From: an uncultured Hyphomicrobiales bacterium | GTDB taxonomy: Bacteria; Pseudomonadota; Alphaproteobacteria; Rhizobiales; Xanthobacteraceae | NCBI GenBank assembly: GCA_903839845.1 | Contig: CAIMEA010000027.1 | Span: 1-57,073, forward strand | Length of the DNA: 57,073 nucleotides | Direction: 5' to 3' | Shown: in pieces, positions 1 to 57,073 of the stretch | How the letters are laid out: every line of letters begins with the position of its first letter | How positions within the stretch are numbered: the first letter of the stretch is position 1 | Notes under the pieces: generated by a model | Database searches by the model: none | What the model saw: the letters and a program-made list of their open reading frames with translations, nothing else | What the model was told of the DNA's origin: nothing | Program-made: the position numbers and the translations under genes

Positions 1-741
1 ATCGCCGGCATTGGCGGCGGCGCGCTGACCTCGCTGGTCGGCGGCGCGGCTGTCGTCACCTATCCGGCTTTAATCGCCGCCGGCATTGCGCCGCTGCCGG
101 CCACCGCCTGCAATCTCTGCGCCTCGTTTCCCGGCGCATTCCTCGCTGCATTGTCGGATCGCGGCCAGTTGCCAAAATTCGATCGCCCCTTTATCGGCAT
201 GGTGCTGGCTTCGGTGCTGGGCGCGGCGCTGGGCGCGTTGCTGCTCATGGCAACGCCGCAGCGTGTGTTTGCCATTCTGGTGCCGCTGCTGCTTGGCTTT
301 GCCACCGTGCTGTTCGCCTTCGCCAAACCGATCGGCGACTGGCTGCGCGCCCGCGCGCACAGCAAGGGCCGCGCCATCGACTTCAGCGTCACCAATCTGA
401 AAATGCTTCTGCCGGTGTCGTTCTACGGCGGCTATTTCGGCGCCGGCGTCGGCGTGCTGCTGCTGGCTGTCATGACATTGGCGACGCGCGGCGATTACCG
501 TTCGGCCAATGTCGCGAAAAATCTGGTGACCAGCCTCAACAGCGGCGTCGCGGCGGCGATCTTCATCTCGCAGGGCATCGTCATCTGGCCGCAGACTTTG
601 GCGCTGATGGCGGGCTCCATCATCGGCGGCCAGCTCGGCGCGTCGATCGCGCGTGTCGCGCCGCGCGAGGTGATGCGCATCGCCGTCACCGCCGTCGGCG
701 CGCTGCTCACCTGCTATTTCGCCTGGCATTACTGGTTCTAA
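1..741 (+). CDS. TSUP family (TauE/SafE) membrane exporter, 5'-truncated
   Basis: The reading frame is open from the first base of the window, so the start codon lies outside. About 246 residues are visible, close to the usual 250-265 of the TSUP (TauE/SafE, DUF81) family, so only a short N-terminus is missing. The protein is a series of Gly/Ala-rich hydrophobic segments. The visible part begins with a glycine-rich stretch (IAGIGGGAL), and a related repeat with GGYFGAGVGV lies in the second half, as expected for the internally duplicated fold. Members move sulfite, sulfonates or other organic anions across the inner membrane; the substrate here is unknown. The stop at 739-741 directly abuts the stop of the convergent hydrolase gene. 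Confidence 0.88.
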   Translation: MAGIGGGALTSLVGGAAVVTYPALIAAGIAPLPATACNLCASFPGAFLAALSDRGQLPKFDRPFIGMVLASVLGAALGALLLMATPQRVFAILVPLLLGFATVLFAFAKPIGDWLRARAHSKGRAIDFSVTNLKMLLPVSFYGGYFGAGVGVLLLAVMTLATRGDYRSANVAKNLVTSLNSGVAAAIFISQGIVIWPQTLALMAGSIIGGQLGASIARVAPREVMRIAVTAVGALLTCYFAWHYWF

Positions 742-1587
742 TTAAAGAACGATATCCTGCGTCTGCCGCGCCAGCTCCACGACACGCTTGGTCATCGCGC
801 TGTTCGGATCGGTCAGCGGATCGAGCACGGTGAAATGATTGGCGCCGGCGATTTCTTCGTAGCGCGTTTGCGCCGTACCCTTCCAGCCGTCGGCAATAAT
901 TTTGCTCTGGCGCAGAAACTCCCCCGACTCAATGTCGCCGACGACAGCATCGAGCGTGCGCCCGACCGGCACCTGCCAATAGAGCGGCGAAACATCATGC
1001 GCGGTTTTGTCGGTGAGTTTGAGATCGATGTTCTGCGAAACTTTTGTCAGCGGCGCGAGATCGAACACACCGGAGATCGCGTAAGCCGCCGGCACCAGAT
1101 CGTTCGGCGCGCTGGGGTCGAGCGTCGTCCATTCGGTCGCGGCCATGCAGGCGGCGAGATGACCGCCGGCCGAATGCCCATAGACCATCACGCGCTTCCT
1201 GTGCGTGTGCCAGAGCGTCAGCACCGCCGCGCGCATCTGTCCGACGATATCGGCGATTGTCACGGCGGGACACAGATCGTAGCCGACGACAGCGACGCTC
1301 ACGCCATTCGCATTGGCGCCTTGCGCCATCTGGCTGAACATTGACGGCGCGAGCGCGCGCCACCAGCCGCCGTGAATGAACATCGCCAGTGGTGCGTCGG
1401 CGCTCGCGTCTTTGCCGGGAAAAAGATCGATGGTTTGGCGCGCCGATGGGCCATAAGAAATACCAAGCTTCGCGCCCGGCGAGGCGGCGCGATAGGCGTC
1501 GGTTTCCTTCTGCCATCGCTCGAAGATCGCCGGATGTTCCGGCACGCGGGCGCGGTTGTCGTATTCTTTTTCGTAGTCGATCGGCAT
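742..1587 (-). CDS. Alpha/beta hydrolase, kynurenine formamidase-like
   Basis: A 281-residue alpha/beta hydrolase. The oxyanion-hole HGGWW motif and the nucleophile elbow GHSAGG are both present. A likely acid Asp (VVGDIESG) and a late His (GANHFTVLD) complete a Ser-Asp-His triad. HGGWW plus GHSAGG is typical of arylformamidase/kynurenine formamidase and related esterases, so an amidase or esterase role in the cytoplasm is likely; no tryptophan-catabolism neighbour supports a firm call. I start at ATG 1587 (MPIDYEKEYD). The frame stays open to 1716, but that extension only translates a palindromic repeat (1603-1686). It is convergent with the TSUP gene, stop to stop. Confidence 0.8.
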   Translation of the reverse strand: MPIDYEKEYDNRARVPEHPAIFERWQKETDAYRAASPGAKLGISYGPSARQTIDLFPGKDASADAPLAMFIHGGWWRALAPSMFSQMAQGANANGVSVAVVGYDLCPAVTIADIVGQMRAAVLTLWHTHRKRVMVYGHSAGGHLAACMAATEWTTLDPSAPNDLVPAAYAISGVFDLAPLTKVSQNIDLKLTDKTAHDVSPLYWQVPVGRTLDAVVGDIESGEFLRQSKIIADGWKGTAQTRYEEIAGANHFTVLDPLTDPNSAMTKRVVELARQTQDIVL

Positions 1588-1602
1588 CGAACGATCCTTG
1601 TC

Positions 1603-1686
1603 ATGGCCGGGCTTGTCCCGGCCATCCCGCTTAGGGAGGAGCTCTGTTGCTATCCTAAGCGGGGTCACCGGGACAAGCCCGGTGAC
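1603..1686. repeat. Composite palindromic intergenic repeat
   Basis: Three nested or adjacent inverted repeats. ATGGCCGGG (1603-1611) pairs with CCCGGCCAT (1617-1625). CCCGCTTAG (1626-1634) pairs with CTAAGCGGG (1655-1663). GTCACCGGG (1664-1672) pairs with CCCGGTGAC (1678-1686). The two outer hairpins are also complementary to each other (1609-1621 with 1668-1680), so the whole unit could fold as a cruciform. It fills the gap between the divergent hydrolase and mmcB genes. Such GGGCTTGTCCCGG elements recur in Bradyrhizobium-like genomes (recollection, not searched). Confidence 0.75.
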
Positions 1687-1718
1687 GACAACCCCAATTT
1701 CCGCTACTTTCGTCACTT

Positions 1719-2204
1719 ATGCCGCCTGCCAGCAAACCCCTCCTCGTGCCCATCGACGGCCGCCAGTCGGAGACCGCGCTTTCCGTCGCGCGCGGCACCG
1801 CGCGGCTGCTGCATGCGCATGGATTTTCCGTGGTCAGCGAATTGCCGTTGCCGTCCGGCCGGAGGGCCGATCTGGTGGCGCTCGATTCGAGCGGCACGAT
1901 CTGGATCGTCGAGATCAAATCCTCGGTCGCCGATTTTCGCGCCGACCAGAAATGGCAGGACTACCGCGCCCACTGCGACCGGCTGTTCTTCGCCACCGCG
2001 CAGGATGTGCCGTGCGACATCTTCCCGCCCGACGCTGGCCTCATCGTTGCCGATGCCTTCGGCGCGGAATTTCATTGCGAAGCGCCCGAGCATCGCCTGG
2101 CGGCGGCGACGCGCAAGGCGATGCTGCTGCTGTTTGCCCGCGCCGCGGCGATGCGGTTGCAGTCGCTGGTCGATCCCACCGGGCCTTACGAGGCGATGAA
2201 TTAG
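1719..2204 (+). CDS. mmcB: MmcB family DNA repair protein
   Basis: A 161-residue protein matching the MmcB-like family (PF06319). It has an N-terminal region with VARGTARLLHAHG, then a nuclease-like core: E (SELPLPSGRRADLVAL), D (RADLVALD) and the E-I-K motif (IVEIKSS), followed by the conserved DYRAHCDRLFF segment. The D-...-E-x-K arrangement is that of PD-(D/E)XK endonuclease-fold proteins. In Caulobacter MmcB is an SOS-induced DNA-damage protein; the biochemical role is not settled. ATG 1719 lies just past the composite repeat. It converges with the response regulator gene downstream. I see no obvious LexA box, but the upstream gap is short and repeat-filled. Confidence 0.85.
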   Translation: MPPASKPLLVPIDGRQSETALSVARGTARLLHAHGFSVVSELPLPSGRRADLVALDSSGTIWIVEIKSSVADFRADQKWQDYRAHCDRLFFATAQDVPCDIFPPDAGLIVADAFGAEFHCEAPEHRLAAATRKAMLLLFARAAAMRLQSLVDPTGPYEAMN

Positions 2205-2215
2205 CCACAGCCGTC

Positions 2216-2237
2216 ATCGTCCGCGAAGGCGGACGAT
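2216..2237. repeat. Short palindromic repeat (REP-like)
   Basis: ATCGTCCGC (2216-2224) and GCGGACGAT (2229-2237) form a perfect 9-bp inverted repeat around GAAG, between the convergent mmcB and regA-type genes. A related hairpin with the GCCGCGAAGGCGG core is found at 25931-25956. It could also serve as a bidirectional transcription stop, but no T-run follows. Confidence 0.6.
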
Positions 2238-2253
2238 CCAGCGCTTGACGATC

Positions 2254-2847
2254 TCAGCGCGGCGCCCTTTTGGCCAGAATCCGCTGGAGTGTACGCCGGT
2301 GCATGTTCAGCCGGCGCGCCGTCTCCGAAACATTGCGGCCGCATAATTCGTAGATGCGCTGGATATGCTCCCAGCGCACGCGGTCGGCCGACATCGGATT
2401 TTCGGGCGGCTCGATCTTGATGTTCTCGTGCGCGAGCAGCGCGGCCAGCACGTCGTCGGCGTCGACGGGCTTGGCCAGATAATCGACGGCGCCCAGCTTC
2501 ACGGCATTGACCGCCGTGGCGATGTTGCCATAGCCGGTGAGGATGATGCCGCGCGCGTCCGGCCGCTGACGCTTGAGCGCGGAAATGACATCGAGCCCGT
2601 TGCCGTCGCCGAGCCGCATGTCGACCACAGCGAAGGCCGGCGCGGCGCGCTCGACCTGCGACAGCCCATCGGCGACCGATTCGGCTGTGGTCACGGTAAA
2701 GCCGCGCTGCTCCAGCGCCTTGGCCAGCCGCTGCAGAAAGGAACGGTCGTCTTCGACGACCAGCACGGTTCGCTCGCCCGTATAATCGATAGCAACCGGC
2801 GCGCCGGCGATGTCGTTCATGGCAAGATTCACGGTTTCATTCCACAT
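2254..2847 (-). CDS. actR: Redox response regulator ActR/RegA (PrrA, RegR)
   Basis: 197 residues. The receiver domain is at about 25-135: acidic pair EDD, phospho-acceptor Asp in VVDMRLGDGNG, Thr in ILTGYG, Lys in YLAKP. A short linker with proline follows, then a Fis-type helix-turn-helix at the C-terminus (NVSETARRLNMHRRTLQRILAKR). That helix is nearly invariant in the RegA/PrrA/ActR family and sets it apart from other regulators. In relatives the phosphorylated protein controls respiration, CO2 and nitrogen fixation, or photosynthesis genes. It lies 87 bp downstream of its sensor kinase gene, same strand. ATG 2847 and ATG 2820 (MNDIAGAP) are both possible starts. Confidence 0.93.
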   Translation of the reverse strand: MWNETVNLAMNDIAGAPVAIDYTGERTVLVVEDDRSFLQRLAKALEQRGFTVTTAESVADGLSQVERAAPAFAVVDMRLGDGNGLDVISALKRQRPDARGIILTGYGNIATAVNAVKLGAVDYLAKPVDADDVLAALLAHENIKIEPPENPMSADRVRWEHIQRIYELCGRNVSETARRLNMHRRTLQRILAKRAPR

Positions 2848-2934
2848 TTGGCCGTTTTAGGCGTTCTGGACGCGGTCACACCCTATTATACCGCGTAAAA
2901 ATCGTATAAACAAATGGCAATAGCGCCCGCCCGA

Positions 2935-4254
2935 TCACGTCGGCGCGAAGCTCAGCAACCGCTCGAATTCGCTGCGGTTCCAACGCAATGTGACGATAGC
3001 GCCGCGGTATGGCGGCGCGCGGTTGGCGAAGTTCAAGGTCGCGCCGGATCGCTCGAGCAGGGTTTTGGCGATGAAAAAGCCGAGACCCAGCCCGGTCGGC
3101 TCGCCGTCGTCATTGCCGGGCTTGCGGCGCCGGCTGGTGACATAGGGTTCGCCGATGCGGTCGAGAATATCGGGCGCAAAGCCCGGCCCGTCGTCGCTGA
3201 TGGCGACCTCGATCGTCTCATCGTCCCACCGCGCCACAACGTCGACGCGCTCGTGCGCGAAGTCGACGGCGTTTTCCAGCAGATTGCCGAGCCCGTACAA
3301 AATCGCCGGATTGCGCGCGCCGACCGGTTCCGCCGCGCGGTCGTCGGGCACGCTGACGCCGATGGCGACGCCGAAATCGCGGTGCGGCGCGACCACCTCC
3401 TCGATCAGCGAGGTCAGCGGCGTGCGGTCGAACGGCTCGCCGCTCGACGACAATTCGGTCAGCTTGGCGAGAATGTCGCGGCAGCGCGTCGCCTGCGAGC
3501 GCAACAGCCGCACGTCCTCGCCATGCGGCGCGTCGGCGGGGATTGCGTTCTCCAGCTCCTTGGCGATCACCGAAATGGTCGAGAGAGGCGTGCCGAGTTC
3601 ATGCGCGGCGGCGGCAGCGAGCCCGTCGAGCTGCGACAGATGCTGCTCGCGCGTCAGCACCAGTTCGGTGGCGGCGAGCGCGTCGGCGAGTTGCCGCGAT
3701 TCCTCGGTGATCTGCCAAGCGTAGACGCCGATGAAACCGATCGCCAGCAGGATCGAGAGCCAGACCCCCATCATGTAGATCGGCGGCAGCTTCAGCGGAT
3801 CGTCATCGTCCCACGGCAAGGGATAGTGAACGAAGACAAGCACGGTGGCGCAGGCGACGGCGAAGGCGCCCAGCATGATGGTGAAGCGCGGCGGCAGCGC
3901 CGTCGCCGATAGCAGAACCGGACCGAGAAACAGGAAGGCGAACGGGTTCTGCAATCCGCCGGTCAGGAAAATCAGCACCGCCAGTTCGGCGATGTCGAAG
4001 GCCAAGAGCCAGGCGGCGCGGTCGGGCTCTAGGCGCTGGGTCAGATGAAAGCGCAGCCGCAGCGCGATGTTGAGCCAGGCCGACAGTGCGATCACGGCGA
4101 GACAGGCCCAGATCGGCAATTCGAAATCGAGCCCGACATAAACCACCAGCACAGCGGTGCTCTGGCCGATGACGGCGAGCCAGCGCAACCGCACCAGCGT
4201 ATCGAGGCGGACATTGCGGCGCGGATGATTGTCGGCAAGGCCAAAGGCGGGCAT
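2935..4254 (-). CDS. actS: Redox sensor histidine kinase ActS/RegB (PrrB, RegS)
   Basis: 439 residues from ATG 4254 (MPAFGLADNH); a longer TTG-started version to 4290 is less likely. The N-terminal half has about six hydrophobic segments. The GGLQNPF motif matches the GGXXNPF loop implicated in quinone sensing in RegB. The cytoplasmic part has the H-box (AAHELGTPLST), the RegB-type redox cysteine in QATRCRDIL, an N-box (NLLENAVDFA) and ATP-lid motifs (DDGPGFAPDIL; GLGLGFFIAKTLL). It should autophosphorylate when the quinone pool is reduced and pass phosphate to ActR, its downstream neighbour. It is divergent from the ABC exporter genes. Confidence 0.93.
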   Translation of the reverse strand: MPAFGLADNHPRRNVRLDTLVRLRWLAVIGQSTAVLVVYVGLDFELPIWACLAVIALSAWLNIALRLRFHLTQRLEPDRAAWLLAFDIAELAVLIFLTGGLQNPFAFLFLGPVLLSATALPPRFTIMLGAFAVACATVLVFVHYPLPWDDDDPLKLPPIYMMGVWLSILLAIGFIGVYAWQITEESRQLADALAATELVLTREQHLSQLDGLAAAAAHELGTPLSTISVIAKELENAIPADAPHGEDVRLLRSQATRCRDILAKLTELSSSGEPFDRTPLTSLIEEVVAPHRDFGVAIGVSVPDDRAAEPVGARNPAILYGLGNLLENAVDFAHERVDVVARWDDETIEVAISDDGPGFAPDILDRIGEPYVTSRRRKPGNDDGEPTGLGLGFFIAKTLLERSGATLNFANRAPPYRGAIVTLRWNRSEFERLLSFAPT

Positions 4255-4357
4255 GCGGCCAGTGTAGCGGCTGGGGCTCGGTAGCACCAATTGCGCACAA
4301 GGTCGCGCCGCGCCGGCCCTTGCGCTTCGCCCCGCGCGGCGTCACATCTGGGCGGTC

Positions 4358-5119
4358 ATGGATGTAACGCCTGCGCCCGCCATTGCCGTCGATAATCTGG
4401 TCAAACGCTACAAGACCGCGACCGCCGTCGACGGCATTTCATTCCAACTGGCCCCCGGCACGGTCACCGGCCTCCTGGGCGGCAATGGCGCCGGCAAGAC
4501 CACGACCATCGCCATGATCATGGGCCTGGTCAGCCCCACCGCCGGCACCGTCGCGGTGCTTGGCGCAGAGATGCCGCGGCAACGCTACCGCGTCCTGCAC
4601 CGGATGAATTTCGAGAGCCCTTACGTCAATATGCCGATGCGGCTGACCGTGCGGCAGAACCTGTCGGTGTTCGCGCAACTTTACGCGGTCGCCGACGAGG
4701 CCGCCCGTATCGCCCGCCTCGCCGCCGATCTCGATCTCACCGAGTTTCTCGATCGGCCGGCCGGCAAGCTGTCGGCGGGGCAGAAGACGCGGGTGTCGCT
4801 CGCCAAGTCTCTCCTGAACAAGCCGGACGTTCTGTTGCTCGACGAGCCGACCGCCTCGCTCGATCCCGACACCGCCGACTGGGTGCGGACGCATCTCGAG
4901 CGTTACCGCGCCGAGACCGGCGCCACCATTCTGCTCGCCTCGCACAACATGAACGAGGTCGAGCGCCTGTGCGAGCGCGTCATCATCATGAAAAAGGGCC
5001 GCGTCGAGGATGACGACACGCCGGCGCGTCTGCTTGCGCGCTACAGCCGCGAGACCCTGGAAGAAGTGTTCCTCGACGTCGCGCGCGGGCGCGATCGGCA
5101 GCGCGAGGTAACAGGATGA
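4358..5119 (+). CDS. ABC transporter ATP-binding protein (ABC-2 exporter)
   Basis: 253 residues with Walker A (GGNGAGKTTT), a signature motif in the variant form LSAGQKTRV, Walker B plus D-loop (VLLLDEPTASLD) and the H-loop His (LLASHNMNEV). It is the nucleotide-binding subunit for the permease that follows; the two genes overlap by ATGA (5116-5119), so translation is coupled. ABC-2 systems of this kind usually export drugs, lipids or polysaccharide; the substrate cannot be read from sequence. The start ATG 4358 sits about 100 bp from the start of the divergent sensor kinase. Confidence 0.9.
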   Translation: MDVTPAPAIAVDNLVKRYKTATAVDGISFQLAPGTVTGLLGGNGAGKTTTIAMIMGLVSPTAGTVAVLGAEMPRQRYRVLHRMNFESPYVNMPMRLTVRQNLSVFAQLYAVADEAARIARLAADLDLTEFLDRPAGKLSAGQKTRVSLAKSLLNKPDVLLLDEPTASLDPDTADWVRTHLERYRAETGATILLASHNMNEVERLCERVIIMKKGRVEDDDTPARLLARYSRETLEEVFLDVARGRDRQREVTG

Positions 5120-5928
5120 ACGATGCCGGCCTCGAATTCTCCCTCAACCGCGTCGCCGCGATGGTGCGGCGTTATTGGTATCTGCTGATCTCGTCCTGGC
5201 CGCGCCTGCTCGATCTGGTCTATTGGCCGGCGGTGCAGATGCTGATGTGGGGCTTTCTGCAGACCTACGTGTCGAGCAACTCCGGCTACTTCGCCAATGC
5301 CGCCGGCGTGTTCATCGGCGCGGTGCTGCTGTGGGACATTCTGTTTCGCGGCCAGCTCGGCTTCTCTATTTCGTTTCTCGAGGAAATGTGGGCGCGCAAT
5401 TTCGGCAACCTGATGATGTCGCCGTTGCGCCCCGCTGAATTCATCTCGGCATTGATGATCATGAGCCTGGTGCGGCTCGCGATCGGCATGGTCCCGGTGA
5501 CGCTCCTCGCCATCGCCTTCTTCGGTTTCAATCTGTGGTCGATGGGCCTGGCGCTGGTCGCCTTCTTCATCAATCTCATTCTGACAAGCTGGGCGATCGG
5601 CATCTTTGTCGCCGGCCTTTTGCTGAGGAACGGCATGGGCGCCGAGAGCATGGCCTGGACCATCATGTTCCTGTTTCTGCCGCTGACCTGCGTCTATTAC
5701 CCAGTGGCGGTGCTGCCGCATTGGCTGCAATACGTCGCCTGGAGCCTGCCGCCGACCTATGTGTTCGAGGGCATGCGGGCGCTGTTGATCGACCACGTCT
5801 TCCGCTTCGACCTGATGCTGGAGGCCTTCGCCTTCAATGTCGTGCTGTTTGCCGGCGCGGTTTTCGCGTTTTTGAAGCTTCTGGACAGCGCGCGCACGCA
5901 GGGGTCGTTGCTGCAGGGTGCCGACTAG
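5116..5928 (+). CDS. ABC-2 type transporter permease
   Basis: 270 residues with about six hydrophobic segments and no cleavable signal, typical of the ABC-2 permease family (NodJ-like). The conserved LSWSLPPTYVFEGMR-like segment is seen near the C-terminus (AWSLPPTYVFEGMRAL). It starts inside the stop of the ATPase gene and is thus its partner in one inner-membrane exporter. After the stop the GC content drops sharply, with an inverted repeat at 5934-5953, before the PHB depolymerase gene. Confidence 0.87.
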   Translation: MNDAGLEFSLNRVAAMVRRYWYLLISSWPRLLDLVYWPAVQMLMWGFLQTYVSSNSGYFANAAGVFIGAVLLWDILFRGQLGFSISFLEEMWARNFGNLMMSPLRPAEFISALMIMSLVRLAIGMVPVTLLAIAFFGFNLWSMGLALVAFFINLILTSWAIGIFVAGLLLRNGMGAESMAWTIMFLFLPLTCVYYPVAVLPHWLQYVAWSLPPTYVFEGMRALLIDHVFRFDLMLEAFAFNVVLFAGAVFAFLKLLDSARTQGSLLQGAD

Positions 5929-5933
5929 GTATC

Positions 5934-5953
5934 TATGTATATGTTTATACATA
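5934..5953. promoter_or_regulatory. AT-rich inverted repeat upstream of phaZ
   Basis: TATGTATA (5934-5941) and TATACATA (5946-5953) are perfect 8-bp arms around TGTT in a region otherwise GC-rich. It lies 50-70 bp before the phaZ start and just after the ABC permease stop. It may be an operator or promoter element for phaZ, or a weak terminator for the ABC pair, since only a short T-rich tail follows. Confidence 0.5.
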
Positions 5954-6003
5954 TATTTTCGGTCGTAAGACGAATCGAAGGAGTTTGGCGTTAGGTTGAC
6001 GGT

Positions 6004-7380
6004 ATGAAGGAAAAACGACACTCTACCGCGGTGCAGCACGAGCCGGGAACTCAGCCAATGCCGATCGGGGAATTCGACGGGGCCGCGACGCTTTCCGGCG
6101 AGCACAGCGCGTTCATGACGACGCCGATGTATTGGCTCTACGAGATGGGCCACGCCGCGCTCGATCCGTCGCGCGCCTTCGCCGACGCGACCAAGCTGTT
6201 CTTCAAAAATCCGATCAACCCGCTGGCACACACCACCTACGGCAAGTCGGTCGCCGCGGCGATGGAGTTGTTCGAACGCACCACGCGCCGCTATGGCCGC
6301 CCGGAATGGCTGATCGAGGACACGATCGTCGGCGGCGAGCGCGTACCGGTGAACATCAAGACGGTATGGGAGCGGCCGTTCTGTCGCCTTTTACATTTCG
6401 AGCGCGCATTCACGCATGTGCCGCGCCGGCCGCAACCGAAAATTCTGATCGTCGCGCCGATGTCTGGCCACTACGCCACGCTGCTGCGCGGCACGGTCGA
6501 GGCCTTCCTGCCCAATCACGACGTGTACATCACCGACTGGCGCAATGCGCGCTCGGTGCCGGTGGCCGAGGGCCGTTTCGACCTCGACGACTATATCGAC
6601 TACCTCATTTCGATCCTGCATATGATGGAAGGCGACGCGCATATCGTCGCCGTGTGTCAGCCGTCGGTGCCGGTGCTGGCCGCCGTCGCCTTGATGGAAG
6701 CCGATAACGATCCTTACGTGCCGCACTCGATGACCTTGATGGGCGGTCCGATCGACACGCGCGTCAAGTCGACCGCGGTCAACAAGCTGGCCGAATCGAA
6801 AGGCATCGACTGGTTCCGCGGTCACGTCATCACCAAGGTGCCTTTCCCGCATCCCGGCGTCATGCGCGACGTCTATCCCGGATTCTTGCAACTGACCGGC
6901 TTTATGTCGATGAACCTCGACCGCCATCTCGAGGCGCACCGCGACCTGTTCCGCAATCTGGTCAAGGGCGACGGCGATTCGGCGACCAAGCACCGCGAGT
7001 TCTACGACGAGTATATGGCGGTCATGGATCTGTCGGCCGAGTTCTATCTGCAGACCGTCGACACCGTATTCATCAAGCATTCCCTGCCGAAGGGTGAGAT
7101 GATGCATCGCGGTCGCCGCGTCGACCCAAGCAAGATTCGCCGTGTCGCACTGATGACGGTGGAAGGCGAACACGACGACATTTCCGGCATTGGCCAGACC
7201 GAGGCGACCCACAAACTCTGCCCGAATATTCCGGCCGAGGACAAGGTGCACTACATGCAGCTCGGCGTCGGCCATTACGGCGTCTTCAACGGCTCCCGCT
7301 TCCGTTCCGAGATTCAGCCGCGCATCGCCGATTTTGCCCTGTCGCATAATGGCGGGCACGGCGGCGGCAAAAAGCGCTGA
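6004..7380 (+). CDS. phaZ: Intracellular polyhydroxyalkanoate (PHB) depolymerase
   Basis: 458 residues from ATG 6004; family members usually begin near MYWLYEMGHAAL, so ATG 6115 or 6127 are alternatives and the first ~37 residues may be untranslated. The family triad is visible. The nucleophile is Cys in AVCQP (intracellular PhaZ enzymes use Cys rather than Ser), the acid is Asp in GEHDDISG, and the base is His in GVGHYGVF. The enzyme hydrolyses native intracellular PHB granules to hydroxybutyrate when carbon is short. No phasin or phaC gene is adjacent. The AT-rich inverted repeat upstream is a candidate control site. Confidence 0.88.
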   Translation: MKEKRHSTAVQHEPGTQPMPIGEFDGAATLSGEHSAFMTTPMYWLYEMGHAALDPSRAFADATKLFFKNPINPLAHTTYGKSVAAAMELFERTTRRYGRPEWLIEDTIVGGERVPVNIKTVWERPFCRLLHFERAFTHVPRRPQPKILIVAPMSGHYATLLRGTVEAFLPNHDVYITDWRNARSVPVAEGRFDLDDYIDYLISILHMMEGDAHIVAVCQPSVPVLAAVALMEADNDPYVPHSMTLMGGPIDTRVKSTAVNKLAESKGIDWFRGHVITKVPFPHPGVMRDVYPGFLQLTGFMSMNLDRHLEAHRDLFRNLVKGDGDSATKHREFYDEYMAVMDLSAEFYLQTVDTVFIKHSLPKGEMMHRGRRVDPSKIRRVALMTVEGEHDDISGIGQTEATHKLCPNIPAEDKVHYMQLGVGHYGVFNGSRFRSEIQPRIADFALSHNGGHGGGKKR

Positions 7381-7470
7381 GCAGCGGCGCGATCGCTGAA
7401 CATTGCCGGCGCCGGCTTTTGTGGCACACTCGCCGCAATTCGATCCTTTGAGTCGGTTTAGGCTCCGCCG

Positions 7471-8229
7471 ATGTCCCTAGCCCTGCGCGCCCTCTTTTCC
7501 AGCCGCACCAGCGAGCCGTCGATCATTACGGTCGCGTTGGATGGCGACGTCATTCCCGTGCAGTTGCGCCGCAACCGGCTGGCGCGCCGCTATACATTGC
7601 GCATACATACCGCGACGCGCGAAGTCGTGCTGACCATGCCGCCGCGCGGCAGCCTGAAGCAGGCGCGCGAATTCGCCCAGCGGCACACGGCCTGGATCGC
7701 CGCACGGCTGAAGCGTCTGCCGTTGCCGCTGCCCTTTGCCGACGGCGCGGTATTGCCGCTGCGCGGCGTCGATCACCGCATTGTCCATCGGCCGGCTGCG
7801 CGCGGCACCGTGTGGATCGAAGCCGAGAGCGCCGACGTCCGGCTCCTGTGTGTCGCCGGCGCGGCGCCGCATGTATCGCGCCGGGTCCGTGATTATCTCA
7901 AGCGCGAAGCCAAGCGCGATCTGGAGGCCGCCAGCAAACAGGCGGCGCTGGCGCTCGGCGTCACGCTCAAGCGCGTGTCGATCCGCGATCAGTCAAGCCG
8001 CTGGGGCTCGTGCTCGACCACCGGCGTCTTGTCTTATTCCTGGCGGCTTATCCTGGCGCCGGGTTTCGTGCTCGACTATCTCGCCGCGCATGAGGCCGCC
8101 CATCTGGTCGAGATGAATCACTCGTGCGCTTTCTGGCGTCAGGTCGAGCGCATTTGCCCGGAATTCAAGAAGGCAAAGGCCTGGCTCGATGCTCATGGCG
8201 CAGATCTGCATCGCTACGGCATGAGCTAG
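7471..8229 (+). CDS. M48/YgjP-type (SprT-like) zinc metallopeptidase
   Basis: 252 residues of the YgjP/DUF45 group. The HEXXH zinc site is seen as AAHEAAHL at about residue 210, with the third ligand in the following MNHSCAFW segment. Upstream is the conserved RDQSSRWGSCS motif. The N-terminal half has the RRxxRRYTLRI pattern common to the family. It is a predicted soluble cytoplasmic protein of unproven activity. The gene stands alone on the plus strand, 90 bp after phaZ and 75 bp before the efflux gene. Confidence 0.85.
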   Translation: MSLALRALFSSRTSEPSIITVALDGDVIPVQLRRNRLARRYTLRIHTATREVVLTMPPRGSLKQAREFAQRHTAWIAARLKRLPLPLPFADGAVLPLRGVDHRIVHRPAARGTVWIEAESADVRLLCVAGAAPHVSRRVRDYLKREAKRDLEAASKQAALALGVTLKRVSIRDQSSRWGSCSTTGVLSYSWRLILAPGFVLDYLAAHEAAHLVEMNHSCAFWRQVERICPEFKKAKAWLDAHGADLHRYGMS

Positions 8230-8304
8230 CGGCGAGCCCTGCCTTGCGCTAGGCACTCGTCATCGCCCGGCTTCCGCTGCGGCACGACACGCGGAAATCC
8301 CCCT

Positions 8305-9507
8305 ATGCTGCGCCCCGGTACTTTCGCGCTGACCGCCCTGCTTGCGGCGTTGACGGCGATAGCGCCGCTTTCGACCGACATGTACTTGCCGTCGCTGCCT
8401 GATATTGCGCGGGCGCTGAGCGCATCGACGGCGCAGGTCCAACTCACCATCTCGGCCTATCTGATCGGCTTTGCCGTCGGACAAATCATCTACGGCCCGA
8501 TTTCGGACCGGCACGGGCGCAAGCCGGTGCTGCTCGCCGCGCTTGCGCTTTATTCGGTGGCGACCTTGATCTGCACGCTGTCGCAGTCGATCGACGTGCT
8601 GATTGGGGCGCGCGCGCTCCAGGCGCTCGGCGGTTCCGGCTGCATCATGGTGGCGCGCGCGATCGTGCGCGATCTTTATTCGGGCCCGCGCGCCGGCCGT
8701 GAATTATCGGTGATGGGCTCGGTCATGGCGCTGGCGCCCGTTGTTGCGCCGCTCATCGGCGGCGCGCTGCAGACGGCGTTCGGCTGGCGCTCGGTTTTTG
8801 TCACGCTGATGATCGCAGGCATCGGCGGCGCGGCGGCGATCTGGCTCGTGCTGCCGGAGACGCTGAGGCAAAAAGCGAGCGAACCGGTTTCGCCTGCCTC
8901 GATGCTGCGCTCCTACGGCGTCGTCGTGCGCAACCCAGCCTATCTATCCTATATGGCTTTGGCCACTGGGAGCTATGCCGGACTGTTCGCCTGGATTTCC
9001 GGCGCTTCGTTTGTGCTGCAAAACCTCTACGGCCTGTCGCCGCTCGATTTCGGCATTGCCTTCGCGTTGAGCGCGGTCGGCTATCTCACCGGCACCAATC
9101 TGGCGACGCGATTCGTCATGCGGCTTGGCCTCGATCGCACCATCGGCTTCGGCTGCTGCGCGCTGGCCGCCGGTGGTCTCGGCATGGTCGTCTCTGTCGC
9201 GCTCGGTTTTACGTCCGCGTTTGCCCTTGTGCTGCCGGTCGCGATCTATCTCGCCGGCATGGGCATGGTGCTGCCGCAGTCGGTCGCCGGCGCCATGACG
9301 CCATTTCCCGAACGCGCCGGCGCCGCGTCAGCGCTGTTCGGTTTTGTGCAGCAGAGTATCGCGGCAATATGCGGCGCGACCGTCGGCGCGCTGCTCGGCC
9401 ATAACGCCTGGCCGTTGGCCGGCGCGGTCGCAATCATGGGCGTTGCGACCCTGTCGTTCTGGGCGGCCACACGCGGCATTCGCGCCCGCGCCGCAAGACC
9501 GCATTAA
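8305..9507 (+). CDS. Bcr/CflA family drug-efflux MFS transporter
   Basis: 400 residues with about 12 hydrophobic segments. The N-terminal PLSTDMYLPSLPDIARAL stretch is the Bcr/CflA hallmark. The MFS motif A loop (GPISDRHGRKPVL) lies between segments 2 and 3, and motif C-like AAPVVAPLIGG is replaced here by APVVAPLIGGAL in segment 5. It is a proton-driven inner-membrane exporter of antibiotics or other small molecules; the substrate is not predictable. Its stop (9505-9507) overlaps the stop of the convergent PBP1A gene by 4 bp. Confidence 0.88.
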   Translation: MLRPGTFALTALLAALTAIAPLSTDMYLPSLPDIARALSASTAQVQLTISAYLIGFAVGQIIYGPISDRHGRKPVLLAALALYSVATLICTLSQSIDVLIGARALQALGGSGCIMVARAIVRDLYSGPRAGRELSVMGSVMALAPVVAPLIGGALQTAFGWRSVFVTLMIAGIGGAAAIWLVLPETLRQKASEPVSPASMLRSYGVVVRNPAYLSYMALATGSYAGLFAWISGASFVLQNLYGLSPLDFGIAFALSAVGYLTGTNLATRFVMRLGLDRTIGFGCCALAAGGLGMVVSVALGFTSAFALVLPVAIYLAGMGMVLPQSVAGAMTPFPERAGAASALFGFVQQSIAAICGATVGALLGHNAWPLAGAVAIMGVATLSFWAATRGIRARAARPH

Positions 9508-11591
9508 TTACGGCCGCGTCCAAACAGATTATTGAGCATCCAGCCGTCGATGCCGGTGGTTTGCTGCTGCGCGGCGACCGGTGGCGCTGGCGCTTGCGGG
9601 GCCGGTTGCGATCCGCCGAATAAGGTCGTGAACACGCCGCCGCTCGGCGCGCTTGGCAGGCTCGCGACCGGCACGCCCTGATGACCGTCGCGCATGAAGC
9701 GGCTCCAGACGTCGACCGGCAGGCCGCCGCCGGTCACTTTTTTGGTCGCCTTGCCATCGTCATTGCCGAGCCAGACGCCGGTGACAAGATGCGCCGTGTA
9801 GCCGATGAACCACGCGTCGCGGAAATCCTGGCTGGTGCCGGTTTTGCCCGCCGCCGGCCAGCCGGGCAGCGCCGCCTTGTGCGCAGTGCCGATGGTGAGG
9901 GTTTCCTGCATCATCGTGTTCATCATGCCGACATAGCGGGCCTCGACCACGCGGCCGAGCGGTTGCGGGTTGCGCGCATAGAGCTGCTGGCCCTTGGCGC
10001 CAAGGACGCGCTCGATGACATGCGGCATGACCGCGTAGCCGCCATTGGCAAAGGTCGCGAAGGCACCGACCAGTTCGAGCGGCGAGACCTCGGACGTCCC
10101 GAGCGCGATCGAGGCGTTCGGCTCCAGTTTGGACGAGATGCCGAGACGATGCGCGGTGCGGATCACCGCCATCGGTGAGACTTCCATCGTCAAACGCACC
10201 GACACGGTATTGAGCGACATCGCCAAGGCCTTAGTCAGTGTCACCGGACCGAAATATTCGTGGCTGTAGTTCTCCGGTTGCCAGCCTTTGATCTTGACCG
10301 GGCCGTCAACGCGCACCGTATCAGGCGTCAGGCCGTGTTCGAGCGCGGTCAGATAGACAAACGGTTTGAATGCCGAGCCCGGCTGACGCTTGGCGGCAAC
10401 GGCGCGGTTGAACTGGCTTTCCGCATAATCGAGACCGCCGACCATGGCGCGCACCGCGCCGTCCGGCGTCATCGCTACCAGCGCGCCTTGCGACACACCG
10501 AATTTGTTGCCCTTGGCGGTGAGTTCGTCGGCCAGCGATATCTCGGCGCTCGCCTGCAATCTGGCGTCGATCGATGTCTCGACAGTCAGGTCTTCGTCGA
10601 TATGACCGAGCGTATCGTTGAGCGCATCCATGATCCAGTCGGCGACATAATTGACCGCGCCGTTGGCGGCCTGCGCGACGATCCGGGGCGGCTTGCCGAG
10701 CGCGACCTTCTGATTGGCGGCGCTGATGAAGCCAAGTTCGGTCATCGATGCCAGTACCATTCTGGCGCGCTTCTCGGCGGCGTCGAAATTGCGCGTCGGC
10801 GCCAGCCGCGAGGGCGACTTCACCAGGCCGGCCAGCATGGCCGCTTCGGCAATGCTCATTTGCCGCGCCGACTTGCCGAAATAGCGCAGCGACGCCTGTT
10901 CGATTCCGTAGGCGCCGGAGCCGAAATAGACGCGATTGAGATAGAGTTCGAGGATCTGCGTCTTGGAGAATTTGCGCTCCAGCCACACCGCCAGCATCGC
11001 TTCCTGCAGCTTGCGGGTGAGCGTGCGTTCCTGCGTCAGAAACAGATTTTTGGCAAGCTGCTGCGTCAACGTCGAGCCGCCTTGGGCCACGCCGCGATGC
11101 AAGACATTGGCCACTGCCGCGCGCGCGATGCCCATCGGATCGATGCCGTAATGCTCGTAGAAGCGGCGGTCCTCGATGGCGACGAATGCCTTCGGCACGT
11201 AAGGCGGCAGCTCTTTCAGCGCCAGCACTTCGCCGGCCAGATCGCCGCGCCGCGCCAGCGCGAGGCCGTCCATGTCGACGATCTGGATCGAGGGCGGGCG
11301 CTTGGGGATTTCGAGCGACTGGATCGGTGGCAGATGCGCGCCGATATAGGCGACCGTGCCGGCGCCGCCTATGACGATCCACAGACCGGCAACCAGCGTC
11401 CAATAAGTCATGCGGCCGATCAGCGAGCGCCTGGCGCCTCGCTTCTTGCGACCTTTCGATTTCGGTTTGCGCGGGGCGGGCTTGTTGGCGCCGCCCGGCG
11501 CGCTGCGATCGCCGGCGCCAACGCGCACGTCAGGCGCAGTGTCGAACGTCGGCTCCTTGCGGCCGCCCGATTGTCCGCGTCCCTGCGCCAT
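9504..11591 (-). CDS. mrcA: Penicillin-binding protein 1A (bifunctional transglycosylase/transpeptidase)
   Basis: 695 residues from ATG 11591 (MAQGRGQS); an upstream start at 11645 adds an unlikely extension. Layout: basic cytoplasmic tail, one membrane anchor (LVAGLWIVIGGAG...), glycosyltransferase-51 domain with EDRRFYEHYG and the GGSTLTQQLAKN motif, then a transpeptidase domain with SxxK (GSAFKPF), SxN (MSLNT) and KTG (GKTGTSQD). It polymerises and cross-links peptidoglycan in the periplasm. The low-complexity Pro/Ala/Gln tail (about the last 60 residues) is not conserved in the family. The 260-bp gap to the divergent PAS-GGDEF-EAL gene should hold its promoter. Confidence 0.9.
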   Translation of the reverse strand: MAQGRGQSGGRKEPTFDTAPDVRVGAGDRSAPGGANKPAPRKPKSKGRKKRGARRSLIGRMTYWTLVAGLWIVIGGAGTVAYIGAHLPPIQSLEIPKRPPSIQIVDMDGLALARRGDLAGEVLALKELPPYVPKAFVAIEDRRFYEHYGIDPMGIARAAVANVLHRGVAQGGSTLTQQLAKNLFLTQERTLTRKLQEAMLAVWLERKFSKTQILELYLNRVYFGSGAYGIEQASLRYFGKSARQMSIAEAAMLAGLVKSPSRLAPTRNFDAAEKRARMVLASMTELGFISAANQKVALGKPPRIVAQAANGAVNYVADWIMDALNDTLGHIDEDLTVETSIDARLQASAEISLADELTAKGNKFGVSQGALVAMTPDGAVRAMVGGLDYAESQFNRAVAAKRQPGSAFKPFVYLTALEHGLTPDTVRVDGPVKIKGWQPENYSHEYFGPVTLTKALAMSLNTVSVRLTMEVSPMAVIRTAHRLGISSKLEPNASIALGTSEVSPLELVGAFATFANGGYAVMPHVIERVLGAKGQQLYARNPQPLGRVVEARYVGMMNTMMQETLTIGTAHKAALPGWPAAGKTGTSQDFRDAWFIGYTAHLVTGVWLGNDDGKATKKVTGGGLPVDVWSRFMRDGHQGVPVASLPSAPSGGVFTTLFGGSQPAPQAPAPPVAAQQQTTGIDGWMLNNLFGRGRN

Positions 11592-11772
11592 TACGCGACC
11601 CACACATGCCCGCGGCCACACGCGCCGCGGGTCCCCGCCGCACAAGTTACGGCGACGGGTTTAAGGCCTCGTTAAGAGGTGCTTCGCGCCGCATGGCCGA
11701 AAGCGGGGGCTAGTCTTTCTTAACTATCCCCTAGCGTAATCCCCGCGAATCCGCGCCATCGCCGTCACGTTT

Positions 11773-11788
11773 TGGCAATTGTTATGCT
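11773..11788 (+). promoter_or_regulatory. Possible sigma-54-type -24/-12 element
   Basis: TGGCA at 11773-11777 and TGCT at 11785-11788 have the -24 GG / -12 GC spacing of sigma-54 promoters. They lie about 65 bp upstream of the ATG of the PAS-GGDEF-EAL gene. The middle positions differ from consensus (CACG and TT not kept), and no enhancer-binding site was recognised. Chance occurrence is a real possibility. Confidence 0.25.
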
Positions 11789-11851
11789 TTGCACGTTACC
11801 GATGGAGGAACATAAACAGACGCTTTCCGCGTCTGGTCGACTGGAGTCGGC

Positions 11852-14827
11852 ATGGGGGAAGCGCTTCTCAGCGATATGGCGGCTGCGTTTGCGATCGGCG
11901 CGATCCCGCCCGGCGCGCTTATGGCGGCCGCGGTATTGTCGTTCCTGGCCATCGGCACCATTACATTCCTCATCGTCCGGCTGACAGGGCGCCACACCTC
12001 TTCGATTGGCGCAGATGGCGAGCTGTTGCGCGCCATCGCGCTCAACAGCATGGCGCAGGGTATCGTCATGTTCGACGCCGCCGAGCGGGCGGTTGTCTGG
12101 AACGAGCGCTATCTCGAACTGTCGGGACTGAGCGCCGAATTCATGCAAGCAGGCCGGACGCTCTGTGAAATCCTGCGGGCTCGCCAAGGCATCCACACAT
12201 TTCAACTCGATATCGAGACCTATCGCCGCGATCTTCTCGCCGATATCGGCTTTGGCAAGACCAAAAGCGTCATCCTCGACGGGCCCGATGGGCGCTCTTG
12301 CCACGTCGTCATCGCTCCGATGGCGGCGGGCGGCTGGATTACCACCCACGAAGATATCACCCAGCAGGTTGCCGCCAAGCGGATCATCGAAGAACAGAAA
12401 CGACATCTCGACGCGGCCATTTCAAATATGCCGCAAGGCCTTTGCATGTTCGACAAAGAGCAGCGGTTGATCGTCTGCAACAGGCAATATGCCGAGCTTT
12501 ACAGTCTGTCCGGTGATTTGTCGAAACCGGGCACGCCGCTGCGGTCGATATTGAGACATTGGGCGCGGGCGATATGCGCGCCGGACGAGCTGGAAGCCTA
12601 TGTCGAGGATCGCCTGAGCAACGTCGGCAAGGGCGACGACTACCAGATCGTCAATCGTTTCCCCGACGGCCGCTATATCGCGGTCGTCCATCAATCCATG
12701 CCCGGTGGCGGCTGGGTATCTACCCACGAAGACGTCACCGACGCCAAGCGCCGCGAAGAATCATTCCGGCTGCTGTTCGAGAGCAGTCCGATGCCGATGT
12801 GGGTGATGGACCGTCGCAGCCTGAGATTTCTCGCGGTCAACGACGCTGTTGTCGCGCGCTACGGCTACAGCCGCGAACAATTCATGGCAATGACGATCCC
12901 CGATTTGCGCGCGCCTGAAGAGCGGGCGGCATTCGCCGAATACCTGCGGGCCTTGCCCGATATCCAGCTGGACGCCCGCATCGGCAAGCATTGCAGAGCC
13001 GACGGCAGCGAAATTGATGTCGAAGTCTATTCCAGGGTTTTGCCTTACAACGGGCACGCGGCGCGCATCACCGTGATGCACGATATTACCGAGACCAAGC
13101 ATGCGGCCGACGAACTTGGCCGCACCAAAAAATTTCTCGACGCGGTGATTGAGCATGTCCCGGTGCCCATCGTGGTGCGTGACGTCGCAGGGCTGGAAGG
13201 CGATACGCGCGGGGCGCGCTTCTATCTGTTCAACCGGGCTTATGAGGCGCTGACCGGCGATTCGCGGGCCGATCTGATTGGCAAGACCGCGGCCGAGATC
13301 TATCCGCTCGACCGCGCCGCGCTTGTCGTTAACGCCGATAACGATGCGATCCAATCAGACAGCGTGATCGACGTGGTCGAACATACCATCCAGACGGCTG
13401 CCAATGGCAGCCGGCTGGTGACCGGCAAGAAGACCGTCATCAGAAACGTCGACGGCAAGCCGCAATATCTTCTCACCGTGCTCGACGACGTCACCGAGCG
13501 CCGGCAGGCACAACAGCGCATCGCCTATCTGGCGCATACCGATTCGCTGACCGATCTGCCGAACCGGGCGACCTTCGTCGAATATCTCGACACGACGCTC
13601 GTCAACGCCGCAGCGAGCGGCGAGCCGTTCGCCGTTCTGTGCGTCGATCTGGACCGCTTCAAGGAAGCCAACGACATTTACGGCCACCTGGTCGGCGACC
13701 GCTTGCTGCGCGAGGCCGCGCGCCGGCTATACGCGGCGGCCGGCGGCCAGTTTCTGGCCCGCGTTGGTGGCGACGAATTCACCCTCGTGCTGACGCAGGG
13801 CGCGCAGCCGGACGGCGCTTTGGCACTCGGTGAGCGCCTGCTGGCGGCCTTCAAACCGGCGTTTGACGTTGACGGTCAGCAATTGCAAATCGGTCTGACC
13901 ATCGGCGGCGCGATCTATCCGGCCGACGGCGACAGCGCCACGACCTTGATTGCCAATGCCGACGCGGCGCTTTATCGGGCCAAGTCGGAAGCGCGTGGAT
14001 CGCTGCGCCTGTTCGACGCCAGGCTTGGCGCGCAATTGCACGAGCGCCGCGATCTGCAGGCCGATCTGCAAGGCGCCATCGCCCGCGACGAATTCTTTCT
14101 GCACTACCAGCCGCAACTGAAAGTCGCGACCGGCGAAATCACCGGTTTTGAATCGCTGGTGCGCTGGCAATGCCCGAAGCGCGGCCTGGTCCCGCCGGGC
14201 AGCTTTATTTCGATCGCCGAGGAAACCGGGCTGATCGGTCCGCTCGGCGACTGGATTCTGCGCGAGGCTTGCCGCGAGGCGGCATCCTGGCCGGTCCCGC
14301 TCAAGGTTGCGGTCAATATTTCGCCTATCCAGTTTCATGCCGGCGATCTCGCGGCCCAGGTGCATATGGTCCTGCTGGAGACGGGTCTCGCCCCGCACCG
14401 GCTGGAGCTGGAAATCACCGAAGGCGTACTGATCGACGACTTCCAGCGCGCGATCGCGATTCTGCGAAAGCTGAAATCCCTCGGCGTCAGCATCGCCATG
14501 GATGACTTCGGCAAGGGCTACTCTTCCTTGTCCTATTTGCATTCTTTTGGCTTCGACAAGATCAAGATCGACCGCAGCTTCATCGGCGACCTCCAGCAGA
14601 ATCATCATTCGATGGCGATCGTGCGCGCGATCATCACGCTCGGTCACAGTCTCCACGTTCCGGTTCTGGCCGAAGGCGTCGAAACCGAAAGCCAGCGCGC
14701 GTTCCTGCAACGGGAAGGCTGCGACGACGTGCAGGGCTATCTGACCGGGCGCCCGCTGCCCATCGCGGCCTATGCCGACGCGATCGGCCGGCCAGCGGCG
14801 CGCGAGATCCGTGCCTCAAACAATTAA
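11852..14827 (+). CDS. PAS-GGDEF-EAL cyclic-di-GMP signalling protein
   Basis: 991 residues. One N-terminal membrane segment (about 20-43), then up to four PAS-like domains (about 60-170, 190-300, 305-425, 430-550), GGDEF at about 560-715 and EAL at about 730-980. The cyclase signature is intact (RVGGDEF), with no RxxD inhibitory site just before it. In the EAL domain the first motif reads ESLVRW instead of EALxRW. The metal and catalytic positions remain: Glu of ESL, LEITEG, DDFGKGYSSL, KIDRSF and AEGVETE. It may therefore make and/or degrade c-di-GMP at the inner membrane in response to a PAS-sensed signal. Monocistronic. Confidence 0.9.
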   Translation: MGEALLSDMAAAFAIGAIPPGALMAAAVLSFLAIGTITFLIVRLTGRHTSSIGADGELLRAIALNSMAQGIVMFDAAERAVVWNERYLELSGLSAEFMQAGRTLCEILRARQGIHTFQLDIETYRRDLLADIGFGKTKSVILDGPDGRSCHVVIAPMAAGGWITTHEDITQQVAAKRIIEEQKRHLDAAISNMPQGLCMFDKEQRLIVCNRQYAELYSLSGDLSKPGTPLRSILRHWARAICAPDELEAYVEDRLSNVGKGDDYQIVNRFPDGRYIAVVHQSMPGGGWVSTHEDVTDAKRREESFRLLFESSPMPMWVMDRRSLRFLAVNDAVVARYGYSREQFMAMTIPDLRAPEERAAFAEYLRALPDIQLDARIGKHCRADGSEIDVEVYSRVLPYNGHAARITVMHDITETKHAADELGRTKKFLDAVIEHVPVPIVVRDVAGLEGDTRGARFYLFNRAYEALTGDSRADLIGKTAAEIYPLDRAALVVNADNDAIQSDSVIDVVEHTIQTAANGSRLVTGKKTVIRNVDGKPQYLLTVLDDVTERRQAQQRIAYLAHTDSLTDLPNRATFVEYLDTTLVNAAASGEPFAVLCVDLDRFKEANDIYGHLVGDRLLREAARRLYAAAGGQFLARVGGDEFTLVLTQGAQPDGALALGERLLAAFKPAFDVDGQQLQIGLTIGGAIYPADGDSATTLIANADAALYRAKSEARGSLRLFDARLGAQLHERRDLQADLQGAIARDEFFLHYQPQLKVATGEITGFESLVRWQCPKRGLVPPGSFISIAEETGLIGPLGDWILREACREAASWPVPLKVAVNISPIQFHAGDLAAQVHMVLLETGLAPHRLELEITEGVLIDDFQRAIAILRKLKSLGVSIAMDDFGKGYSSLSYLHSFGFDKIKIDRSFIGDLQQNHHSMAIVRAIITLGHSLHVPVLAEGVETESQRAFLQREGCDDVQGYLTGRPLPIAAYADAIGRPAAREIRASNN

Positions 14828-14965
14828 CGCGTAAAGGTCGGCGGATTCCCGCGGCCTGCGTTGACGCCCATGATCGTGCTAATTATCATTCGGCGGTCAC
14901 ACCCCGGCATGTACCCGGCTCATTAAGCCGGCGCCGTCAGCTCAACCGCTCGTGAAAGCGTAGTC

Positions 14966-16507
14966 ATGAATTTGTCGTGGGCTGCGCCCGATGTTGCGCC
15001 ATCATCCGTTCCGGCGCCCCGCTGGCTCGCGCCCGTGGTGTTGCTTGCCCTTACGGCATGTATTTTTGGCTTCTTTTTTCCGATCACCGACGTGGGCCTG
15101 AGCGACGAGACGAGCTACCTCGTTGCCGGCGTCGAATTTTTCAAGTCGCCGCCATCCATCGAAAGCGGTCCGCTTTATTCGCTTTGGTATTTCTTACTCA
15201 AGCTTTTATTTCGTGACAGCTATGTCGTTTATTTCCTGTCCTGGGTCTTGCTGGTTGTTTTGTGCCTGGCGATTCCCTTTCTCATTGAGCGCAGCCGCCG
15301 TGCGATCGTCTACGCCATCCTCGCCGCTTTTATGCCGTTCTATATCGTATGGCCCTATATCAATCTATTTAGCGCGGCGATTGTTCTTGTCGGGCTGTCG
15401 ATCATCGAGACCCGCACTGAGCGTTCCTATACGGTCGCCTTTGGCATCCTGCTTCTGACCTGCGTCGTTGTCGCGCTGGTGCGGCCGGAGTATCAGTATG
15501 CTTGCTATGCCGCTTTTGGTTTCTTTCTGGCCGCCGTCGTGCTTGAAGGAAAAGCCCGCGAGCATCTTCTTCTGATCGGGATATGCGTCGCCGCCTTCGT
15601 CGGCGTTGAATTGCTGTTTGCCGCCTTGCCGGGCAATCGAAGTGGCGCGGCCTTCGCTGGGCACCACGATGTCATTTATTTCGAGCAGGGCAAGCTCAGC
15701 GAAAATCCCTGGACGGCCTGGAATGCCTACAAGCTGTTTGGCCTGTCGCAGGATGCGACGCTGCTGGACTTTATGCGCGCCAACCCGAAAGAGTTCTGGT
15801 CGCACATCTATTATAATATGACCCGTCCGCTTTTTATCGGTCTTCTGACGATTGGCGCCCTGACGCTTGCGATTTCAAGCGTGCGGGTTGCCGCGGACAG
15901 ACGCATTGCGCCGACGCTGATGCCTCTTCATCGGCTTATCCCGCTCGCTGTTGTCTATTTACCGGCGGTATCGGCGAGCGCCATCATGTACCCCAAGAAC
16001 CACTATTTGGTGATCCCGTTTCTGGTGAGCGCCTTTTACATCGCGCGTAGCGATCTTGTCGTCGCACTCACCCGCCGTACCGTGGTCATAGGCCTGCTCG
16101 TTGCTTTGGCCTTCGCGTCGATCGCGGTGAACTACAAGATCAAGCTTGGAAAACTGGCGCCGTATAAGTTCAGCGACACGCTCGAATGTCTCGTGGACAT
16201 GCAAAGGCAACGCGGCATTTACAGCGGCGGTTTCCTTGAGGCGCTTGGCGGCGCCAATGCCTATCTCAAGGGAGATACTTTCTGGATCCGGCATTATTCA
16301 ATCAAGGATGGCGAAAGTCTTGACAGCTTCCTGAACAGGACATCGCCGGTGGTGGTCATCGTTGACGAAAATCTCTTCGGGTACATGAAGGCTAAAGGCA
16401 ATGTGACCGTCGGCTCGATTGCCGAATTGAACGGGCTGATCCAGAAGCACGGATTTACCGAATATAAGTGCCGGAGCCCCGGCCCATCGATTTTCTACGC
16501 CAACTGA
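14966..16507 (+). CDS. Polytopic membrane protein, possibly GT-C fold glycosyltransferase
   Basis: 513 residues with about 10-12 hydrophobic segments through residue ~400 and a soluble C-terminal part. After the first membrane segment lies DVGLSDETSYLVAG, an acidic loop placed as in GT-C (ArnT/PMT-like) glycosyltransferases, where an Asp/Glu in the first extracytoplasmic loop is catalytic. I do not recognise a closer family, so the glycosyltransferase idea is inference. Codon choice is visibly more AT-rich (many TTT, TAT, CTT codons) than in the flanking genes, suggesting acquisition. No glycan genes flank it. Confidence 0.6.
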   Translation: MNLSWAAPDVAPSSVPAPRWLAPVVLLALTACIFGFFFPITDVGLSDETSYLVAGVEFFKSPPSIESGPLYSLWYFLLKLLFRDSYVVYFLSWVLLVVLCLAIPFLIERSRRAIVYAILAAFMPFYIVWPYINLFSAAIVLVGLSIIETRTERSYTVAFGILLLTCVVVALVRPEYQYACYAAFGFFLAAVVLEGKAREHLLLIGICVAAFVGVELLFAALPGNRSGAAFAGHHDVIYFEQGKLSENPWTAWNAYKLFGLSQDATLLDFMRANPKEFWSHIYYNMTRPLFIGLLTIGALTLAISSVRVAADRRIAPTLMPLHRLIPLAVVYLPAVSASAIMYPKNHYLVIPFLVSAFYIARSDLVVALTRRTVVIGLLVALAFASIAVNYKIKLGKLAPYKFSDTLECLVDMQRQRGIYSGGFLEALGGANAYLKGDTFWIRHYSIKDGESLDSFLNRTSPVVVIVDENLFGYMKAKGNVTVGSIAELNGLIQKHGFTEYKCRSPGPSIFYAN

Positions 16508-16730
16508 AGCCGGGCCCTTAACGTCAAAGGGCATTCGCAGCTTTTCCAGGCCGGGCTGCCAAAAATAGGTATTGCAGCCTAAATTCCTGGTGTGCTTCTA
16601 GCGATACCGACCTACCATCCCCATATGCTGTAAATAATAAAGTCTTGCTGTCTAATATCTGGCCGAAATATCGCGCTTAATTGATGATTCGGGCTGATTT
16701 CGTTCGGTTTGCCCCAAAGGAGTTCCCGCC

Positions 16731-17021
16731 ATGGCCAATGATTCCCGAACCCCGGAAAGCGCCGAAGCGCGCCAAAAGAAAAAGGCGCTGCAAGCGGTCG
16801 AAGGCCAGAAAGCGATGGTCGAATACGAGGCGGGACTCCGCCAGATGCGCGAAAAGACCGAGCGTTTGCGCGCCCTGAGGCTGGCTCGCGACGAAGCCGA
16901 GGCCAAATTGGCCGCCGAGGCGCCCCCGGCTGCGAAAAAGAAGGCCGCCAAGAAAAAGGCCGCGAAGGCCGTAAAGGGCGACGAAGTGGACGAGGAAGCC
17001 GACGCCGAGTCCGTCTCCTAG
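16731..17021 (+). CDS. Small Lys/Ala/Glu-rich protein of unknown function
   Basis: 96 residues, highly charged. The N-terminal two thirds is predicted helical or coiled (repeated Arg/Glu/Ala heptads, QMREKTERLRALRLARDEAEAK). The C-terminus has a Lys/Ala tract like histone H1-type tails (AAKKKAAKKKAAK) followed by an acidic tail. A strong ribosome site (AAAGGAG) precedes ATG 16731 at good spacing. Similar proteins in Bradyrhizobium-type genomes are labelled hypothetical or transcriptional regulators; a nucleic-acid-binding role is only a guess from charge. The stop lies 12 bp from the stop of the convergent DUF3108 gene. Confidence 0.7.
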   Translation: MANDSRTPESAEARQKKKALQAVEGQKAMVEYEAGLRQMREKTERLRALRLARDEAEAKLAAEAPPAAKKKAAKKKAAKAVKGDEVDEEADAESVS

Positions 17022-17032
17022 CCCCGGCACGA

Positions 17033-17938
17033 TTAGTTGGGTGCGTCGCCAACGGTGGGCGGCGGCAAAGGGGCTCCCTGCGTCACCGCCGGAGCCGTGG
17101 ATTTGATCGCAATCACCTCGAAACGGTCAGCGGCGATTTCCAGCGTGCCGATCAAGGTGGGCATCACCAGCCGCGCCGGCGCGATCACGTTGCTGCCGAC
17201 AATCGGCGCGAACCAGAGTTCCATGTCGCGCTGGCCGCCGACATATTTCACCAGCATGCTATCGGCGCGATAGCCGGCAATCGGCTTGAGCATGACGGCG
17301 CAGACCAGCACCGGTCCGGCATAACCGATGTCGATCTTCATGCGATCGAGACGTTTGAATGACAGCGCCAGATCGTAGCGGCGCTGGCCGTCGAAAATCG
17401 ACAGCACGCGGTCGCAATCGGCCGGCACCGGAACCGATTTCTCGCCGGGCGGCGCGACAACCAGCATGGCTGTCAGCGGATCGGTGACGCCGCGGCGGTC
17501 CGCCTCCGTGACCGGGATACGGTCGTCCTTCTTCGGCGGCGTATCCAGGCGCAAGGTCTTCACGTTGCCGTTCTCGAACGTCATCTGCAGGCCGGCGACT
17601 TCGCCGTCCTCGGTCACATTCGACGAGAAAAATGTCGGCCGCAGCCGGTCGGCGTCGATGACGCCGCGCGTCGCCACACGGCCTTCGCCGTTGACCAGCA
17701 CGCTGAGCGCGCCGCTCGCCTTGCCGTTGGCCGCGGTCGTGTAGCTGCCGGGATTGAGGTCGACCGTCCAGGACAACTGGCCGATCGAGACACCGACCAT
17801 TGTGATCGCGAAGTGCGCATTGAGCCGCGCATCGGCCCGCGCGGTTGCGCCCGGGCCGAATAGCGCAAGACCTGCAACAAGACCGGCAACAAGACTTGCG
17901 ATCAGAATGGCAGCCGGGCGGGCGGTTCGTGCAAACAT
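17033..17938 (-). CDS. DUF3108 domain-containing secreted protein
   Basis: 301 residues. It starts with a signal peptide (basic MFARTARPA, then a hydrophobic stretch ending near GATARADA), so it is periplasmic or outer-membrane associated. The body is a beta-rich DUF3108 domain. Typical elements include the GVSIGQLSW strand near the N-terminus, the DPLTAML segment and the CDRVLSIFDGQRRYDL region, with paired cysteines that might form a disulfide. Function is unknown in the family. It is 71 bp downstream of glnD on the same strand, so possibly co-transcribed. Confidence 0.82.
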   Translation of the reverse strand: MFARTARPAAILIASLVAGLVAGLALFGPGATARADARLNAHFAITMVGVSIGQLSWTVDLNPGSYTTAANGKASGALSVLVNGEGRVATRGVIDADRLRPTFFSSNVTEDGEVAGLQMTFENGNVKTLRLDTPPKKDDRIPVTEADRRGVTDPLTAMLVVAPPGEKSVPVPADCDRVLSIFDGQRRYDLALSFKRLDRMKIDIGYAGPVLVCAVMLKPIAGYRADSMLVKYVGGQRDMELWFAPIVGSNVIAPARLVMPTLIGTLEIAADRFEVIAIKSTAPAVTQGAPLPPPTVGDAPN

Positions 17939-18009
17939 GGAACTATTATAAGCAGATTGCCGCTGAGTCGTCAGGCGCTAGCCGGCCGGCGTACCGAAAT
18001 TGGCGCTCG

Positions 18010-20835
18010 TCAGGCGGCCTTGCCGGGCTTTTCCGGCTTGGCAAAAAGCGCGATCAAAGCGCGCTTGATGGCGGCCTGGCGGGTCGGCGAGGTGATCTGC
18101 GCGCCCATCAAGTCTGTCACATAGAACACATCGACCACCCGCTCGCCGAACGTGGCGACGTGCGCGGAGGCAATGTTGAGGTTGAGTTTCGACAGCGTCG
18201 CGGTCAGTTCGTAAAGCAGGCCGGTGCGGTCGAGCCCGGTGACTTCCACCATCGTGTAGCGATGTGACCACTGGTTGTTGATGGCAACCGACGGCTCCAG
18301 CGCGAAGGCCTTGATGCGGCCCTTGGGCGCCACGCGCTTGGCAACCACGTCGGGCAGCCGCAATTCGCCGCGCAATGCCTTCTGGATCGAGTCGGCGATG
18401 CGGCTGCCGCGCCGCTCCTCGTCGTCGGTACGCTCGAATTCGCGCGACAGCGAAATGGTGTCGAGCGCGCGGCCGTCGGTGGTGGTGTAGATCTGCGCAT
18501 CGACGATGTTGCCGCCGGCCACCGAACAGGCGCCGGCGATGATCGACAGCAGCCAGGGATGATCGGGCGCCAGCACGGTCAGTTCGATCACCGCGCGCGC
18601 GGCGTCGAAGCGGATGGCGGTGGAGAGATTCTTGCCGTCGTCCTCGGCGGTGCGCACGAATTGCGCGTGTTCGACCTTGTGATCGAGATCGACCTTGAGC
18701 CAATAGGCCGGATAGAGACGTGCAATATAGGTTTCGATCCGCTCCGGCGGCCAATCCGTCGTCTTCATGGCGGCGCGGAATTCGTTCTGCGCGGCGGCGA
18801 CGCGTTGCGCGCGATTGACTTCCGAGAAGCCGCCGGTCAGCACAGGCTCGGTTTCGAAATATAAAGTGCGGATGAGCTGCGCCTTCCAGCCATTCCACAC
18901 CCCGGGCCCGACGGCGCGAATGTCGGCGGTGGTTAGGATGGTCAACAGCTTGAGCCGCTCGACGGATTGAACGACCGCGGCGAAATTTTCGATGGTCTTG
19001 CGGTCGGACAGGTCGCGCGATTGTGCCACGCTCGACATCACCAGATGCTGCTCGATCAGCCAGGCGATCGTCTCGGTGTCGGCGGCGGAAAAGCCGAGTC
19101 GCGGACAGAAGCGCCGGGCGATGCGCGCGCCGGCGATCGAGTGATCCTCCGGCCGGCCCTTGGCGATGTCGTGCAGGAACATCGTCACGAACAAGATCTT
19201 GCGGCTCGCCGGCGTGATCTTGTGGATCAACTCGTTGGCGAGCGATGTTTCCTTGTTGGTGCCGCGCTCGATCTCGGTCAGAACGCCGATGCAGCGCAGC
19301 AAATGCTCGTCCACCGTATAATGGTGGTACATGTTGAACTGCATCATCGCCACGACCTTGCCGAAGGCCGGCACGAAACGGCCGAGCACGCCGGCTTCGT
19401 TCATCCGCCGCAGCACGGTTTCCGGGTCGTTCTTGGAGGCGACGATGTCGAGGAACAGCCGGTTGGCTTCCTCATTGTCGCGCAATTTGGCGTCGATCAG
19501 CTTGAGCGAGCGCGTCATCGCCCGCATCGCGTCCGGGTGCAGAGCAAAATTGTGCTTTTGCGCCAGATCGAAAATACGGATCAGGTTGACCGGATCACGC
19601 CGAAACACGCTGCCATTGACGATGCGGATGCGGTTGTTTTCGGCGATGAAGTCCTCGGTGCCGGCGATCGCCTTGCGCTTGACCGGGCGCAGCTTGGCCA
19701 TCACGCGCGACAGCACCGGCACGGATTTGGCTTCGCTCTCTTCCAGTTCGGCGCAAACGATGGCGGTCAAGTCGCCGACGTCCTTGGCGTTGAGGAAGTA
19801 GTGCTTCATGAAGCGCTCGACATCCTGCTGTCCGGGATGCTCGGTATAGCCGAGGCGCACCGCGATCTCGCGCTGGATGTCGAAGGACAGCCGTTCCTCG
19901 GCGCGGCCGGTGACGAAATGCAGATGGCAGCGCACCGACCAAAGGAAATCCTCGCAGCGGCGGAACAGTTCGTATTCGTGCTTGTCGAACACGCCGCGCT
20001 TGATCAGTTCGTCCGGCTCGCGCACGCGATACACATATTTTGCGATCCAGAACAAAGTGTGCAGGTCGCGCAAGCCGCCTTTGCCGTCCTTGACGTTTGG
20101 CTCGACCAGATAGCGCGACTGGCCGCCGCGGCGGTGACGGTCCTCGCGCTCGCCGAGCTTGGCGGCGACGAATTCATTACCGGTACCGCGCACGACGTCC
20201 TGATCGAAGCGCGTCACCAGCTCGTCGAACAGCTTCTTGTCGCCGAGCAGGAAGCGCGCTTCGAGGATGGCGGTGCGGATCGTCATGTCCGCCTTGGCCT
20301 GGCGGATGCATTCGTCGACCGAGCGCGTCGCGTGGCCGACCTTCAGCCCGGTGTCCCACAGTGCATAAAGGATCGCCTCGGCGACCGACTCGCCCCAGGC
20401 GGTCTGCTTGTAGGGCAGCAGGAACAACAGATCGATGTCGGAGCCGGGCGCCTGCAGCCCACGGCCATAGCCGCCGGTGGCGACCACCGCCATATGCTCG
20501 GTCTCGGACGGATTCTCCGACGGGTAGAGATGCTTGCGCACGAACTCGAACAGAATACGGATGATCTCGTCTTCCATCTGGCACAGCCGCTCGGCGCAGC
20601 GACGGCCATGACGATCCTTGAGCAGAAGCTTTTCCGCCTTGGCGCGGCCTTCGATCAGCGCCGCCTTGAGCCGCTGCGCCAGCGCCGAGCGCAATTCGAC
20701 GTCGTTGCCGGTTCTGTCTTTGGCGAGCTTTTCGAGATCGGCGACGATGGCGCGGCTGTCGATCAACTCGGCCGCCGCCCGGGTGGGGGCAGCAGTGGCT
20801 TTGGACGAATCGCGGTCGATGACGAGAGAGGCCAT
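18010..20835 (-). CDS. glnD: PII uridylyltransferase/uridylyl-removing enzyme GlnD
   Basis: 941 residues from ATG 20835 (MASLVIDRD); the open frame runs upstream to 21033 but that stretch has no family similarity. Nucleotidyltransferase core: GGYGRG (121-126) and GSDIDLLFL with Asp133 and Asp135. HD domain: FLHDIAKGRPEDHS, for de-uridylylation. Two C-terminal ACT domains sense glutamine (LTVLAPDHPWLLS...; VTGLDRTGLLYELT). It uridylylates PII (GlnB/GlnK) when nitrogen is short and reverses it when glutamine is high. It sits divergent from the alcohol dehydrogenase gene and is not next to mutS, which lies 2 kb away. Confidence 0.96.
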   Translation of the reverse strand: MASLVIDRDSSKATAAPTRAAAELIDSRAIVADLEKLAKDRTGNDVELRSALAQRLKAALIEGRAKAEKLLLKDRHGRRCAERLCQMEDEIIRILFEFVRKHLYPSENPSETEHMAVVATGGYGRGLQAPGSDIDLLFLLPYKQTAWGESVAEAILYALWDTGLKVGHATRSVDECIRQAKADMTIRTAILEARFLLGDKKLFDELVTRFDQDVVRGTGNEFVAAKLGEREDRHRRGGQSRYLVEPNVKDGKGGLRDLHTLFWIAKYVYRVREPDELIKRGVFDKHEYELFRRCEDFLWSVRCHLHFVTGRAEERLSFDIQREIAVRLGYTEHPGQQDVERFMKHYFLNAKDVGDLTAIVCAELEESEAKSVPVLSRVMAKLRPVKRKAIAGTEDFIAENNRIRIVNGSVFRRDPVNLIRIFDLAQKHNFALHPDAMRAMTRSLKLIDAKLRDNEEANRLFLDIVASKNDPETVLRRMNEAGVLGRFVPAFGKVVAMMQFNMYHHYTVDEHLLRCIGVLTEIERGTNKETSLANELIHKITPASRKILFVTMFLHDIAKGRPEDHSIAGARIARRFCPRLGFSAADTETIAWLIEQHLVMSSVAQSRDLSDRKTIENFAAVVQSVERLKLLTILTTADIRAVGPGVWNGWKAQLIRTLYFETEPVLTGGFSEVNRAQRVAAAQNEFRAAMKTTDWPPERIETYIARLYPAYWLKVDLDHKVEHAQFVRTAEDDGKNLSTAIRFDAARAVIELTVLAPDHPWLLSIIAGACSVAGGNIVDAQIYTTTDGRALDTISLSREFERTDDEERRGSRIADSIQKALRGELRLPDVVAKRVAPKGRIKAFALEPSVAINNQWSHRYTMVEVTGLDRTGLLYELTATLSKLNLNIASAHVATFGERVVDVFYVTDLMGAQITSPTRQAAIKRALIALFAKPEKPGKAA

Positions 20836-21059
20836 GGGGCCATCGGGATAGCGGAGGCCGGGCTTTAAGTCACCTGCGATGCGACATGTCGGGGGTTTCA
20901 GTTCTGATTTTGTTTGGCCGGCGCCGCCATTCGGGTGTGCACTGCGGAAAAATGCCTGAAATCGCGGCATGGCCGTTCCGGCCGGTCGGCAGTGGTGGCA
21001 GGCCGGTCGGCGCGTTATGGTCGATCCAAGCAAATACAGTCCGGGGAGGCCTTGGCGCT

Positions 21060-22118
21060 ATGCGTATGTTTCAAGTCTGCCGTTGCGGCGAGCCGCTGCA
21101 ACTCAACGAAAAGCCCACCCCGCAGCCGGCCGGCACCGAGGTCCTGCTCAAGGTCCAGGCCGCCGGCGTCTGCCACAGCGATCTGCATATCTGGGACGGC
21201 TATTACGAGCTGGGCGGCGGCAAGCGGCTGCAGTTGCTCGAGCGCGGCATCAAGCTGCCCCTGACCATGGGTCATGAAAATGTCGGCGAAGTGGTCGCGA
21301 TCGGCCCGGATGCGAAGGGCGTCAAGGTCGGCGATATCCGGCTCGCCAATCCCTGGATCGGCTGCGGCGAATGCATGGTGTGCAAGCGCGGCGAGGAGAA
21401 CCTGTGCAAGACGCCGCGCAATCTCGGCGTCTTCACCGATGGCGGCTATGCCAGCCACGTGATGGTGCCGCATCCGCGCCACCTGTTCGACATCGGCACG
21501 TTGACGCCGGTGCAGGCGGCGCCCTTGGCCTGTTCCGGCATCACTGCTTTCAGCGCGCTGAAGAAAGTCGGCCCGGTCATCAAGGACGAGCCGGTCGTCA
21601 TCATGGGCGCTGGCGGCCTCGGCCTGATGGCGATTGCCCTGCATAAAGCGATGGGCGGCAAGAGCGTTGTGATGGTCGATATCGACCCGGCCAAGCGCGA
21701 AGCGGCGCTGAAGGCCGGCGCGATCGCCGCGATCGACGGCCGCGCTGCTGATGCGGCAAAACAAATTCAGGCAGCGACCAATGGCGGCGCCTGGTCGGTC
21801 ATCGACTTTGTCGGCTCGTCCGACACCGTGAAGCTCGCCATCGACTCGCTGGTGGTGAAGGGCGGCAAGGTCGTCATCGTCGGCCTGTTCGGCGGCGATA
21901 TCACCATCTCGACGCCGTTTTTCCCGATGCGGGCAATGACCGTTCAGGGCTCCTATGTCGGTTCGCTGCCGGAAATGAAAGAACTTCTCGAACTCGTCAG
22001 CCGGACCGGCGCGCCGCCGGTGCCGCTGCGCGAGCGGCCGCTCGACGAGGTCAACGAAGCGCTCAACGATCTGCGCGCCGGCAAGGTGATTGGGCGTGTG
22101 GTGTTGACGCAGGCATAA
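21060..22118 (+). CDS. Zinc-dependent alcohol dehydrogenase (MDR family)
   Basis: 352 residues from ATG 21060, preceded by GGGGAGG at about 12 bp. Catalytic zinc ligands: Cys and His in GVCHSDLH and GHEN. The structural-zinc cysteines are four, in CGECMVCKRGEENLC. The Rossmann motif is GAGGLGLMAI, followed by an acidic residue (VDIDP) that favours NAD over NADP. It oxidises an alcohol or reduces an aldehyde; substrate unknown, though short-chain, secondary or cyclic alcohols are common for this group. The 224-bp gap to glnD carries no other gene. A REP-like element follows the stop. Confidence 0.85.
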   Translation: MRMFQVCRCGEPLQLNEKPTPQPAGTEVLLKVQAAGVCHSDLHIWDGYYELGGGKRLQLLERGIKLPLTMGHENVGEVVAIGPDAKGVKVGDIRLANPWIGCGECMVCKRGEENLCKTPRNLGVFTDGGYASHVMVPHPRHLFDIGTLTPVQAAPLACSGITAFSALKKVGPVIKDEPVVIMGAGGLGLMAIALHKAMGGKSVVMVDIDPAKREAALKAGAIAAIDGRAADAAKQIQAATNGGAWSVIDFVGSSDTVKLAIDSLVVKGGKVVIVGLFGGDITISTPFFPMRAMTVQGSYVGSLPEMKELLELVSRTGAPPVPLRERPLDEVNEALNDLRAGKVIGRVVLTQA

Positions 22119-22128
22119 TGCATTGAAA

Positions 22129-22229
22129 GCTGTCGTCCCCGCGAAAGCGGGGACCCATACATCGAGGCCTTTCGATAGTGCGCGGCGAATGGGTCCCGGA
22201 TCTCGCTGCCGCTCGTCCGGGACGACAGC
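22129..22229. repeat. Palindromic REP-like element (about 100 bp)
   Basis: The outer ends GCTGTCGTCCC and GGGACGACAGC are inverted repeats. Inside is a perfect hairpin, GTCCCCGC / GCGGGGAC around GAAA (22135-22154). The same inner hairpin with the same GAAA/TTTC loop occurs at 56881-56900, so this is a dispersed family. It lies between the alcohol dehydrogenase and the membrane protein genes. Confidence 0.75.
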
Positions 22230-22256
22230 GTTGGATGATTATTGAGAGTGGCCTGA

Positions 22257-23051
22257 ATGTCCCCCGACCAGTATTTCATACTTACCTTAATCATCCGCAT
22301 GGCCGTCACCGCCGCCTTCCTGCTGGCGGCGACGATTACTGCCGAGCGGGCGGGACCGCTGGTCGGCGGTCTGGTGGCGACTTTGCCGATCAGCGCCGGA
22401 CCGGTTTACATTTTCCTAGCGCTCGATCACGGCGCGCATTTCATCGGCGTCAGCGCACTCGGCAGCCTGGTGACCAACGGCATCAATATCGTGTTCGCGC
22501 TCACTTACGCGCTGCTGGCGCAGAAGCGTTCGCTGGCCGTCAGCCTGTCGGGCGCCTTTGCCATCTGGATCGTGCTGAACTGGCTGACCAGCTTCGTCGC
22601 CTGGACCTTGCCGGCCGCGATCGTCTTCAATGTCGCGGTACTGGCGGTGGCGCTGTGGCTATCTGCCACGCTGCGGCACGTCCGTTCGCCGCAGGTGAAG
22701 GCGCGCTGGCACGATCTGCTCATGCGTGCCGCCATGGTGGCGCTCTTGGTCGGCATCGTCGTGACGCTGAGCTACCACATCGGTCCGACCGCCAGCGGCA
22801 ATCTGGCCGTCTTCCCGATTGTGCTGACCAGCATCATTCTGATTTTGCACCGCCGCGTCGGTGGCCCGGCAACCGCTGCGGTGATGGCCAACGCTGTGAT
22901 CGGGCTCGGCGGATTCGGCATTGCCTGCATTACGCTTAATCTCGCCGCCGATCCGTTTGGCGCGGCGCTCGCCTTGAGCCTGACACTCGCCGTCTCGGTC
23001 GGCTGCAATCTCCTGGTGTTTTTCGCGCGCCGCCGCCTGGTCGCGTCATGA
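22257..23051 (+). CDS. Polytopic membrane protein of unknown function
   Basis: 264 residues with about eight hydrophobic segments and little else; no signal peptide or catalytic motif seen. The N-terminal part has RMAVTAAFLLAATITAERAGPLVGGLVATLP, with small-residue packing typical of transporters. I do not recognise the family; an integral inner-membrane protein is all that can be said. It starts 28 bp after a palindromic element and converges with mutS, the stops being 24 bp apart. Residual T-rich sequence (TTTGTCTTTATT) in that gap may end transcription. Confidence 0.65.
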   Translation: MSPDQYFILTLIIRMAVTAAFLLAATITAERAGPLVGGLVATLPISAGPVYIFLALDHGAHFIGVSALGSLVTNGINIVFALTYALLAQKRSLAVSLSGAFAIWIVLNWLTSFVAWTLPAAIVFNVAVLAVALWLSATLRHVRSPQVKARWHDLLMRAAMVALLVGIVVTLSYHIGPTASGNLAVFPIVLTSIILILHRRVGGPATAAVMANAVIGLGGFGIACITLNLAADPFGAALALSLTLAVSVGCNLLVFFARRRLVAS

Positions 23052-23075
23052 GCGTGGCAAGTCTCGACTTTGTCT

Positions 23076-25865
23076 TTATTCGGCTTCGCGCAGCTTCGCC
23101 TTCAGCGTATAGATCGCTTCCATCGCTTCGCGCGGCGACATTTCGTCGGGATTGAGCGCGGCGACGGCGCCCACCAGCAATTCATGCGCGGCATCCTGCA
23201 CGCCTTGCGGCGCCTTGTACGGCGTGGCGAACAGCGGCAAGTCCTCGAAGCCTTTCGGCGCGGCGCGGTCTTCCTGCTCCAACTTGGCCAGCACCAGCCT
23301 GGCGCGCTCGATCACGCTCGACGGCAGGCCGGCAAGCTTCGCCACCTGAATGCCGTAGGAGCGGTCGGCAGCGCCCGGCGCGACCTCGTGCAGAAACACG
23401 ACGTCGCCCTTCCACTCCTTCACCTTGACGGTGACATTGTGCAGCCGGTTGAGCCGCGCCGACAGCGCGGTCAGTTCATGAAAATGCGTGGCGAACAGGG
23501 CGCGACATTTGTTGACGTCGTGCAGATGCTCGACGGTGGCCCAGGCGATCGACAGGCCGTCAAAGGTCGCCGTGCCGCGGCCGATTTCGTCGAGGATCAC
23601 CAGTGAGCGCGCGCCAGCCTGATTGAGAATCGCCGCCGTCTCGACCATCTCGACCATGAAGGTCGAGCGGCCGCGCGCCAGATCGTCGGCGGCGCCGACG
23701 CGCGAGAACAATCGATCGACAACGCCGATATGCGCCGACTTCGCCGGCACGAACGAACCCATCTGCGCCATGATGGCGATCAACGCGTTCTGCCGCAGGA
23801 AGGTCGATTTGCCGGCCATGTTCGGGCCGGTGATCAGCCAGATGCGGCCGGAACCCCCACCCAATCCCTCCCCCGCTTGCGGGGGAGGGTAGGGTGGGGG
23901 TGGCGGCGACAAATCGCTGTCATTGGCGACGAATGGCGTGCCGTCGCGCGCCAGGGCCTGCTCGACCACCGGATGACGTCCGCCTTCGATGGCAAAGGCA
24001 AGCGAATCGTCGATCAGCGGCCGCGCGTAATTGCGCTCGGCGGCGAGCGCACCGAGCGCGCTAGCCGCATCGAGCCGCGCCAGCGCCTCGGCGCATTGCT
24101 TGATCGCCGCGCCTTGCGCGATCACCGCGCCGGCCAGCTTCTCGAAAATCTCCAGCTCTAACCCAAGCGAACGGTCGGCGGCGCTGGCGATTTTCGCTTC
24201 CAGTTCGCCGAGTTCGGTCGAGGTGAACCGCACCTGGCCGGCCAGCGACTGGCGGTGAATGAAGGTCGCGTTCAACGGCGGCGCGGTCAATTTGTCGGCG
24301 TGCTGCGCGGTCACTTCGACGAAATAGCCGAGCACGTTGTTGTGCCGGATCTTCAGGCCTTTGACGCCGGTCTCGTCGGCATAGCGCGCCTGCAAGGCGG
24401 CGACGACGCGGCGCGATTCGTCGCGCAAGGCGCGCGTTTCGTCGAGCGTCGCGTCATAACCTTCGCGGACAAAGCCGCCGTCACGCTTGATCAGCGGCAA
24501 CTCATCGGCCAGCGCCCGCGAAAGTTCGATGGCGAGCGTCGCATCCGGCCTCTGGCACAGGCTCAAGGCCTCGGCGATTTCCGCCGGCACGTCCTTCAGC
24601 GCGCCGAGCGCATTTGCCAAATCGCTTGCCGCGCGCACGCCATCGCGTATCGCGGCAAGGTCGCGCGGGCCGCCGCGCTGCAAGGCGATGCGCGACAATG
24701 CTCGCGCCAGATCGGGCGCTGCCTGCAGCCGCGAGCGGGTATCGGCGCGAGCCGCGACGTCGTCGACGAAGCAGGCAACCGCATCGAGGCGCAGGGCAAT
24801 CGCCTTGACGTCGGTCAAAGGCGCCGCCAGCCGCTGCGCCAGCAGGCGCGAACCGGCCGAGGTTACCGTGCGGTCGATGCAGTCGAGCAGCGAGCCGCGT
24901 CGTTCGCCCGACAAGGTCCGCATCAATTCGAGATTGCCGCGCGTCGCCTGATCGATCGCCATGGTGGCGGCGGCTGCTTCGCGCAAAGGCGGCGACAAAG
25001 GCGGGCGCTGGCCGATCTGCGTGCGTTCGACATAAGTGACGCAGGCCGCGGCGGCGGTCAGTTCGAGCCGCGTCAACAGGCCGAAGGCCTCGCTGGTCGC
25101 CACCGCGAAAAACGACGTCAGCCGCCGCTCGGCGGTGGCGCCGTCGAAGATGTCACGGGTCAAAGGCGTTACCGCCGGCAGTTCGCGCCATAGCGGCACC
25201 AGTTCGGCATCGGCATAGAGCGCGTCGGAGACGAGAATCTCACTGGGTTCCAGCCGTGCGATCTCGGCCGAAAGCATCAGCCGGTCGCATTCGGTGATCC
25301 GAAATTCGCCGGTTGAAATGTCGATCCAGGCCAGGCCAAAGCGCGCTTCGCTATCGACCGACGACAGCCGCGCGCGGGCAATGGCGAGGAGATAATTGTT
25401 GCGCTTGGCGTCGAGCAAAGTGTCTTCGGTCAGCGTGCCGGGCGTCACCAGCCGCACCACGTCGCGCCGCACCACGCTCTTGTAGCCGCGTTTTTTTGCC
25501 TCGGCCGGGTCCTCGAGCTGCTCGCACACCGCGACGCGGTGGCCGAGCGCGATCAGCCGATGCAGATATTCGTCCGAGCGCACCACCGGCACGCCGCACA
25601 TCGGGATGTCCTGGCCCTGATGCTTGCCGCGCTTGGTCAGCACGATGCCGAGTGCGCGACTCGCCACTTCGGCGTCCTCGAAGAACAATTCGTAGAAATC
25701 GCCCATCCGATAGAACAGCAGCGAGTCCGGGTTGGCGGTCTTGATCTCAATATACTGCTCCAGCATGGGAGACAGTTTGCCGTTGCCGTCATGGGTCGGC
25801 GTCGGCCCGCCGCTTTCGGGCGGCGGCTCCGGTTCATCGAGGCCGATGGGGTGGATCAGGGACAT
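23076..25865 (-). CDS. mutS: DNA mismatch repair protein MutS, with in-frame repeat insertion
   Basis: 929 residues. Mismatch-recognition Phe-x-Glu is Phe57-Tyr58-Glu59 (GDFYELF). ATPase motifs: Walker [10 protein letters not shown] at about 680, Walker B/ST motif [17 protein letters not shown], and FATHFHEL. The C-terminal region is complete. At about residues 654-670 there is a Pro/Gly stretch ([19 protein letters not shown]) encoded by a palindromic repeat (23853-23903). Homologues run nearly directly from the preceding DLS to the GRIWL strand, so this is an inserted repeat that kept the frame. The protein binds mispairs and recruits MutL. It stands alone on the minus strand. Confidence 0.96.
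23853..23903. repeat. Palindromic repeat inserted inside mutS
   Basis: CCCCCACCC...CCCTCCCCCGC and GCGGGGGAGGGTAGGGTGGGGG are near-perfect inverted arms around TT. Read on the minus strand in the mutS frame this gives the Pro/Gln/Gly-rich insert before Walker A. Related CCCTCCCCC/GGGGGAGGG hairpins are found between genes at 27253-27275 and, in variant form, at 54435-54462. Confidence 0.85.
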
Positions 25866-25930
25866 GGCGGAAGGTTAGCAGATCGTCCGCAGGTAATTCC
25901 ACCCGCAGAGAACGGGCTACACACACTCTG

Positions 25931-25956
25931 TCATCAGCCGCGAAGGCGGATGATCG
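25931..25956. repeat. Short palindromic repeat (REP-like)
   Basis: TCATC-A-GCC and GGC-G-GATGA flank a GCGAA core, giving an imperfect hairpin with the same centre as the element at 2216-2237. It lies in the 125-bp gap between mutS and the downstream end of the aromatic operon. Confidence 0.5.
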
Positions 25957-25990
25957 AGCATTTGCGGCGTTTATTCGCGCTAGGGACGAA

Positions 25991-27196
25991 TTAAGTGACT
26001 TCGTTCGCCCGCTTGAGGCCCGAAATCATCGACGTATTGAGCAAATGCTCGCGCGCCCGGACCGGATCGGCGGCAACCGCCACCAATTCCTCAAGCCGCG
26101 CCCGCTGCACAGCGGGATCGCGTTCTTCCATGGTCTGCTTGTTGCGGATCGACATGGCCTGCACCTGCTCGATGGTGGCGGCGCGGCGCTGCCGCGAATA
26201 AAGGTCGAGCAGAGCTTCCGGCTCGCCATGCCAATGACGGCCGAGCTTGTCGCAAAGATTGATGGCATCATGGATGCCGCTGTTGAGGCCGAAGCCGCCG
26301 AGCGGATTGTTCAGATGGGCGGCGTCGCCGGCGAGCAGCACGCGGCCGGAACGGAAAGCGGATGCCACGCGCTGATGCACCCGGTAAGTGCTCTTGTAGC
26401 GAACCTCATAGGGGCCGGCCTTCGGCACGAGTCGCTGCAACGCCGACTCGATGCGTTCCGGCGACAGCAACGTTTCTTCGCTTTCGTCTGGATTGACCGG
26501 GTAGGCCAGCCGCCAAAGCCCGGGTGCGCCATCGTCCGGCACCTTGAACAGCGCACCCCATTCGACGGGGTCGGCGATATAGCAGTTGAGTGCGAAGCCG
26601 TGCTGGGCGAAATCGTAGGGCGTGCTCACCACCACGAACAGCTCCGGCCAGGTGAAGCCCTCGAACTCGACGTCGAGGCCCTTGCGCACCGCGCTGCGGC
26701 CGCCGTCGGCGCCGATCAGCCATGACCCTTTGATCGTGCGGTCCGCGCCGCCGGTGCCGAAGGTCACCGTGACGCCATCGGCATCCTGTGTGAAGCTCTT
26801 GAGTGTGTGGCCGAAGTTAATTTCGACCTCTTTGTCGCGCTTCAGGATATCGAGCTGGATCGGCGTCAACCGGTGCTGCTCGAGATGCAGGCGATACGGG
26901 TAGGGCGTGATGTCTTTCAGCAAACCGAGATCGAAATCCGCGACCAGGTCGCCCGGGCGATTGCGGATCTGCCAGTGCTGCACCTTGAGGCCGGTCTCGT
27001 GCATCTTGTCGGTGATGCCGTAAGGCGCCATCATCTCCAAAGTCGGCGGATGAAACGAGCCGGCGCGCAGATCGTGCGTCAGCGCCGGCTCCGCTTCAAA
27101 CAGAACGACGGGGAGGCCTTGCTTGCGTAAGGCAAGCGCGCACATCAGGCCGGTCGGTCCAGCGCCGGCAATAATAACGGGAAGTCGATCGGTCAT
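25991..27196 (-). CDS. FAD-dependent aromatic-ring monooxygenase (class A)
   Basis: 401 residues with all three flavoprotein hydroxylase fingerprints. These are the N-terminal GAGPTG for the FAD ADP moiety, the DG motif IGADGGRSAVR at about 160, and the GD motif GRVLLAGDAAHLNNPLGG at about 285. This is the class A (4-hydroxybenzoate hydroxylase/MhpA-like) architecture, using NAD(P)H and O2 to hydroxylate a phenolic ring; the exact substrate is not evident. It is the last gene of the minus-strand TRAP/TPP operon, 166 bp after the amidohydrolase with a palindromic repeat between. It may lead toward protocatechuate-type ring substrates, but that is inference from context. Confidence 0.85.
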   Translation of the reverse strand: MTDRLPVIIAGAGPTGLMCALALRKQGLPVVLFEAEPALTHDLRAGSFHPPTLEMMAPYGITDKMHETGLKVQHWQIRNRPGDLVADFDLGLLKDITPYPYRLHLEQHRLTPIQLDILKRDKEVEINFGHTLKSFTQDADGVTVTFGTGGADRTIKGSWLIGADGGRSAVRKGLDVEFEGFTWPELFVVVSTPYDFAQHGFALNCYIADPVEWGALFKVPDDGAPGLWRLAYPVNPDESEETLLSPERIESALQRLVPKAGPYEVRYKSTYRVHQRVASAFRSGRVLLAGDAAHLNNPLGGFGLNSGIHDAINLCDKLGRHWHGEPEALLDLYSRQRRAATIEQVQAMSIRNKQTMEERDPAVQRARLEELVAVAADPVRAREHLLNTSMISGLKRANEVT

Positions 27197-27252
27197 TGAT
27201 GCCTAGATCTTCGCTGATTTGGGATTTGGCAGCGCCGCAGATTCAGTTTGTT

Positions 27253-27356
27253 CCCTCCCCCCTTGTGGGGGAGGGTTAGGGAGGGGGGTAATGGTGAGTG
27301 GCAGAGCGTTCCGCAATTACCCCCACCCCCAACCCCTCCCCGCGAGGGGAAGGAGA
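27253..27356. repeat. GC-rich palindromic intergenic repeat
   Basis: CCCTCCCCC (27253-27261) and GGGGGAGGG (27267-27275) form a perfect 9-bp hairpin around CTTGT. A second C-rich/G-rich inverted pair follows (TCCCC-GCG-AGGGGA near 27337-27350). The outer G- and C-runs (27281-27288; 27320-27330) can pair across the unit. It fills most of the gap between the amidohydrolase and monooxygenase genes and is the same family as the insert in mutS. Confidence 0.7.
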
Positions 27357-27362
27357 GAGTAA

Positions 27363-28394
27363 CTACTTGACGAGCTTCGTGCCGGTGATGCGCTCGAGAT
27401 TGCCGTGGGCGATTGCTTCTCTTTCGGCCGCGGAGATGTTGGCCGCCTCGAGGAAGCGCAGCGCGTCGCGCGTGTACATCGTGCCCTTTTCCGGATCGAA
27501 CGGGCAGTCGGAGGCGAACACGATCTTGTCGTGGTCGAAGAAGGACAGCCCCATCGTCATGCCGGCTTCCGACGAGAACGTCGCGGTGTCGGTGTAGAAC
27601 GAGTGCTTGAAGTAATCGAGCGGACGCTTTTTGAGCTGCTTCAGCAGTACCGTGAGGTCTTCGTCCGAGGTGCGCGAGCCGAGCTGATCCCAGCCGGGGC
27701 CGATGCGGCCTTCCAGCATCGGCACGATGCCGCCGAAATGGTGGGTGATGATCTTGATGTTCGGGTACTTGTCCATGAGCTTGGAAAACACCAGCCGCGC
27801 CATCGCCGCGCCGGTCTCGTAGGACCAGCCGAAGGTCCACCAGATTTCGTATTTCGATTTTGTTTCCGATGCGTAGTCTGCAACGGCGGCATTGCGCGCC
27901 GGGTGCAGCCAGATCGGCTTGTTGAGCTTTTCCATCGCCGCGAAGAACGGCTCGAACGCCGGGTCGTCGAGCGGCTTGCCGGCGACGTTGGTATAAATCT
28001 GCACGCCGAGCGCGCCATTCTTGATCGCGCGGGTAGCCTCCGCCACGCCGACATCGGGTGCGCCGAGCGCGCCTTGCGCCACCCAGCCGGGGAAATGGTC
28101 GCTGTCCTTGGCGCAGATCTCGGCCAGTTCGTCGTTGATCAGCCGGGCATATTCCTCGACCTTGGCGCCGTTGCCCGAATCTCCCTGAGACTTGGCGAAG
28201 ACTTCGAGCGGCGGCATGGCGTAGGAGATGATCTGCGCGTAGTCGGGGAAGGTGTCGACCACTTTGCGGCGGGCATCGAGATCGTGGATGCAGGGCACCT
28301 CACGCATGCGCTTGCCGATGTCCGGATAGCCGCTGTCGACCAGCAATTGGAACATCCGGCTCGGCATGAAATGGGTATAGGCGTCGATACGCAT
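27363..28394 (-). CDS. ACMSD-type amidohydrolase (possible aromatic decarboxylase)
   Basis: 343 residues, metal-dependent amidohydrolase superfamily, ACMSD branch. Visible landmarks: N-terminal DAYTHFMP, IWLHPARN in the middle, ITHHFGG, and the late metal-binding Asp in FASDCPFDP. The first motif has HFM rather than the usual HxH, so one canonical metal ligand looks replaced. Relatives include aminocarboxymuconate semialdehyde decarboxylase, gamma-resorcylate decarboxylase and 5-carboxyvanillate decarboxylase LigW. A non-oxidative aromatic decarboxylase or a hydrolase of a ring-cleavage product would both fit the operon. It lies 61 bp after a TPP enzyme gene. Confidence 0.78.
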   Translation of the reverse strand: MRIDAYTHFMPSRMFQLLVDSGYPDIGKRMREVPCIHDLDARRKVVDTFPDYAQIISYAMPPLEVFAKSQGDSGNGAKVEEYARLINDELAEICAKDSDHFPGWVAQGALGAPDVGVAEATRAIKNGALGVQIYTNVAGKPLDDPAFEPFFAAMEKLNKPIWLHPARNAAVADYASETKSKYEIWWTFGWSYETGAAMARLVFSKLMDKYPNIKIITHHFGGIVPMLEGRIGPGWDQLGSRTSDEDLTVLLKQLKKRPLDYFKHSFYTDTATFSSEAGMTMGLSFFDHDKIVFASDCPFDPEKGTMYTRDALRFLEAANISAAEREAIAHGNLERITGTKLVK

Positions 28395-28455
28395 GGAACT
28401 CTCCGTGACTGGATTTCGTGTCTTGTTATCGTGCCGAATGCGACCGGGCTAGCGT

Positions 28456-30162
28456 TTAATAGGGCGTGATGACGTTGAGCAGCGCCTGGCGCTTGTCATT
28501 CATGACAGCGTCACGGGCGCGGGCCAGCGCGCCGGGCAGATCGGCCGGGTTTTCCACGCGCTCGGCGTGTGCGCCCTGCGCCTTCGCCATTTCGTCGTAG
28601 GGCGGCGCCGGATCGAGGTCGGCCAGTTCGCGACCGTCGGTCTCGCCGGAGACGCCGTCCTTGAACATGGCCAGCGTCGAATTGCGTACCGCGCCGTAGC
28701 GGCTGTTGTTGAAGATAATGGTTAGGATCGGCAGGTTGTGCTTTTGCGCCACCCAGTGGCCGACCGTCGGGTTGGAGAACATGTAGGCGCCGTCGCCGAG
28801 CGTGGCGACGATCAGTTTGTCGGGCGCCGCGAGCTTGGCGCCCAGCGCGGCGCCCAGGCCCCAGCCCAGTCCGCCGGCCGGTCCGAGTGCGAACAAGGTG
28901 CCGGGCTTTTCGCGCGGACAATGGTCGGCGCGCAGCGGATATTCGTTGAAGATGATGGCGTCCTCGCCGACCGCCTCGAAGATGGCGCGCGACAGATAGG
29001 CCGGGGAAATGCGCTCGCCGGCAACCGAGTCCTTTGTCAGTTGCGCGCGCCGCGTGCGCATACGCTCGGCCAGCCGGGTGCGGCGCGCCGAAATGCGCGC
29101 TTCGGCCATTTGCAGGCGCGGTCCGACGGCCTCAAGAAGGGCCTCGAGCGAATTGCTGACGCCCGCCTGCACGGCAAGATCGCTCGGAAACGAACGCATC
29201 GGATAGCGCACGAAGAACGGGTCTTCACCCATATGGACGATACGCGCGCCGGCCGGCGGATGTTGCAAATGCGGAATCCACGGCACGTCGGATTCGAGCG
29301 AGATCACCAGATCGGCGTCGGCCAGCAGCGCGCCCGGTTCGTAGCCGAAATGCATCGGATGGCTGGACGGCAGGCAGACGCTGCGCGGGTTATGCGTGAT
29401 GACGGGAATGGCGCACTTTTCCGCAAGGGCACTCAGGGTCCGCACCGCGTCCGCCGGCAGGACGGAGGTAATGATCAGCGGCCGTTCGGCGGCGGCGATC
29501 CATTCAGCCAAAGTCGCGATGGTCTTCGGATCGGGATGCGCGCGCGGCGCCGCCGTACGCGGCTTGATCGGTGCGATCGGCTCCGTCACCGGCGCCGACA
29601 ACGGCTCGCGCGGCAACACCAGATAGATCGGGCCGCGCGGATGCGCCATCGCCACTTCGACCGAGCGCGCCACGACATCGCCGACCTGGCCCGGCGTTCG
29701 CAGTTCGTAATCCCACTTCACCAGTTCGCGTACCATGCCGGCCTGGTCGAACATTTCCTGTGCCCAGTGAATGGGGCGCGAGCGCGAACCGAACGAACCT
29801 TTTTCGGTGATCGGCGTGCGTCCAGCGGCGAGGATCAGCGGCACGCGGTCGCGCGACAGGTTGGTGAGGTTGTTGATGGTGTTGGCGGTGCCGACATTGA
29901 CGTGGACCATCACGGCCTGCGGCCGGCCATTCATCAGATAGGCGCCGTGCGCCATGGCCACCGCCAGATTTTCATGCGGTACCAGCACCGGCATCGGCAC
30001 TTTGGCGTTGGTCTTCTTGGCGCGGCTGAAGGCTTCGACGACCGGCGGAAAGTCTGTACCGGGATTGGCGAACAGATAATCGGTGCCGTGATCGGCGAGC
30101 GCGCGCAGGAAGGCCTCGGCGGCGATCGCGGGCCGGGGTCCTGGTGTCGGTGTCGCGGCCAT
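28456..30162 (-). CDS. Thiamine-diphosphate enzyme, acetolactate synthase/benzoylformate decarboxylase-like
   Basis: 568 residues from ATG 30162 (MAATPTPGPR), preceded by GGGGA; a start at 30195 is less likely. N-terminal PYR domain with catalytic Glu64 (VPHENLAVAMAHGAY), central domain (about 215-340), and C-terminal PP domain with the ThDP/Mg motif GDGAYMFSNP...IIFNNSRYG. It belongs to COG0028. No small regulatory subunit is nearby, so amino-acid acetolactate synthase is unlikely. Next to an aldehyde dehydrogenase it more plausibly decarboxylates an aryl 2-oxoacid or splits an acyloin. A similar but distinct enzyme is encoded at 31875-33587. Confidence 0.8.
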   Translation of the reverse strand: MAATPTPGPRPAIAAEAFLRALADHGTDYLFANPGTDFPPVVEAFSRAKKTNAKVPMPVLVPHENLAVAMAHGAYLMNGRPQAVMVHVNVGTANTINNLTNLSRDRVPLILAAGRTPITEKGSFGSRSRPIHWAQEMFDQAGMVRELVKWDYELRTPGQVGDVVARSVEVAMAHPRGPIYLVLPREPLSAPVTEPIAPIKPRTAAPRAHPDPKTIATLAEWIAAAERPLIITSVLPADAVRTLSALAEKCAIPVITHNPRSVCLPSSHPMHFGYEPGALLADADLVISLESDVPWIPHLQHPPAGARIVHMGEDPFFVRYPMRSFPSDLAVQAGVSNSLEALLEAVGPRLQMAEARISARRTRLAERMRTRRAQLTKDSVAGERISPAYLSRAIFEAVGEDAIIFNEYPLRADHCPREKPGTLFALGPAGGLGWGLGAALGAKLAAPDKLIVATLGDGAYMFSNPTVGHWVAQKHNLPILTIIFNNSRYGAVRNSTLAMFKDGVSGETDGRELADLDPAPPYDEMAKAQGAHAERVENPADLPGALARARDAVMNDKRQALLNVITPY

Positions 30163-30257
30163 GTGTTTCGTCCCCGGACTATAAATCCGCGCCATTCAGG
30201 CGTCGGATATTGATTTTCCGGCGTGTTCTACTCGACAGGGGTAGGCCTTACAAGCAA

Positions 30258-30304
30258 AGGCTCGTCGCGCCAAAGCTGCGAAGCCATGCGTGCGCGACGA
30301 GCCT
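30258..30304 (-). other. Strong RNA stem-loop between aldehyde dehydrogenase and TPP enzyme genes
   Basis: AGGCTCGTCGCGC (30258-30270) and GCGCGACGAGCCT (30292-30304) are perfect 13-bp arms with a 21-nt loop that itself holds a small GCT/AGC hairpin. It lies inside the operon, in a 190-bp gap. No T-run follows in the direction of transcription (TTGCTTG), so it is not a standard terminator. mRNA processing or stability control is more likely. Confidence 0.65.
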
Positions 30305-30352
30305 GATCTGCGTGTGGGCAAGCGCCCGTCAAGGGCGCCAATAGTCCTTGGT

Positions 30353-31795
30353 TCAGAACGGGTAGTGCTGGTGGCTCTCGATGGTGACCCAGCGCAGTTC
30401 GGTGAATTCGGCGATCGCGCCGACGCCGCCGAATCGGCCGTAGCCGGAATCCTTGGTGCCGCCGAATGGCATTTGCGGCTCGTCGTTCACCGTCGGGCCG
30501 TTGATGTGGCAAATACCGGACTGAATGCGCTTGGCAACCGCCATGGCGCGCTGGATGTTCTGGCTGAACACCGCCGAGGACAACCCGTATTCAGTGTCAT
30601 TGGCGATGCTGACCGCCTCGTCATCGCCATCGACACGGATGATGCTCTTGACCGGGCCGAACGATTCCTCGCGGTAGATTTTCATCTGCGGGTTGACGTG
30701 GTCGAGCAGGGTCGCCGACCAGGCGGTGCCGTTGCGCTTGCCGCCGGCGACCAGCTTGGCGCCCTTGCTGACGGCGTCGTCGAGCAGTTCCTGCATGCGG
30801 TTGGCCGCGTTCTCGCTCACCAGCGAGCCGAGCACGACCTTGCCGCGCGGATCGCCGAAAGGCAGGCCGTTTGCCTTGGCGGCGAGCTTGCCGACGAAGT
30901 CGTCGGCGATCTTGTTGTCGACGACGATACGCTCGGTCGACATGCAGATCTGGCCCATATGCATGAAGGCGCCGAAGGCCGCGCCGTTCACCGCGTCGTC
31001 GATATTGGCGTCGTCGAGCACCAGCAGCGGCGCCTTGCCGCCGAGTTCGAGCAGCACGGGCTTGAGATATTTCGCCGCGATCTGCGCGACGATGCGGCCG
31101 ACATGGCTCGAACCGGTAAAGTTGACGCGGCGCACGGCCGGGTGCGCGATCAGCGCCTCGACAACCTGCGGCGCGTCCTCGCGCGAATGCGTCACGACAT
31201 TGATGACGCCTTTCGGAATGCCGGCTTCCTGCAACACCTTGCCGATCAGCATATGGGTGGCGGGGCAGGTCTCCGACGCTTTCATCACCACGGTGTTGCC
31301 GCAGGCCAAAGCCATCGCCACCGAGCGCACGCCGAGAATAACCGGCGCGTTCCACGGCGCCATGCCGACGCAGACGCCGGCCGGTTGGCGGATCGCCATC
31401 GAGAAGCAGCCCGGCTTGTCGGACGGAATGACCTCGCCGTGAATCATGGTGGTCATGCAGGCCGCTTCGCGCAAAATCTTGGCGCCGAACATGACATTGA
31501 AGCCGGACCACGGCCCGGTCGCGCCGGTCTCTTCCATGGTCAGCTTGATGAACTCGGCCGTCTTCGCTTCCAGCAAGTCGGCCGCTTTGAGCAGCAGCTT
31601 GCGGCGTTCGTTCGGGCCGGTTTCCGACCACGCAGGAAACGCGGCAGCCGCGGCGGCGCAAGCGGCGTTGACGTCGGCGACCTTGCCGGCCGGCGATGTG
31701 CTGGCGACGCTGCCGGTGAACGGGTCGAGACGGTCGAAGGTTTTGTTGTCGATCGCGGCGACATCGGCGCCGTTGATCAGAAGCGATACGTTCAT
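30353..31795 (-). CDS. NAD(P)-dependent aldehyde dehydrogenase (vanillin/salicylaldehyde DH-like)
   Basis: 480 residues, complete ALDH fold. Catalytic Cys284 (GQICMSTERI), general base Glu250 (LLELGGKAP), oxyanion Asn149 (PWNAP) and cofactor Lys172 (VMKASE) are all present. The pattern GQICMSTERI and the IHGEVIPSD region recall vanillin, benzaldehyde and salicylaldehyde dehydrogenases. It should oxidise an aromatic aldehyde to the acid in the cytoplasm. It sits between the two TPP enzyme genes, which fits a sequence aryl 2-oxoacid to aldehyde to acid; that pairing is inference. It lies 79 bp downstream of the first TPP gene with a short GC hairpin (31837-31856) between. Confidence 0.88.
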   Translation of the reverse strand: MNVSLLINGADVAAIDNKTFDRLDPFTGSVASTSPAGKVADVNAACAAAAAAFPAWSETGPNERRKLLLKAADLLEAKTAEFIKLTMEETGATGPWSGFNVMFGAKILREAACMTTMIHGEVIPSDKPGCFSMAIRQPAGVCVGMAPWNAPVILGVRSVAMALACGNTVVMKASETCPATHMLIGKVLQEAGIPKGVINVVTHSREDAPQVVEALIAHPAVRRVNFTGSSHVGRIVAQIAAKYLKPVLLELGGKAPLLVLDDANIDDAVNGAAFGAFMHMGQICMSTERIVVDNKIADDFVGKLAAKANGLPFGDPRGKVVLGSLVSENAANRMQELLDDAVSKGAKLVAGGKRNGTAWSATLLDHVNPQMKIYREESFGPVKSIIRVDGDDEAVSIANDTEYGLSSAVFSQNIQRAMAVAKRIQSGICHINGPTVNDEPQMPFGGTKDSGYGRFGGVGAIAEFTELRWVTIESHQHYPF

Positions 31796-31836
31796 GTCAT
31801 CCTCCCCAAGATTTCATTCACTCTACAGTTGTTCTC

Positions 31837-31856
31837 GCGCCGCCGGACTGCGGCGC
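31837..31856 (-). other. GC-rich intergenic hairpin in the TRAP operon
   Basis: GCGCCGC (31837-31843) and GCGGCGC (31850-31856) form a perfect 7-bp stem with a CGGACT loop between the TPP enzyme and aldehyde dehydrogenase genes. No T-run follows on the transcribed strand, so it is not an intrinsic terminator. Confidence 0.4.
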
Positions 31857-31874
31857 AAAGTCTCATATTGGGCC

Positions 31875-33587
31875 TTAAAGATGCGGTATGCGCACGTCGA
31901 GCACGGCGCAGCGTTTTTCCTCGCGCACAACCCGCAGCGCCTCGGCGATGGCCGCTTCGACGTCTTCCGGCCGTTCCAGCTTGCGGGCGAAAGCGCCACC
32001 GGCGGCGGCGGCGATTCCGGCGTGATCGGGCGCCGGATCGAATTCGACGCCGATCGCATTGGCGCGGCTGGCATAGCCATCGGGATGCACCGCCAAGGTC
32101 GACATTTTCGGCGAGCGCCAGCCGCCATTGTTGTAGATCACCTGCAGGAACGGCGTGTCGTATTTACGCGCCATCCAGTGCACTGACGACGGCACCGAGA
32201 ACATGTAGGAGCCGTCGCCGGACAGCGCGATGACCGTCTTGTCGGGACAGGCGAGCTTGGCGCCGATGGCCGCGCCGCCGTGCCAGCCGAGCGACGAGCC
32301 GCCGCTGAGAAAATACGAACCTGGGCGCGACGGGCGCAGATGGTTGGCGATGGTCGGGTAGTTGGTGATCGTCTCGGACAGGATGATGGTGTTGTCGTCG
32401 ATATGCTTGCGCAAACACGCCGTGAAATATTCCGGCGTGATCATCGCGCCGTTCGGCTGTTCGCGCTTGTGCCATTGCGCGGCCAGCGCGTCGTGCATCT
32501 TGCCGTAATGCGCTTGGCGTTCTTTCACCTTGCCGGCGTCAATGGTCATGCCATTGAGCGCGCCATTCACTTGCGCCAGCGCCGTGGCGCAGTCGGCCTG
32601 GAACACGCGCTGCGCCTTGAAGTACCAGAGCGGAATATCGAGTTTGAGCGGATCGACGTCGATATGGAATATATTCGCGCCGGCCGACGGCTTGCTGACC
32701 GACGGCACCCAGGGGGCGTCGCTATCGAGCACAAGAATAACGTCGGCTTCCGCCAGCACCGGTTCCTGATACGGCTCGCTCCACCGATTGCCCATATAGA
32801 GCGAATCCTCGGCCGGATAATTCATATTGACGGGCGATTGCTCGAGCACGGCGATGCCGAGGCGATGGCATAGCTTGATCAGTTCGGGAACGGCGGCCGG
32901 ATTGCGGCCGACACCGCTGGTCACCACCAGCGGCCGCTTGGCGCCAATGAGCGCCTGCGCCAGTTCGGTGGCGTCGTCGGCGCGCAGCGGCAGCGGCGCA
33001 ATCGCCGGCCATTCGGAGCTATCGATGGCGACCGGCGTGACATCCTCTTCCATCACCTCGCGCGCGCCGACCAGATAGACCGGCCCCTTGGGCTCGCTCT
33101 TGGCCAATTGCATGGCGCGGTGCGTGACCTGCTTGATGTTGCGGCCGGTGCGGAATTCGTAATCGAACTTCACGTAGTTGCGGACGATGCCGCGCTGATC
33201 GGCAATGTCCTGGATCCACTGGATCCATTCGTTGCGCGATCCCTTCAATTCGCCTTCCTGCGTATAAGGCGTGGCGCCGGCGAAAATCAAAACCGGCACG
33301 CGGCCGCGCAGTGCGTTGTGCACGGCGCCGCCGAGGGCCTGGGTGCCGCATTCGACATGCACGATGACGGCCTGCGCTTCGCCGGTGACCTGGGCGTAGC
33401 CATGCGCGGCGGAGAGCGCCACCATTTCGTTCGGACACGTCAGCATGGCGGGAAAGCCGCGCGCGCTCGCCTTGCCCTCGGCGACGGATTCGACAATAGC
33501 CGGATGATCGCTGCCAAGATTGGCGAAAATAAAGGAGACGCCGGCCTCCTTGAGCGCTTCGAGAAAAGCCGTACCTGCTGTGTACAC
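31875..33587 (-). CDS. Thiamine-diphosphate enzyme, acetolactate synthase-like, second copy
   Basis: 570 residues. PYR domain with catalytic Glu54 (TCPNEMVALSAAHGYA), central domain, and PP domain with GDGSYMFSVP...VIYNNGGW. It has the same architecture as the enzyme at 28456-30162 but is clearly divergent in sequence, so this is an old paralogue and not a recent duplicate. The two could be separate enzymes with different 2-oxoacid substrates. It is the first catabolic gene after the TRAP permease (49 bp), so its substrate is probably close to what the transporter imports, likely a carboxylate. Confidence 0.8.
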   Translation of the reverse strand: MYTAGTAFLEALKEAGVSFIFANLGSDHPAIVESVAEGKASARGFPAMLTCPNEMVALSAAHGYAQVTGEAQAVIVHVECGTQALGGAVHNALRGRVPVLIFAGATPYTQEGELKGSRNEWIQWIQDIADQRGIVRNYVKFDYEFRTGRNIKQVTHRAMQLAKSEPKGPVYLVGAREVMEEDVTPVAIDSSEWPAIAPLPLRADDATELAQALIGAKRPLVVTSGVGRNPAAVPELIKLCHRLGIAVLEQSPVNMNYPAEDSLYMGNRWSEPYQEPVLAEADVILVLDSDAPWVPSVSKPSAGANIFHIDVDPLKLDIPLWYFKAQRVFQADCATALAQVNGALNGMTIDAGKVKERQAHYGKMHDALAAQWHKREQPNGAMITPEYFTACLRKHIDDNTIILSETITNYPTIANHLRPSRPGSYFLSGGSSLGWHGGAAIGAKLACPDKTVIALSGDGSYMFSVPSSVHWMARKYDTPFLQVIYNNGGWRSPKMSTLAVHPDGYASRANAIGVEFDPAPDHAGIAAAAGGAFARKLERPEDVEAAIAEALRVVREEKRCAVLDVRIPHL

Positions 33588-33636
33588 GCGGGAATCCTAT
33601 CTGCCGAGAGAAGTTAGAGAGTCCGCCGGGGCCGGC

Positions 33637-34935
33637 CTACATACGCGAAGGCAGCCACAGCGCAATGATCGGGAAGGCGATGAGAATCACCAGCCGGATC
33701 AGATCGGTGACGATGAAGGGCAACACGCCCTTGAAGATAGTCGAAAAGCTGACGTCGGGGACCACGCTCTTGATGACGAAGACGATCATGCCGACCGGCG
33801 GGTGAATGAGCCCGAGTTCGACCGTCATCACAATGATGACGCCGAACCAGATCGGATCGAAGCCGAGATGGACGATGACCGGGAAGATGATCGGCACGGT
33901 CAGGATGACCATCGCCAGGGCATCCATCAGGCAGCCGAGGATCAGATACATGATCATGATCAGCGCCAGGATGCCGTAACGGCCAATGCCGAGCGCGGTG
34001 AGGAATTCGGTGACCTTCTGCGGCGTCTGCGTCACGGTGAGGAAATAGCCGAACAGCAGCGCGCCGATCAGAACGGTGAACACCGCGGCGCCGGTGCGGG
34101 TGGCCTGCAGCAGCGAGCGGCGGATGTCGTCGCGGTTGAGCCGGCCGCGCAGCCAGCCGATCAGGAACGCGCCGCCGGCGCCCATTCCGCCGGCTTCGGT
34201 GGGTGTGAACAGGCCGCCATACAGGCCGCCGATCACGAAAATAAACAGCAGCAACGTCGCCCAGATGTCGCGCAGCGCGCTGAAGCGTTCCTTCCAGGTG
34301 TGGCGCGGGCCACGCGGCAGGAAGTTCGGCCGCACGAAGCCGATGATGCCGACGGTGCAAATATACATCGTCGCCGCCAGCAGGCCGGGCAAGATGCCGG
34401 CGATGAACAATTTGCCGATGTCCTGCTCGGTGATGATGCCGTAGACGGCCAGCACGGTCGACGGCGGCAGCATGGCGCCGAGCGAGCCGCCGGCGGCGAT
34501 CACACCAGTGGCGAAGCTCTGCGGATAGCCGAAGCGCCGCATTTCCGGATAGGCGACGGTCGAGAAGGTCGCGGCGGTGGCGACCGATGAGCCGGATATC
34601 GCGGCGAAACCGCCGCAGGCGGCGATGGTGGCAATGCCGAGCCCGCCGCGCAAATGGCCGAGGAAGCTGTTGGCGGCGCGAAACAGTTCGCGGCTCATGC
34701 CGGAATTGGACACGAACGCGCCCATCAGGAGAAACATCGGGATGACGCCGAAAGTATAGTCGGTGACCGTGCGCATCGAGGTCTGGCCGATCATCTTCAG
34801 CGCCGGATAACCGCCGACGATGTAGCCGAAGCCACCGACGCCGACGAGGCCCATGGCCATGCCGACCGGCACGCGCAGCAGCATCAGCGCGAACAGAACG
34901 ATGAATCCGATAATGGCGACGGCGTCGGTGCTCAT
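33637..34935 (-). CDS. dctM: TRAP transporter large permease DctM
   Basis: 432 residues with about 12 hydrophobic segments across the whole length. The start (AIIGFIVLFALMLLRVPVGMAMGLVG) and ISGSSVATAATFSTVAYPEMRRFGY are standard DctM features. It forms the sodium- or proton-coupled inner-membrane channel of a tripartite carboxylate transporter with DctQ and DctP. It starts 12 bp after dctQ. A downstream TPP enzyme, aldehyde dehydrogenase and monooxygenase on the same strand suggest an aromatic or oxo-carboxylate substrate. Confidence 0.92.
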   Translation of the reverse strand: MSTDAVAIIGFIVLFALMLLRVPVGMAMGLVGVGGFGYIVGGYPALKMIGQTSMRTVTDYTFGVIPMFLLMGAFVSNSGMSRELFRAANSFLGHLRGGLGIATIAACGGFAAISGSSVATAATFSTVAYPEMRRFGYPQSFATGVIAAGGSLGAMLPPSTVLAVYGIITEQDIGKLFIAGILPGLLAATMYICTVGIIGFVRPNFLPRGPRHTWKERFSALRDIWATLLLFIFVIGGLYGGLFTPTEAGGMGAGGAFLIGWLRGRLNRDDIRRSLLQATRTGAAVFTVLIGALLFGYFLTVTQTPQKVTEFLTALGIGRYGILALIMIMYLILGCLMDALAMVILTVPIIFPVIVHLGFDPIWFGVIIVMTVELGLIHPPVGMIVFVIKSVVPDVSFSTIFKGVLPFIVTDLIRLVILIAFPIIALWLPSRM

Positions 34936-34947
34936 GTTTGCGCTTTG

Positions 34948-35487
34948 CTACTCAACCGGCTTGATGCGATAGGCGCCGTCTTCCATCTCTTCGGGATGGA
35001 AGATCAGCCTGTAGGTGCGAATGGCGATCAGCAGCACCGCGGCGGCGTCGCCGGCCCAGGCCAGCGCGAAGAAGGGCCAGGTCGGCAGCCGCAGATCGAA
35101 GGTGAGGACGTTGTCGTTATAGGTGCCGGTCACCTTGTCGAACAAGGTGTAGGTCTGCACGGTCACGACGAACAGCAGAACCAATGTGGCGAACACGTCG
35201 ATGAAACGTTGATGGCGCGGCCCGACATTGGCCCAGACCAGGTCGACGGTGATGTGCGTGCCGCGATAGGAAGTCGCGGCGATGCCCCAGAAAATAAGAA
35301 TACCGAGCAGCAGCCGGCCGAAGTCGTAGGCGTCCGGAATCTGGATGGCGAAGAAATAGCGCAGCAGCACCGAGATGAAAATGTCGGCGGCGACAATGCC
35401 GACGAAAAAGGCGGCGATCAATTCGATGCCGTTGATGAAGCGGTCCATCAAATTGCGGTGGCGCGGCGGCACGGCGTGTTCAGTCAC
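34948..35487 (-). CDS. dctQ: TRAP transporter small permease DctQ
   Basis: About 179 residues with four hydrophobic segments, as in the DctQ family; the conserved middle is LGILIFWGIAATSYRGTHITVDLV. The start is uncertain: GTG 35487 has AGGAG only 2 nt upstream, TTG 35499 has no ribosome site, and ATG 35448 (MDRFINGIEL) gives a typical family length. It bridges DctP docking and the DctM channel. It lies between dctP (76 bp, with a hairpin) and dctM (12 bp). Confidence 0.85.
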   Translation of the reverse strand: MTEHAVPPRHRNLMDRFINGIELIAAFFVGIVAADIFISVLLRYFFAIQIPDAYDFGRLLLGILIFWGIAATSYRGTHITVDLVWANVGPRHQRFIDVFATLVLLFVVTVQTYTLFDKVTGTYNDNVLTFDLRLPTWPFFALAWAGDAAAVLLIAIRTYRLIFHPEEMEDGAYRIKPVE

Positions 35488-35508
35488 GGCTCCTCGCAAG
35501 GCTCAAAC

Positions 35509-35538
35509 GCGCCGGACGCTTGGTGAAACGTCCGGCGC
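35509..35538 (-). other. Stem-loop between dctP and dctQ
   Basis: GCGCCGGACG (35509-35518) and CGTCCGGCGC (35529-35538) form a perfect 10-bp stem with a 10-nt loop. It follows the dctP stop on the transcribed strand, with only TTTG after it. Stable hairpins after binding-protein genes commonly protect the upstream message and keep the binding protein in excess over the permeases; that role is inferred here. Confidence 0.6.
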
Positions 35539-35563
35539 GATTATCGGCTCAATGAGCGGCGTC

Positions 35564-36598
35564 TTATTCGCCGGCTTTGAATTTGACGAGTTGGGCTTTC
35601 AGCGCGCTCATCGTGGCGGCCGGATCGCCGCCGGCCTTCGTCACATTGTCGGCCCAGGCCTTCTCCAGCGGCTCGGCCGACTTTTTCCAGTCGGCGAGCT
35701 GGGCCGGTGTGAGTTCGTAAACTTCGTGGCCGGCTTCGGCCTTCAGCTTGGCGATGCCGTTATGCTCGAAGTCGGCCCAGGGACCGGCGACCTTGCCCGC
35801 CCATTCATTGGTGCAGTGCGCGTCGATGACCTTCTTCTGCGATGCTGACATCTGGCTATAGGTGTTCTTGTTGAACACGAAGGCGAAGGTGGTCACGTAG
35901 AGCGACGCTTCCATATGATACTTGGTGACCTTGTCGATGCCGAACAGCGGGATCGAGCCCCACGGGAAGGTCACCGCGTCGGCGACGCCCTTGTCGAGAA
36001 TATCGCGCACTTCCGGCGCGCTCGATTGCACATTGGTGGCGCCGAGCTGGGTCATCCAGGTCGCCATGGTGGCGTGCGCGGGGCGGATCTTCATGCCCTT
36101 GATGTCGGCGGGCACGACGATCTTCTTGGTCTTGGAATGGAACGTGCCCGGATCGTGCACGAAGGCGAGGCAGAACTTGACGTCCTTCATCTCCTTGTCG
36201 GCATAGGCGCGATACCAGGCGTCGAGCGCCTGCGAGCCGCCTTTGGCGTTGGAAATCAGGAAGGGCAGTTCGCCGGCGGCGATGACGGGAAAGCGGCCGG
36301 GCTGATAGCCGGGGTTGATATACGTAAGGTCGGCGATGCCGTCGCGCGCCATGTCGTAATGGTCGAAGGCCTTGCCGAGCTGCTGGGCCGGATAGACCTT
36401 GTATTTGATCGTGCCGCCGGAGTCCTTCTCGACCGAGGCGCCCCATTCCTCGAGCGCCTTCTGCAGCGGGTGTGACGGCGGCACCCAATGCGACAGCTTG
36501 AGGTCGAACGTCTTGTCCTGGGCAATTCCGGCGGTGGTCGCGCCGAGCAGGCCGGCAAAGGCGAGCGCGGAGGCGCAGACGGCGATACGGATTTTCAT
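35564..36598 (-). CDS. dctP: TRAP transporter periplasmic substrate-binding protein DctP
   Basis: 344 residues from ATG 36598, with GGGAG 7 nt upstream; a frame extension to 36661 has no support. Signal peptide: MKIRIAVC, then a hydrophobic core ending TTAGIAQ. The mature part has DctP-family features (LSHWVPPSHPL; the substrate-carboxylate Arg in MKIRPAHATMATWMTQLGA; WGSIPLFGIDKVTKYH). It captures a carboxylated ligand in the periplasm and hands it to DctQM. First gene of a long minus-strand operon, divergent from the MarR gene across the palindrome at 36687-36708. Confidence 0.92.
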   Translation of the reverse strand: MKIRIAVCASALAFAGLLGATTAGIAQDKTFDLKLSHWVPPSHPLQKALEEWGASVEKDSGGTIKYKVYPAQQLGKAFDHYDMARDGIADLTYINPGYQPGRFPVIAAGELPFLISNAKGGSQALDAWYRAYADKEMKDVKFCLAFVHDPGTFHSKTKKIVVPADIKGMKIRPAHATMATWMTQLGATNVQSSAPEVRDILDKGVADAVTFPWGSIPLFGIDKVTKYHMEASLYVTTFAFVFNKNTYSQMSASQKKVIDAHCTNEWAGKVAGPWADFEHNGIAKLKAEAGHEVYELTPAQLADWKKSAEPLEKAWADNVTKAGGDPAATMSALKAQLVKFKAGE

Positions 36599-36686
36599 CG
36601 GTTTTCTCCCTCGGTTGATACCGTTGGTTACAAAGCCAACTTTTTTATTATTCAGCCGCATGTTGTCGCGCTTGTAAAGGGAAGTA

Positions 36687-36708
36687 TATGGTTTGATATC
36701 AAACTATA
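36687..36708. promoter_or_regulatory. Perfect palindrome, likely MarR operator between dctP and marR
   Basis: A perfect 14-bp palindrome GTTTGATATCAAAC (36691-36704), extended by TAT/ATA one base further out to a 22-bp dyad. On the minus strand a good -10 hexamer TATACT (36683-36688) directly follows the palindrome and overlaps its left edge, about 85 bp before the dctP ATG. Bound regulator would cover the dctP promoter and the region upstream of its own GTG start (36747). Size and symmetry fit MarR-family sites. Confidence 0.75.
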
Positions 36709-36746
36709 AGCTTGACCGCGGCGGGCGGCGGGCAGGGAGCGACGAC

Positions 36747-37247
36747 GTGGGCGTAAAGAACGCTAAAGGCGGCAGCCGTGTGCGGCGCGGCAAGAATGGG
36801 GTATCGAGCGTCGAATCGATCAATTTCGGTCCGCTGGCGACCTGGGTCGGCTTCAATCTGCGCATGGCGCAGGAGTCGACCTTCCAGGCCTTTTCACGCC
36901 AGTCTCAGGAGATCGGCGAAAGTCCGGGCCGGTTCGCAACGCTGACATTGATCGCGCGCAATCCGGGCATCAGCCAGACCGAGTTGAGCCAGGCCGCCGG
37001 TCGTGACAAATCGAGCCTGACGCCGGTGATCGAGGATCTGGTGCGGCGCGGGCTGGTCGAACGCAAGCGACTCAACCACGACCGCCGCGCCTATTGCCTG
37101 AACGTCACTCGCGACGGCAAGAAAACCCTGACGACCATGATGCGATGCGCGCGCCGGCACGAGCGCAACCTCGACAAGATCATTGGCCTGAAGAACCGCG
37201 ATCGCTTCATCGAAATATTGAAGAAGCTCGCGGCTGGGTTCAACTGA
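36747..37247 (+). CDS. MarR family transcriptional regulator
   Basis: 166 residues starting at GTG 36747, which has AGGGAG 7 nt upstream; a TTG at 36693 lies inside the palindrome and is unlikely. The winged helix is clear: recognition helix QTELSQAAGRDKSSLTPVIEDLVRRGLVERKR followed by the wing NHDRRAYCLNVT. MarR proteins next to hydroxycinnamate genes are commonly repressors relieved by aromatic acids or their CoA thioesters. Here it likely controls the TRAP operon and itself, and perhaps the ligase operon whose 3' end it meets (8-bp gap to the convergent thioesterase gene). Confidence 0.87.
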   Translation: MGVKNAKGGSRVRRGKNGVSSVESINFGPLATWVGFNLRMAQESTFQAFSRQSQEIGESPGRFATLTLIARNPGISQTELSQAAGRDKSSLTPVIEDLVRRGLVERKRLNHDRRAYCLNVTRDGKKTLTTMMRCARRHERNLDKIIGLKNRDRFIEILKKLAAGFN

Positions 37248-37255
37248 GCCGCGGG

Positions 37256-37672
37256 TCAGGCCTCGAACTTTGTCAGCACCGCGTCCGGCACCGGATGCGA
37301 TTTCAGACGTCCGTCGGCGTCGCGCACCGTCCAGACCCGCTTTTCCGAACATTCCGCGCACAGCGCGCCGTCAAGGCTGAGCTTGTGTTCGACCTCGAAG
37401 CTGGAGCGGCCGAAAACGATGGTGCTGAACACGTTGACGTCGTCGCCGAAGCGCGTCGGCTTGATGAATTTCGCCTGCGTGCGCACCAGCGGCCAGCCGG
37501 TGAATTGCAGTTTCTTGAACATCTCGAATTTGGTCATGCCGAGCACCGTCTCGAACAGCATCGCCGTCGAGTGATCGAAGATGCGGAAATAGTTCGGGAA
37601 AAAAATGATGCCAGCGGGATCGCAGTCGCCCCATTCGATGCGCACCATGCGGGTGTTGCTGTGTGTTGCCAT
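37256..37672 (-). CDS. Hotdog acyl-CoA thioesterase (4-hydroxybenzoyl-CoA thioesterase type)
   Basis: 138 residues, single hotdog domain. The active-site region WGDCDPAGIIFFPNYFRIFDHS carries the Asp (DPAGI) that defines the 4-hydroxybenzoyl-CoA thioesterase group. As last gene of the ligase-hydratase-thiolase-dehydrogenase operon it most simply releases the benzoate formed when a cinnamoyl-CoA has lost two carbons. That step would be needed in a beta-oxidative route but not in the retro-aldol route to an aldehyde. It starts 8 bp after the dehydrogenase stop, so translation is probably coupled. Confidence 0.87.
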   Translation of the reverse strand: MATHSNTRMVRIEWGDCDPAGIIFFPNYFRIFDHSTAMLFETVLGMTKFEMFKKLQFTGWPLVRTQAKFIKPTRFGDDVNVFSTIVFGRSSFEVEHKLSLDGALCAECSEKRVWTVRDADGRLKSHPVPDAVLTKFEA

Positions 37673-37680
37673 GTTGCGGA

Positions 37681-38442
37681 CTACCGCGGTGCCATGCGCA
37701 ACGCGCCATCGAGGCGGATGACTTCGCCGTTGAGATAGCCGTTATGGACGCAGTGCAGCACCAAGGCCGCGTATTCGCTCGGCCGTCCCAGGCGCTTCGG
37801 AAATGGCACCGAGGCGCCGAGTGAGTCCTGCGTCTCCTGCGGCAGCGCGGTCAGCATCGGCGTGCCGAAAATGCCCGGCGCGATGGCGAGCACGCGAATG
37901 CCGAACTGCGCGAGTTCGCGCGCCGCCGGCATGGTCAGCGCGGCGACGCCGCCCTTGGACGAGGCGTAAGCCGCTTGTCCAATCTGGCCCTCGAAGGCGG
38001 CGACCGAGGCGGTCGACACGATCACGCCGCGTTCGCCATCGGCGAAGGGCTCAATTGTCTGCATGTCGGCGGCGACCAGCCGCATCATGTTGAAGGTGCC
38101 GATCAGATTGATGCGGATGACGCGCTCGAAATCCTCCAGCGGCTGCGGCCCATCGCGGCCGACAATGCGCTTGGCCGGGCCAATACCGGCACAATTGACC
38201 AGAATGCGGGCCGCGCCGTGCGCCGCCTTGGCCTTCTCAATGCCCGCCTTGGCGCCATCGGATGAGGCGACATCGCAGGCAATGCCGACGCCGCCAATGT
38301 CCTTGGCGACGCTCGCGGCGCCGGCCTCGTTGATATCGAATACCGCCACCTTGGCGCCGGCCGCCGCCAAAGCGCGCGCGGTCGCGGCGCCCAGGCCGGA
38401 TGCGCCGCCGGTCACGATGGCCGCCTGTCCCTTGAGTTCCAT
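37681..38442 (-). CDS. Short-chain dehydrogenase, 3-hydroxyacyl-CoA dehydrogenase type 2-like
   Basis: 253 residues. Rossmann motif TGGASGLG (11-18), Asp36 at the end of strand 2 (VFDINE) favouring NAD, catalytic Ser146, Tyr159 and Lys163 (STASVAAF...YASSK). The insert with FADGERGVIVSTASVAAFEGQIGQAAY is the pattern of the human HSD17B10/3-hydroxyacyl-CoA dehydrogenase type 2 group. In this operon it would oxidise the 3-hydroxy-3-arylpropionyl-CoA to the 3-oxo thioester before thiolysis. It lies 26 bp after the thiolase gene. Confidence 0.86.
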   Translation of the reverse strand: MELKGQAAIVTGGASGLGAATARALAAAGAKVAVFDINEAGAASVAKDIGGVGIACDVASSDGAKAGIEKAKAAHGAARILVNCAGIGPAKRIVGRDGPQPLEDFERVIRINLIGTFNMMRLVAADMQTIEPFADGERGVIVSTASVAAFEGQIGQAAYASSKGGVAALTMPAARELAQFGIRVLAIAPGIFGTPMLTALPQETQDSLGASVPFPKRLGRPSEYAALVLHCVHNGYLNGEVIRLDGALRMAPR

Positions 38443-38468
38443 CGTTCGATTTCCTTCTTTGCGCGCGA

Positions 38469-39716
38469 TCAGGCGCTATACACCGGATTTTCAATCAGCA
38501 TGGCAATGCCCTGGCCGCCGCCGATGCAGGCGGAGGCAATGCCATAGCGCAGGTTCGCGCGTTTGAGTTCGCGCGCCAAGGTCAAGGTGAGGCGAATGCC
38601 GGTAGCCCCCAGCGGATGGCCGATGGCAATCGCCCCGCCATTGACGTTCAATCTGTCCTCGTCGAGTTCGAGTTCGCGCGCGCAGGCCATGACCTGGGCG
38701 CCGAAGGCTTCGTTGATCTCGAAGCGGCCGATGTCGCCGAGCGTCAGCCCGGCGCGTTGCAGCACGGCGTTGATCGCCGGTACCGGGCCAATGCCCATGA
38801 CGTCCGGCCGTACGCCGACGGCGGCGCTGGCGACAATGCGCGCCAGCGGCACCTTGCCGAGCCGGCGCGCGTAATCGGCGCTGCCGACCAGGATCGCCGC
38901 CGCGCCATCGACGATGGCCGACGAATTGCCGCCGGTTTGCACGCCGCCGAAGGCCGGCTTGATTTTCGCAAGTTGCGCCTCGGTGGACACGCGGATGTGG
39001 CTGTCGGCTGAAATCTCGTCCTTGATGCGGATGCCGCGATCCTTCAGCCCGTCCACCGAAAATTTTTCGGTCGTTACCGGCACAATCTCGCCGGCAAGAA
39101 ATCCGCTTTGTTGCGCCTCGGCGGCGCGAGCAAAGGAGCGCGCCGCATAGGCGTCGACCTCGGGACGCGTGATCTGATACTGCCGCGCCAGATTCTCGGC
39201 GGTGTCGCCCATGCCGATGCCGCAGGACGGATCGAGCAACGCTTCCCAGAGGAAATCCTTGAACTCGACCTGGCCCATGCGGAAGCCGCCGCGGCTCGTA
39301 TAAGAGGCGACCGGGTTGCGGCTCATGCTTTCGCTGCCGACGCACAGCGCCAGTTCGGCGCGCTGCAGCGAGATCGTATCGGCGGCCTGCGCCAGCACCT
39401 CGATGCCGGTGCCGCAGACCCGCTGCACCAGATGCGCCGGCGTCGCCTGCGGCACGCCGGAATAGAGCCCGATATGGCGCGGCAGCATGTAGGCGTCGAA
39501 GCTGGCCTGCGCCATGTTGCCGGCGATCACGGTGCCGACGTCGTCGGGGTCCGCGCCGCTTTTTGCAAAAGCCGCGCGCGCCGCCTTGATGCCAAGATCG
39601 ATCGGCGACACCGAGGCGAGCGCGCCGTTGTAATCGGCGAAGGGCGTGCGGGCGCCGTCGATCAGCCAGGCGTCGCTGAAGGTCGCCGCCAAACCGTTTT
39701 GCCCTTCTGACGACAC
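38469..39716 (-). CDS. Thiolase (3-oxoacyl-CoA thiolase) of the phenylpropanoid operon
   Basis: 415 residues from GTG 39716. GGGAG overlaps the stop of the upstream ligase gene 7 nt before, and the two genes are 4 bp apart; an ATG at 39770 would lie inside the ligase gene. Catalytic residues: nucleophile Cys in QRVCGTGIEV, His in AIGHPLGATG, second Cys in SACIGGGQG. Compared with the pcaF product at 47996 it is a different thiolase subgroup. It should cleave a 3-aryl-3-oxopropionyl-CoA to aroyl-CoA and acetyl-CoA. Confidence 0.88.
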   Translation of the reverse strand: MSSEGQNGLAATFSDAWLIDGARTPFADYNGALASVSPIDLGIKAARAAFAKSGADPDDVGTVIAGNMAQASFDAYMLPRHIGLYSGVPQATPAHLVQRVCGTGIEVLAQAADTISLQRAELALCVGSESMSRNPVASYTSRGGFRMGQVEFKDFLWEALLDPSCGIGMGDTAENLARQYQITRPEVDAYAARSFARAAEAQQSGFLAGEIVPVTTEKFSVDGLKDRGIRIKDEISADSHIRVSTEAQLAKIKPAFGGVQTGGNSSAIVDGAAAILVGSADYARRLGKVPLARIVASAAVGVRPDVMGIGPVPAINAVLQRAGLTLGDIGRFEINEAFGAQVMACARELELDEDRLNVNGGAIAIGHPLGATGIRLTLTLARELKRANLRYGIASACIGGGQGIAMLIENPVYSA

Positions 39717-39720
39717 GATC

Positions 39721-41598
39721 CTACTCCCTGATCCTGATGACGCGCGGCGACGGCGCTTCGGCATAGACATCCTCGACCAAAGCGGCGCGATTTTTCAGAA
39801 CGGCGCGCTGGTTGATCGAGCCCTTGTCGGTCATCTCGGCTTTGTCGAGCGACGGCGGCTCGGCCATCAGCAGCGCGCGGCAGATTTTGGTCGACGAGCC
39901 GGTGCTGCCGCGCGCCATTGTCTCCAGCAGCGTGGTGAAATGCGCGCGCACGCGGCCATCGTCGAGAACGATATCCGGCGCGGTGTCGGGGGCGAGGTCG
40001 GTGCAGAGCGCGCGACAGGCGTCGATATTGGGAAATACCAGCGCGGCGACATCGTCGCGGCTTTCGCCGGCGATGACGACATCGCGCACATAGGGCGCGC
40101 AGGCATCGATAAATTGCGCCCGCATCGGGCCGACATGCACCCAGGTGCCGGTGGCGAGCTTGAAATTCTCGGCGATGCGGCCGTCGAACAGGAGACCCTG
40201 TTTCGGGTCGGCCGGATCGGCGAACTTGAAGCAGTCGCCGAGCTTGTAGAATCCCTCGTCGTCGAAAGCCTGCGCCGTGTGTTGCGGCTGCCGCCAATAG
40301 CCGGGCGTGATGTTGGGGCCGCGCACCCGGGCTTCCAATTTGCCTTCGTTCGGCACAAGTTTCAGCTCCATGCCGGCGCCGGGCAGGCCCATGTTCGTCG
40401 CGTCCGCCGTCGGCCAGGTGCGCGCCAGCGCGAAGGGCGCGGTCTCGGTCGAACCAAAGCCGGTCGAAAACAATATGCGCTCGCCGCAAGCCTGTACCGC
40501 CAGCGCCTGAACGTCTTCGAAGACATGCTGCGCCAAAGCCGCGCCGGCGAACCACAACATTTTAACGCGGCTGAAGAATGTCTCGCGCAAACGCGTATCG
40601 CTGCGCAGATAAGGCAGCAGCGCCTCGAATCCCTTGGGCACCGTGAAGTACCAGGTCGGCGCGATCTCGCTCAGATTCCGCACGGTCTCCTCGATCGCGC
40701 CGGGGATCGGCTTGCCTTCATCAATATAGAAAGTGCCGCCATTAAAGATCACCAGCCCGACATCGTGGTTGCCGCCGGCGGTGTGGTGCCACGGCGCCCA
40801 ACCGACGAGCACGGGCGGCTCGTCGATGAAAAAGGCGAGCGCCTGGCGCAGCATCACCTGGTTGGCGCACCACATGCGCTGCGTGTTGATGACGCATTTC
40901 GGCACCCCGGTCGAACCGGAGGTGAACAGGAATTTGGCGATCGTCTCCGGCCCGACCGCGTCATGCGCGGCGTCGATTCTTCCGGTTGGCGTGCCGTGCA
41001 GCGCATCGAATGAAATTGTCGGACGGCCCGGCGTCGGATTCCGGCCGACGACAACGTCCACGTCGTCCGGCACGACCGATTGAATCGCGCGTGCGAATGC
41101 CGCGCCGTCGGCGGCGAACACCAGCCCCGGCGTGATCAAATCGAAGATCGAGCGCAGACGTGCCAGATCGTTCGACACCAGCGAGTAGGCCGGCGAGATC
41201 GGTGCGTAAGGGATGCCGGCATACAGAGCGCCGAGGCCCAACAGCGCGTGTTCGATATCGTTGCCGGACAGGATCGCAATCGGCCGCTCGGTCGAGAGGT
41301 TGCGCGTCAGCAGCGCCTCGCCGATCTCGCGCGCTTGTCGCAGCGCCTGCGCGTAGGTCACCGTGCGCCAGCCCCCGGCTATATCGCGTTGCGCGAACAG
41401 GACGCGGTCGGGCGCAACCTTGGCCCAATGCACCAGCCGTTCGGTGATCTTGTCCGGATAGGGCCCGAGCGCTTGCGGCGAGCGCAGCAGCAGACAGCCG
41501 TCGGTGCGCGACTCAATCATCACGTCTTGCGGTCCGAGCGTGACCTGGCGCAGCGGCGGCAGGGTTGTCGGGACGGTGCGTGCGGGCTCTGCGTTCAT
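39721..41598 (-). CDS. fcs: Feruloyl-CoA synthetase-like acyl-CoA ligase (copy 1)
   Basis: 625 residues, ANL superfamily. AMP-binding motif FLFTSGSTGVPKCVIN; substrate/AMP region GFGSTETAPF; C-terminal hinge and catalytic Lys region AEMTDKGSINQRAVL. The length and the SGSTGVPK-VINT pattern are those of feruloyl-CoA synthetases: hydroxycinnamate + ATP + CoA to thioester + AMP + PPi. It overlaps the second ligase by ATGA (41595-41598). The two proteins align along their full length but differ strongly, including SGSTGV versus SGSTGA, so they are established paralogues perhaps with different ring substituent preferences. Confidence 0.88.
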   Translation of the reverse strand: MNAEPARTVPTTLPPLRQVTLGPQDVMIESRTDGCLLLRSPQALGPYPDKITERLVHWAKVAPDRVLFAQRDIAGGWRTVTYAQALRQAREIGEALLTRNLSTERPIAILSGNDIEHALLGLGALYAGIPYAPISPAYSLVSNDLARLRSIFDLITPGLVFAADGAAFARAIQSVVPDDVDVVVGRNPTPGRPTISFDALHGTPTGRIDAAHDAVGPETIAKFLFTSGSTGVPKCVINTQRMWCANQVMLRQALAFFIDEPPVLVGWAPWHHTAGGNHDVGLVIFNGGTFYIDEGKPIPGAIEETVRNLSEIAPTWYFTVPKGFEALLPYLRSDTRLRETFFSRVKMLWFAGAALAQHVFEDVQALAVQACGERILFSTGFGSTETAPFALARTWPTADATNMGLPGAGMELKLVPNEGKLEARVRGPNITPGYWRQPQHTAQAFDDEGFYKLGDCFKFADPADPKQGLLFDGRIAENFKLATGTWVHVGPMRAQFIDACAPYVRDVVIAGESRDDVAALVFPNIDACRALCTDLAPDTAPDIVLDDGRVRAHFTTLLETMARGSTGSSTKICRALLMAEPPSLDKAEMTDKGSINQRAVLKNRAALVEDVYAEAPSPRVIRIRE

Positions 41599-43466
41599 TC
41601 GGCTATCGCAATCACATTGGCCGGCAGCGGCGAGGCATAGAGCTGCGCGGCGAGGCTGGCGCGGCTGGCCAGCACGGCACGCTGGTTGATCGAGCCTTTG
41701 TCGGTCATTTCGGCTTTGTCGAGCGATGGCGGCTCGGCCATCAGGACCGCCCGCATCACCCGCATCGACGACCCCTGACCGGCGGCGAAACCGTCGAGCA
41801 ATTCCGTGAATTTGGCGCGCACCGCCGGCGCTTCGACGACAGCGTCGGCCGGCGTGCCGGCAGCAAGCCCGGCCAGTTTGCGGCAGGCCTCGATGTCCGG
41901 AAAAATGAGCGCGGCGACGTCGTCGCGGTCGGCGCCGGCCAGCACAACGTCGCGGACGAAAGGCGCGAAATAATCGACAAACCGCGCCCGTAGCGGACCG
42001 ACACTGACCCAGGTCCCGGAGGTCAGCTTGAAGTCCTCGGCGAGGCGGCCATCGAACAACAACCCTTTGCCCGGATCGTTCGGGTCGGCGAATTTCAGCG
42101 CGTCGCCAATTTTATAAAAGCCCTCGGCGTCGAAGGCGTCGCGCGTGTGCTGCTCCTGCCGCCAGTAGCCGGGCGTGATGAGCGGACCGCGCAGGCGCGC
42201 TTCCAGCTTGCCGTCGTTCGGCACCAGCTTGAGCTCGACGCCGGGAAACGGCACGCCGATATTGCCGGCGCGGTCGGCATCCCATGTGCAGGCCAGCGCC
42301 GACGGCGCGGTTTCGGTCGAGCCGAGCGACGACAACAGGATAATGCGTTCGCCGGTGGCCTGAACCGACAGGTCGATCAATTCATCCCAGGTCGTCTGGT
42401 TGAGGCTGGCGCCGGCGTAAAACATGACCTTCAGCCGGCTGAAGAAATTCTTGCGCAATGTCTCGTCGGCGCGAAAGTGCGGCACCAGCGCCTCGTAGCC
42501 TTTCGGCACGTTGAAATAAATCGTCGGCGCGATGTCGCGCAGATTGCGCGCGGTCTTCGGCACGCCCGGCGGCGTCGGGTTGCCATCATCGATATAGAGC
42601 GAGCCGCCGTTCATCAGCACCAGATTGAAATTGTGATTGCTGCCGAAGGTGTGGCTCCAGGGCAGCCAGTCGACCACCACCGGCGGCTCTTCCTTAACGA
42701 ACGTAAAGCCTGAGGTAATCATCGCCTGGTTCGCGCACAGCATGCGATGCGTGTTGATCACCGCTTTCGGCGCGCCGGTCGAGCCGGATGTGAACAGAAA
42801 TTTCGCAATCGTGTCGGGCGTCACCTTCGCCTGCGCGGCGGCAACGCCGGCGGCGTCTTCGGCGCCGATCAGATCGGCGAACATCGTCGTTGGCCGGTCG
42901 CCCAACGGGTTTTGCGCCACGACCAGTTCAATGTTGTCCGGCACTGTGGCGTAGAGCGCGCGCGCGAACGGCCCGCCATCTGCGGTAAACACTATGCCGG
43001 GCGTCAGCAGGTCGACGATCATGCGCAATTTGCCGAAATCGCTCGACATCAGCGAATAGGCCGGCGACACCGGCGCGTAAGGAATGCCGACAAGCATCGC
43101 GGCGAGCGCCAGCAACGCATGCTCGATGCTGTTGCCGGAAAGGATAACGATCGGCCGTTCTGGCGACAGGCCGCGCCGCAACAGCGATGCGCCGATGCGT
43201 TTCACCGCATTGAGCGTCTGCGCATAAGTGAGGGTCCGCCATTTATCCTGTGCGTCGCGCTGCGCCAGGAACACGCGGTCGGGCGCAGCCTTTGCCCAAT
43301 GATCGAGCGGTTCGCCGATTGTGGCGTGATAGCGCGCGAGCGCCTGCGCGGCCGTCATATGGATCGTGCCGTCGGCACGCCGGTCGAGCACGCAATCAAA
43401 CGCGCCAAGCCGCACCGGACGGAGCGGCGCGGCGGCGGGTCGGGGCATTCTTCCCGGTTCCGGCAT
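41595..43466 (-). CDS. fcs: Feruloyl-CoA synthetase-like acyl-CoA ligase (copy 2)
   Basis: 623 residues with FLFTSGSTGAPKAVIN, SLGSTETAPSA and the C-terminal Lys segment AEMTDKGSINQRAVL, the same as in its downstream neighbour. ATG 43466 has GGGA upstream. It is separated from the hydratase gene by 39 bp and overlaps copy 1 by 4 bp, so both ligases are made from one message. Two hydroxycinnamate ligases side by side suggest a broad substrate range or a requirement for distinct substrates such as p-coumarate and ferulate; this is inference. Confidence 0.88.
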   Translation of the reverse strand: MPEPGRMPRPAAAPLRPVRLGAFDCVLDRRADGTIHMTAAQALARYHATIGEPLDHWAKAAPDRVFLAQRDAQDKWRTLTYAQTLNAVKRIGASLLRRGLSPERPIVILSGNSIEHALLALAAMLVGIPYAPVSPAYSLMSSDFGKLRMIVDLLTPGIVFTADGGPFARALYATVPDNIELVVAQNPLGDRPTTMFADLIGAEDAAGVAAAQAKVTPDTIAKFLFTSGSTGAPKAVINTHRMLCANQAMITSGFTFVKEEPPVVVDWLPWSHTFGSNHNFNLVLMNGGSLYIDDGNPTPPGVPKTARNLRDIAPTIYFNVPKGYEALVPHFRADETLRKNFFSRLKVMFYAGASLNQTTWDELIDLSVQATGERIILLSSLGSTETAPSALACTWDADRAGNIGVPFPGVELKLVPNDGKLEARLRGPLITPGYWRQEQHTRDAFDAEGFYKIGDALKFADPNDPGKGLLFDGRLAEDFKLTSGTWVSVGPLRARFVDYFAPFVRDVVLAGADRDDVAALIFPDIEACRKLAGLAAGTPADAVVEAPAVRAKFTELLDGFAAGQGSSMRVMRAVLMAEPPSLDKAEMTDKGSINQRAVLASRASLAAQLYASPLPANVIAIAE

Positions 43467-43505
43467 TTCGTCCCTAGCGCGTTCTTGTCGTCATAACGTT
43501 TCGTC

Positions 43506-44330
43506 TCACTCCGGCCGGGTCACCTTGCCGGCGCGGCCCTCGAGAAAGGCGGTGAGCCGGCTTTTTGCCTCGGCGTCGGCCTGCGCGATCGAGGAAATCA
43601 GCGCCTCGACCGCGTAGCCGCTGCCGGGATCGATCTCGGCAATGCGCGGCAGCACATGGGTGATGGCGAAATTGGTCAGCGCGGTGTTGCTGGCGATGCG
43701 CTCGGCCAGCGCCAGACCCTTGGCGAAGCCCTCGCCCGGTTCTGTCAGATAGGTCGACAGCCCCATCGCCTGGCCATCCTCGGCGGCATAAGTGCGGCCG
43801 GTCAGCATCATGTCCATCATGCGGGCGACGCCGATCAGGCGCGGCAGCCTTACCGAGCCGCCGCCACCGACATAGATGCCGCGGCTGCCCTCGGGCAGGC
43901 CGTAATAGGTCGAACGCTCGGCGACGCGCACATGCGTGGCCGCCGCCAGTTCAAGCCCGCCGCCGACCACCGCGCCATGCAGCACGCAAACCACCGGCAC
44001 CTTGCCGAACTGGATCTTGTCGAACACGCGATGCCACATGCTGGAGTGCGAAATGCCCTGCCGGATGTCGCGCTCCTGTAATTCGCTCAGGTCGAGTCCG
44101 GCGGAAAAATGATCGCCCTCGCCATGCACCAGGGCCGCGGCGATGTCGTCGGGCAGCGAGGTGAAGAACGTCTCGATGCCGAGCACCGTGGTGTCGTCGA
44201 GCGCGTTACGCTTCTGCGGCCGAGCCAATGTCAGGATGGCGACCTTGCCGCGCCGTTCGGCGCGCAGCGAAGCGGGCAGCGCAATGTTCAACGATTCTGC
44301 ACCGGCAGCGGACGTCGGTCTTGAACTCAC
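43506..44330 (-). CDS. Enoyl-CoA hydratase (crotonase family)
   Basis: 274 residues from GTG 44330, with AGGAG 9 nt upstream; ATG 44375 in the same frame has no good ribosome site. Oxyanion-hole segments HFSAGLD and AVVGGG are present. Both crotonase catalytic glutamates are kept at the standard 20-residue spacing: Glu127 (GLELAA) and Glu147 (GLPEGS). Pseudomonas-type hydroxycinnamoyl-CoA hydratase-lyase lacks the first of these (FSPLVA there), so simple hydration is favoured here over retro-aldol cleavage. It lies between the binding-protein gene and the two ligases. Confidence 0.85.
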   Translation of the reverse strand: MSSRPTSAAGAESLNIALPASLRAERRGKVAILTLARPQKRNALDDTTVLGIETFFTSLPDDIAAALVHGEGDHFSAGLDLSELQERDIRQGISHSSMWHRVFDKIQFGKVPVVCVLHGAVVGGGLELAAATHVRVAERSTYYGLPEGSRGIYVGGGGSVRLPRLIGVARMMDMMLTGRTYAAEDGQAMGLSTYLTEPGEGFAKGLALAERIASNTALTNFAITHVLPRIAEIDPGSGYAVEALISSIAQADAEAKSRLTAFLEGRAGKVTRPE

Positions 44331-44433
44331 GGGCTTAATCTCCTGCGGGCCGCCGCCTCTCGGGGCGACGGCCATTTGATCATGTCGCTGACAAACCTCT
44401 GACGCAACCGCCGGCCGGTCGCGCCGCTTATGC

Positions 44434-45633
44434 CTATTTCACCAGCGGACAACCGCCATCCGCCAGCGGTCGGAACGCCTTGTCGGCGGGAATCGTGCCG
44501 ACGATCTTGAACAGATCCCAGTCGCCTTTCGATTCCGATGGCGCTTTCACCTGCAGCAGAACGAGCGGGTGGATGGCGCGGCCGTCCGGCCGGATCGTCA
44601 CTTTGCCATAGACCGGCTCGTCGGATGGCGTTGCCTTCATGGCGTCGACCACAGCCTTGCCGTCGGTCGCGCCGCCGGCTTTGTCGACGGACTTGAGATA
44701 ATGCAAGGTGGCGGAGTAGACGCCCGCCTGCATGTGGTTGGGATACATCTTTTTCGGATGCAGCGCGGCGTAGCGCTTGGCGAAGGCGCGCGTGCCTTCG
44801 TTTTCGTCCCAGTACCAGGCGTTGATGGCGCCCAGGCCTTGCGCGGTTTGCAGACCGATCGCCGGCACGCTTTGCAGATCGAAAATCAGCGCCACAACCT
44901 TCTGGCTGGCGCTGATCTTGAAGTCGTTGGCCTGCTTGATGGTGTTGACGGTGTCGCCGCCGGCATTGGCGAGCAGGATAACATCGGCCTTCGAGGCCTG
45001 CGCCTGCAACAGTGCCGACGAAAAATCATTGATGCCGAGCGGCAGGCGAACGGCGCCGAGCACCTTGCCGCCGCTGGCGTTGATTTCGTCGGTCGCCTGC
45101 TTTTCGAGGTCCTGACCGAAGGCGTAGTCCGCCGTGATGAAGAAGAATGTTTTGGCGCCTTGAGCCAAGAGACCCTTGGCCGTGCCGTGGCCGAAAGACC
45201 ATGTGTCATAGGTCCAGTGCACGAAGTTCGGCGAGCACTTGGCGCCGGTCAACAGCGCGGTGCCGGCGCCGGAGCCGATCACCACCTTGTTCTTTTCGCG
45301 GGCGATGTCCGACACCGCCAGCGCCACCGCCGAATTCGGCAGATCGACGATCATGTCGACGCCATCGAGATCGAACCAGCGCTTGGCGATGCCGGCGCCG
45401 ATATCGGGCTTGTTCTGATGGTCGGCGTTGATGATTTCGACTTTGCGCTTCGATGTCTTGGCGAAGTCCTCCGCCGCCATTTGCGCTGCGACCACCGAGC
45501 CGGGCCCCTGGAAATCGGAATAGACGCTCGACATGTCGTTCATGACGCCGATGCGGATGGTGTTGCTCGACTGGGCCAACGCCGGCGCCGAGCACAAGGC
45601 CAGCAGAAACGCGAGCTTCGCGGATTTCACCAT
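44434..45633 (-). CDS. ABC transporter substrate-binding protein (branched-chain amino acid/aromatic type)
   Basis: 399 residues. A signal peptide (MVKSAKLAFLLALCSAPALAQ) is followed by a Peripla_BP_6 domain (IRIGVMNDMSSVYSDFQGPGS; FITADYAFGQDL). This group includes the phenylpropanoid-binding CouP of Rhodopseudomonas. As head of the ligase operon it probably binds hydroxycinnamates in the periplasm. No matching ABC permease or ATPase genes are in the window, so it must share one encoded elsewhere. GGAGG precedes the ATG. The 23-bp perfect dyad 45718-45740 lies about 95 bp upstream. Confidence 0.87.
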   Translation of the reverse strand: MVKSAKLAFLLALCSAPALAQSSNTIRIGVMNDMSSVYSDFQGPGSVVAAQMAAEDFAKTSKRKVEIINADHQNKPDIGAGIAKRWFDLDGVDMIVDLPNSAVALAVSDIAREKNKVVIGSGAGTALLTGAKCSPNFVHWTYDTWSFGHGTAKGLLAQGAKTFFFITADYAFGQDLEKQATDEINASGGKVLGAVRLPLGINDFSSALLQAQASKADVILLANAGGDTVNTIKQANDFKISASQKVVALIFDLQSVPAIGLQTAQGLGAINAWYWDENEGTRAFAKRYAALHPKKMYPNHMQAGVYSATLHYLKSVDKAGGATDGKAVVDAMKATPSDEPVYGKVTIRPDGRAIHPLVLLQVKAPSESKGDWDLFKIVGTIPADKAFRPLADGGCPLVK

Positions 45634-45717
45634 GATGTCCTCCCTGCGGACGTACGGCGCGGTCCTGTTTTATTGTCGCCGCAAGGCGAGGTTGTCACCG
45701 CCGCGCCGCGGGGTCAA

Positions 45718-45740
45718 GATTGTTGTCGAGGACAACAATC
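45718..45740. promoter_or_regulatory. Perfect 10+3+10 inverted repeat, candidate operator for the ligase operon
   Basis: GATTGTTGTC (45718-45727) and GACAACAATC (45731-45740) flank GAG with no mismatch. The site lies between the stop of the DUF3237 gene and the ATG of the binding-protein gene (45633). TTGACC, a possible -35 box, immediately follows on the transcribed strand. No T-run is present, arguing against a terminator. Its sequence is unrelated to the palindrome at 36691, so another regulator is implied. Confidence 0.7.
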
Positions 45741-45781
45741 GGCATTTGGCGATGCTGCGCCGCGGCAACGGTGAGCGGTTT

Positions 45782-46243
45782 CTAGAGGACTTCGAAGACG
45801 TCCAGCCGCACGGCGCGCGCTTCGCGTTGGCCGCGCGCCAGGGCCAGAATGCGGTTGAGCCAGGAGACCGAGGGGCCGGAGGTCTCGAACCGCATCACGG
45901 TGCGGAAATAGTAGAGCGATGGATCGACCTTGTCGCCGCGGGCGAGACTTTCCAGGACGTTGGGCGGACCGTGCCGCAGCCCCTCGCTAGAAACCAGGAT
46001 GCGCGCGCCTGTGTCGGTATCGATGGTGTAGCGCGCCGACACATCGATGGCGCCGTCGCCGCGCACGATCTGCCAATCGGCCCCGCCCCGGAGAATGCGC
46101 CCCTTCAATCTCGGTCCATCGACGGTGCCGCCGAGGATATCGATGATGCGCCGCTCGCCATAGGGTGTCCGGCCCAGCTCGAGGGCGGCGGCCAGCTCGA
46201 CATGAATTTGGAAGATGAGTTGCATTCCCGGCATGACGGTCAT
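45782..46243 (-). CDS. DUF3237 domain-containing protein
   Basis: 153 residues matching the DUF3237 beta-barrel family: QLIFQIHVEL at the N-terminus, the GRTPYGERRIIDILGGTVDGPRLKGRIL core with Gly-rich turns, GADWQIVRGDGAIDVSARYTI, and a C-terminal LDVFEVL. ATG 46243, 46234 and 46225 are possible starts. Function is unknown; members often occur in aromatic and steroid catabolic clusters, so an accessory role is possible. It is divergent from the CoA-transferase operon and may be transcribed ahead of the ligase operon. Confidence 0.8.
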   Translation of the reverse strand: MTVMPGMQLIFQIHVELAAALELGRTPYGERRIIDILGGTVDGPRLKGRILRGGADWQIVRGDGAIDVSARYTIDTDTGARILVSSEGLRHGPPNVLESLARGDKVDPSLYYFRTVMRFETSGPSVSWLNRILALARGQREARAVRLDVFEVL

Positions 46244-46288
46244 TCGTTGGGGTCCCCACTTTCACGCTGGCCAGGCCGATTTCGCCAT

Positions 46289-46317
46289 TTGACCCTGTCG
46301 GTGGCTCGCCGTAAATA
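46289..46317 (+). promoter_or_regulatory. Sigma-70-like promoter of the CoA-transferase/pca operon
   Basis: TTGACC (46289-46294), a 17-bp spacer and TAAATA (46312-46317) match the -35/-10 pattern well. The implied transcript start is about 20 bp before the ATG at 46345. A 12-bp dyad CCGTA-AA-TACGG (46309-46320) overlaps the -10 box and could be a repressor site. Confidence 0.5.
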
Positions 46318-46344
46318 CGGTGCCGCAACCGGGAACCCAATTTT

Positions 46345-47205
46345 ATGGCGCGTATCACGTCTCTTTCCGAAGCCATCGCCGGCACCGTGAACGACGGCGA
46401 TACAGTCGCCTTGGAAGGCTTCACGCATCTCATTCCGCATGCCGCCTGCCACGAGATCATCCGGCAAGGCCGCAAGGAGCTGACTTTGGTGCGCATGACG
46501 CCGGATCTGGTTTACGACCAGATGATCGGCATGGGCTGCGTCAAAAAGCTGGTTTTCTCCTGGGGCGGCAATCCCGGCGTCGGCTCGCTGCACCGATTCC
46601 GCGATGCGGTAGAAAATGGTTGGCCACATAAACTTGAGATCGAAGAGCATTCGCACGCCGCCATGGCCAATGCCTATGAGGCCGGCGCGTCCGGCCTGCC
46701 TTGCGCGATCTTCCGCGGCTATATCGGCGGCGACCTGCCCAAGGTGAACGCCAAGATCAAACGCGTCACCTGCCCATTTACCGGCGAGGAACTCGCCGCC
46801 ATCCCGTCCCACCGCCCCGACGTCGCGGTCATCCATGCCCAGCGCGCCGACCGGGCGGGCAATGTGATGATCGAGGGCGTGCTCGGCGTGCAGAAGGAGG
46901 CCGTGCTCGCCTCGAAGCGTTCGGTGGTGACGGTCGAGGAAATCGTCGACGAATTGCCCGAACGCAGCCTGAACGCGGTGGTGCTGCCGCACTGGACCGT
47001 CGGCCATGTCGTTGAAGTTCCGGGCGGCGCCTTCCCGTCCTATGCGCAGGGCTATTACCCGCGCAACAACAGCTTCTATAAAGCGTGGGACGACATCGCC
47101 AAGGATCGCGACAGTTTCCACGCCTGGATGAAGACAAACGTTCTGGACAAAGGTCCCGATGCCTTCGCGCAATATGCGCGCAAGCACAAAGCGGCGGCGG
47201 AGTGA
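46345..47205 (+). CDS. pcaI: 3-oxoadipate CoA-transferase-type subunit A
   Basis: 286 residues of the CoA-transferase family I alpha subunit, glutaconate/3-oxoadipate (CatI) type. It starts with SLSEAIAGTVNDGDTVALEGFTH and has the NPGVGSLHRF and HAQRADRAGNVMIEG segments typical of this subgroup. With subunit B (5-bp gap) it moves CoA from succinyl-CoA to 3-oxoadipate, just before PcaF in the beta-ketoadipate pathway. Adjacent pcaF, pcaH and pcaG make this role likely although the sequence group also includes other oxo-acid transferases. Confidence 0.87.
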   Translation: MARITSLSEAIAGTVNDGDTVALEGFTHLIPHAACHEIIRQGRKELTLVRMTPDLVYDQMIGMGCVKKLVFSWGGNPGVGSLHRFRDAVENGWPHKLEIEEHSHAAMANAYEAGASGLPCAIFRGYIGGDLPKVNAKIKRVTCPFTGEELAAIPSHRPDVAVIHAQRADRAGNVMIEGVLGVQKEAVLASKRSVVTVEEIVDELPERSLNAVVLPHWTVGHVVEVPGGAFPSYAQGYYPRNNSFYKAWDDIAKDRDSFHAWMKTNVLDKGPDAFAQYARKHKAAAE

Positions 47206-47210
47206 CGACA

Positions 47211-47981
47211 ATGGCCAATTATAAGCCGACCGAAATGATGACCATCGCCGCCGCGCGCCTGCTCAAGAACGACGACATCTGCTTTGTGGGAATTGGCCAG
47301 CCATCGGCGGCCTGCAATCTGGCGCGCCTGACGCATGCGCCTGACATCACCTTGATCTACGAATCCGGCACGCTCGCCACCAAGCCGACCGTGCTGCCTC
47401 TGTCGATCGGCGACGGCGAATTGTGCGACACCGCGCTGACCACCGTGTCGGTGCCGGAAATGTTTCGCTACTGGCTGCAAGGCGGCCGCATCAAGGTCGG
47501 CTTTCTCGGCGGCGCGCAGATCGACAAGTTCGCCAACCTCAACACGACCGTGGTCGGCCCTTACGACAAGCCGAAGGTTCGTCTTCCCGGCGGCGGCGGC
47601 GCGCCGGAGATCGCCACGTCGTGCGGCGAGATCTTCATCATCATGGCGCAGGGCAAACGCTCGTTTGTCGATAAACTGGATTTCGTCACCTCGATCGGTC
47701 ACGTTTCGGGCGGCGACTCCCGCCAAAAGCTTGGCGTCAAGACCAAGGGTCCGACCAAGCTGATCACCGATCTCGCCATCTTCGCGCCCGATCCGCAGAC
47801 CAAGGAGATGATTGTCGTCTCGATCCATCCCGGCGTGACACGCGAGCAAGTTCAGGAAAACACCGGCTGGCCGGTCAAGTTCGCTGTCAAGGTCGACGAA
47901 ACACCGGCGCCGACGGCCAGGGAACTCGAGGTGCTGCGCGAACTGCATGCGCGCACCAACCGTGCTCACGCGGCGGCGTAA
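47211..47981 (+). CDS. pcaJ: 3-oxoadipate CoA-transferase-type subunit B
   Basis: 256 residues from ATG 47211, directly after subunit A. The catalytic glutamate expected to form the CoA thioester is in LIYESGTLATKP. GIGQPSAACNLARL and the glycine-rich LPGGGGAPEIATSC segment are CatJ-like. It forms the active site with subunit A. Both run in the same frame order as in other beta-ketoadipate operons (transferase, thiolase, dioxygenase), with pcaF 14 bp downstream. Confidence 0.87.
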   Translation: MANYKPTEMMTIAAARLLKNDDICFVGIGQPSAACNLARLTHAPDITLIYESGTLATKPTVLPLSIGDGELCDTALTTVSVPEMFRYWLQGGRIKVGFLGGAQIDKFANLNTTVVGPYDKPKVRLPGGGGAPEIATSCGEIFIIMAQGKRSFVDKLDFVTSIGHVSGGDSRQKLGVKTKGPTKLITDLAIFAPDPQTKEMIVVSIHPGVTREQVQENTGWPVKFAVKVDETPAPTARELEVLRELHARTNRAHAAA

Positions 47982-47995
47982 AGGAATAAAGAAAA

Positions 47996-49204
47996 ATGCG
48001 CGACGTATATCTCTGCGATGCCATTCGCACTCCGATCGGCCGCTTTGGCGGTTCGCTCGCCAAGGTGCGCACCGACGATCTCGCCGCCGTGCCGATCAAG
48101 GCATTGATGGCGCGCAACCCGAAGGTCGATTGGGACAAGCTCGAAGAAGTCTTTTACGGCTGCGCCAACCAGGCCGGTGAGGACAACCGCAATGTCGCGC
48201 GCATGGCGCTGCTCTTGGCGGGTCTGCCGCAGAGCGTTCCCGGCGTCACCTTGAACCGGCTCTGCGCCTCGGGCCTGGAGGCGGTCGGCACCGCCGCCCG
48301 CGCCATCCGTTCCGGCGAAATGGAATTTGCCATTGCCGGTGGCGTCGAATCGATGACGCGGGCGCCCTTCGTGCAGGGCAAGGCGCAGGAAGCCTTCTCG
48401 CGCCATGCCGAAATCTTCGACACCACCATCGGCTGGCGCTTCGTCAACCCGCTGATGAAGAAGCAATACGGCGTCGACGCCATGCCGGAGACCGGCGAGA
48501 ACGTGGCGGCGGATTTCCAGATATCGCGCGCCGATCAGGACGCCTTTGCCATCCGCTCGCAGCAGCGCGCCGGCAAGGCGATCGCCGCCGGTTACTTCGC
48601 CAAGGAAATCGTCGCGGTCGAAATTCCCGGCCGCAAGGGCGAGACCGTCAAGGTCGACGCCGATGAGCATCCGCGTCCCGACACGACGTTGGAGCAACTT
48701 GCCAAACTCAAAACGCCGTTCCGCGAGCCCGGCACGGTCACGGCGGGCAACGCCTCCGGCGTCAATGACGGCGCGGCGGCGATCATTCTCGCGTCGGAAG
48801 CCGCGGTGAAGGCGCATGGTTTGACGCCGCGCGCCCGCATTCTCGGCATGGCATCGGCTGGCGTGGCGCCGCGCATCATGGGCATCGGCCCGGTGCCGGC
48901 GACGCTCAAGCTTATGGCGCGTCTCGGGCACAAGATCCGCGATTACGACGTGATCGAACTCAATGAAGCTTTCGCCTCGCAGTCGCTCGCGGTGTTGCGG
49001 CAGTTGGGCCTGAGTGACGACGCCGAGCATGTCAATCCGCATGGCGGTGCCATCGCGCTCGGCCATCCGCTCGGCATGTCGGGCGCCCGTCTGGCGCTGA
49101 CGGCGGTGCATGGTTTGGAAGAAAGAGGCGGTAGGCTGGCGCTCGCCACGTTGTGCGTCGGTGTCGGACAGGGTGTGTCGCTCGCACTCGAACGCGTACA
49201 ATAA
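47996..49204 (+). CDS. pcaF: 3-oxoadipyl-CoA thiolase
   Basis: 402 residues. Nucleophile Cys90 (TLNRLCASGLEAV), the NEAFA segment, His in ALGHPLGMSGARL and Cys in TLCVGVGQG. The Leu-Cys-Ala-Ser-Gly and GGVESMTRAP patterns plus the start MRDVYLCDAIRTPIGRFGGSL are those of PcaF/PaaJ thiolases. It splits 3-oxoadipyl-CoA to succinyl-CoA and acetyl-CoA, the end of the protocatechuate branch. AAAGGA lies well placed before ATG 47996. It is followed after 15 bp by pcaH. Confidence 0.93.
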   Translation: MRDVYLCDAIRTPIGRFGGSLAKVRTDDLAAVPIKALMARNPKVDWDKLEEVFYGCANQAGEDNRNVARMALLLAGLPQSVPGVTLNRLCASGLEAVGTAARAIRSGEMEFAIAGGVESMTRAPFVQGKAQEAFSRHAEIFDTTIGWRFVNPLMKKQYGVDAMPETGENVAADFQISRADQDAFAIRSQQRAGKAIAAGYFAKEIVAVEIPGRKGETVKVDADEHPRPDTTLEQLAKLKTPFREPGTVTAGNASGVNDGAAAIILASEAAVKAHGLTPRARILGMASAGVAPRIMGIGPVPATLKLMARLGHKIRDYDVIELNEAFASQSLAVLRQLGLSDDAEHVNPHGGAIALGHPLGMSGARLALTAVHGLEERGGRLALATLCVGVGQGVSLALERVQ

Positions 49205-49219
49205 AAAGGATAAACGAGA

Positions 49220-49927
49220 ATGTCGCTGATCTATCCCAAGAAAAGCCTCGAGGCTTATCCCAAGCATCTCTCACCCGGCTACAAAAGCACCGTCAAGCGC
49301 TCGCCGTCGAAGCCGCTGATGATCGTGCCGCATACTTTGTCGGAGTTGACCGGCCCGGTTTACGGCCACGACGCGGTCCAGGAAAACGACAACGACCTGA
49401 CCAAGCAGCACAAGGGCGAGCCGCTTGGCGAACGCATCGTCGTGCATGGACATGTCCTCGACGAGGACAAGCGCCCAGTGCCGAATGCGCTGGTCGAACT
49501 GTGGCAGGCCAATGCCTGCGGCCGTTACGTTCACAACGTCGATCAGCATCCGGCGCCGCTCGATCCGAACTTCACCGGCGCCGGCCGCACCGTCACCGAC
49601 GCCAAGGGCTATTACAAATTCATCACCGTGAAGCCGGGCGCCTATCCGTGGGGCAATCACCACAACGCCTGGCGGCCGAACCACATCCACTTCTCTGTGT
49701 TCGGCCACTCGTTCCTGTCGCGCCTGGTCACGCAGATGTATTTCCCCGGCGACTACCTTTTCCCCTACGACCCGATCTTCAATTCGGTGCTGGATGAAAA
49801 GGCGCGCGCGCGCATGATCTCGACCTTCGATCTGGAAAACACCGTGCCGGATTGGGCGCTAGCTTTCCGCTTCGACATCGTGCTGCGCGGCCGCGAAGCG
49901 ACGCCGCTTGACAACGACGAACACTAG
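49220..49927 (+). CDS. pcaH: Protocatechuate 3,4-dioxygenase beta subunit
   Basis: 235 residues. The four ferric-iron ligands are found at the family spacing: Tyr103, Tyr142, His155 and His157 (CGRYVHN; GAYPWGN; RPNHIHF), matching Tyr408/Tyr447/His460/His462 of the Pseudomonas enzyme. The subunit holds the non-haem iron and cleaves the ring between the hydroxyls to 3-carboxy-cis,cis-muconate. The alpha subunit follows after 78 bp, which contain a dispersed palindromic repeat. The remaining genes pcaB, pcaC and pcaD are not in this window. Confidence 0.95.
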   Translation: MSLIYPKKSLEAYPKHLSPGYKSTVKRSPSKPLMIVPHTLSELTGPVYGHDAVQENDNDLTKQHKGEPLGERIVVHGHVLDEDKRPVPNALVELWQANACGRYVHNVDQHPAPLDPNFTGAGRTVTDAKGYYKFITVKPGAYPWGNHHNAWRPNHIHFSVFGHSFLSRLVTQMYFPGDYLFPYDPIFNSVLDEKARARMISTFDLENTVPDWALAFRFDIVLRGREATPLDNDEH

Positions 49928-49945
49928 AACAAGTCCACCAGCCGC

Positions 49946-49990
49946 GCATGATCCCGAAAAGTGGCAACCGGTTTTCGGATAAGATCATGC
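49946..49990. repeat. Palindromic repeat between pcaH and pcaG
   Basis: GCATGATC (49946-49953) pairs with GATCATGC (49983-49990), and inside CCGAAAA (49954-49960) pairs with TTTTCGG (49972-49978). This arrangement is a widely dispersed Rhizobiales element (from memory). It splits two genes that are normally nearly contiguous, and could form a hairpin in the pca message. ATG 50006 of pcaG lies just beyond. Confidence 0.8.
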
Positions 49991-50005
49991 GCAGAGGAAA
50001 ATAGA

Positions 50006-50617
50006 ATGTCCGAAATCACGCCCTCACAGACTGTCGGTCCGTTCTTCGCCTATGGCCTCACGCCCAAGGGCCGTTGCGACTGGGATCCGAATGGCAGCTA
50101 CAGCTGGAAGAACACGGTCGAATCCAATCTGGTGACGCCGGATGCTTCCGGCACCCGCATTCACATCGAAGGCACTGTGTTCGACGGCGACGGCAAGCCG
50201 ATCAACGACTGCATGATCGAAATCTGGCAGGCGGACAGCCAGGGCCGTTACGCCAGTCCCGGCGCCAATCGCGCTTTGCCCAACACCAAGTTCAAAGGTT
50301 TCGGCCGCTCCGCCACCGACAAGGCCGGCGTCTATGCCTTCGACACCATCAAGCCGGGCTCCGTCGCCGGGCCGGGCGGCAAGCCGCAGGCGCCGCATAT
50401 CGTGGTCTGCATTTTCTCGCGCGGCATGCTGCGGCAGGTCTATACGCGGCTGTATTTCGACGACGAGCCGGGCAATGCCAGCGACCCCATTCTGAACATG
50501 GTGCCGGCCGACCGCCGCGGCACCCTCATTGCCCACAAGCAGCCAGGCGCCGACAACCAGTACCGCTTCGATATCCGCGTGCAGGGCGGTGATGAGACGG
50601 TGTTTTTCGATATCTAG
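50006..50617 (+). CDS. pcaG: Protocatechuate 3,4-dioxygenase alpha subunit
   Basis: 203 residues from ATG 50006 (MSEITPSQTVGPFFAYGL), preceded by GAGGAAA. The frame is open upstream into the repeat but that is not coding. The alpha subunit shares the intradiol dioxygenase fold (IHIEGTVFDGDGKPINDCMIEIWQAD) but lacks the iron ligands. Substrate-carboxylate binding is contributed from its N-terminal TVGPFF region. It pairs with PcaH. A clear intrinsic terminator follows at 50645-50672. Confidence 0.94.
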   Translation: MSEITPSQTVGPFFAYGLTPKGRCDWDPNGSYSWKNTVESNLVTPDASGTRIHIEGTVFDGDGKPINDCMIEIWQADSQGRYASPGANRALPNTKFKGFGRSATDKAGVYAFDTIKPGSVAGPGGKPQAPHIVVCIFSRGMLRQVYTRLYFDDEPGNASDPILNMVPADRRGTLIAHKQPGADNQYRFDIRVQGGDETVFFDI

Positions 50618-50644
50618 CGCCACGGTTTTTAATCGCGAATGCAG

Positions 50645-50672
50645 GCGGTCGGCGGAAACGCCGGCCGTTTTT
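50645..50672 (+). terminator. Rho-independent terminator after pcaG
   Basis: CGGTCGGCG (50646-50654) and CGCCGGCCG (50659-50667) form a nine-pair stem with one G-U pair and a GAAA tetraloop, followed by TTTTTATT. It marks the end of the CoA-transferase/pca operon, 28 bp after the pcaG stop. Confidence 0.85.
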
Positions 50673-50674
50673 AT

Positions 50675-50815
50675 TGCCCACAATTGCCCACTGATGACCT
50701 CGTTTTTGCCCACTATTTGCACCCGTCTGCCTGCGCTTAATTTTTCCGAAAGTATAAAATATCGGATTTCATTGAATAATATCGTATTGAGTTCTGCCCA
50801 CATATCCTGCCCAAC
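50675..50815. repeat. Spaced direct repeats of TGCCCAC in an AT-richer spacer
   Basis: TGCCCAC occurs at 50675, 50685, 50707 and 50795, and TGCCCAA at 50809, all on the plus strand. The segment is AT-richer than its surroundings (for example AAAGTATAAAATATCGG at 50749-50765). The first two copies are 10 bp apart, one helical turn. Nothing else is recognised in the 298-bp gap between pcaG and the methyltransferase-fold gene. The words may be protein-binding sites or the scar of an integration site. Confidence 0.5.
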
Positions 50816-50915
50816 TTCGTATGGTCGATTTTGTGGTTGACGGCCTTACCTCTGCTTGGTTCGCTAGGCGGGCGCAAAGGCCTTGAGAGCCACCATAAAA
50901 GCGCGAGGAAATGTC

Positions 50916-52325
50916 ATGAACGAGGTCATTCTCCAGGAGATCAGCGAATTCTGCCGTCAGCGCGGTCTGGCCGAATCGACATTCGGGCGCCGCGCCGTCA
51001 ATGACGGCAAGCTCGCCAGCCGCCTGCGCAATGGCGGCCGCATCACCACCGACACGCTGGAGCGCATTCGCGCCTTCATGTCGCAAAGCGACGATGACGC
51101 CCCGGCGCGCCGTCGCGTGCTGTTCGACGCGCCATCCGCGCAAGTACTTCCCATCATTAAACCGCAGGCGCCACCAATGGCCACGAATCAGACGGATGAC
51201 GATCCGCAACGCAATTTCCGCTTCTTCGACAACCGGCAGAAATACCTGTTGTTCGTGAATACCTGCAGCGAAAAATGGGAAGTCGCTCAGCGCGTCAGTC
51301 TCGAACTCGCCAATATTCACCCGCGCCCGCCGGCGGTGCGCGTGTTCGACGCCGGCGTCGGCGACGGCAGCGTGCTGACGCGCGTGATGCGCTCAATGCA
51401 CGACAAGTTTCCGACTATGCCGCACTATATCGTCGGCAAGGAAATCAGTCTCGAGGACGTGCGCCTCACCTTGCACAAGATGGCCGATCGTTTCGTCGAG
51501 CATCCGTCGACCGTGCTGGTCCTGACCAACCTGGCCTATGCCGAAGCGCCGTGGCTCGCCGCCAAGTCTCTGCAGGCAGCGACCAGCATGGTGTGGAAAG
51601 AGCTGGCGATGGACGGCACGACCGCCCACACGTTCGAGGAGCAGATCACCGCGCTTGAACCGTTTCTGGCCGAAAGCTGGAAGGCCAAGGTCTCGCCGAA
51701 GAGCGGCAACCCTGTCTATGAACGTCCTGTCGTTCTGGTGATCTACCGCAACGATCACCGCTTCCTGCTCGATCAGGTCATCCCGAAGCCGGGCGGCACC
51801 AGCGCCGACTACGATCTGGTGATCGCCTCGCAGCCTTATCGCGCCCGCGCTTCGCTCGAGTTCAAGGCCAAGCGCGTGCTGGCGCCGTTGGCAAAGGCAT
51901 TAGGACCGGGCGGACGCATGATTGCGATCCAATCCTACGGTCATGATCCGGCGATGGAAATCATCCATAAAGTGTGGCCGGAGGACAATCCGTTCACCCA
52001 CAGCCGTCACGACTTGCTCAAGGAAACCAAGCACGAACTGGGATCGGCGGCGCGCGACCTGAGCTTCAACGCCTATTCCGACCAGCGTTCGCTGTTCAAG
52101 TACGAGATGCACACGCTGCCATCGGAAGTGTCGTCGTCGATCGGGACATCGACTTTGATGGCGGCGTGGAACGCGGCGGTCTATGTGGCGCAAGTCGAGG
52201 ACGACCGGTTGTCCGACGTCAACAGCGACCGGCGTTTTATCGATGCGACGCGCGACACGCTGCAAGAGCACGGCGGGCTTTGGTTCTACGACGAATCCTT
52301 CGTGATTTCGCGCCGGCGCGAGTAA
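50916..52325 (+). CDS. Methyltransferase-fold protein with N-terminal helical domain
   Basis: 469 residues from ATG 50916, with AGGAA 6 nt upstream. Residues 1-57 form a small helical domain with the STFGRRAVNDGKLASRLRNGG pattern seen in short Rhizobiales DNA-binding-like proteins. From about 105 a Rossmann-type core appears: VRVFDAGVGDGSVLTRVM is a motif I like SAM-binding loop, and GPGGRMIAIQSYG resembles a post-motif III strand. The substrate is unknown. It lies 4 bp before the methylenetetrahydrofolate reductase homologue, so the two are translationally linked. Function as a SAM-dependent methyltransferase is inferred only. Confidence 0.7.
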   Translation: MNEVILQEISEFCRQRGLAESTFGRRAVNDGKLASRLRNGGRITTDTLERIRAFMSQSDDDAPARRRVLFDAPSAQVLPIIKPQAPPMATNQTDDDPQRNFRFFDNRQKYLLFVNTCSEKWEVAQRVSLELANIHPRPPAVRVFDAGVGDGSVLTRVMRSMHDKFPTMPHYIVGKEISLEDVRLTLHKMADRFVEHPSTVLVLTNLAYAEAPWLAAKSLQAATSMVWKELAMDGTTAHTFEEQITALEPFLAESWKAKVSPKSGNPVYERPVVLVIYRNDHRFLLDQVIPKPGGTSADYDLVIASQPYRARASLEFKAKRVLAPLAKALGPGGRMIAIQSYGHDPAMEIIHKVWPEDNPFTHSRHDLLKETKHELGSAARDLSFNAYSDQRSLFKYEMHTLPSEVSSSIGTSTLMAAWNAAVYVAQVEDDRLSDVNSDRRFIDATRDTLQEHGGLWFYDESFVISRRRE

Positions 52326-52329
52326 ACGC

Positions 52330-53214
52330 ATGACGTCGGCTTTCGCCGCATCGTTCTCGCTCGAGGCCACGCGGCCGAGCGATGCCGATATCGCGGCGAT
52401 CGCCGGCGTCCTGCCAAAGGGCACGGCGGTCTATCTGTCCGCCGTGCCGGGCGCGACGCCCGCCGAATTGGTGGCGACCGCGGCGAAACTGCGCCGCTCC
52501 GGGCTTGATCCGGTCGCGCATGTCGCGGCGCGGCGGATCGCCGGCGCCGAACACTTTAGCGACCTCTTGAAGGCGCTACGCGGCGAGGCCGATATGCGTG
52601 AGCTGCTGGTGATCGGCGGCGACGTCGACCAGGCCGGGCCCTATGCCGATGCGCTTGCCGTTATCCAGAAGGGCGCCTTGGGTCACCTCGGCTTCGAGGC
52701 GATCGGCATCGCCGCCTATCCGGAAGGTCACGCCCGTATCCCGCCCGGACGGCTGGAGGCGGCGCTCGACGAGAAAATCGCCAGCGCCACGGCGCAGGGC
52801 CTGCGCGTCCACATCGTCAGCCAGTTTTCGTTTTCGCCCGAACGGGTCCTGACCTGGCTGCGGCAATTGCGCGGCGCGGGCATCGCCGTACCGGTCAAGG
52901 TCGGCATGGCCGGGCCGACCAGCGTGCCGGCTCTTTTGCGCTACGCCAAACGCTGCGGCGTCGCCGCTTCCCTGCGCGGCCTGGTATCCGGCGTCGGCGC
53001 CGGCCTCGTCGGCCAGATCACCACCGGTTCGGTCGGGCCCGGCCGCATGATCGATGCGCTGGCGACGGCCGAAGTGCAGCAGCGGGATCTCGGCGATATC
53101 GCGCCGCATTATTTTTCGTTCGGCGGGGTCGTCGAAACCGCATGCTATTCATGCGATGCGGCCAGCGCGACGCAAAGCCAAAGCCGTGCTATGGCATGTC
53201 CCAACAGCGCCTGA
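52330..53214 (+). CDS. Methylenetetrahydrofolate reductase family protein
   Basis: 294 residues, MetF-like TIM barrel. Visible: FSLEATRPSD with the N-terminal conserved Glu, VAHVAARRI in place of the usual xHxxCR, LLVIGGDVDQ, HIVSQFSFSPERVLTWL matching the QxxF/Y flavin- and folate-binding strand, and PVKVGMAGPTSVPALL. The standard enzyme reduces 5,10-methylene-THF to 5-methyl-THF with FAD. The Cys of the HxxCR-type motif is changed, so it may be a divergent relative. It sits 4 bp after the methyltransferase-fold gene and just before a series of MetE-like genes, consistent with folate-linked methyl transfer. Confidence 0.82.
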   Translation: MTSAFAASFSLEATRPSDADIAAIAGVLPKGTAVYLSAVPGATPAELVATAAKLRRSGLDPVAHVAARRIAGAEHFSDLLKALRGEADMRELLVIGGDVDQAGPYADALAVIQKGALGHLGFEAIGIAAYPEGHARIPPGRLEAALDEKIASATAQGLRVHIVSQFSFSPERVLTWLRQLRGAGIAVPVKVGMAGPTSVPALLRYAKRCGVAASLRGLVSGVGAGLVGQITTGSVGPGRMIDALATAEVQQRDLGDIAPHYFSFGGVVETACYSCDAASATQSQSRAMACPNSA

Positions 53215-53305
53215 CCCCCGGCGGCCTCACGGCCAATCGGACAAACGCCAAGCGCCCTTGAAAATTAGACCCGCCGCAACGGCGGGACTGCCTACGGAGG
53301 AAAAG

Positions 53306-54418
53306 ATGTCCCAGAGAACCACCCCGCCCTTCCGCGCCGACCAGGTCGGCAGCATTCTGCGCACCAAGGCCATTCACGACGCGCGCGCCAAGCACGAGAA
53401 GGGCGAGATGACCGACGCCCAACTCAAGGCGATTGAGGACGCCGAGATCGTCAAGGTGATCAAGAAGCAGGAAGACGTCGGTCTGGAAGCCATCACCGAC
53501 GGCGAATACCGCCGCTCGTTCTGGCACTATGATTTCTACGGCATGCTGGACGGCGTCGATGTCGTTAAGGCCGACCACGGCATTCAGTTCCAGGGCATGC
53601 AGACCCAGATGAAGGTGCTCAAGGTCACCGGCAAGATCGACTTCGCCGCGAACCATCCGATGCTGGAGCACTTCAAGTTCCTTAAAGGCCACACAACCAA
53701 GACGCCGAAGATGTGCATTCCCTCGCCGACGGTGATGCACTTCCGCCTCGAGCCGGGTTCGGTCGCCGCTTCCGCCTATCCCAACCGCGATGCGATTTTC
53801 GACGATCTCGCCATTGCCTATCAAAAGGCGATCAAGGTGTTCTACGCCGCCGGCTGCCGCTATCTTCAGTTCGACGACACCGCCTGGGCCTATCTCTGCT
53901 CCGAGGCCGAACTGAAGAAGGCGCGTGAGCGGGGTCTCGACGTCGACCATCTGCAAGCGACCTATACCAAGTGCATCAACAAGGCTCTGGAAGCCAAGCC
54001 CGCCGACATGGTCATCACCACGCATGTCTGCCGCGGTAATTTCCGCTCGACCTTCATCTCGTCGGGCGGCTACGAGCCGGTTGCCGAAAGCATGCTGGCC
54101 AAGTGCAATTACGACGGCTACTTCCTCGAATACGACACCGACCGCGCCGGCGGCTTCGAGCCGCTCCGCTTCCTGCCGAAGGGCAAAAAGATCGTCGTCC
54201 TCGGTCTCGTCAGTTCGAAGGTCGGCGCGCTTGAGCCGATCGCCGACATCAAGAAGCGCATCAAGGAAGCCGAGAAGTTCGTCGCGCTCGAGCAGCTCGC
54301 TTTGTCGCCGCAGTGCGGCTTCGCCTCGACAGAGGAAGGCAACGTGCTGGCCGAGGACGAACAATGGGCCAAGCTTAGGGAGATCGTCGCGATCTCGAAG
54401 GACGTCTGGGGGAAGTAG
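53306..54418 (+). CDS. Core MetE-like (cobalamin-independent methionine synthase family) protein, copy 1
   Basis: 370 residues, so only the C-terminal catalytic barrel of MetE (full enzyme about 750). ATG 53306 has GGAGG at 5 nt. The zinc ligands are visible: His240 and Cys242 (THVCRGN), Glu275 (FLEYDTD) and Cys337 (SPQCGFA). The family includes archaeal and bacterial core-MetE methyltransferases and epoxyalkane:coenzyme M transferase, so the thiol substrate and methyl donor are open. It follows the MTHFR homologue by 91 bp and is the first of four tandem paralogues. Confidence 0.85.
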   Translation: MSQRTTPPFRADQVGSILRTKAIHDARAKHEKGEMTDAQLKAIEDAEIVKVIKKQEDVGLEAITDGEYRRSFWHYDFYGMLDGVDVVKADHGIQFQGMQTQMKVLKVTGKIDFAANHPMLEHFKFLKGHTTKTPKMCIPSPTVMHFRLEPGSVAASAYPNRDAIFDDLAIAYQKAIKVFYAAGCRYLQFDDTAWAYLCSEAELKKARERGLDVDHLQATYTKCINKALEAKPADMVITTHVCRGNFRSTFISSGGYEPVAESMLAKCNYDGYFLEYDTDRAGGFEPLRFLPKGKKIVVLGLVSSKVGALEPIADIKKRIKEAEKFVALEQLALSPQCGFASTEEGNVLAEDEQWAKLREIVAISKDVWGK

Positions 54419-54434
54419 CTTCCTCTTCCCTCTT

Positions 54435-54590
54435 CCCTCTCCCCGCGTTTGCCGGGAGAGGGTGGCGAGCGGCGGCTGCCGCTCGCCGGGTGAGGGGCCG
54501 ATCGATTCGCTCAGCCTGCCTCATACCCCTCACCCGACCGCATTCGCTGAAAGCTCAGGCGGCTGACCTCTCGCCGTTAACGGGGAGAGG
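54435..54590. repeat. Large composite palindromic repeat between MetE-like copies 1 and 2
   Basis: Four paired segments: CCCTCTCCC...GGGAGAGGG (54435-54462), GCGAGCGGC-GGCT-GCCGCTCGC (54465-54486), GGGTGAGGGG (54488-54497) with CCCCTCACCC (54526-54535), and CCTCTC...GAGAGG (54567-54590). This fills nearly all of the 198-bp gap. In RNA it would make a long branched hairpin between two genes of a presumed operon. Confidence 0.75.
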
Positions 54591-54616
54591 TGAAGAAAAC
54601 TAGGGAGCCAACGCCA

Positions 54617-55720
54617 ATGTCGCAACGTACATCGCCGCCATTCCGCGCCGACCATGTCGGCAGCCTGCTGCGCCCGACCGTCCTCAAGGACGCGCGCGCA
54701 AAATTCGCCGCCGGCACGCTCGACGCCGCGGGCTTGAAAAAAATCGAAGACGAAGAAATCATCAAGGTCGTCAAGAAGCAGGAAGAAATCGGCCTGCAAC
54801 TGGCCACCGACGGCGAATTCCGCCGCTCCTGGTGGCATTTCGATTTCTTCCGCGGCCTGCAAGGCGTCGATCTGGTCGAGGCGCCGCCGATCAAATTCCA
54901 CGGCGTCGTCACCAAGAGCGAAGCGATCAAAATCAACCGCAAGGTCGACTTCGCGGGCCATCCGCATCTCGAGCATTTCAAGTTCTTGAAGGCGAATTGC
55001 AGTGTAGTCCCGAAGATGACGATTCCGGCGCCATCGACATTCCACTTCCGGCAGGGCCGGGCGATGGTCAGCAAGGAGGCCTATCCCGATCTCGACGTGT
55101 TCTTCGACGACGTCGGCAAGGCCTGGCAGAAGGCGATCGGCGCGTTCTACGACGCCGGTTGCCGTTATCTGCAGCTTGACGACACCGCCTGGGCGATGAT
55201 GTGCGACCCGAAGGAGCGCGAGGGTTCGAAAGCGCGCGGCGATAATCCCGATGCGCTGCCGGAAATCTATGCGCGCGTGACCAATGCCGCGCTCAAGGAC
55301 AAGCCGGCCGACATGGCCATCACCATGCATTCCTGTCGCGGCAATTTCCGTTCGACCTGGATCGCGCAAGGCGGCTACGAATTCGTCGCCGAGCAGCTGC
55401 TCGGCAAAACCAATCTCGACGGCTACTTCCTTGAATATGACTCAGACCGCGCCGGCGGCTTCGAGCCGTTGCGCTATTTCCCCAAGGGCGACAAGCAACT
55501 GGTTCTCGGTCTCGTCACCTCCAAGAGCGGGACACTTGAATCCAAGGACGACATCAAGCGTCGTATCGACCAGGCGACGAAATATGTCGCGCTCGAACAA
55601 CTTTGCCTGTCGCCGCAATGCGGCTTCTCCTCGACCGAGGAAGGCAATGTGCTGGCCGAAGACGAGCAGTGGGCCAAGCTGCGCATGATTGTCGAACTCT
55701 CAAAGGAAATCTGGAAGTAA
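54617..55720 (+). CDS. Core MetE-like protein, copy 2
   Basis: 367 residues from ATG 54617 (MSQRTSPPFRADHVGSLLRP), with GGGAG 9 nt upstream; an upstream ATG at 54590 falls in the repeat. Zinc-site motifs are conserved: MHSCRGN, FLEYDSDRAGG and SPQCGFS. It shows strong similarity along the whole length to copies 1, 3 and 4, most obvious in the PPFRADxVGS start and the CGF(A/S)STEEGNVLAEDEQWAKL end. Its stop overlaps the start of copy 3 by one base (TAATG). Confidence 0.85.
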   Translation: MSQRTSPPFRADHVGSLLRPTVLKDARAKFAAGTLDAAGLKKIEDEEIIKVVKKQEEIGLQLATDGEFRRSWWHFDFFRGLQGVDLVEAPPIKFHGVVTKSEAIKINRKVDFAGHPHLEHFKFLKANCSVVPKMTIPAPSTFHFRQGRAMVSKEAYPDLDVFFDDVGKAWQKAIGAFYDAGCRYLQLDDTAWAMMCDPKEREGSKARGDNPDALPEIYARVTNAALKDKPADMAITMHSCRGNFRSTWIAQGGYEFVAEQLLGKTNLDGYFLEYDSDRAGGFEPLRYFPKGDKQLVLGLVTSKSGTLESKDDIKRRIDQATKYVALEQLCLSPQCGFSSTEEGNVLAEDEQWAKLRMIVELSKEIWK

Positions 55721-56829
55721 TGACCCTTCGTACCAAGCCGCCGTTTCGAGCCGATCATGTAGGGAGTCTTCTCCGTCCCGCCGCGCTGAAGCAGGCCCGT
55801 GCCCGGCGCGAAAATGGCGAGATCACAGCGGAGGCGCTTAAAGCAATCGAAGACCGCGAGATCATTTCCGTCATCAAGAAGCAGGAAGACGTTGGCCTGA
55901 AGTCCATTACCGACGGCGAATTCCGCCGAGCCTTCTGGAATTACGACTTTCTCGGCGAACTCGACGGCGCGGAAGCCTATCTCGGCGAGCGCAAGATCAA
56001 ATTCGAAGGCGTCAATCCGCGGCCGATGATGATGCGCGTGACCGGCAAGCTCGGCACTTTCTCAGGCCACCCGATGCTCGAACACTTCAAGTTCCTCAAA
56101 GAGCACACAAGCGCGACGCCGAAGATGACCATCCCGTCGCCATCCAGCATGCATTTCCGCTATGGCCGTGACGCGGTGCCGGCGAGCATTTATCCGGACA
56201 TGAGCGACTTCTACCGCGATCTCGGCGACACCTACCGCCAGGCCGTGCGCGCTTTCGCCGATGTCGGGTGCCGCTATCTGCAGCTCGACGAGGTGAATTT
56301 TACCTATCTGTGCGACCCGAAGCTGCGCGAGCAGGTCGCCAGCCGCGGCGACGACCCTTCCAGCCTGCCGCTGGTTTATGCCGATATGATCAACGCGGCG
56401 ATTTCCGACATCCCGTCCGACATGGCCATCACCATGCATCTGTGCCGGGGCAATTTTCAGTCCACATTCGTTGCTTCCGGCGGCTACGAGCCGGTGGCGG
56501 AAATCCTGTTCAACAAGATCAATGTCAATGGCTACTTCATGGAGTACGATTCGGAACGCGCCGGCGGTTTCGAGCCGTTGCGTTTCGTGCCGAAGGGCAA
56601 AACGGTAGTGCTCGGCCTCGTCACCTCGAAATCCGGCAAGCTCGAATCGAAGGACGAACTCAAGCGTCGCATCGACGAAGCCGCCAGATTCATTCCGCTC
56701 GACCAGTTTTGCCTGTCGCCGCAATGCGGCTTTGCCTCGACCGAGGAAGGCAATATCCTTGCCGAGGACGAGCAATGGGCCAAGTTGCGCATGATCGTCG
56801 AGATAGCGAACGAGGTTTGGGGCGGATAA
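55720..56829 (+). CDS. Core MetE-like protein, copy 3
   Basis: 369 residues from ATG 55720, sharing one base with the copy 2 stop and with GGAAG just upstream, so it is translationally coupled. Zinc-site motifs: MHLCRGN, FMEYDSERAGG and SPQCGFA. The substrate-facing first third differs most from the other copies (LGERKIKFEGVNPRP), so separate substrates are possible. The next copy follows after 103 bp containing a REP-like element. Confidence 0.85.
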   Translation: MTLRTKPPFRADHVGSLLRPAALKQARARRENGEITAEALKAIEDREIISVIKKQEDVGLKSITDGEFRRAFWNYDFLGELDGAEAYLGERKIKFEGVNPRPMMMRVTGKLGTFSGHPMLEHFKFLKEHTSATPKMTIPSPSSMHFRYGRDAVPASIYPDMSDFYRDLGDTYRQAVRAFADVGCRYLQLDEVNFTYLCDPKLREQVASRGDDPSSLPLVYADMINAAISDIPSDMAITMHLCRGNFQSTFVASGGYEPVAEILFNKINVNGYFMEYDSERAGGFEPLRFVPKGKTVVLGLVTSKSGKLESKDELKRRIDEAARFIPLDQFCLSPQCGFASTEEGNILAEDEQWAKLRMIVEIANEVWGG

Positions 56830-56838
56830 ACCCCGCTC

Positions 56839-56900
56839 ATTCCCGCGAAAGCGGGAATCCAGACAGCCAAAAAGCGCTGGGTCCCCGCTTTCGCGGGGAC
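56839..56900. repeat. Paired REP-like hairpins
   Basis: ATTCCCGC-GAAA-GCGGGAAT (56839-56858) and GTCCCCGC-TTTC-GCGGGGAC (56881-56900) are two perfect 8-bp hairpins in opposite orientation, as in paired REP units. The second is the same hairpin as at 22135-22154. Confidence 0.75.
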
Positions 56901-56932
56901 GAACGGAATTAAAATCAGGGAGCGAGACGCCG

Positions 56933-57073
56933 ATGTCGCAAAACACCAAGCCGCCGTTCCGGGCCGATCATGTCGGCAGTTTGCTTCGTCCCGCCGCGCT
57001 GAAGGATGCGCGCGCCAAATTCGCCAAGGGCGAAATCCCGCTCGCCGCGCTCACCGAGGTCGAGGATCGCGAG
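56933..57073 (+). CDS. Core MetE-like protein, copy 4 (truncated by window end)
   Basis: 47 residues are visible from ATG 56933 (MSQNTKPPFRADHVGSLLRP), with GGGAG about 11 nt upstream. The N-terminus is nearly the same as in copies 2 and 3, so this is a fourth paralogue in the same array; the zinc site lies outside the window. Confidence 0.8.
   Translation, partial: MSQNTKPPFRADHVGSLLRPAALKDARAKFAKGEIPLAALTEVEDRE

Follow-up and report, generated by a model that had tools for sequence, protein, structure and literature searches.

The stretch of DNA that we analyzed (57,073 nucleotides, called here the window) is the entire contig C27 of a draft genome of 4.04 Mb that is 99.8% complete. Its end holds three complete genes of 367–370 codons in head-to-tail order, followed by the opening 141 bases of one more (M1 to M4, Table 1), in agreement with the original prediction of three full copies of about 370 residues and the start of another. 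The coupling of one pair by a single-base overlap, also predicted, is found at the M2/M3 junction, which reads TAATG, with one A shared by the stop codon of M2 and the start codon of M3. Another contig of the same genome, C177, begins with the final 141 bases of the window in an exact overlap. When the last 174 bases of the window were searched against the genome (40 of 111 first-look candidates scored), C27 and C177 were the only 100% matches among the six listed. C177 completes M4 and then runs into genes for a MaoC-type hydratase, an acyl-CoA dehydrogenase and a CaiB-type CoA-transferase, so the array consists of exactly four genes and the count of copies past position 57,073 gives no fifth.

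Table 1. Features of the methyltransferase array and of the genes preceding it in the window.
Feature	Position	Strand	Remarks
CoA-transferase subunit A-like	46345..47205	+	PF01144
CoA-transferase subunit B-like	47211..47981	+	PF01144
pcaF, 3-oxoadipyl-CoA thiolase	47996..49204	+	TIGR02430, 710 bits vs 597
pcaH, protocatechuate 3,4-dioxygenase beta	49220..49927	+	TIGR02422, 371 bits vs 296.4
pcaG, protocatechuate 3,4-dioxygenase alpha	50006..50617	+	TIGR02423, 250.5 bits vs 126.25
X480, conserved protein	50916..52325	+	no Pfam match
Divergent methylenetetrahydrofolate reductase, 294 aa	52330..53214	+	best solved relative 7xg9/7xlf, E 5e-50
M1, core-MetE-like methyltransferase, 370 aa	53306..54418	+	NF005085
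M2, core-MetE-like methyltransferase, 367 aa	54617..55720	+	
M3, core-MetE-like methyltransferase, 369 aa	55720..56829	+	start overlaps M2 stop by 1 base
M4, first 141 bases in the window	56933..57073	+	complete (366 aa) on contig C177 (L014:1-1098)

The array thus follows a protocatechuate degradation cluster, and this aromatic-degradation setting, which the original prediction did not use, is the strongest clue to the role of M1–M4. There are three intradiol dioxygenase (PF00775) matches in the whole genome, and two of them are the pcaHG pair adjoining the array. The reductase scores just below the Pfam PF02219 cut-off, and its best solved relative is, we assume, a Sphingobium SYK-6 protein. 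X480 had no Pfam match in any of 25 members and no sequence match in the PDB; its low confidence model (mean pLDDT 59) has N-terminal helices and a SAM-methyltransferase-like core, with matches to SAM-methyltransferases. Among the best 80 of 259 loci, the nearest named relatives were Pseudolabrys and other Xanthobacteraceae or Rhizobiales MAGs. Across the genus the order is CoA-transferase A/B, pcaF, pcaH, pcaG, X480, reductase, M genes, MaoC, acyl-CoA dehydrogenase and CaiB, with gaps in some loci. M-type genes were found in 41 of the 43 genomes of the genus (our own included), nine with one copy and 32 with two or more, in a manual count of the listed matches that takes in fragments at contig edges and copies located outside the array.

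All four proteins pass the curated cut-off (313 bits) of the family NF005085 (PRK06520), with 569.6, 566.0, 545.1 and 482.3 bits for M1 to M4, and the genome carries two further members, on C211 (409 bits) and C23 (341 bits). M1–M3 match Pfam Meth_synt_2 (PF01717) as proteins and M4 at the DNA level. The zinc site HxC...E...C, predicted for the complete copies, is confirmed by alignment in all four, which have the ligands His641, Cys643, Glu665 and Cys726 (E. coli MetE numbering). Neither Trp561 nor His694, which presumably have folate roles in MetE, is kept in any copy; His694 is replaced by Lys, and the alignment around Trp561 is uncertain. Ser433, Glu484 and Asp599, identified as homocysteine residues in the available part of PMC7857596, are kept in all four when aligned with E. 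coli MetE. As predicted too, the N-terminal half of MetE is absent throughout, because 366–370 residues leave no room for it. M2 was modelled with AlphaFold2 (mean pLDDT 86.8), and the best matches of the model were 1ypx (TM 0.80, by query length) and Thermotoga maritima MetE (TM 0.78).

We compared the array with E. coli MetE, a MesD-type protein and a zinc-site protein (L171) encoded beside alkene monooxygenase genes in Nocardioides JS614. In the resulting tree M1–M4 and six other PRK06520-type proteins formed one clade with 100/100 support, the branches outside it being long. The Nocardioides protein, which we take to be EtnE, the epoxyalkane:coenzyme M transferase, with epoxide chemistry, is 18–21% identical to M1–M4 and has the same zinc ligands (H, C, E, C) and, at the His694 column, the same Lys, but has Asn and Lys in place of the homocysteine Ser and Glu, as would be expected if its thiol is no amino acid.

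The four copies are 51.4–65.6% identical to each other, and a quick tree with 128 rows puts each of them in an orthogroup with members from other genera (M1, 30 rows, SH-aLRT 96; M2, 25 rows, 97; M3, 26 rows, 100; M4, 20 rows, 99). Compared with their counterparts in three close relatives, M1–M4 of the window gave dN/dS values of 0.03–0.21. M1–M4 are therefore an ancient array under purifying selection, and a recent amplification is ruled out by the cross-genus orthogroups and the identities. The outcomes that the original prediction had named as contrary to it were mutual identities above 90%, a position within ordinary MetE and loss of the zinc residues; the values are well below 90%, the clade is separate, and the ligands are kept in 4/4. 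There are 16 alignment columns that are at least 85% conserved inside each orthogroup yet different between orthogroups, including 143–144 (HFR in M1–M3, YGR in M4) and 189–191 and 194, just after the homocysteine Asp. Seven of these 16 are near catalytic residues, which is not significant (P 0.08).

We have also examined M-type genes in other genera, taking as markers genes for ring cleavage, the gallate/lig pathway, LigM, VanA and UbiD. Among the named loci (best 80 of 259), X480 was present in 27, and 25 of these had a ring-cleavage gene. In the 53 X480-less loci of the same set, many of them short, there was a ring-cleavage gene in 20 and any marker in 29. When only the 31 of at least 15 kb were considered, which are not independent since several come from close relatives (Bosea, Microvirga), ring cleavage was found in 17, ring cleavage or gallate/lig pathway in 20, any marker in 23 and none in eight, the genome-wide yardstick for marker frequency being PF00775 in the window genome only. 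A Liv-type importer or binding protein was encoded in 19 of these 31. In the Bosea lupini locus, equivalogs of 4-oxalomesaconate tautomerase and of LigK lie with an importer and M, and the stop of M overlaps, in ATGA, the start of a catechol 2,3-dioxygenase gene. In L144 M comes 7 bases after pcaG, itself preceded by pcaH, and in L118 the order is LigA, LigB, an oxidoreductase (presumably LigC-like) and M1. M is found with a VanA_C Rieske oxygenase and an importer in L127 and adjoins a VanA-type oxygenase in L150. Four plasmid loci (Klebsiella, Providencia, Rhodovulum and Priestia) had no aromatic-degradation gene among the neighbours listed in their gene tables, which are incomplete; the Klebsiella gene adjoins the importer genes urtABCDE.

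Within the genus, the reductase gene was found in 40 of the 43 genomes, the exceptions being G015 and G026, both also without M, and the fragmented G020. A search for LigM was positive in 16 of the 43 genomes and found none in the window genome. In some relatives a LigM-like protein (E 2e-196 to 5x1i) and a GntR regulator are encoded between the reductase and M1. Of the 27 LigM-less genomes, 25 retain the reductase, which suggests a folate step near M. Twelve of the 43 genomes have M together with the reductase and gave no match to LigM or VanA_C (PF19112), the two demethylase types searched. They are G005, G006, G009, G017, G018, G021, G022, G025, G032, G035, G062 and G066, and eight of the twelve are at least 90% complete. 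The window genome has two VanA_C matches, the best one of 167 bits on C193.

LigM was present in eight of nine single-M genomes vs eight of 32 multi-M genomes (Fisher p 0.001, raw counts). To allow for phylogeny we used a tree of 31 loci, with 12 near-duplicates of the 43 dropped. Copy number differed in two of five independent LigM-differing pairs (sign test p 0.5). The link between LigM and low copy number thus loses its significance when phylogeny is taken into account, and we do not claim an offset of LigM loss by gain of M copies. Nor do we claim the swapping of a LigM-reductase-M1 cassette; LigM changed six times on the core tree, four on the reductase and M1 trees, three on that of the acyl-CoA dehydrogenase and two on that of MaoC, over row sets that differ. 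All the same, the reductase diverges far more than pcaH when LigM-bearing and LigM-less relatives are compared (median dN 0.41 vs 0.03, six pairs). We saw no relaxation of selection on the reductase where LigM has been lost, the median dN/dS being 0.21 with and without LigM. One in-frame stop was found in seven of the 40 reductase matches, C-terminal in the two that were read (G008 and G032).

We tentatively propose that M1–M4 are zinc/homocysteine methyltransferases of methoxyaromatic catabolism, paralogues that diverged over methyl donors, a reading that we hold somewhat short of probable. The enzymes, free of a folate domain, would hold homocysteine as a zinc thiolate and transfer a methyl group to it. 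The methyl group would come from a different methoxylated aromatic for each paralogue (vanillate- or syringate-type acids, 3-O-methylgallate, hydroxycinnamate-derived ethers), and the demethylated catechol or gallate ring would then be open to the ring-cleavage pathway encoded next to the array. We infer all three elements of this scheme, the aryl methyl ether donor, methionine as product and the difference in donor among copies. Judging by their residues, M1–M4 probably still use homocysteine, and the presence of S/E here vs N/K in the Nocardioides protein would place the divergence on the donor side. The original prediction had left a choice between methyl donors and thiol acceptors; different donors would fit, and different acceptors are disfavoured by the S, E and D kept in all copies and by the N/K of the Nocardioides protein.

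Several observations support the methoxyaromatic reading, namely the recurrence of the cluster across the genus, the aromatic-catabolic loci elsewhere, the LigM found at the same spot in relatives, the 12 genomes with M and reductase and neither demethylase type, and the combination of kept homocysteine and zinc residues with the loss of Trp561 and the Lys at His694. On the other hand, passing aryl methyl groups on to methionine at the rate of catabolism would demand a large supply of homocysteine. The reading is also weakened by the reductase kept without LigM, by the M genes that adjoin LigM or VanA-type oxygenases (L127, L150), already vanillate-demethylating, by the VanA_C match of the window genome itself, and by the eight long loci without markers and the plasmid loci without listed aromatic genes. 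In its strongest form, which we find possible but unlikely, M1–M4 would be aryl O-demethylases of the MetE fold, independent of oxygen, corrinoid and folate, that pass lignin methyl groups directly to homocysteine, one paralogue per methoxy position or substrate, and yield lignin-derived methionine.

The main alternative, to our mind rather unlikely, is that M takes the methyl group from 5-methyl-THF, supplied by LigM or the adjacent reductase, to homocysteine and so regenerates THF, with the methoxyaromatic C1 ending in methionine and the copies serving dosage or different folates. The distribution of the reductase in the genus speaks for it, including its retention without LigM and its joint absence with M from G015 and G026, although these two may simply be without the whole cluster. 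The adjoining LigM of some relatives and the kept homocysteine and zinc residues also fit. The idea is workable, since in an engineered system co-expression of LigM and MetE lowers the THF needed, according to the available part of PMC12628177. Against it, the folate-related features of MetE (the N-terminal half, Trp561 and His694) are missing, most genomes of the genus (27/43) are without LigM, none of the 53 named X480-less loci (best 80 of 259) has the reductase, and one substrate does not need four diverged paralogues.

A second alternative would have M move the aryl methyl to THF, its MetE fold standing in for LigM, and the adjacent reductase oxidise the resulting 5-methyl-THF. Both the reductase kept in LigM-less genomes and the raw contrast in LigM between single-M and multi-M genomes could be explained in this way. 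We consider it improbable, because a non-thiol acceptor would not require the kept zinc ligands and homocysteine residues, and the copy number contrast comes down to two of five pairs. Less probable again is that no methyl is transferred at all, the zinc thiolate opening or adding to an imported electrophile derived from aromatics, like epoxyalkane:CoM transferase. That the Nocardioides protein belongs to the same superfamily, with the same zinc ligands and Lys, favours this possibility, while its N and K at the S and E positions and its low identity to M1–M4 go against it.

As to ordinary methionine synthesis, contig C181 of the genome carries a MetH-type gene and a canonical MetF, C204 an additional MTHFR, and C41 a gene of MesD type whose product scores 541.6 bits (NF006589 cut-off, 392). 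These genes, together with the orthogroups and the dN/dS values, give good support to the predicted old and diverged family that is dispensable for methionine synthesis. That M1–M4 are redundant methionine synthases amplified by chance, as the NCBI name of the NF005085 family ('cobalamin-independent methionine synthase II') might suggest, is very unlikely and already disfavoured by these other synthesis genes, the four cross-genus orthogroups and the catabolic setting of the loci.

Short MetE-like proteins, plasmid genes among them, are often annotated as methionine synthases without a proven donor. An old array in protocatechuate clusters, with LigM and gallate-pathway neighbours in relatives, provides a concrete and testable donor class. 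The available part of PMC12628177 lists three classes of O-demethylases (Rieske oxygenases, P450s and THF-dependent enzymes). If the methoxyaromatic reading is true, another chemistry would be added to them and many automatic annotations would be corrected.

Known systems resemble M1–M4 to different degrees. Other PRK06520 proteins, with the Listeria structure 1ypx, share the curated cut-off, the fold (TM 0.80) and the zinc and homocysteine residues; the difference is that here there are four paralogues inside an aromatic-degradation cluster. Our literature search, with most subscription journals outside its coverage, found no paper that gives the methyl donor of this family or links it to methoxyaromatics. 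For a core-MetE-like gene of Phaeobacter, the available part of PMC12366255 describes a deletion that did not abolish the DMSP-driven shortening of the lag phase. Canonical MetE has in common the fold of the catalytic domain (TM 0.78), the zinc site and S433/E484/D599, but M1–M4 are without its N-terminal half, are only 18–23% identical to the E. coli enzyme and have not kept Trp561 and His694.

MesD is also free of a folate domain, occurs in aerobic bacteria and has the same homocysteine triad, but M1–M4 are 22% identical to the MesD-type protein of their own genome (C41) and score 34.3–47.8 bits with NF006589, far below its cut-off. We take NF006589 as the MesD model because the C41 protein that passes it has 3rpd as best match, and 3RPD is named MesD in the available part of PMC7857596. 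No DUF1852 (MesX) match was found among the proteins of the window and C177 scanned with Pfam. Finally, LigM, the vanillate/3-O-methylgallate O-demethylase, is found at the same locus as the reductase in some relatives and has the same job that we propose for M1–M4. LigM belongs to a different family, with a GcvT-type domain (PF01571) and THF as acceptor, whereas M1–M3 are PF01717 proteins and not of the GcvT type.

The gene block adjoining the pca genes, which lie upstream of the four tandem core-MetE-like methyltransferase genes (M genes), looks in its gene content like one for hydroxycinnamate catabolism. In contig C41 of the window's genome (L019:1780-4055), a MesD-type gene overlaps the gene upstream by a single base, the final one of the upstream stop codon. 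That upstream gene resembles 3-hydroxybenzoate 6-monooxygenase, so the setting is aromatic here too. MesD-like proteins were also found inside or adjoining the M genes of two other loci (L118:5657-6691 and L129:12718-13740), each scoring about 269 bits against NF006589, the model taken as MesD, below its cut-off. In L129 the MesD-like gene is followed by a catechol 1,2-dioxygenase-like gene.

The genome encodes five more PF01717 (Meth_synt_2) proteins, none above any NCBIfam cut-off, and in the comparison of gene clusters among loci the one in C35 was preceded by a Liv-type importer.

Features of the window and further PF01717 proteins of its genome
Feature	Location	Remarks
Putative catabolic gene block	window 36747-46243	two AMP-ligases, enoyl-CoA hydratase, thiolase, SDR, 4HBT thioesterase, binding protein, DUF3237, MarR
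Palindromic intergenic repeat	window 54435-54591	M1/M2 gap
Palindromic intergenic repeat	window 56833-56906	M3/M4 gap
PF01717 protein	L018 (C35)	below NCBIfam cut-offs
PF01717 proteins, two	L015 (C187)	below NCBIfam cut-offs
PF01717 protein	L017 (C164)	below NCBIfam cut-offs
PF01717 protein	L020 (C61)	below NCBIfam cut-offs

The core of the repeats found within the M array, CCCGCGAAAGCGGG, has a further exact copy at window 22138. X480, the gene following pcaG (window 50916-52325), is strongly conserved (87% mean column identity in an alignment of 25 rows); its product had no match in a Pfam search, and a low-confidence structure model showed likeness to SAM methyltransferases plus an N-terminal helical part.

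In several relatives (L061, L083, L108, L109 and others), a Peripla_BP_6 binding-protein gene (cluster c27) has been inserted within the M array or adjoining it. On a Klebsiella quasipneumoniae plasmid (L152), a 54% identical relative is located immediately upstream of urtABCDE-type importer genes, with IS5 transposases flanking on either side.
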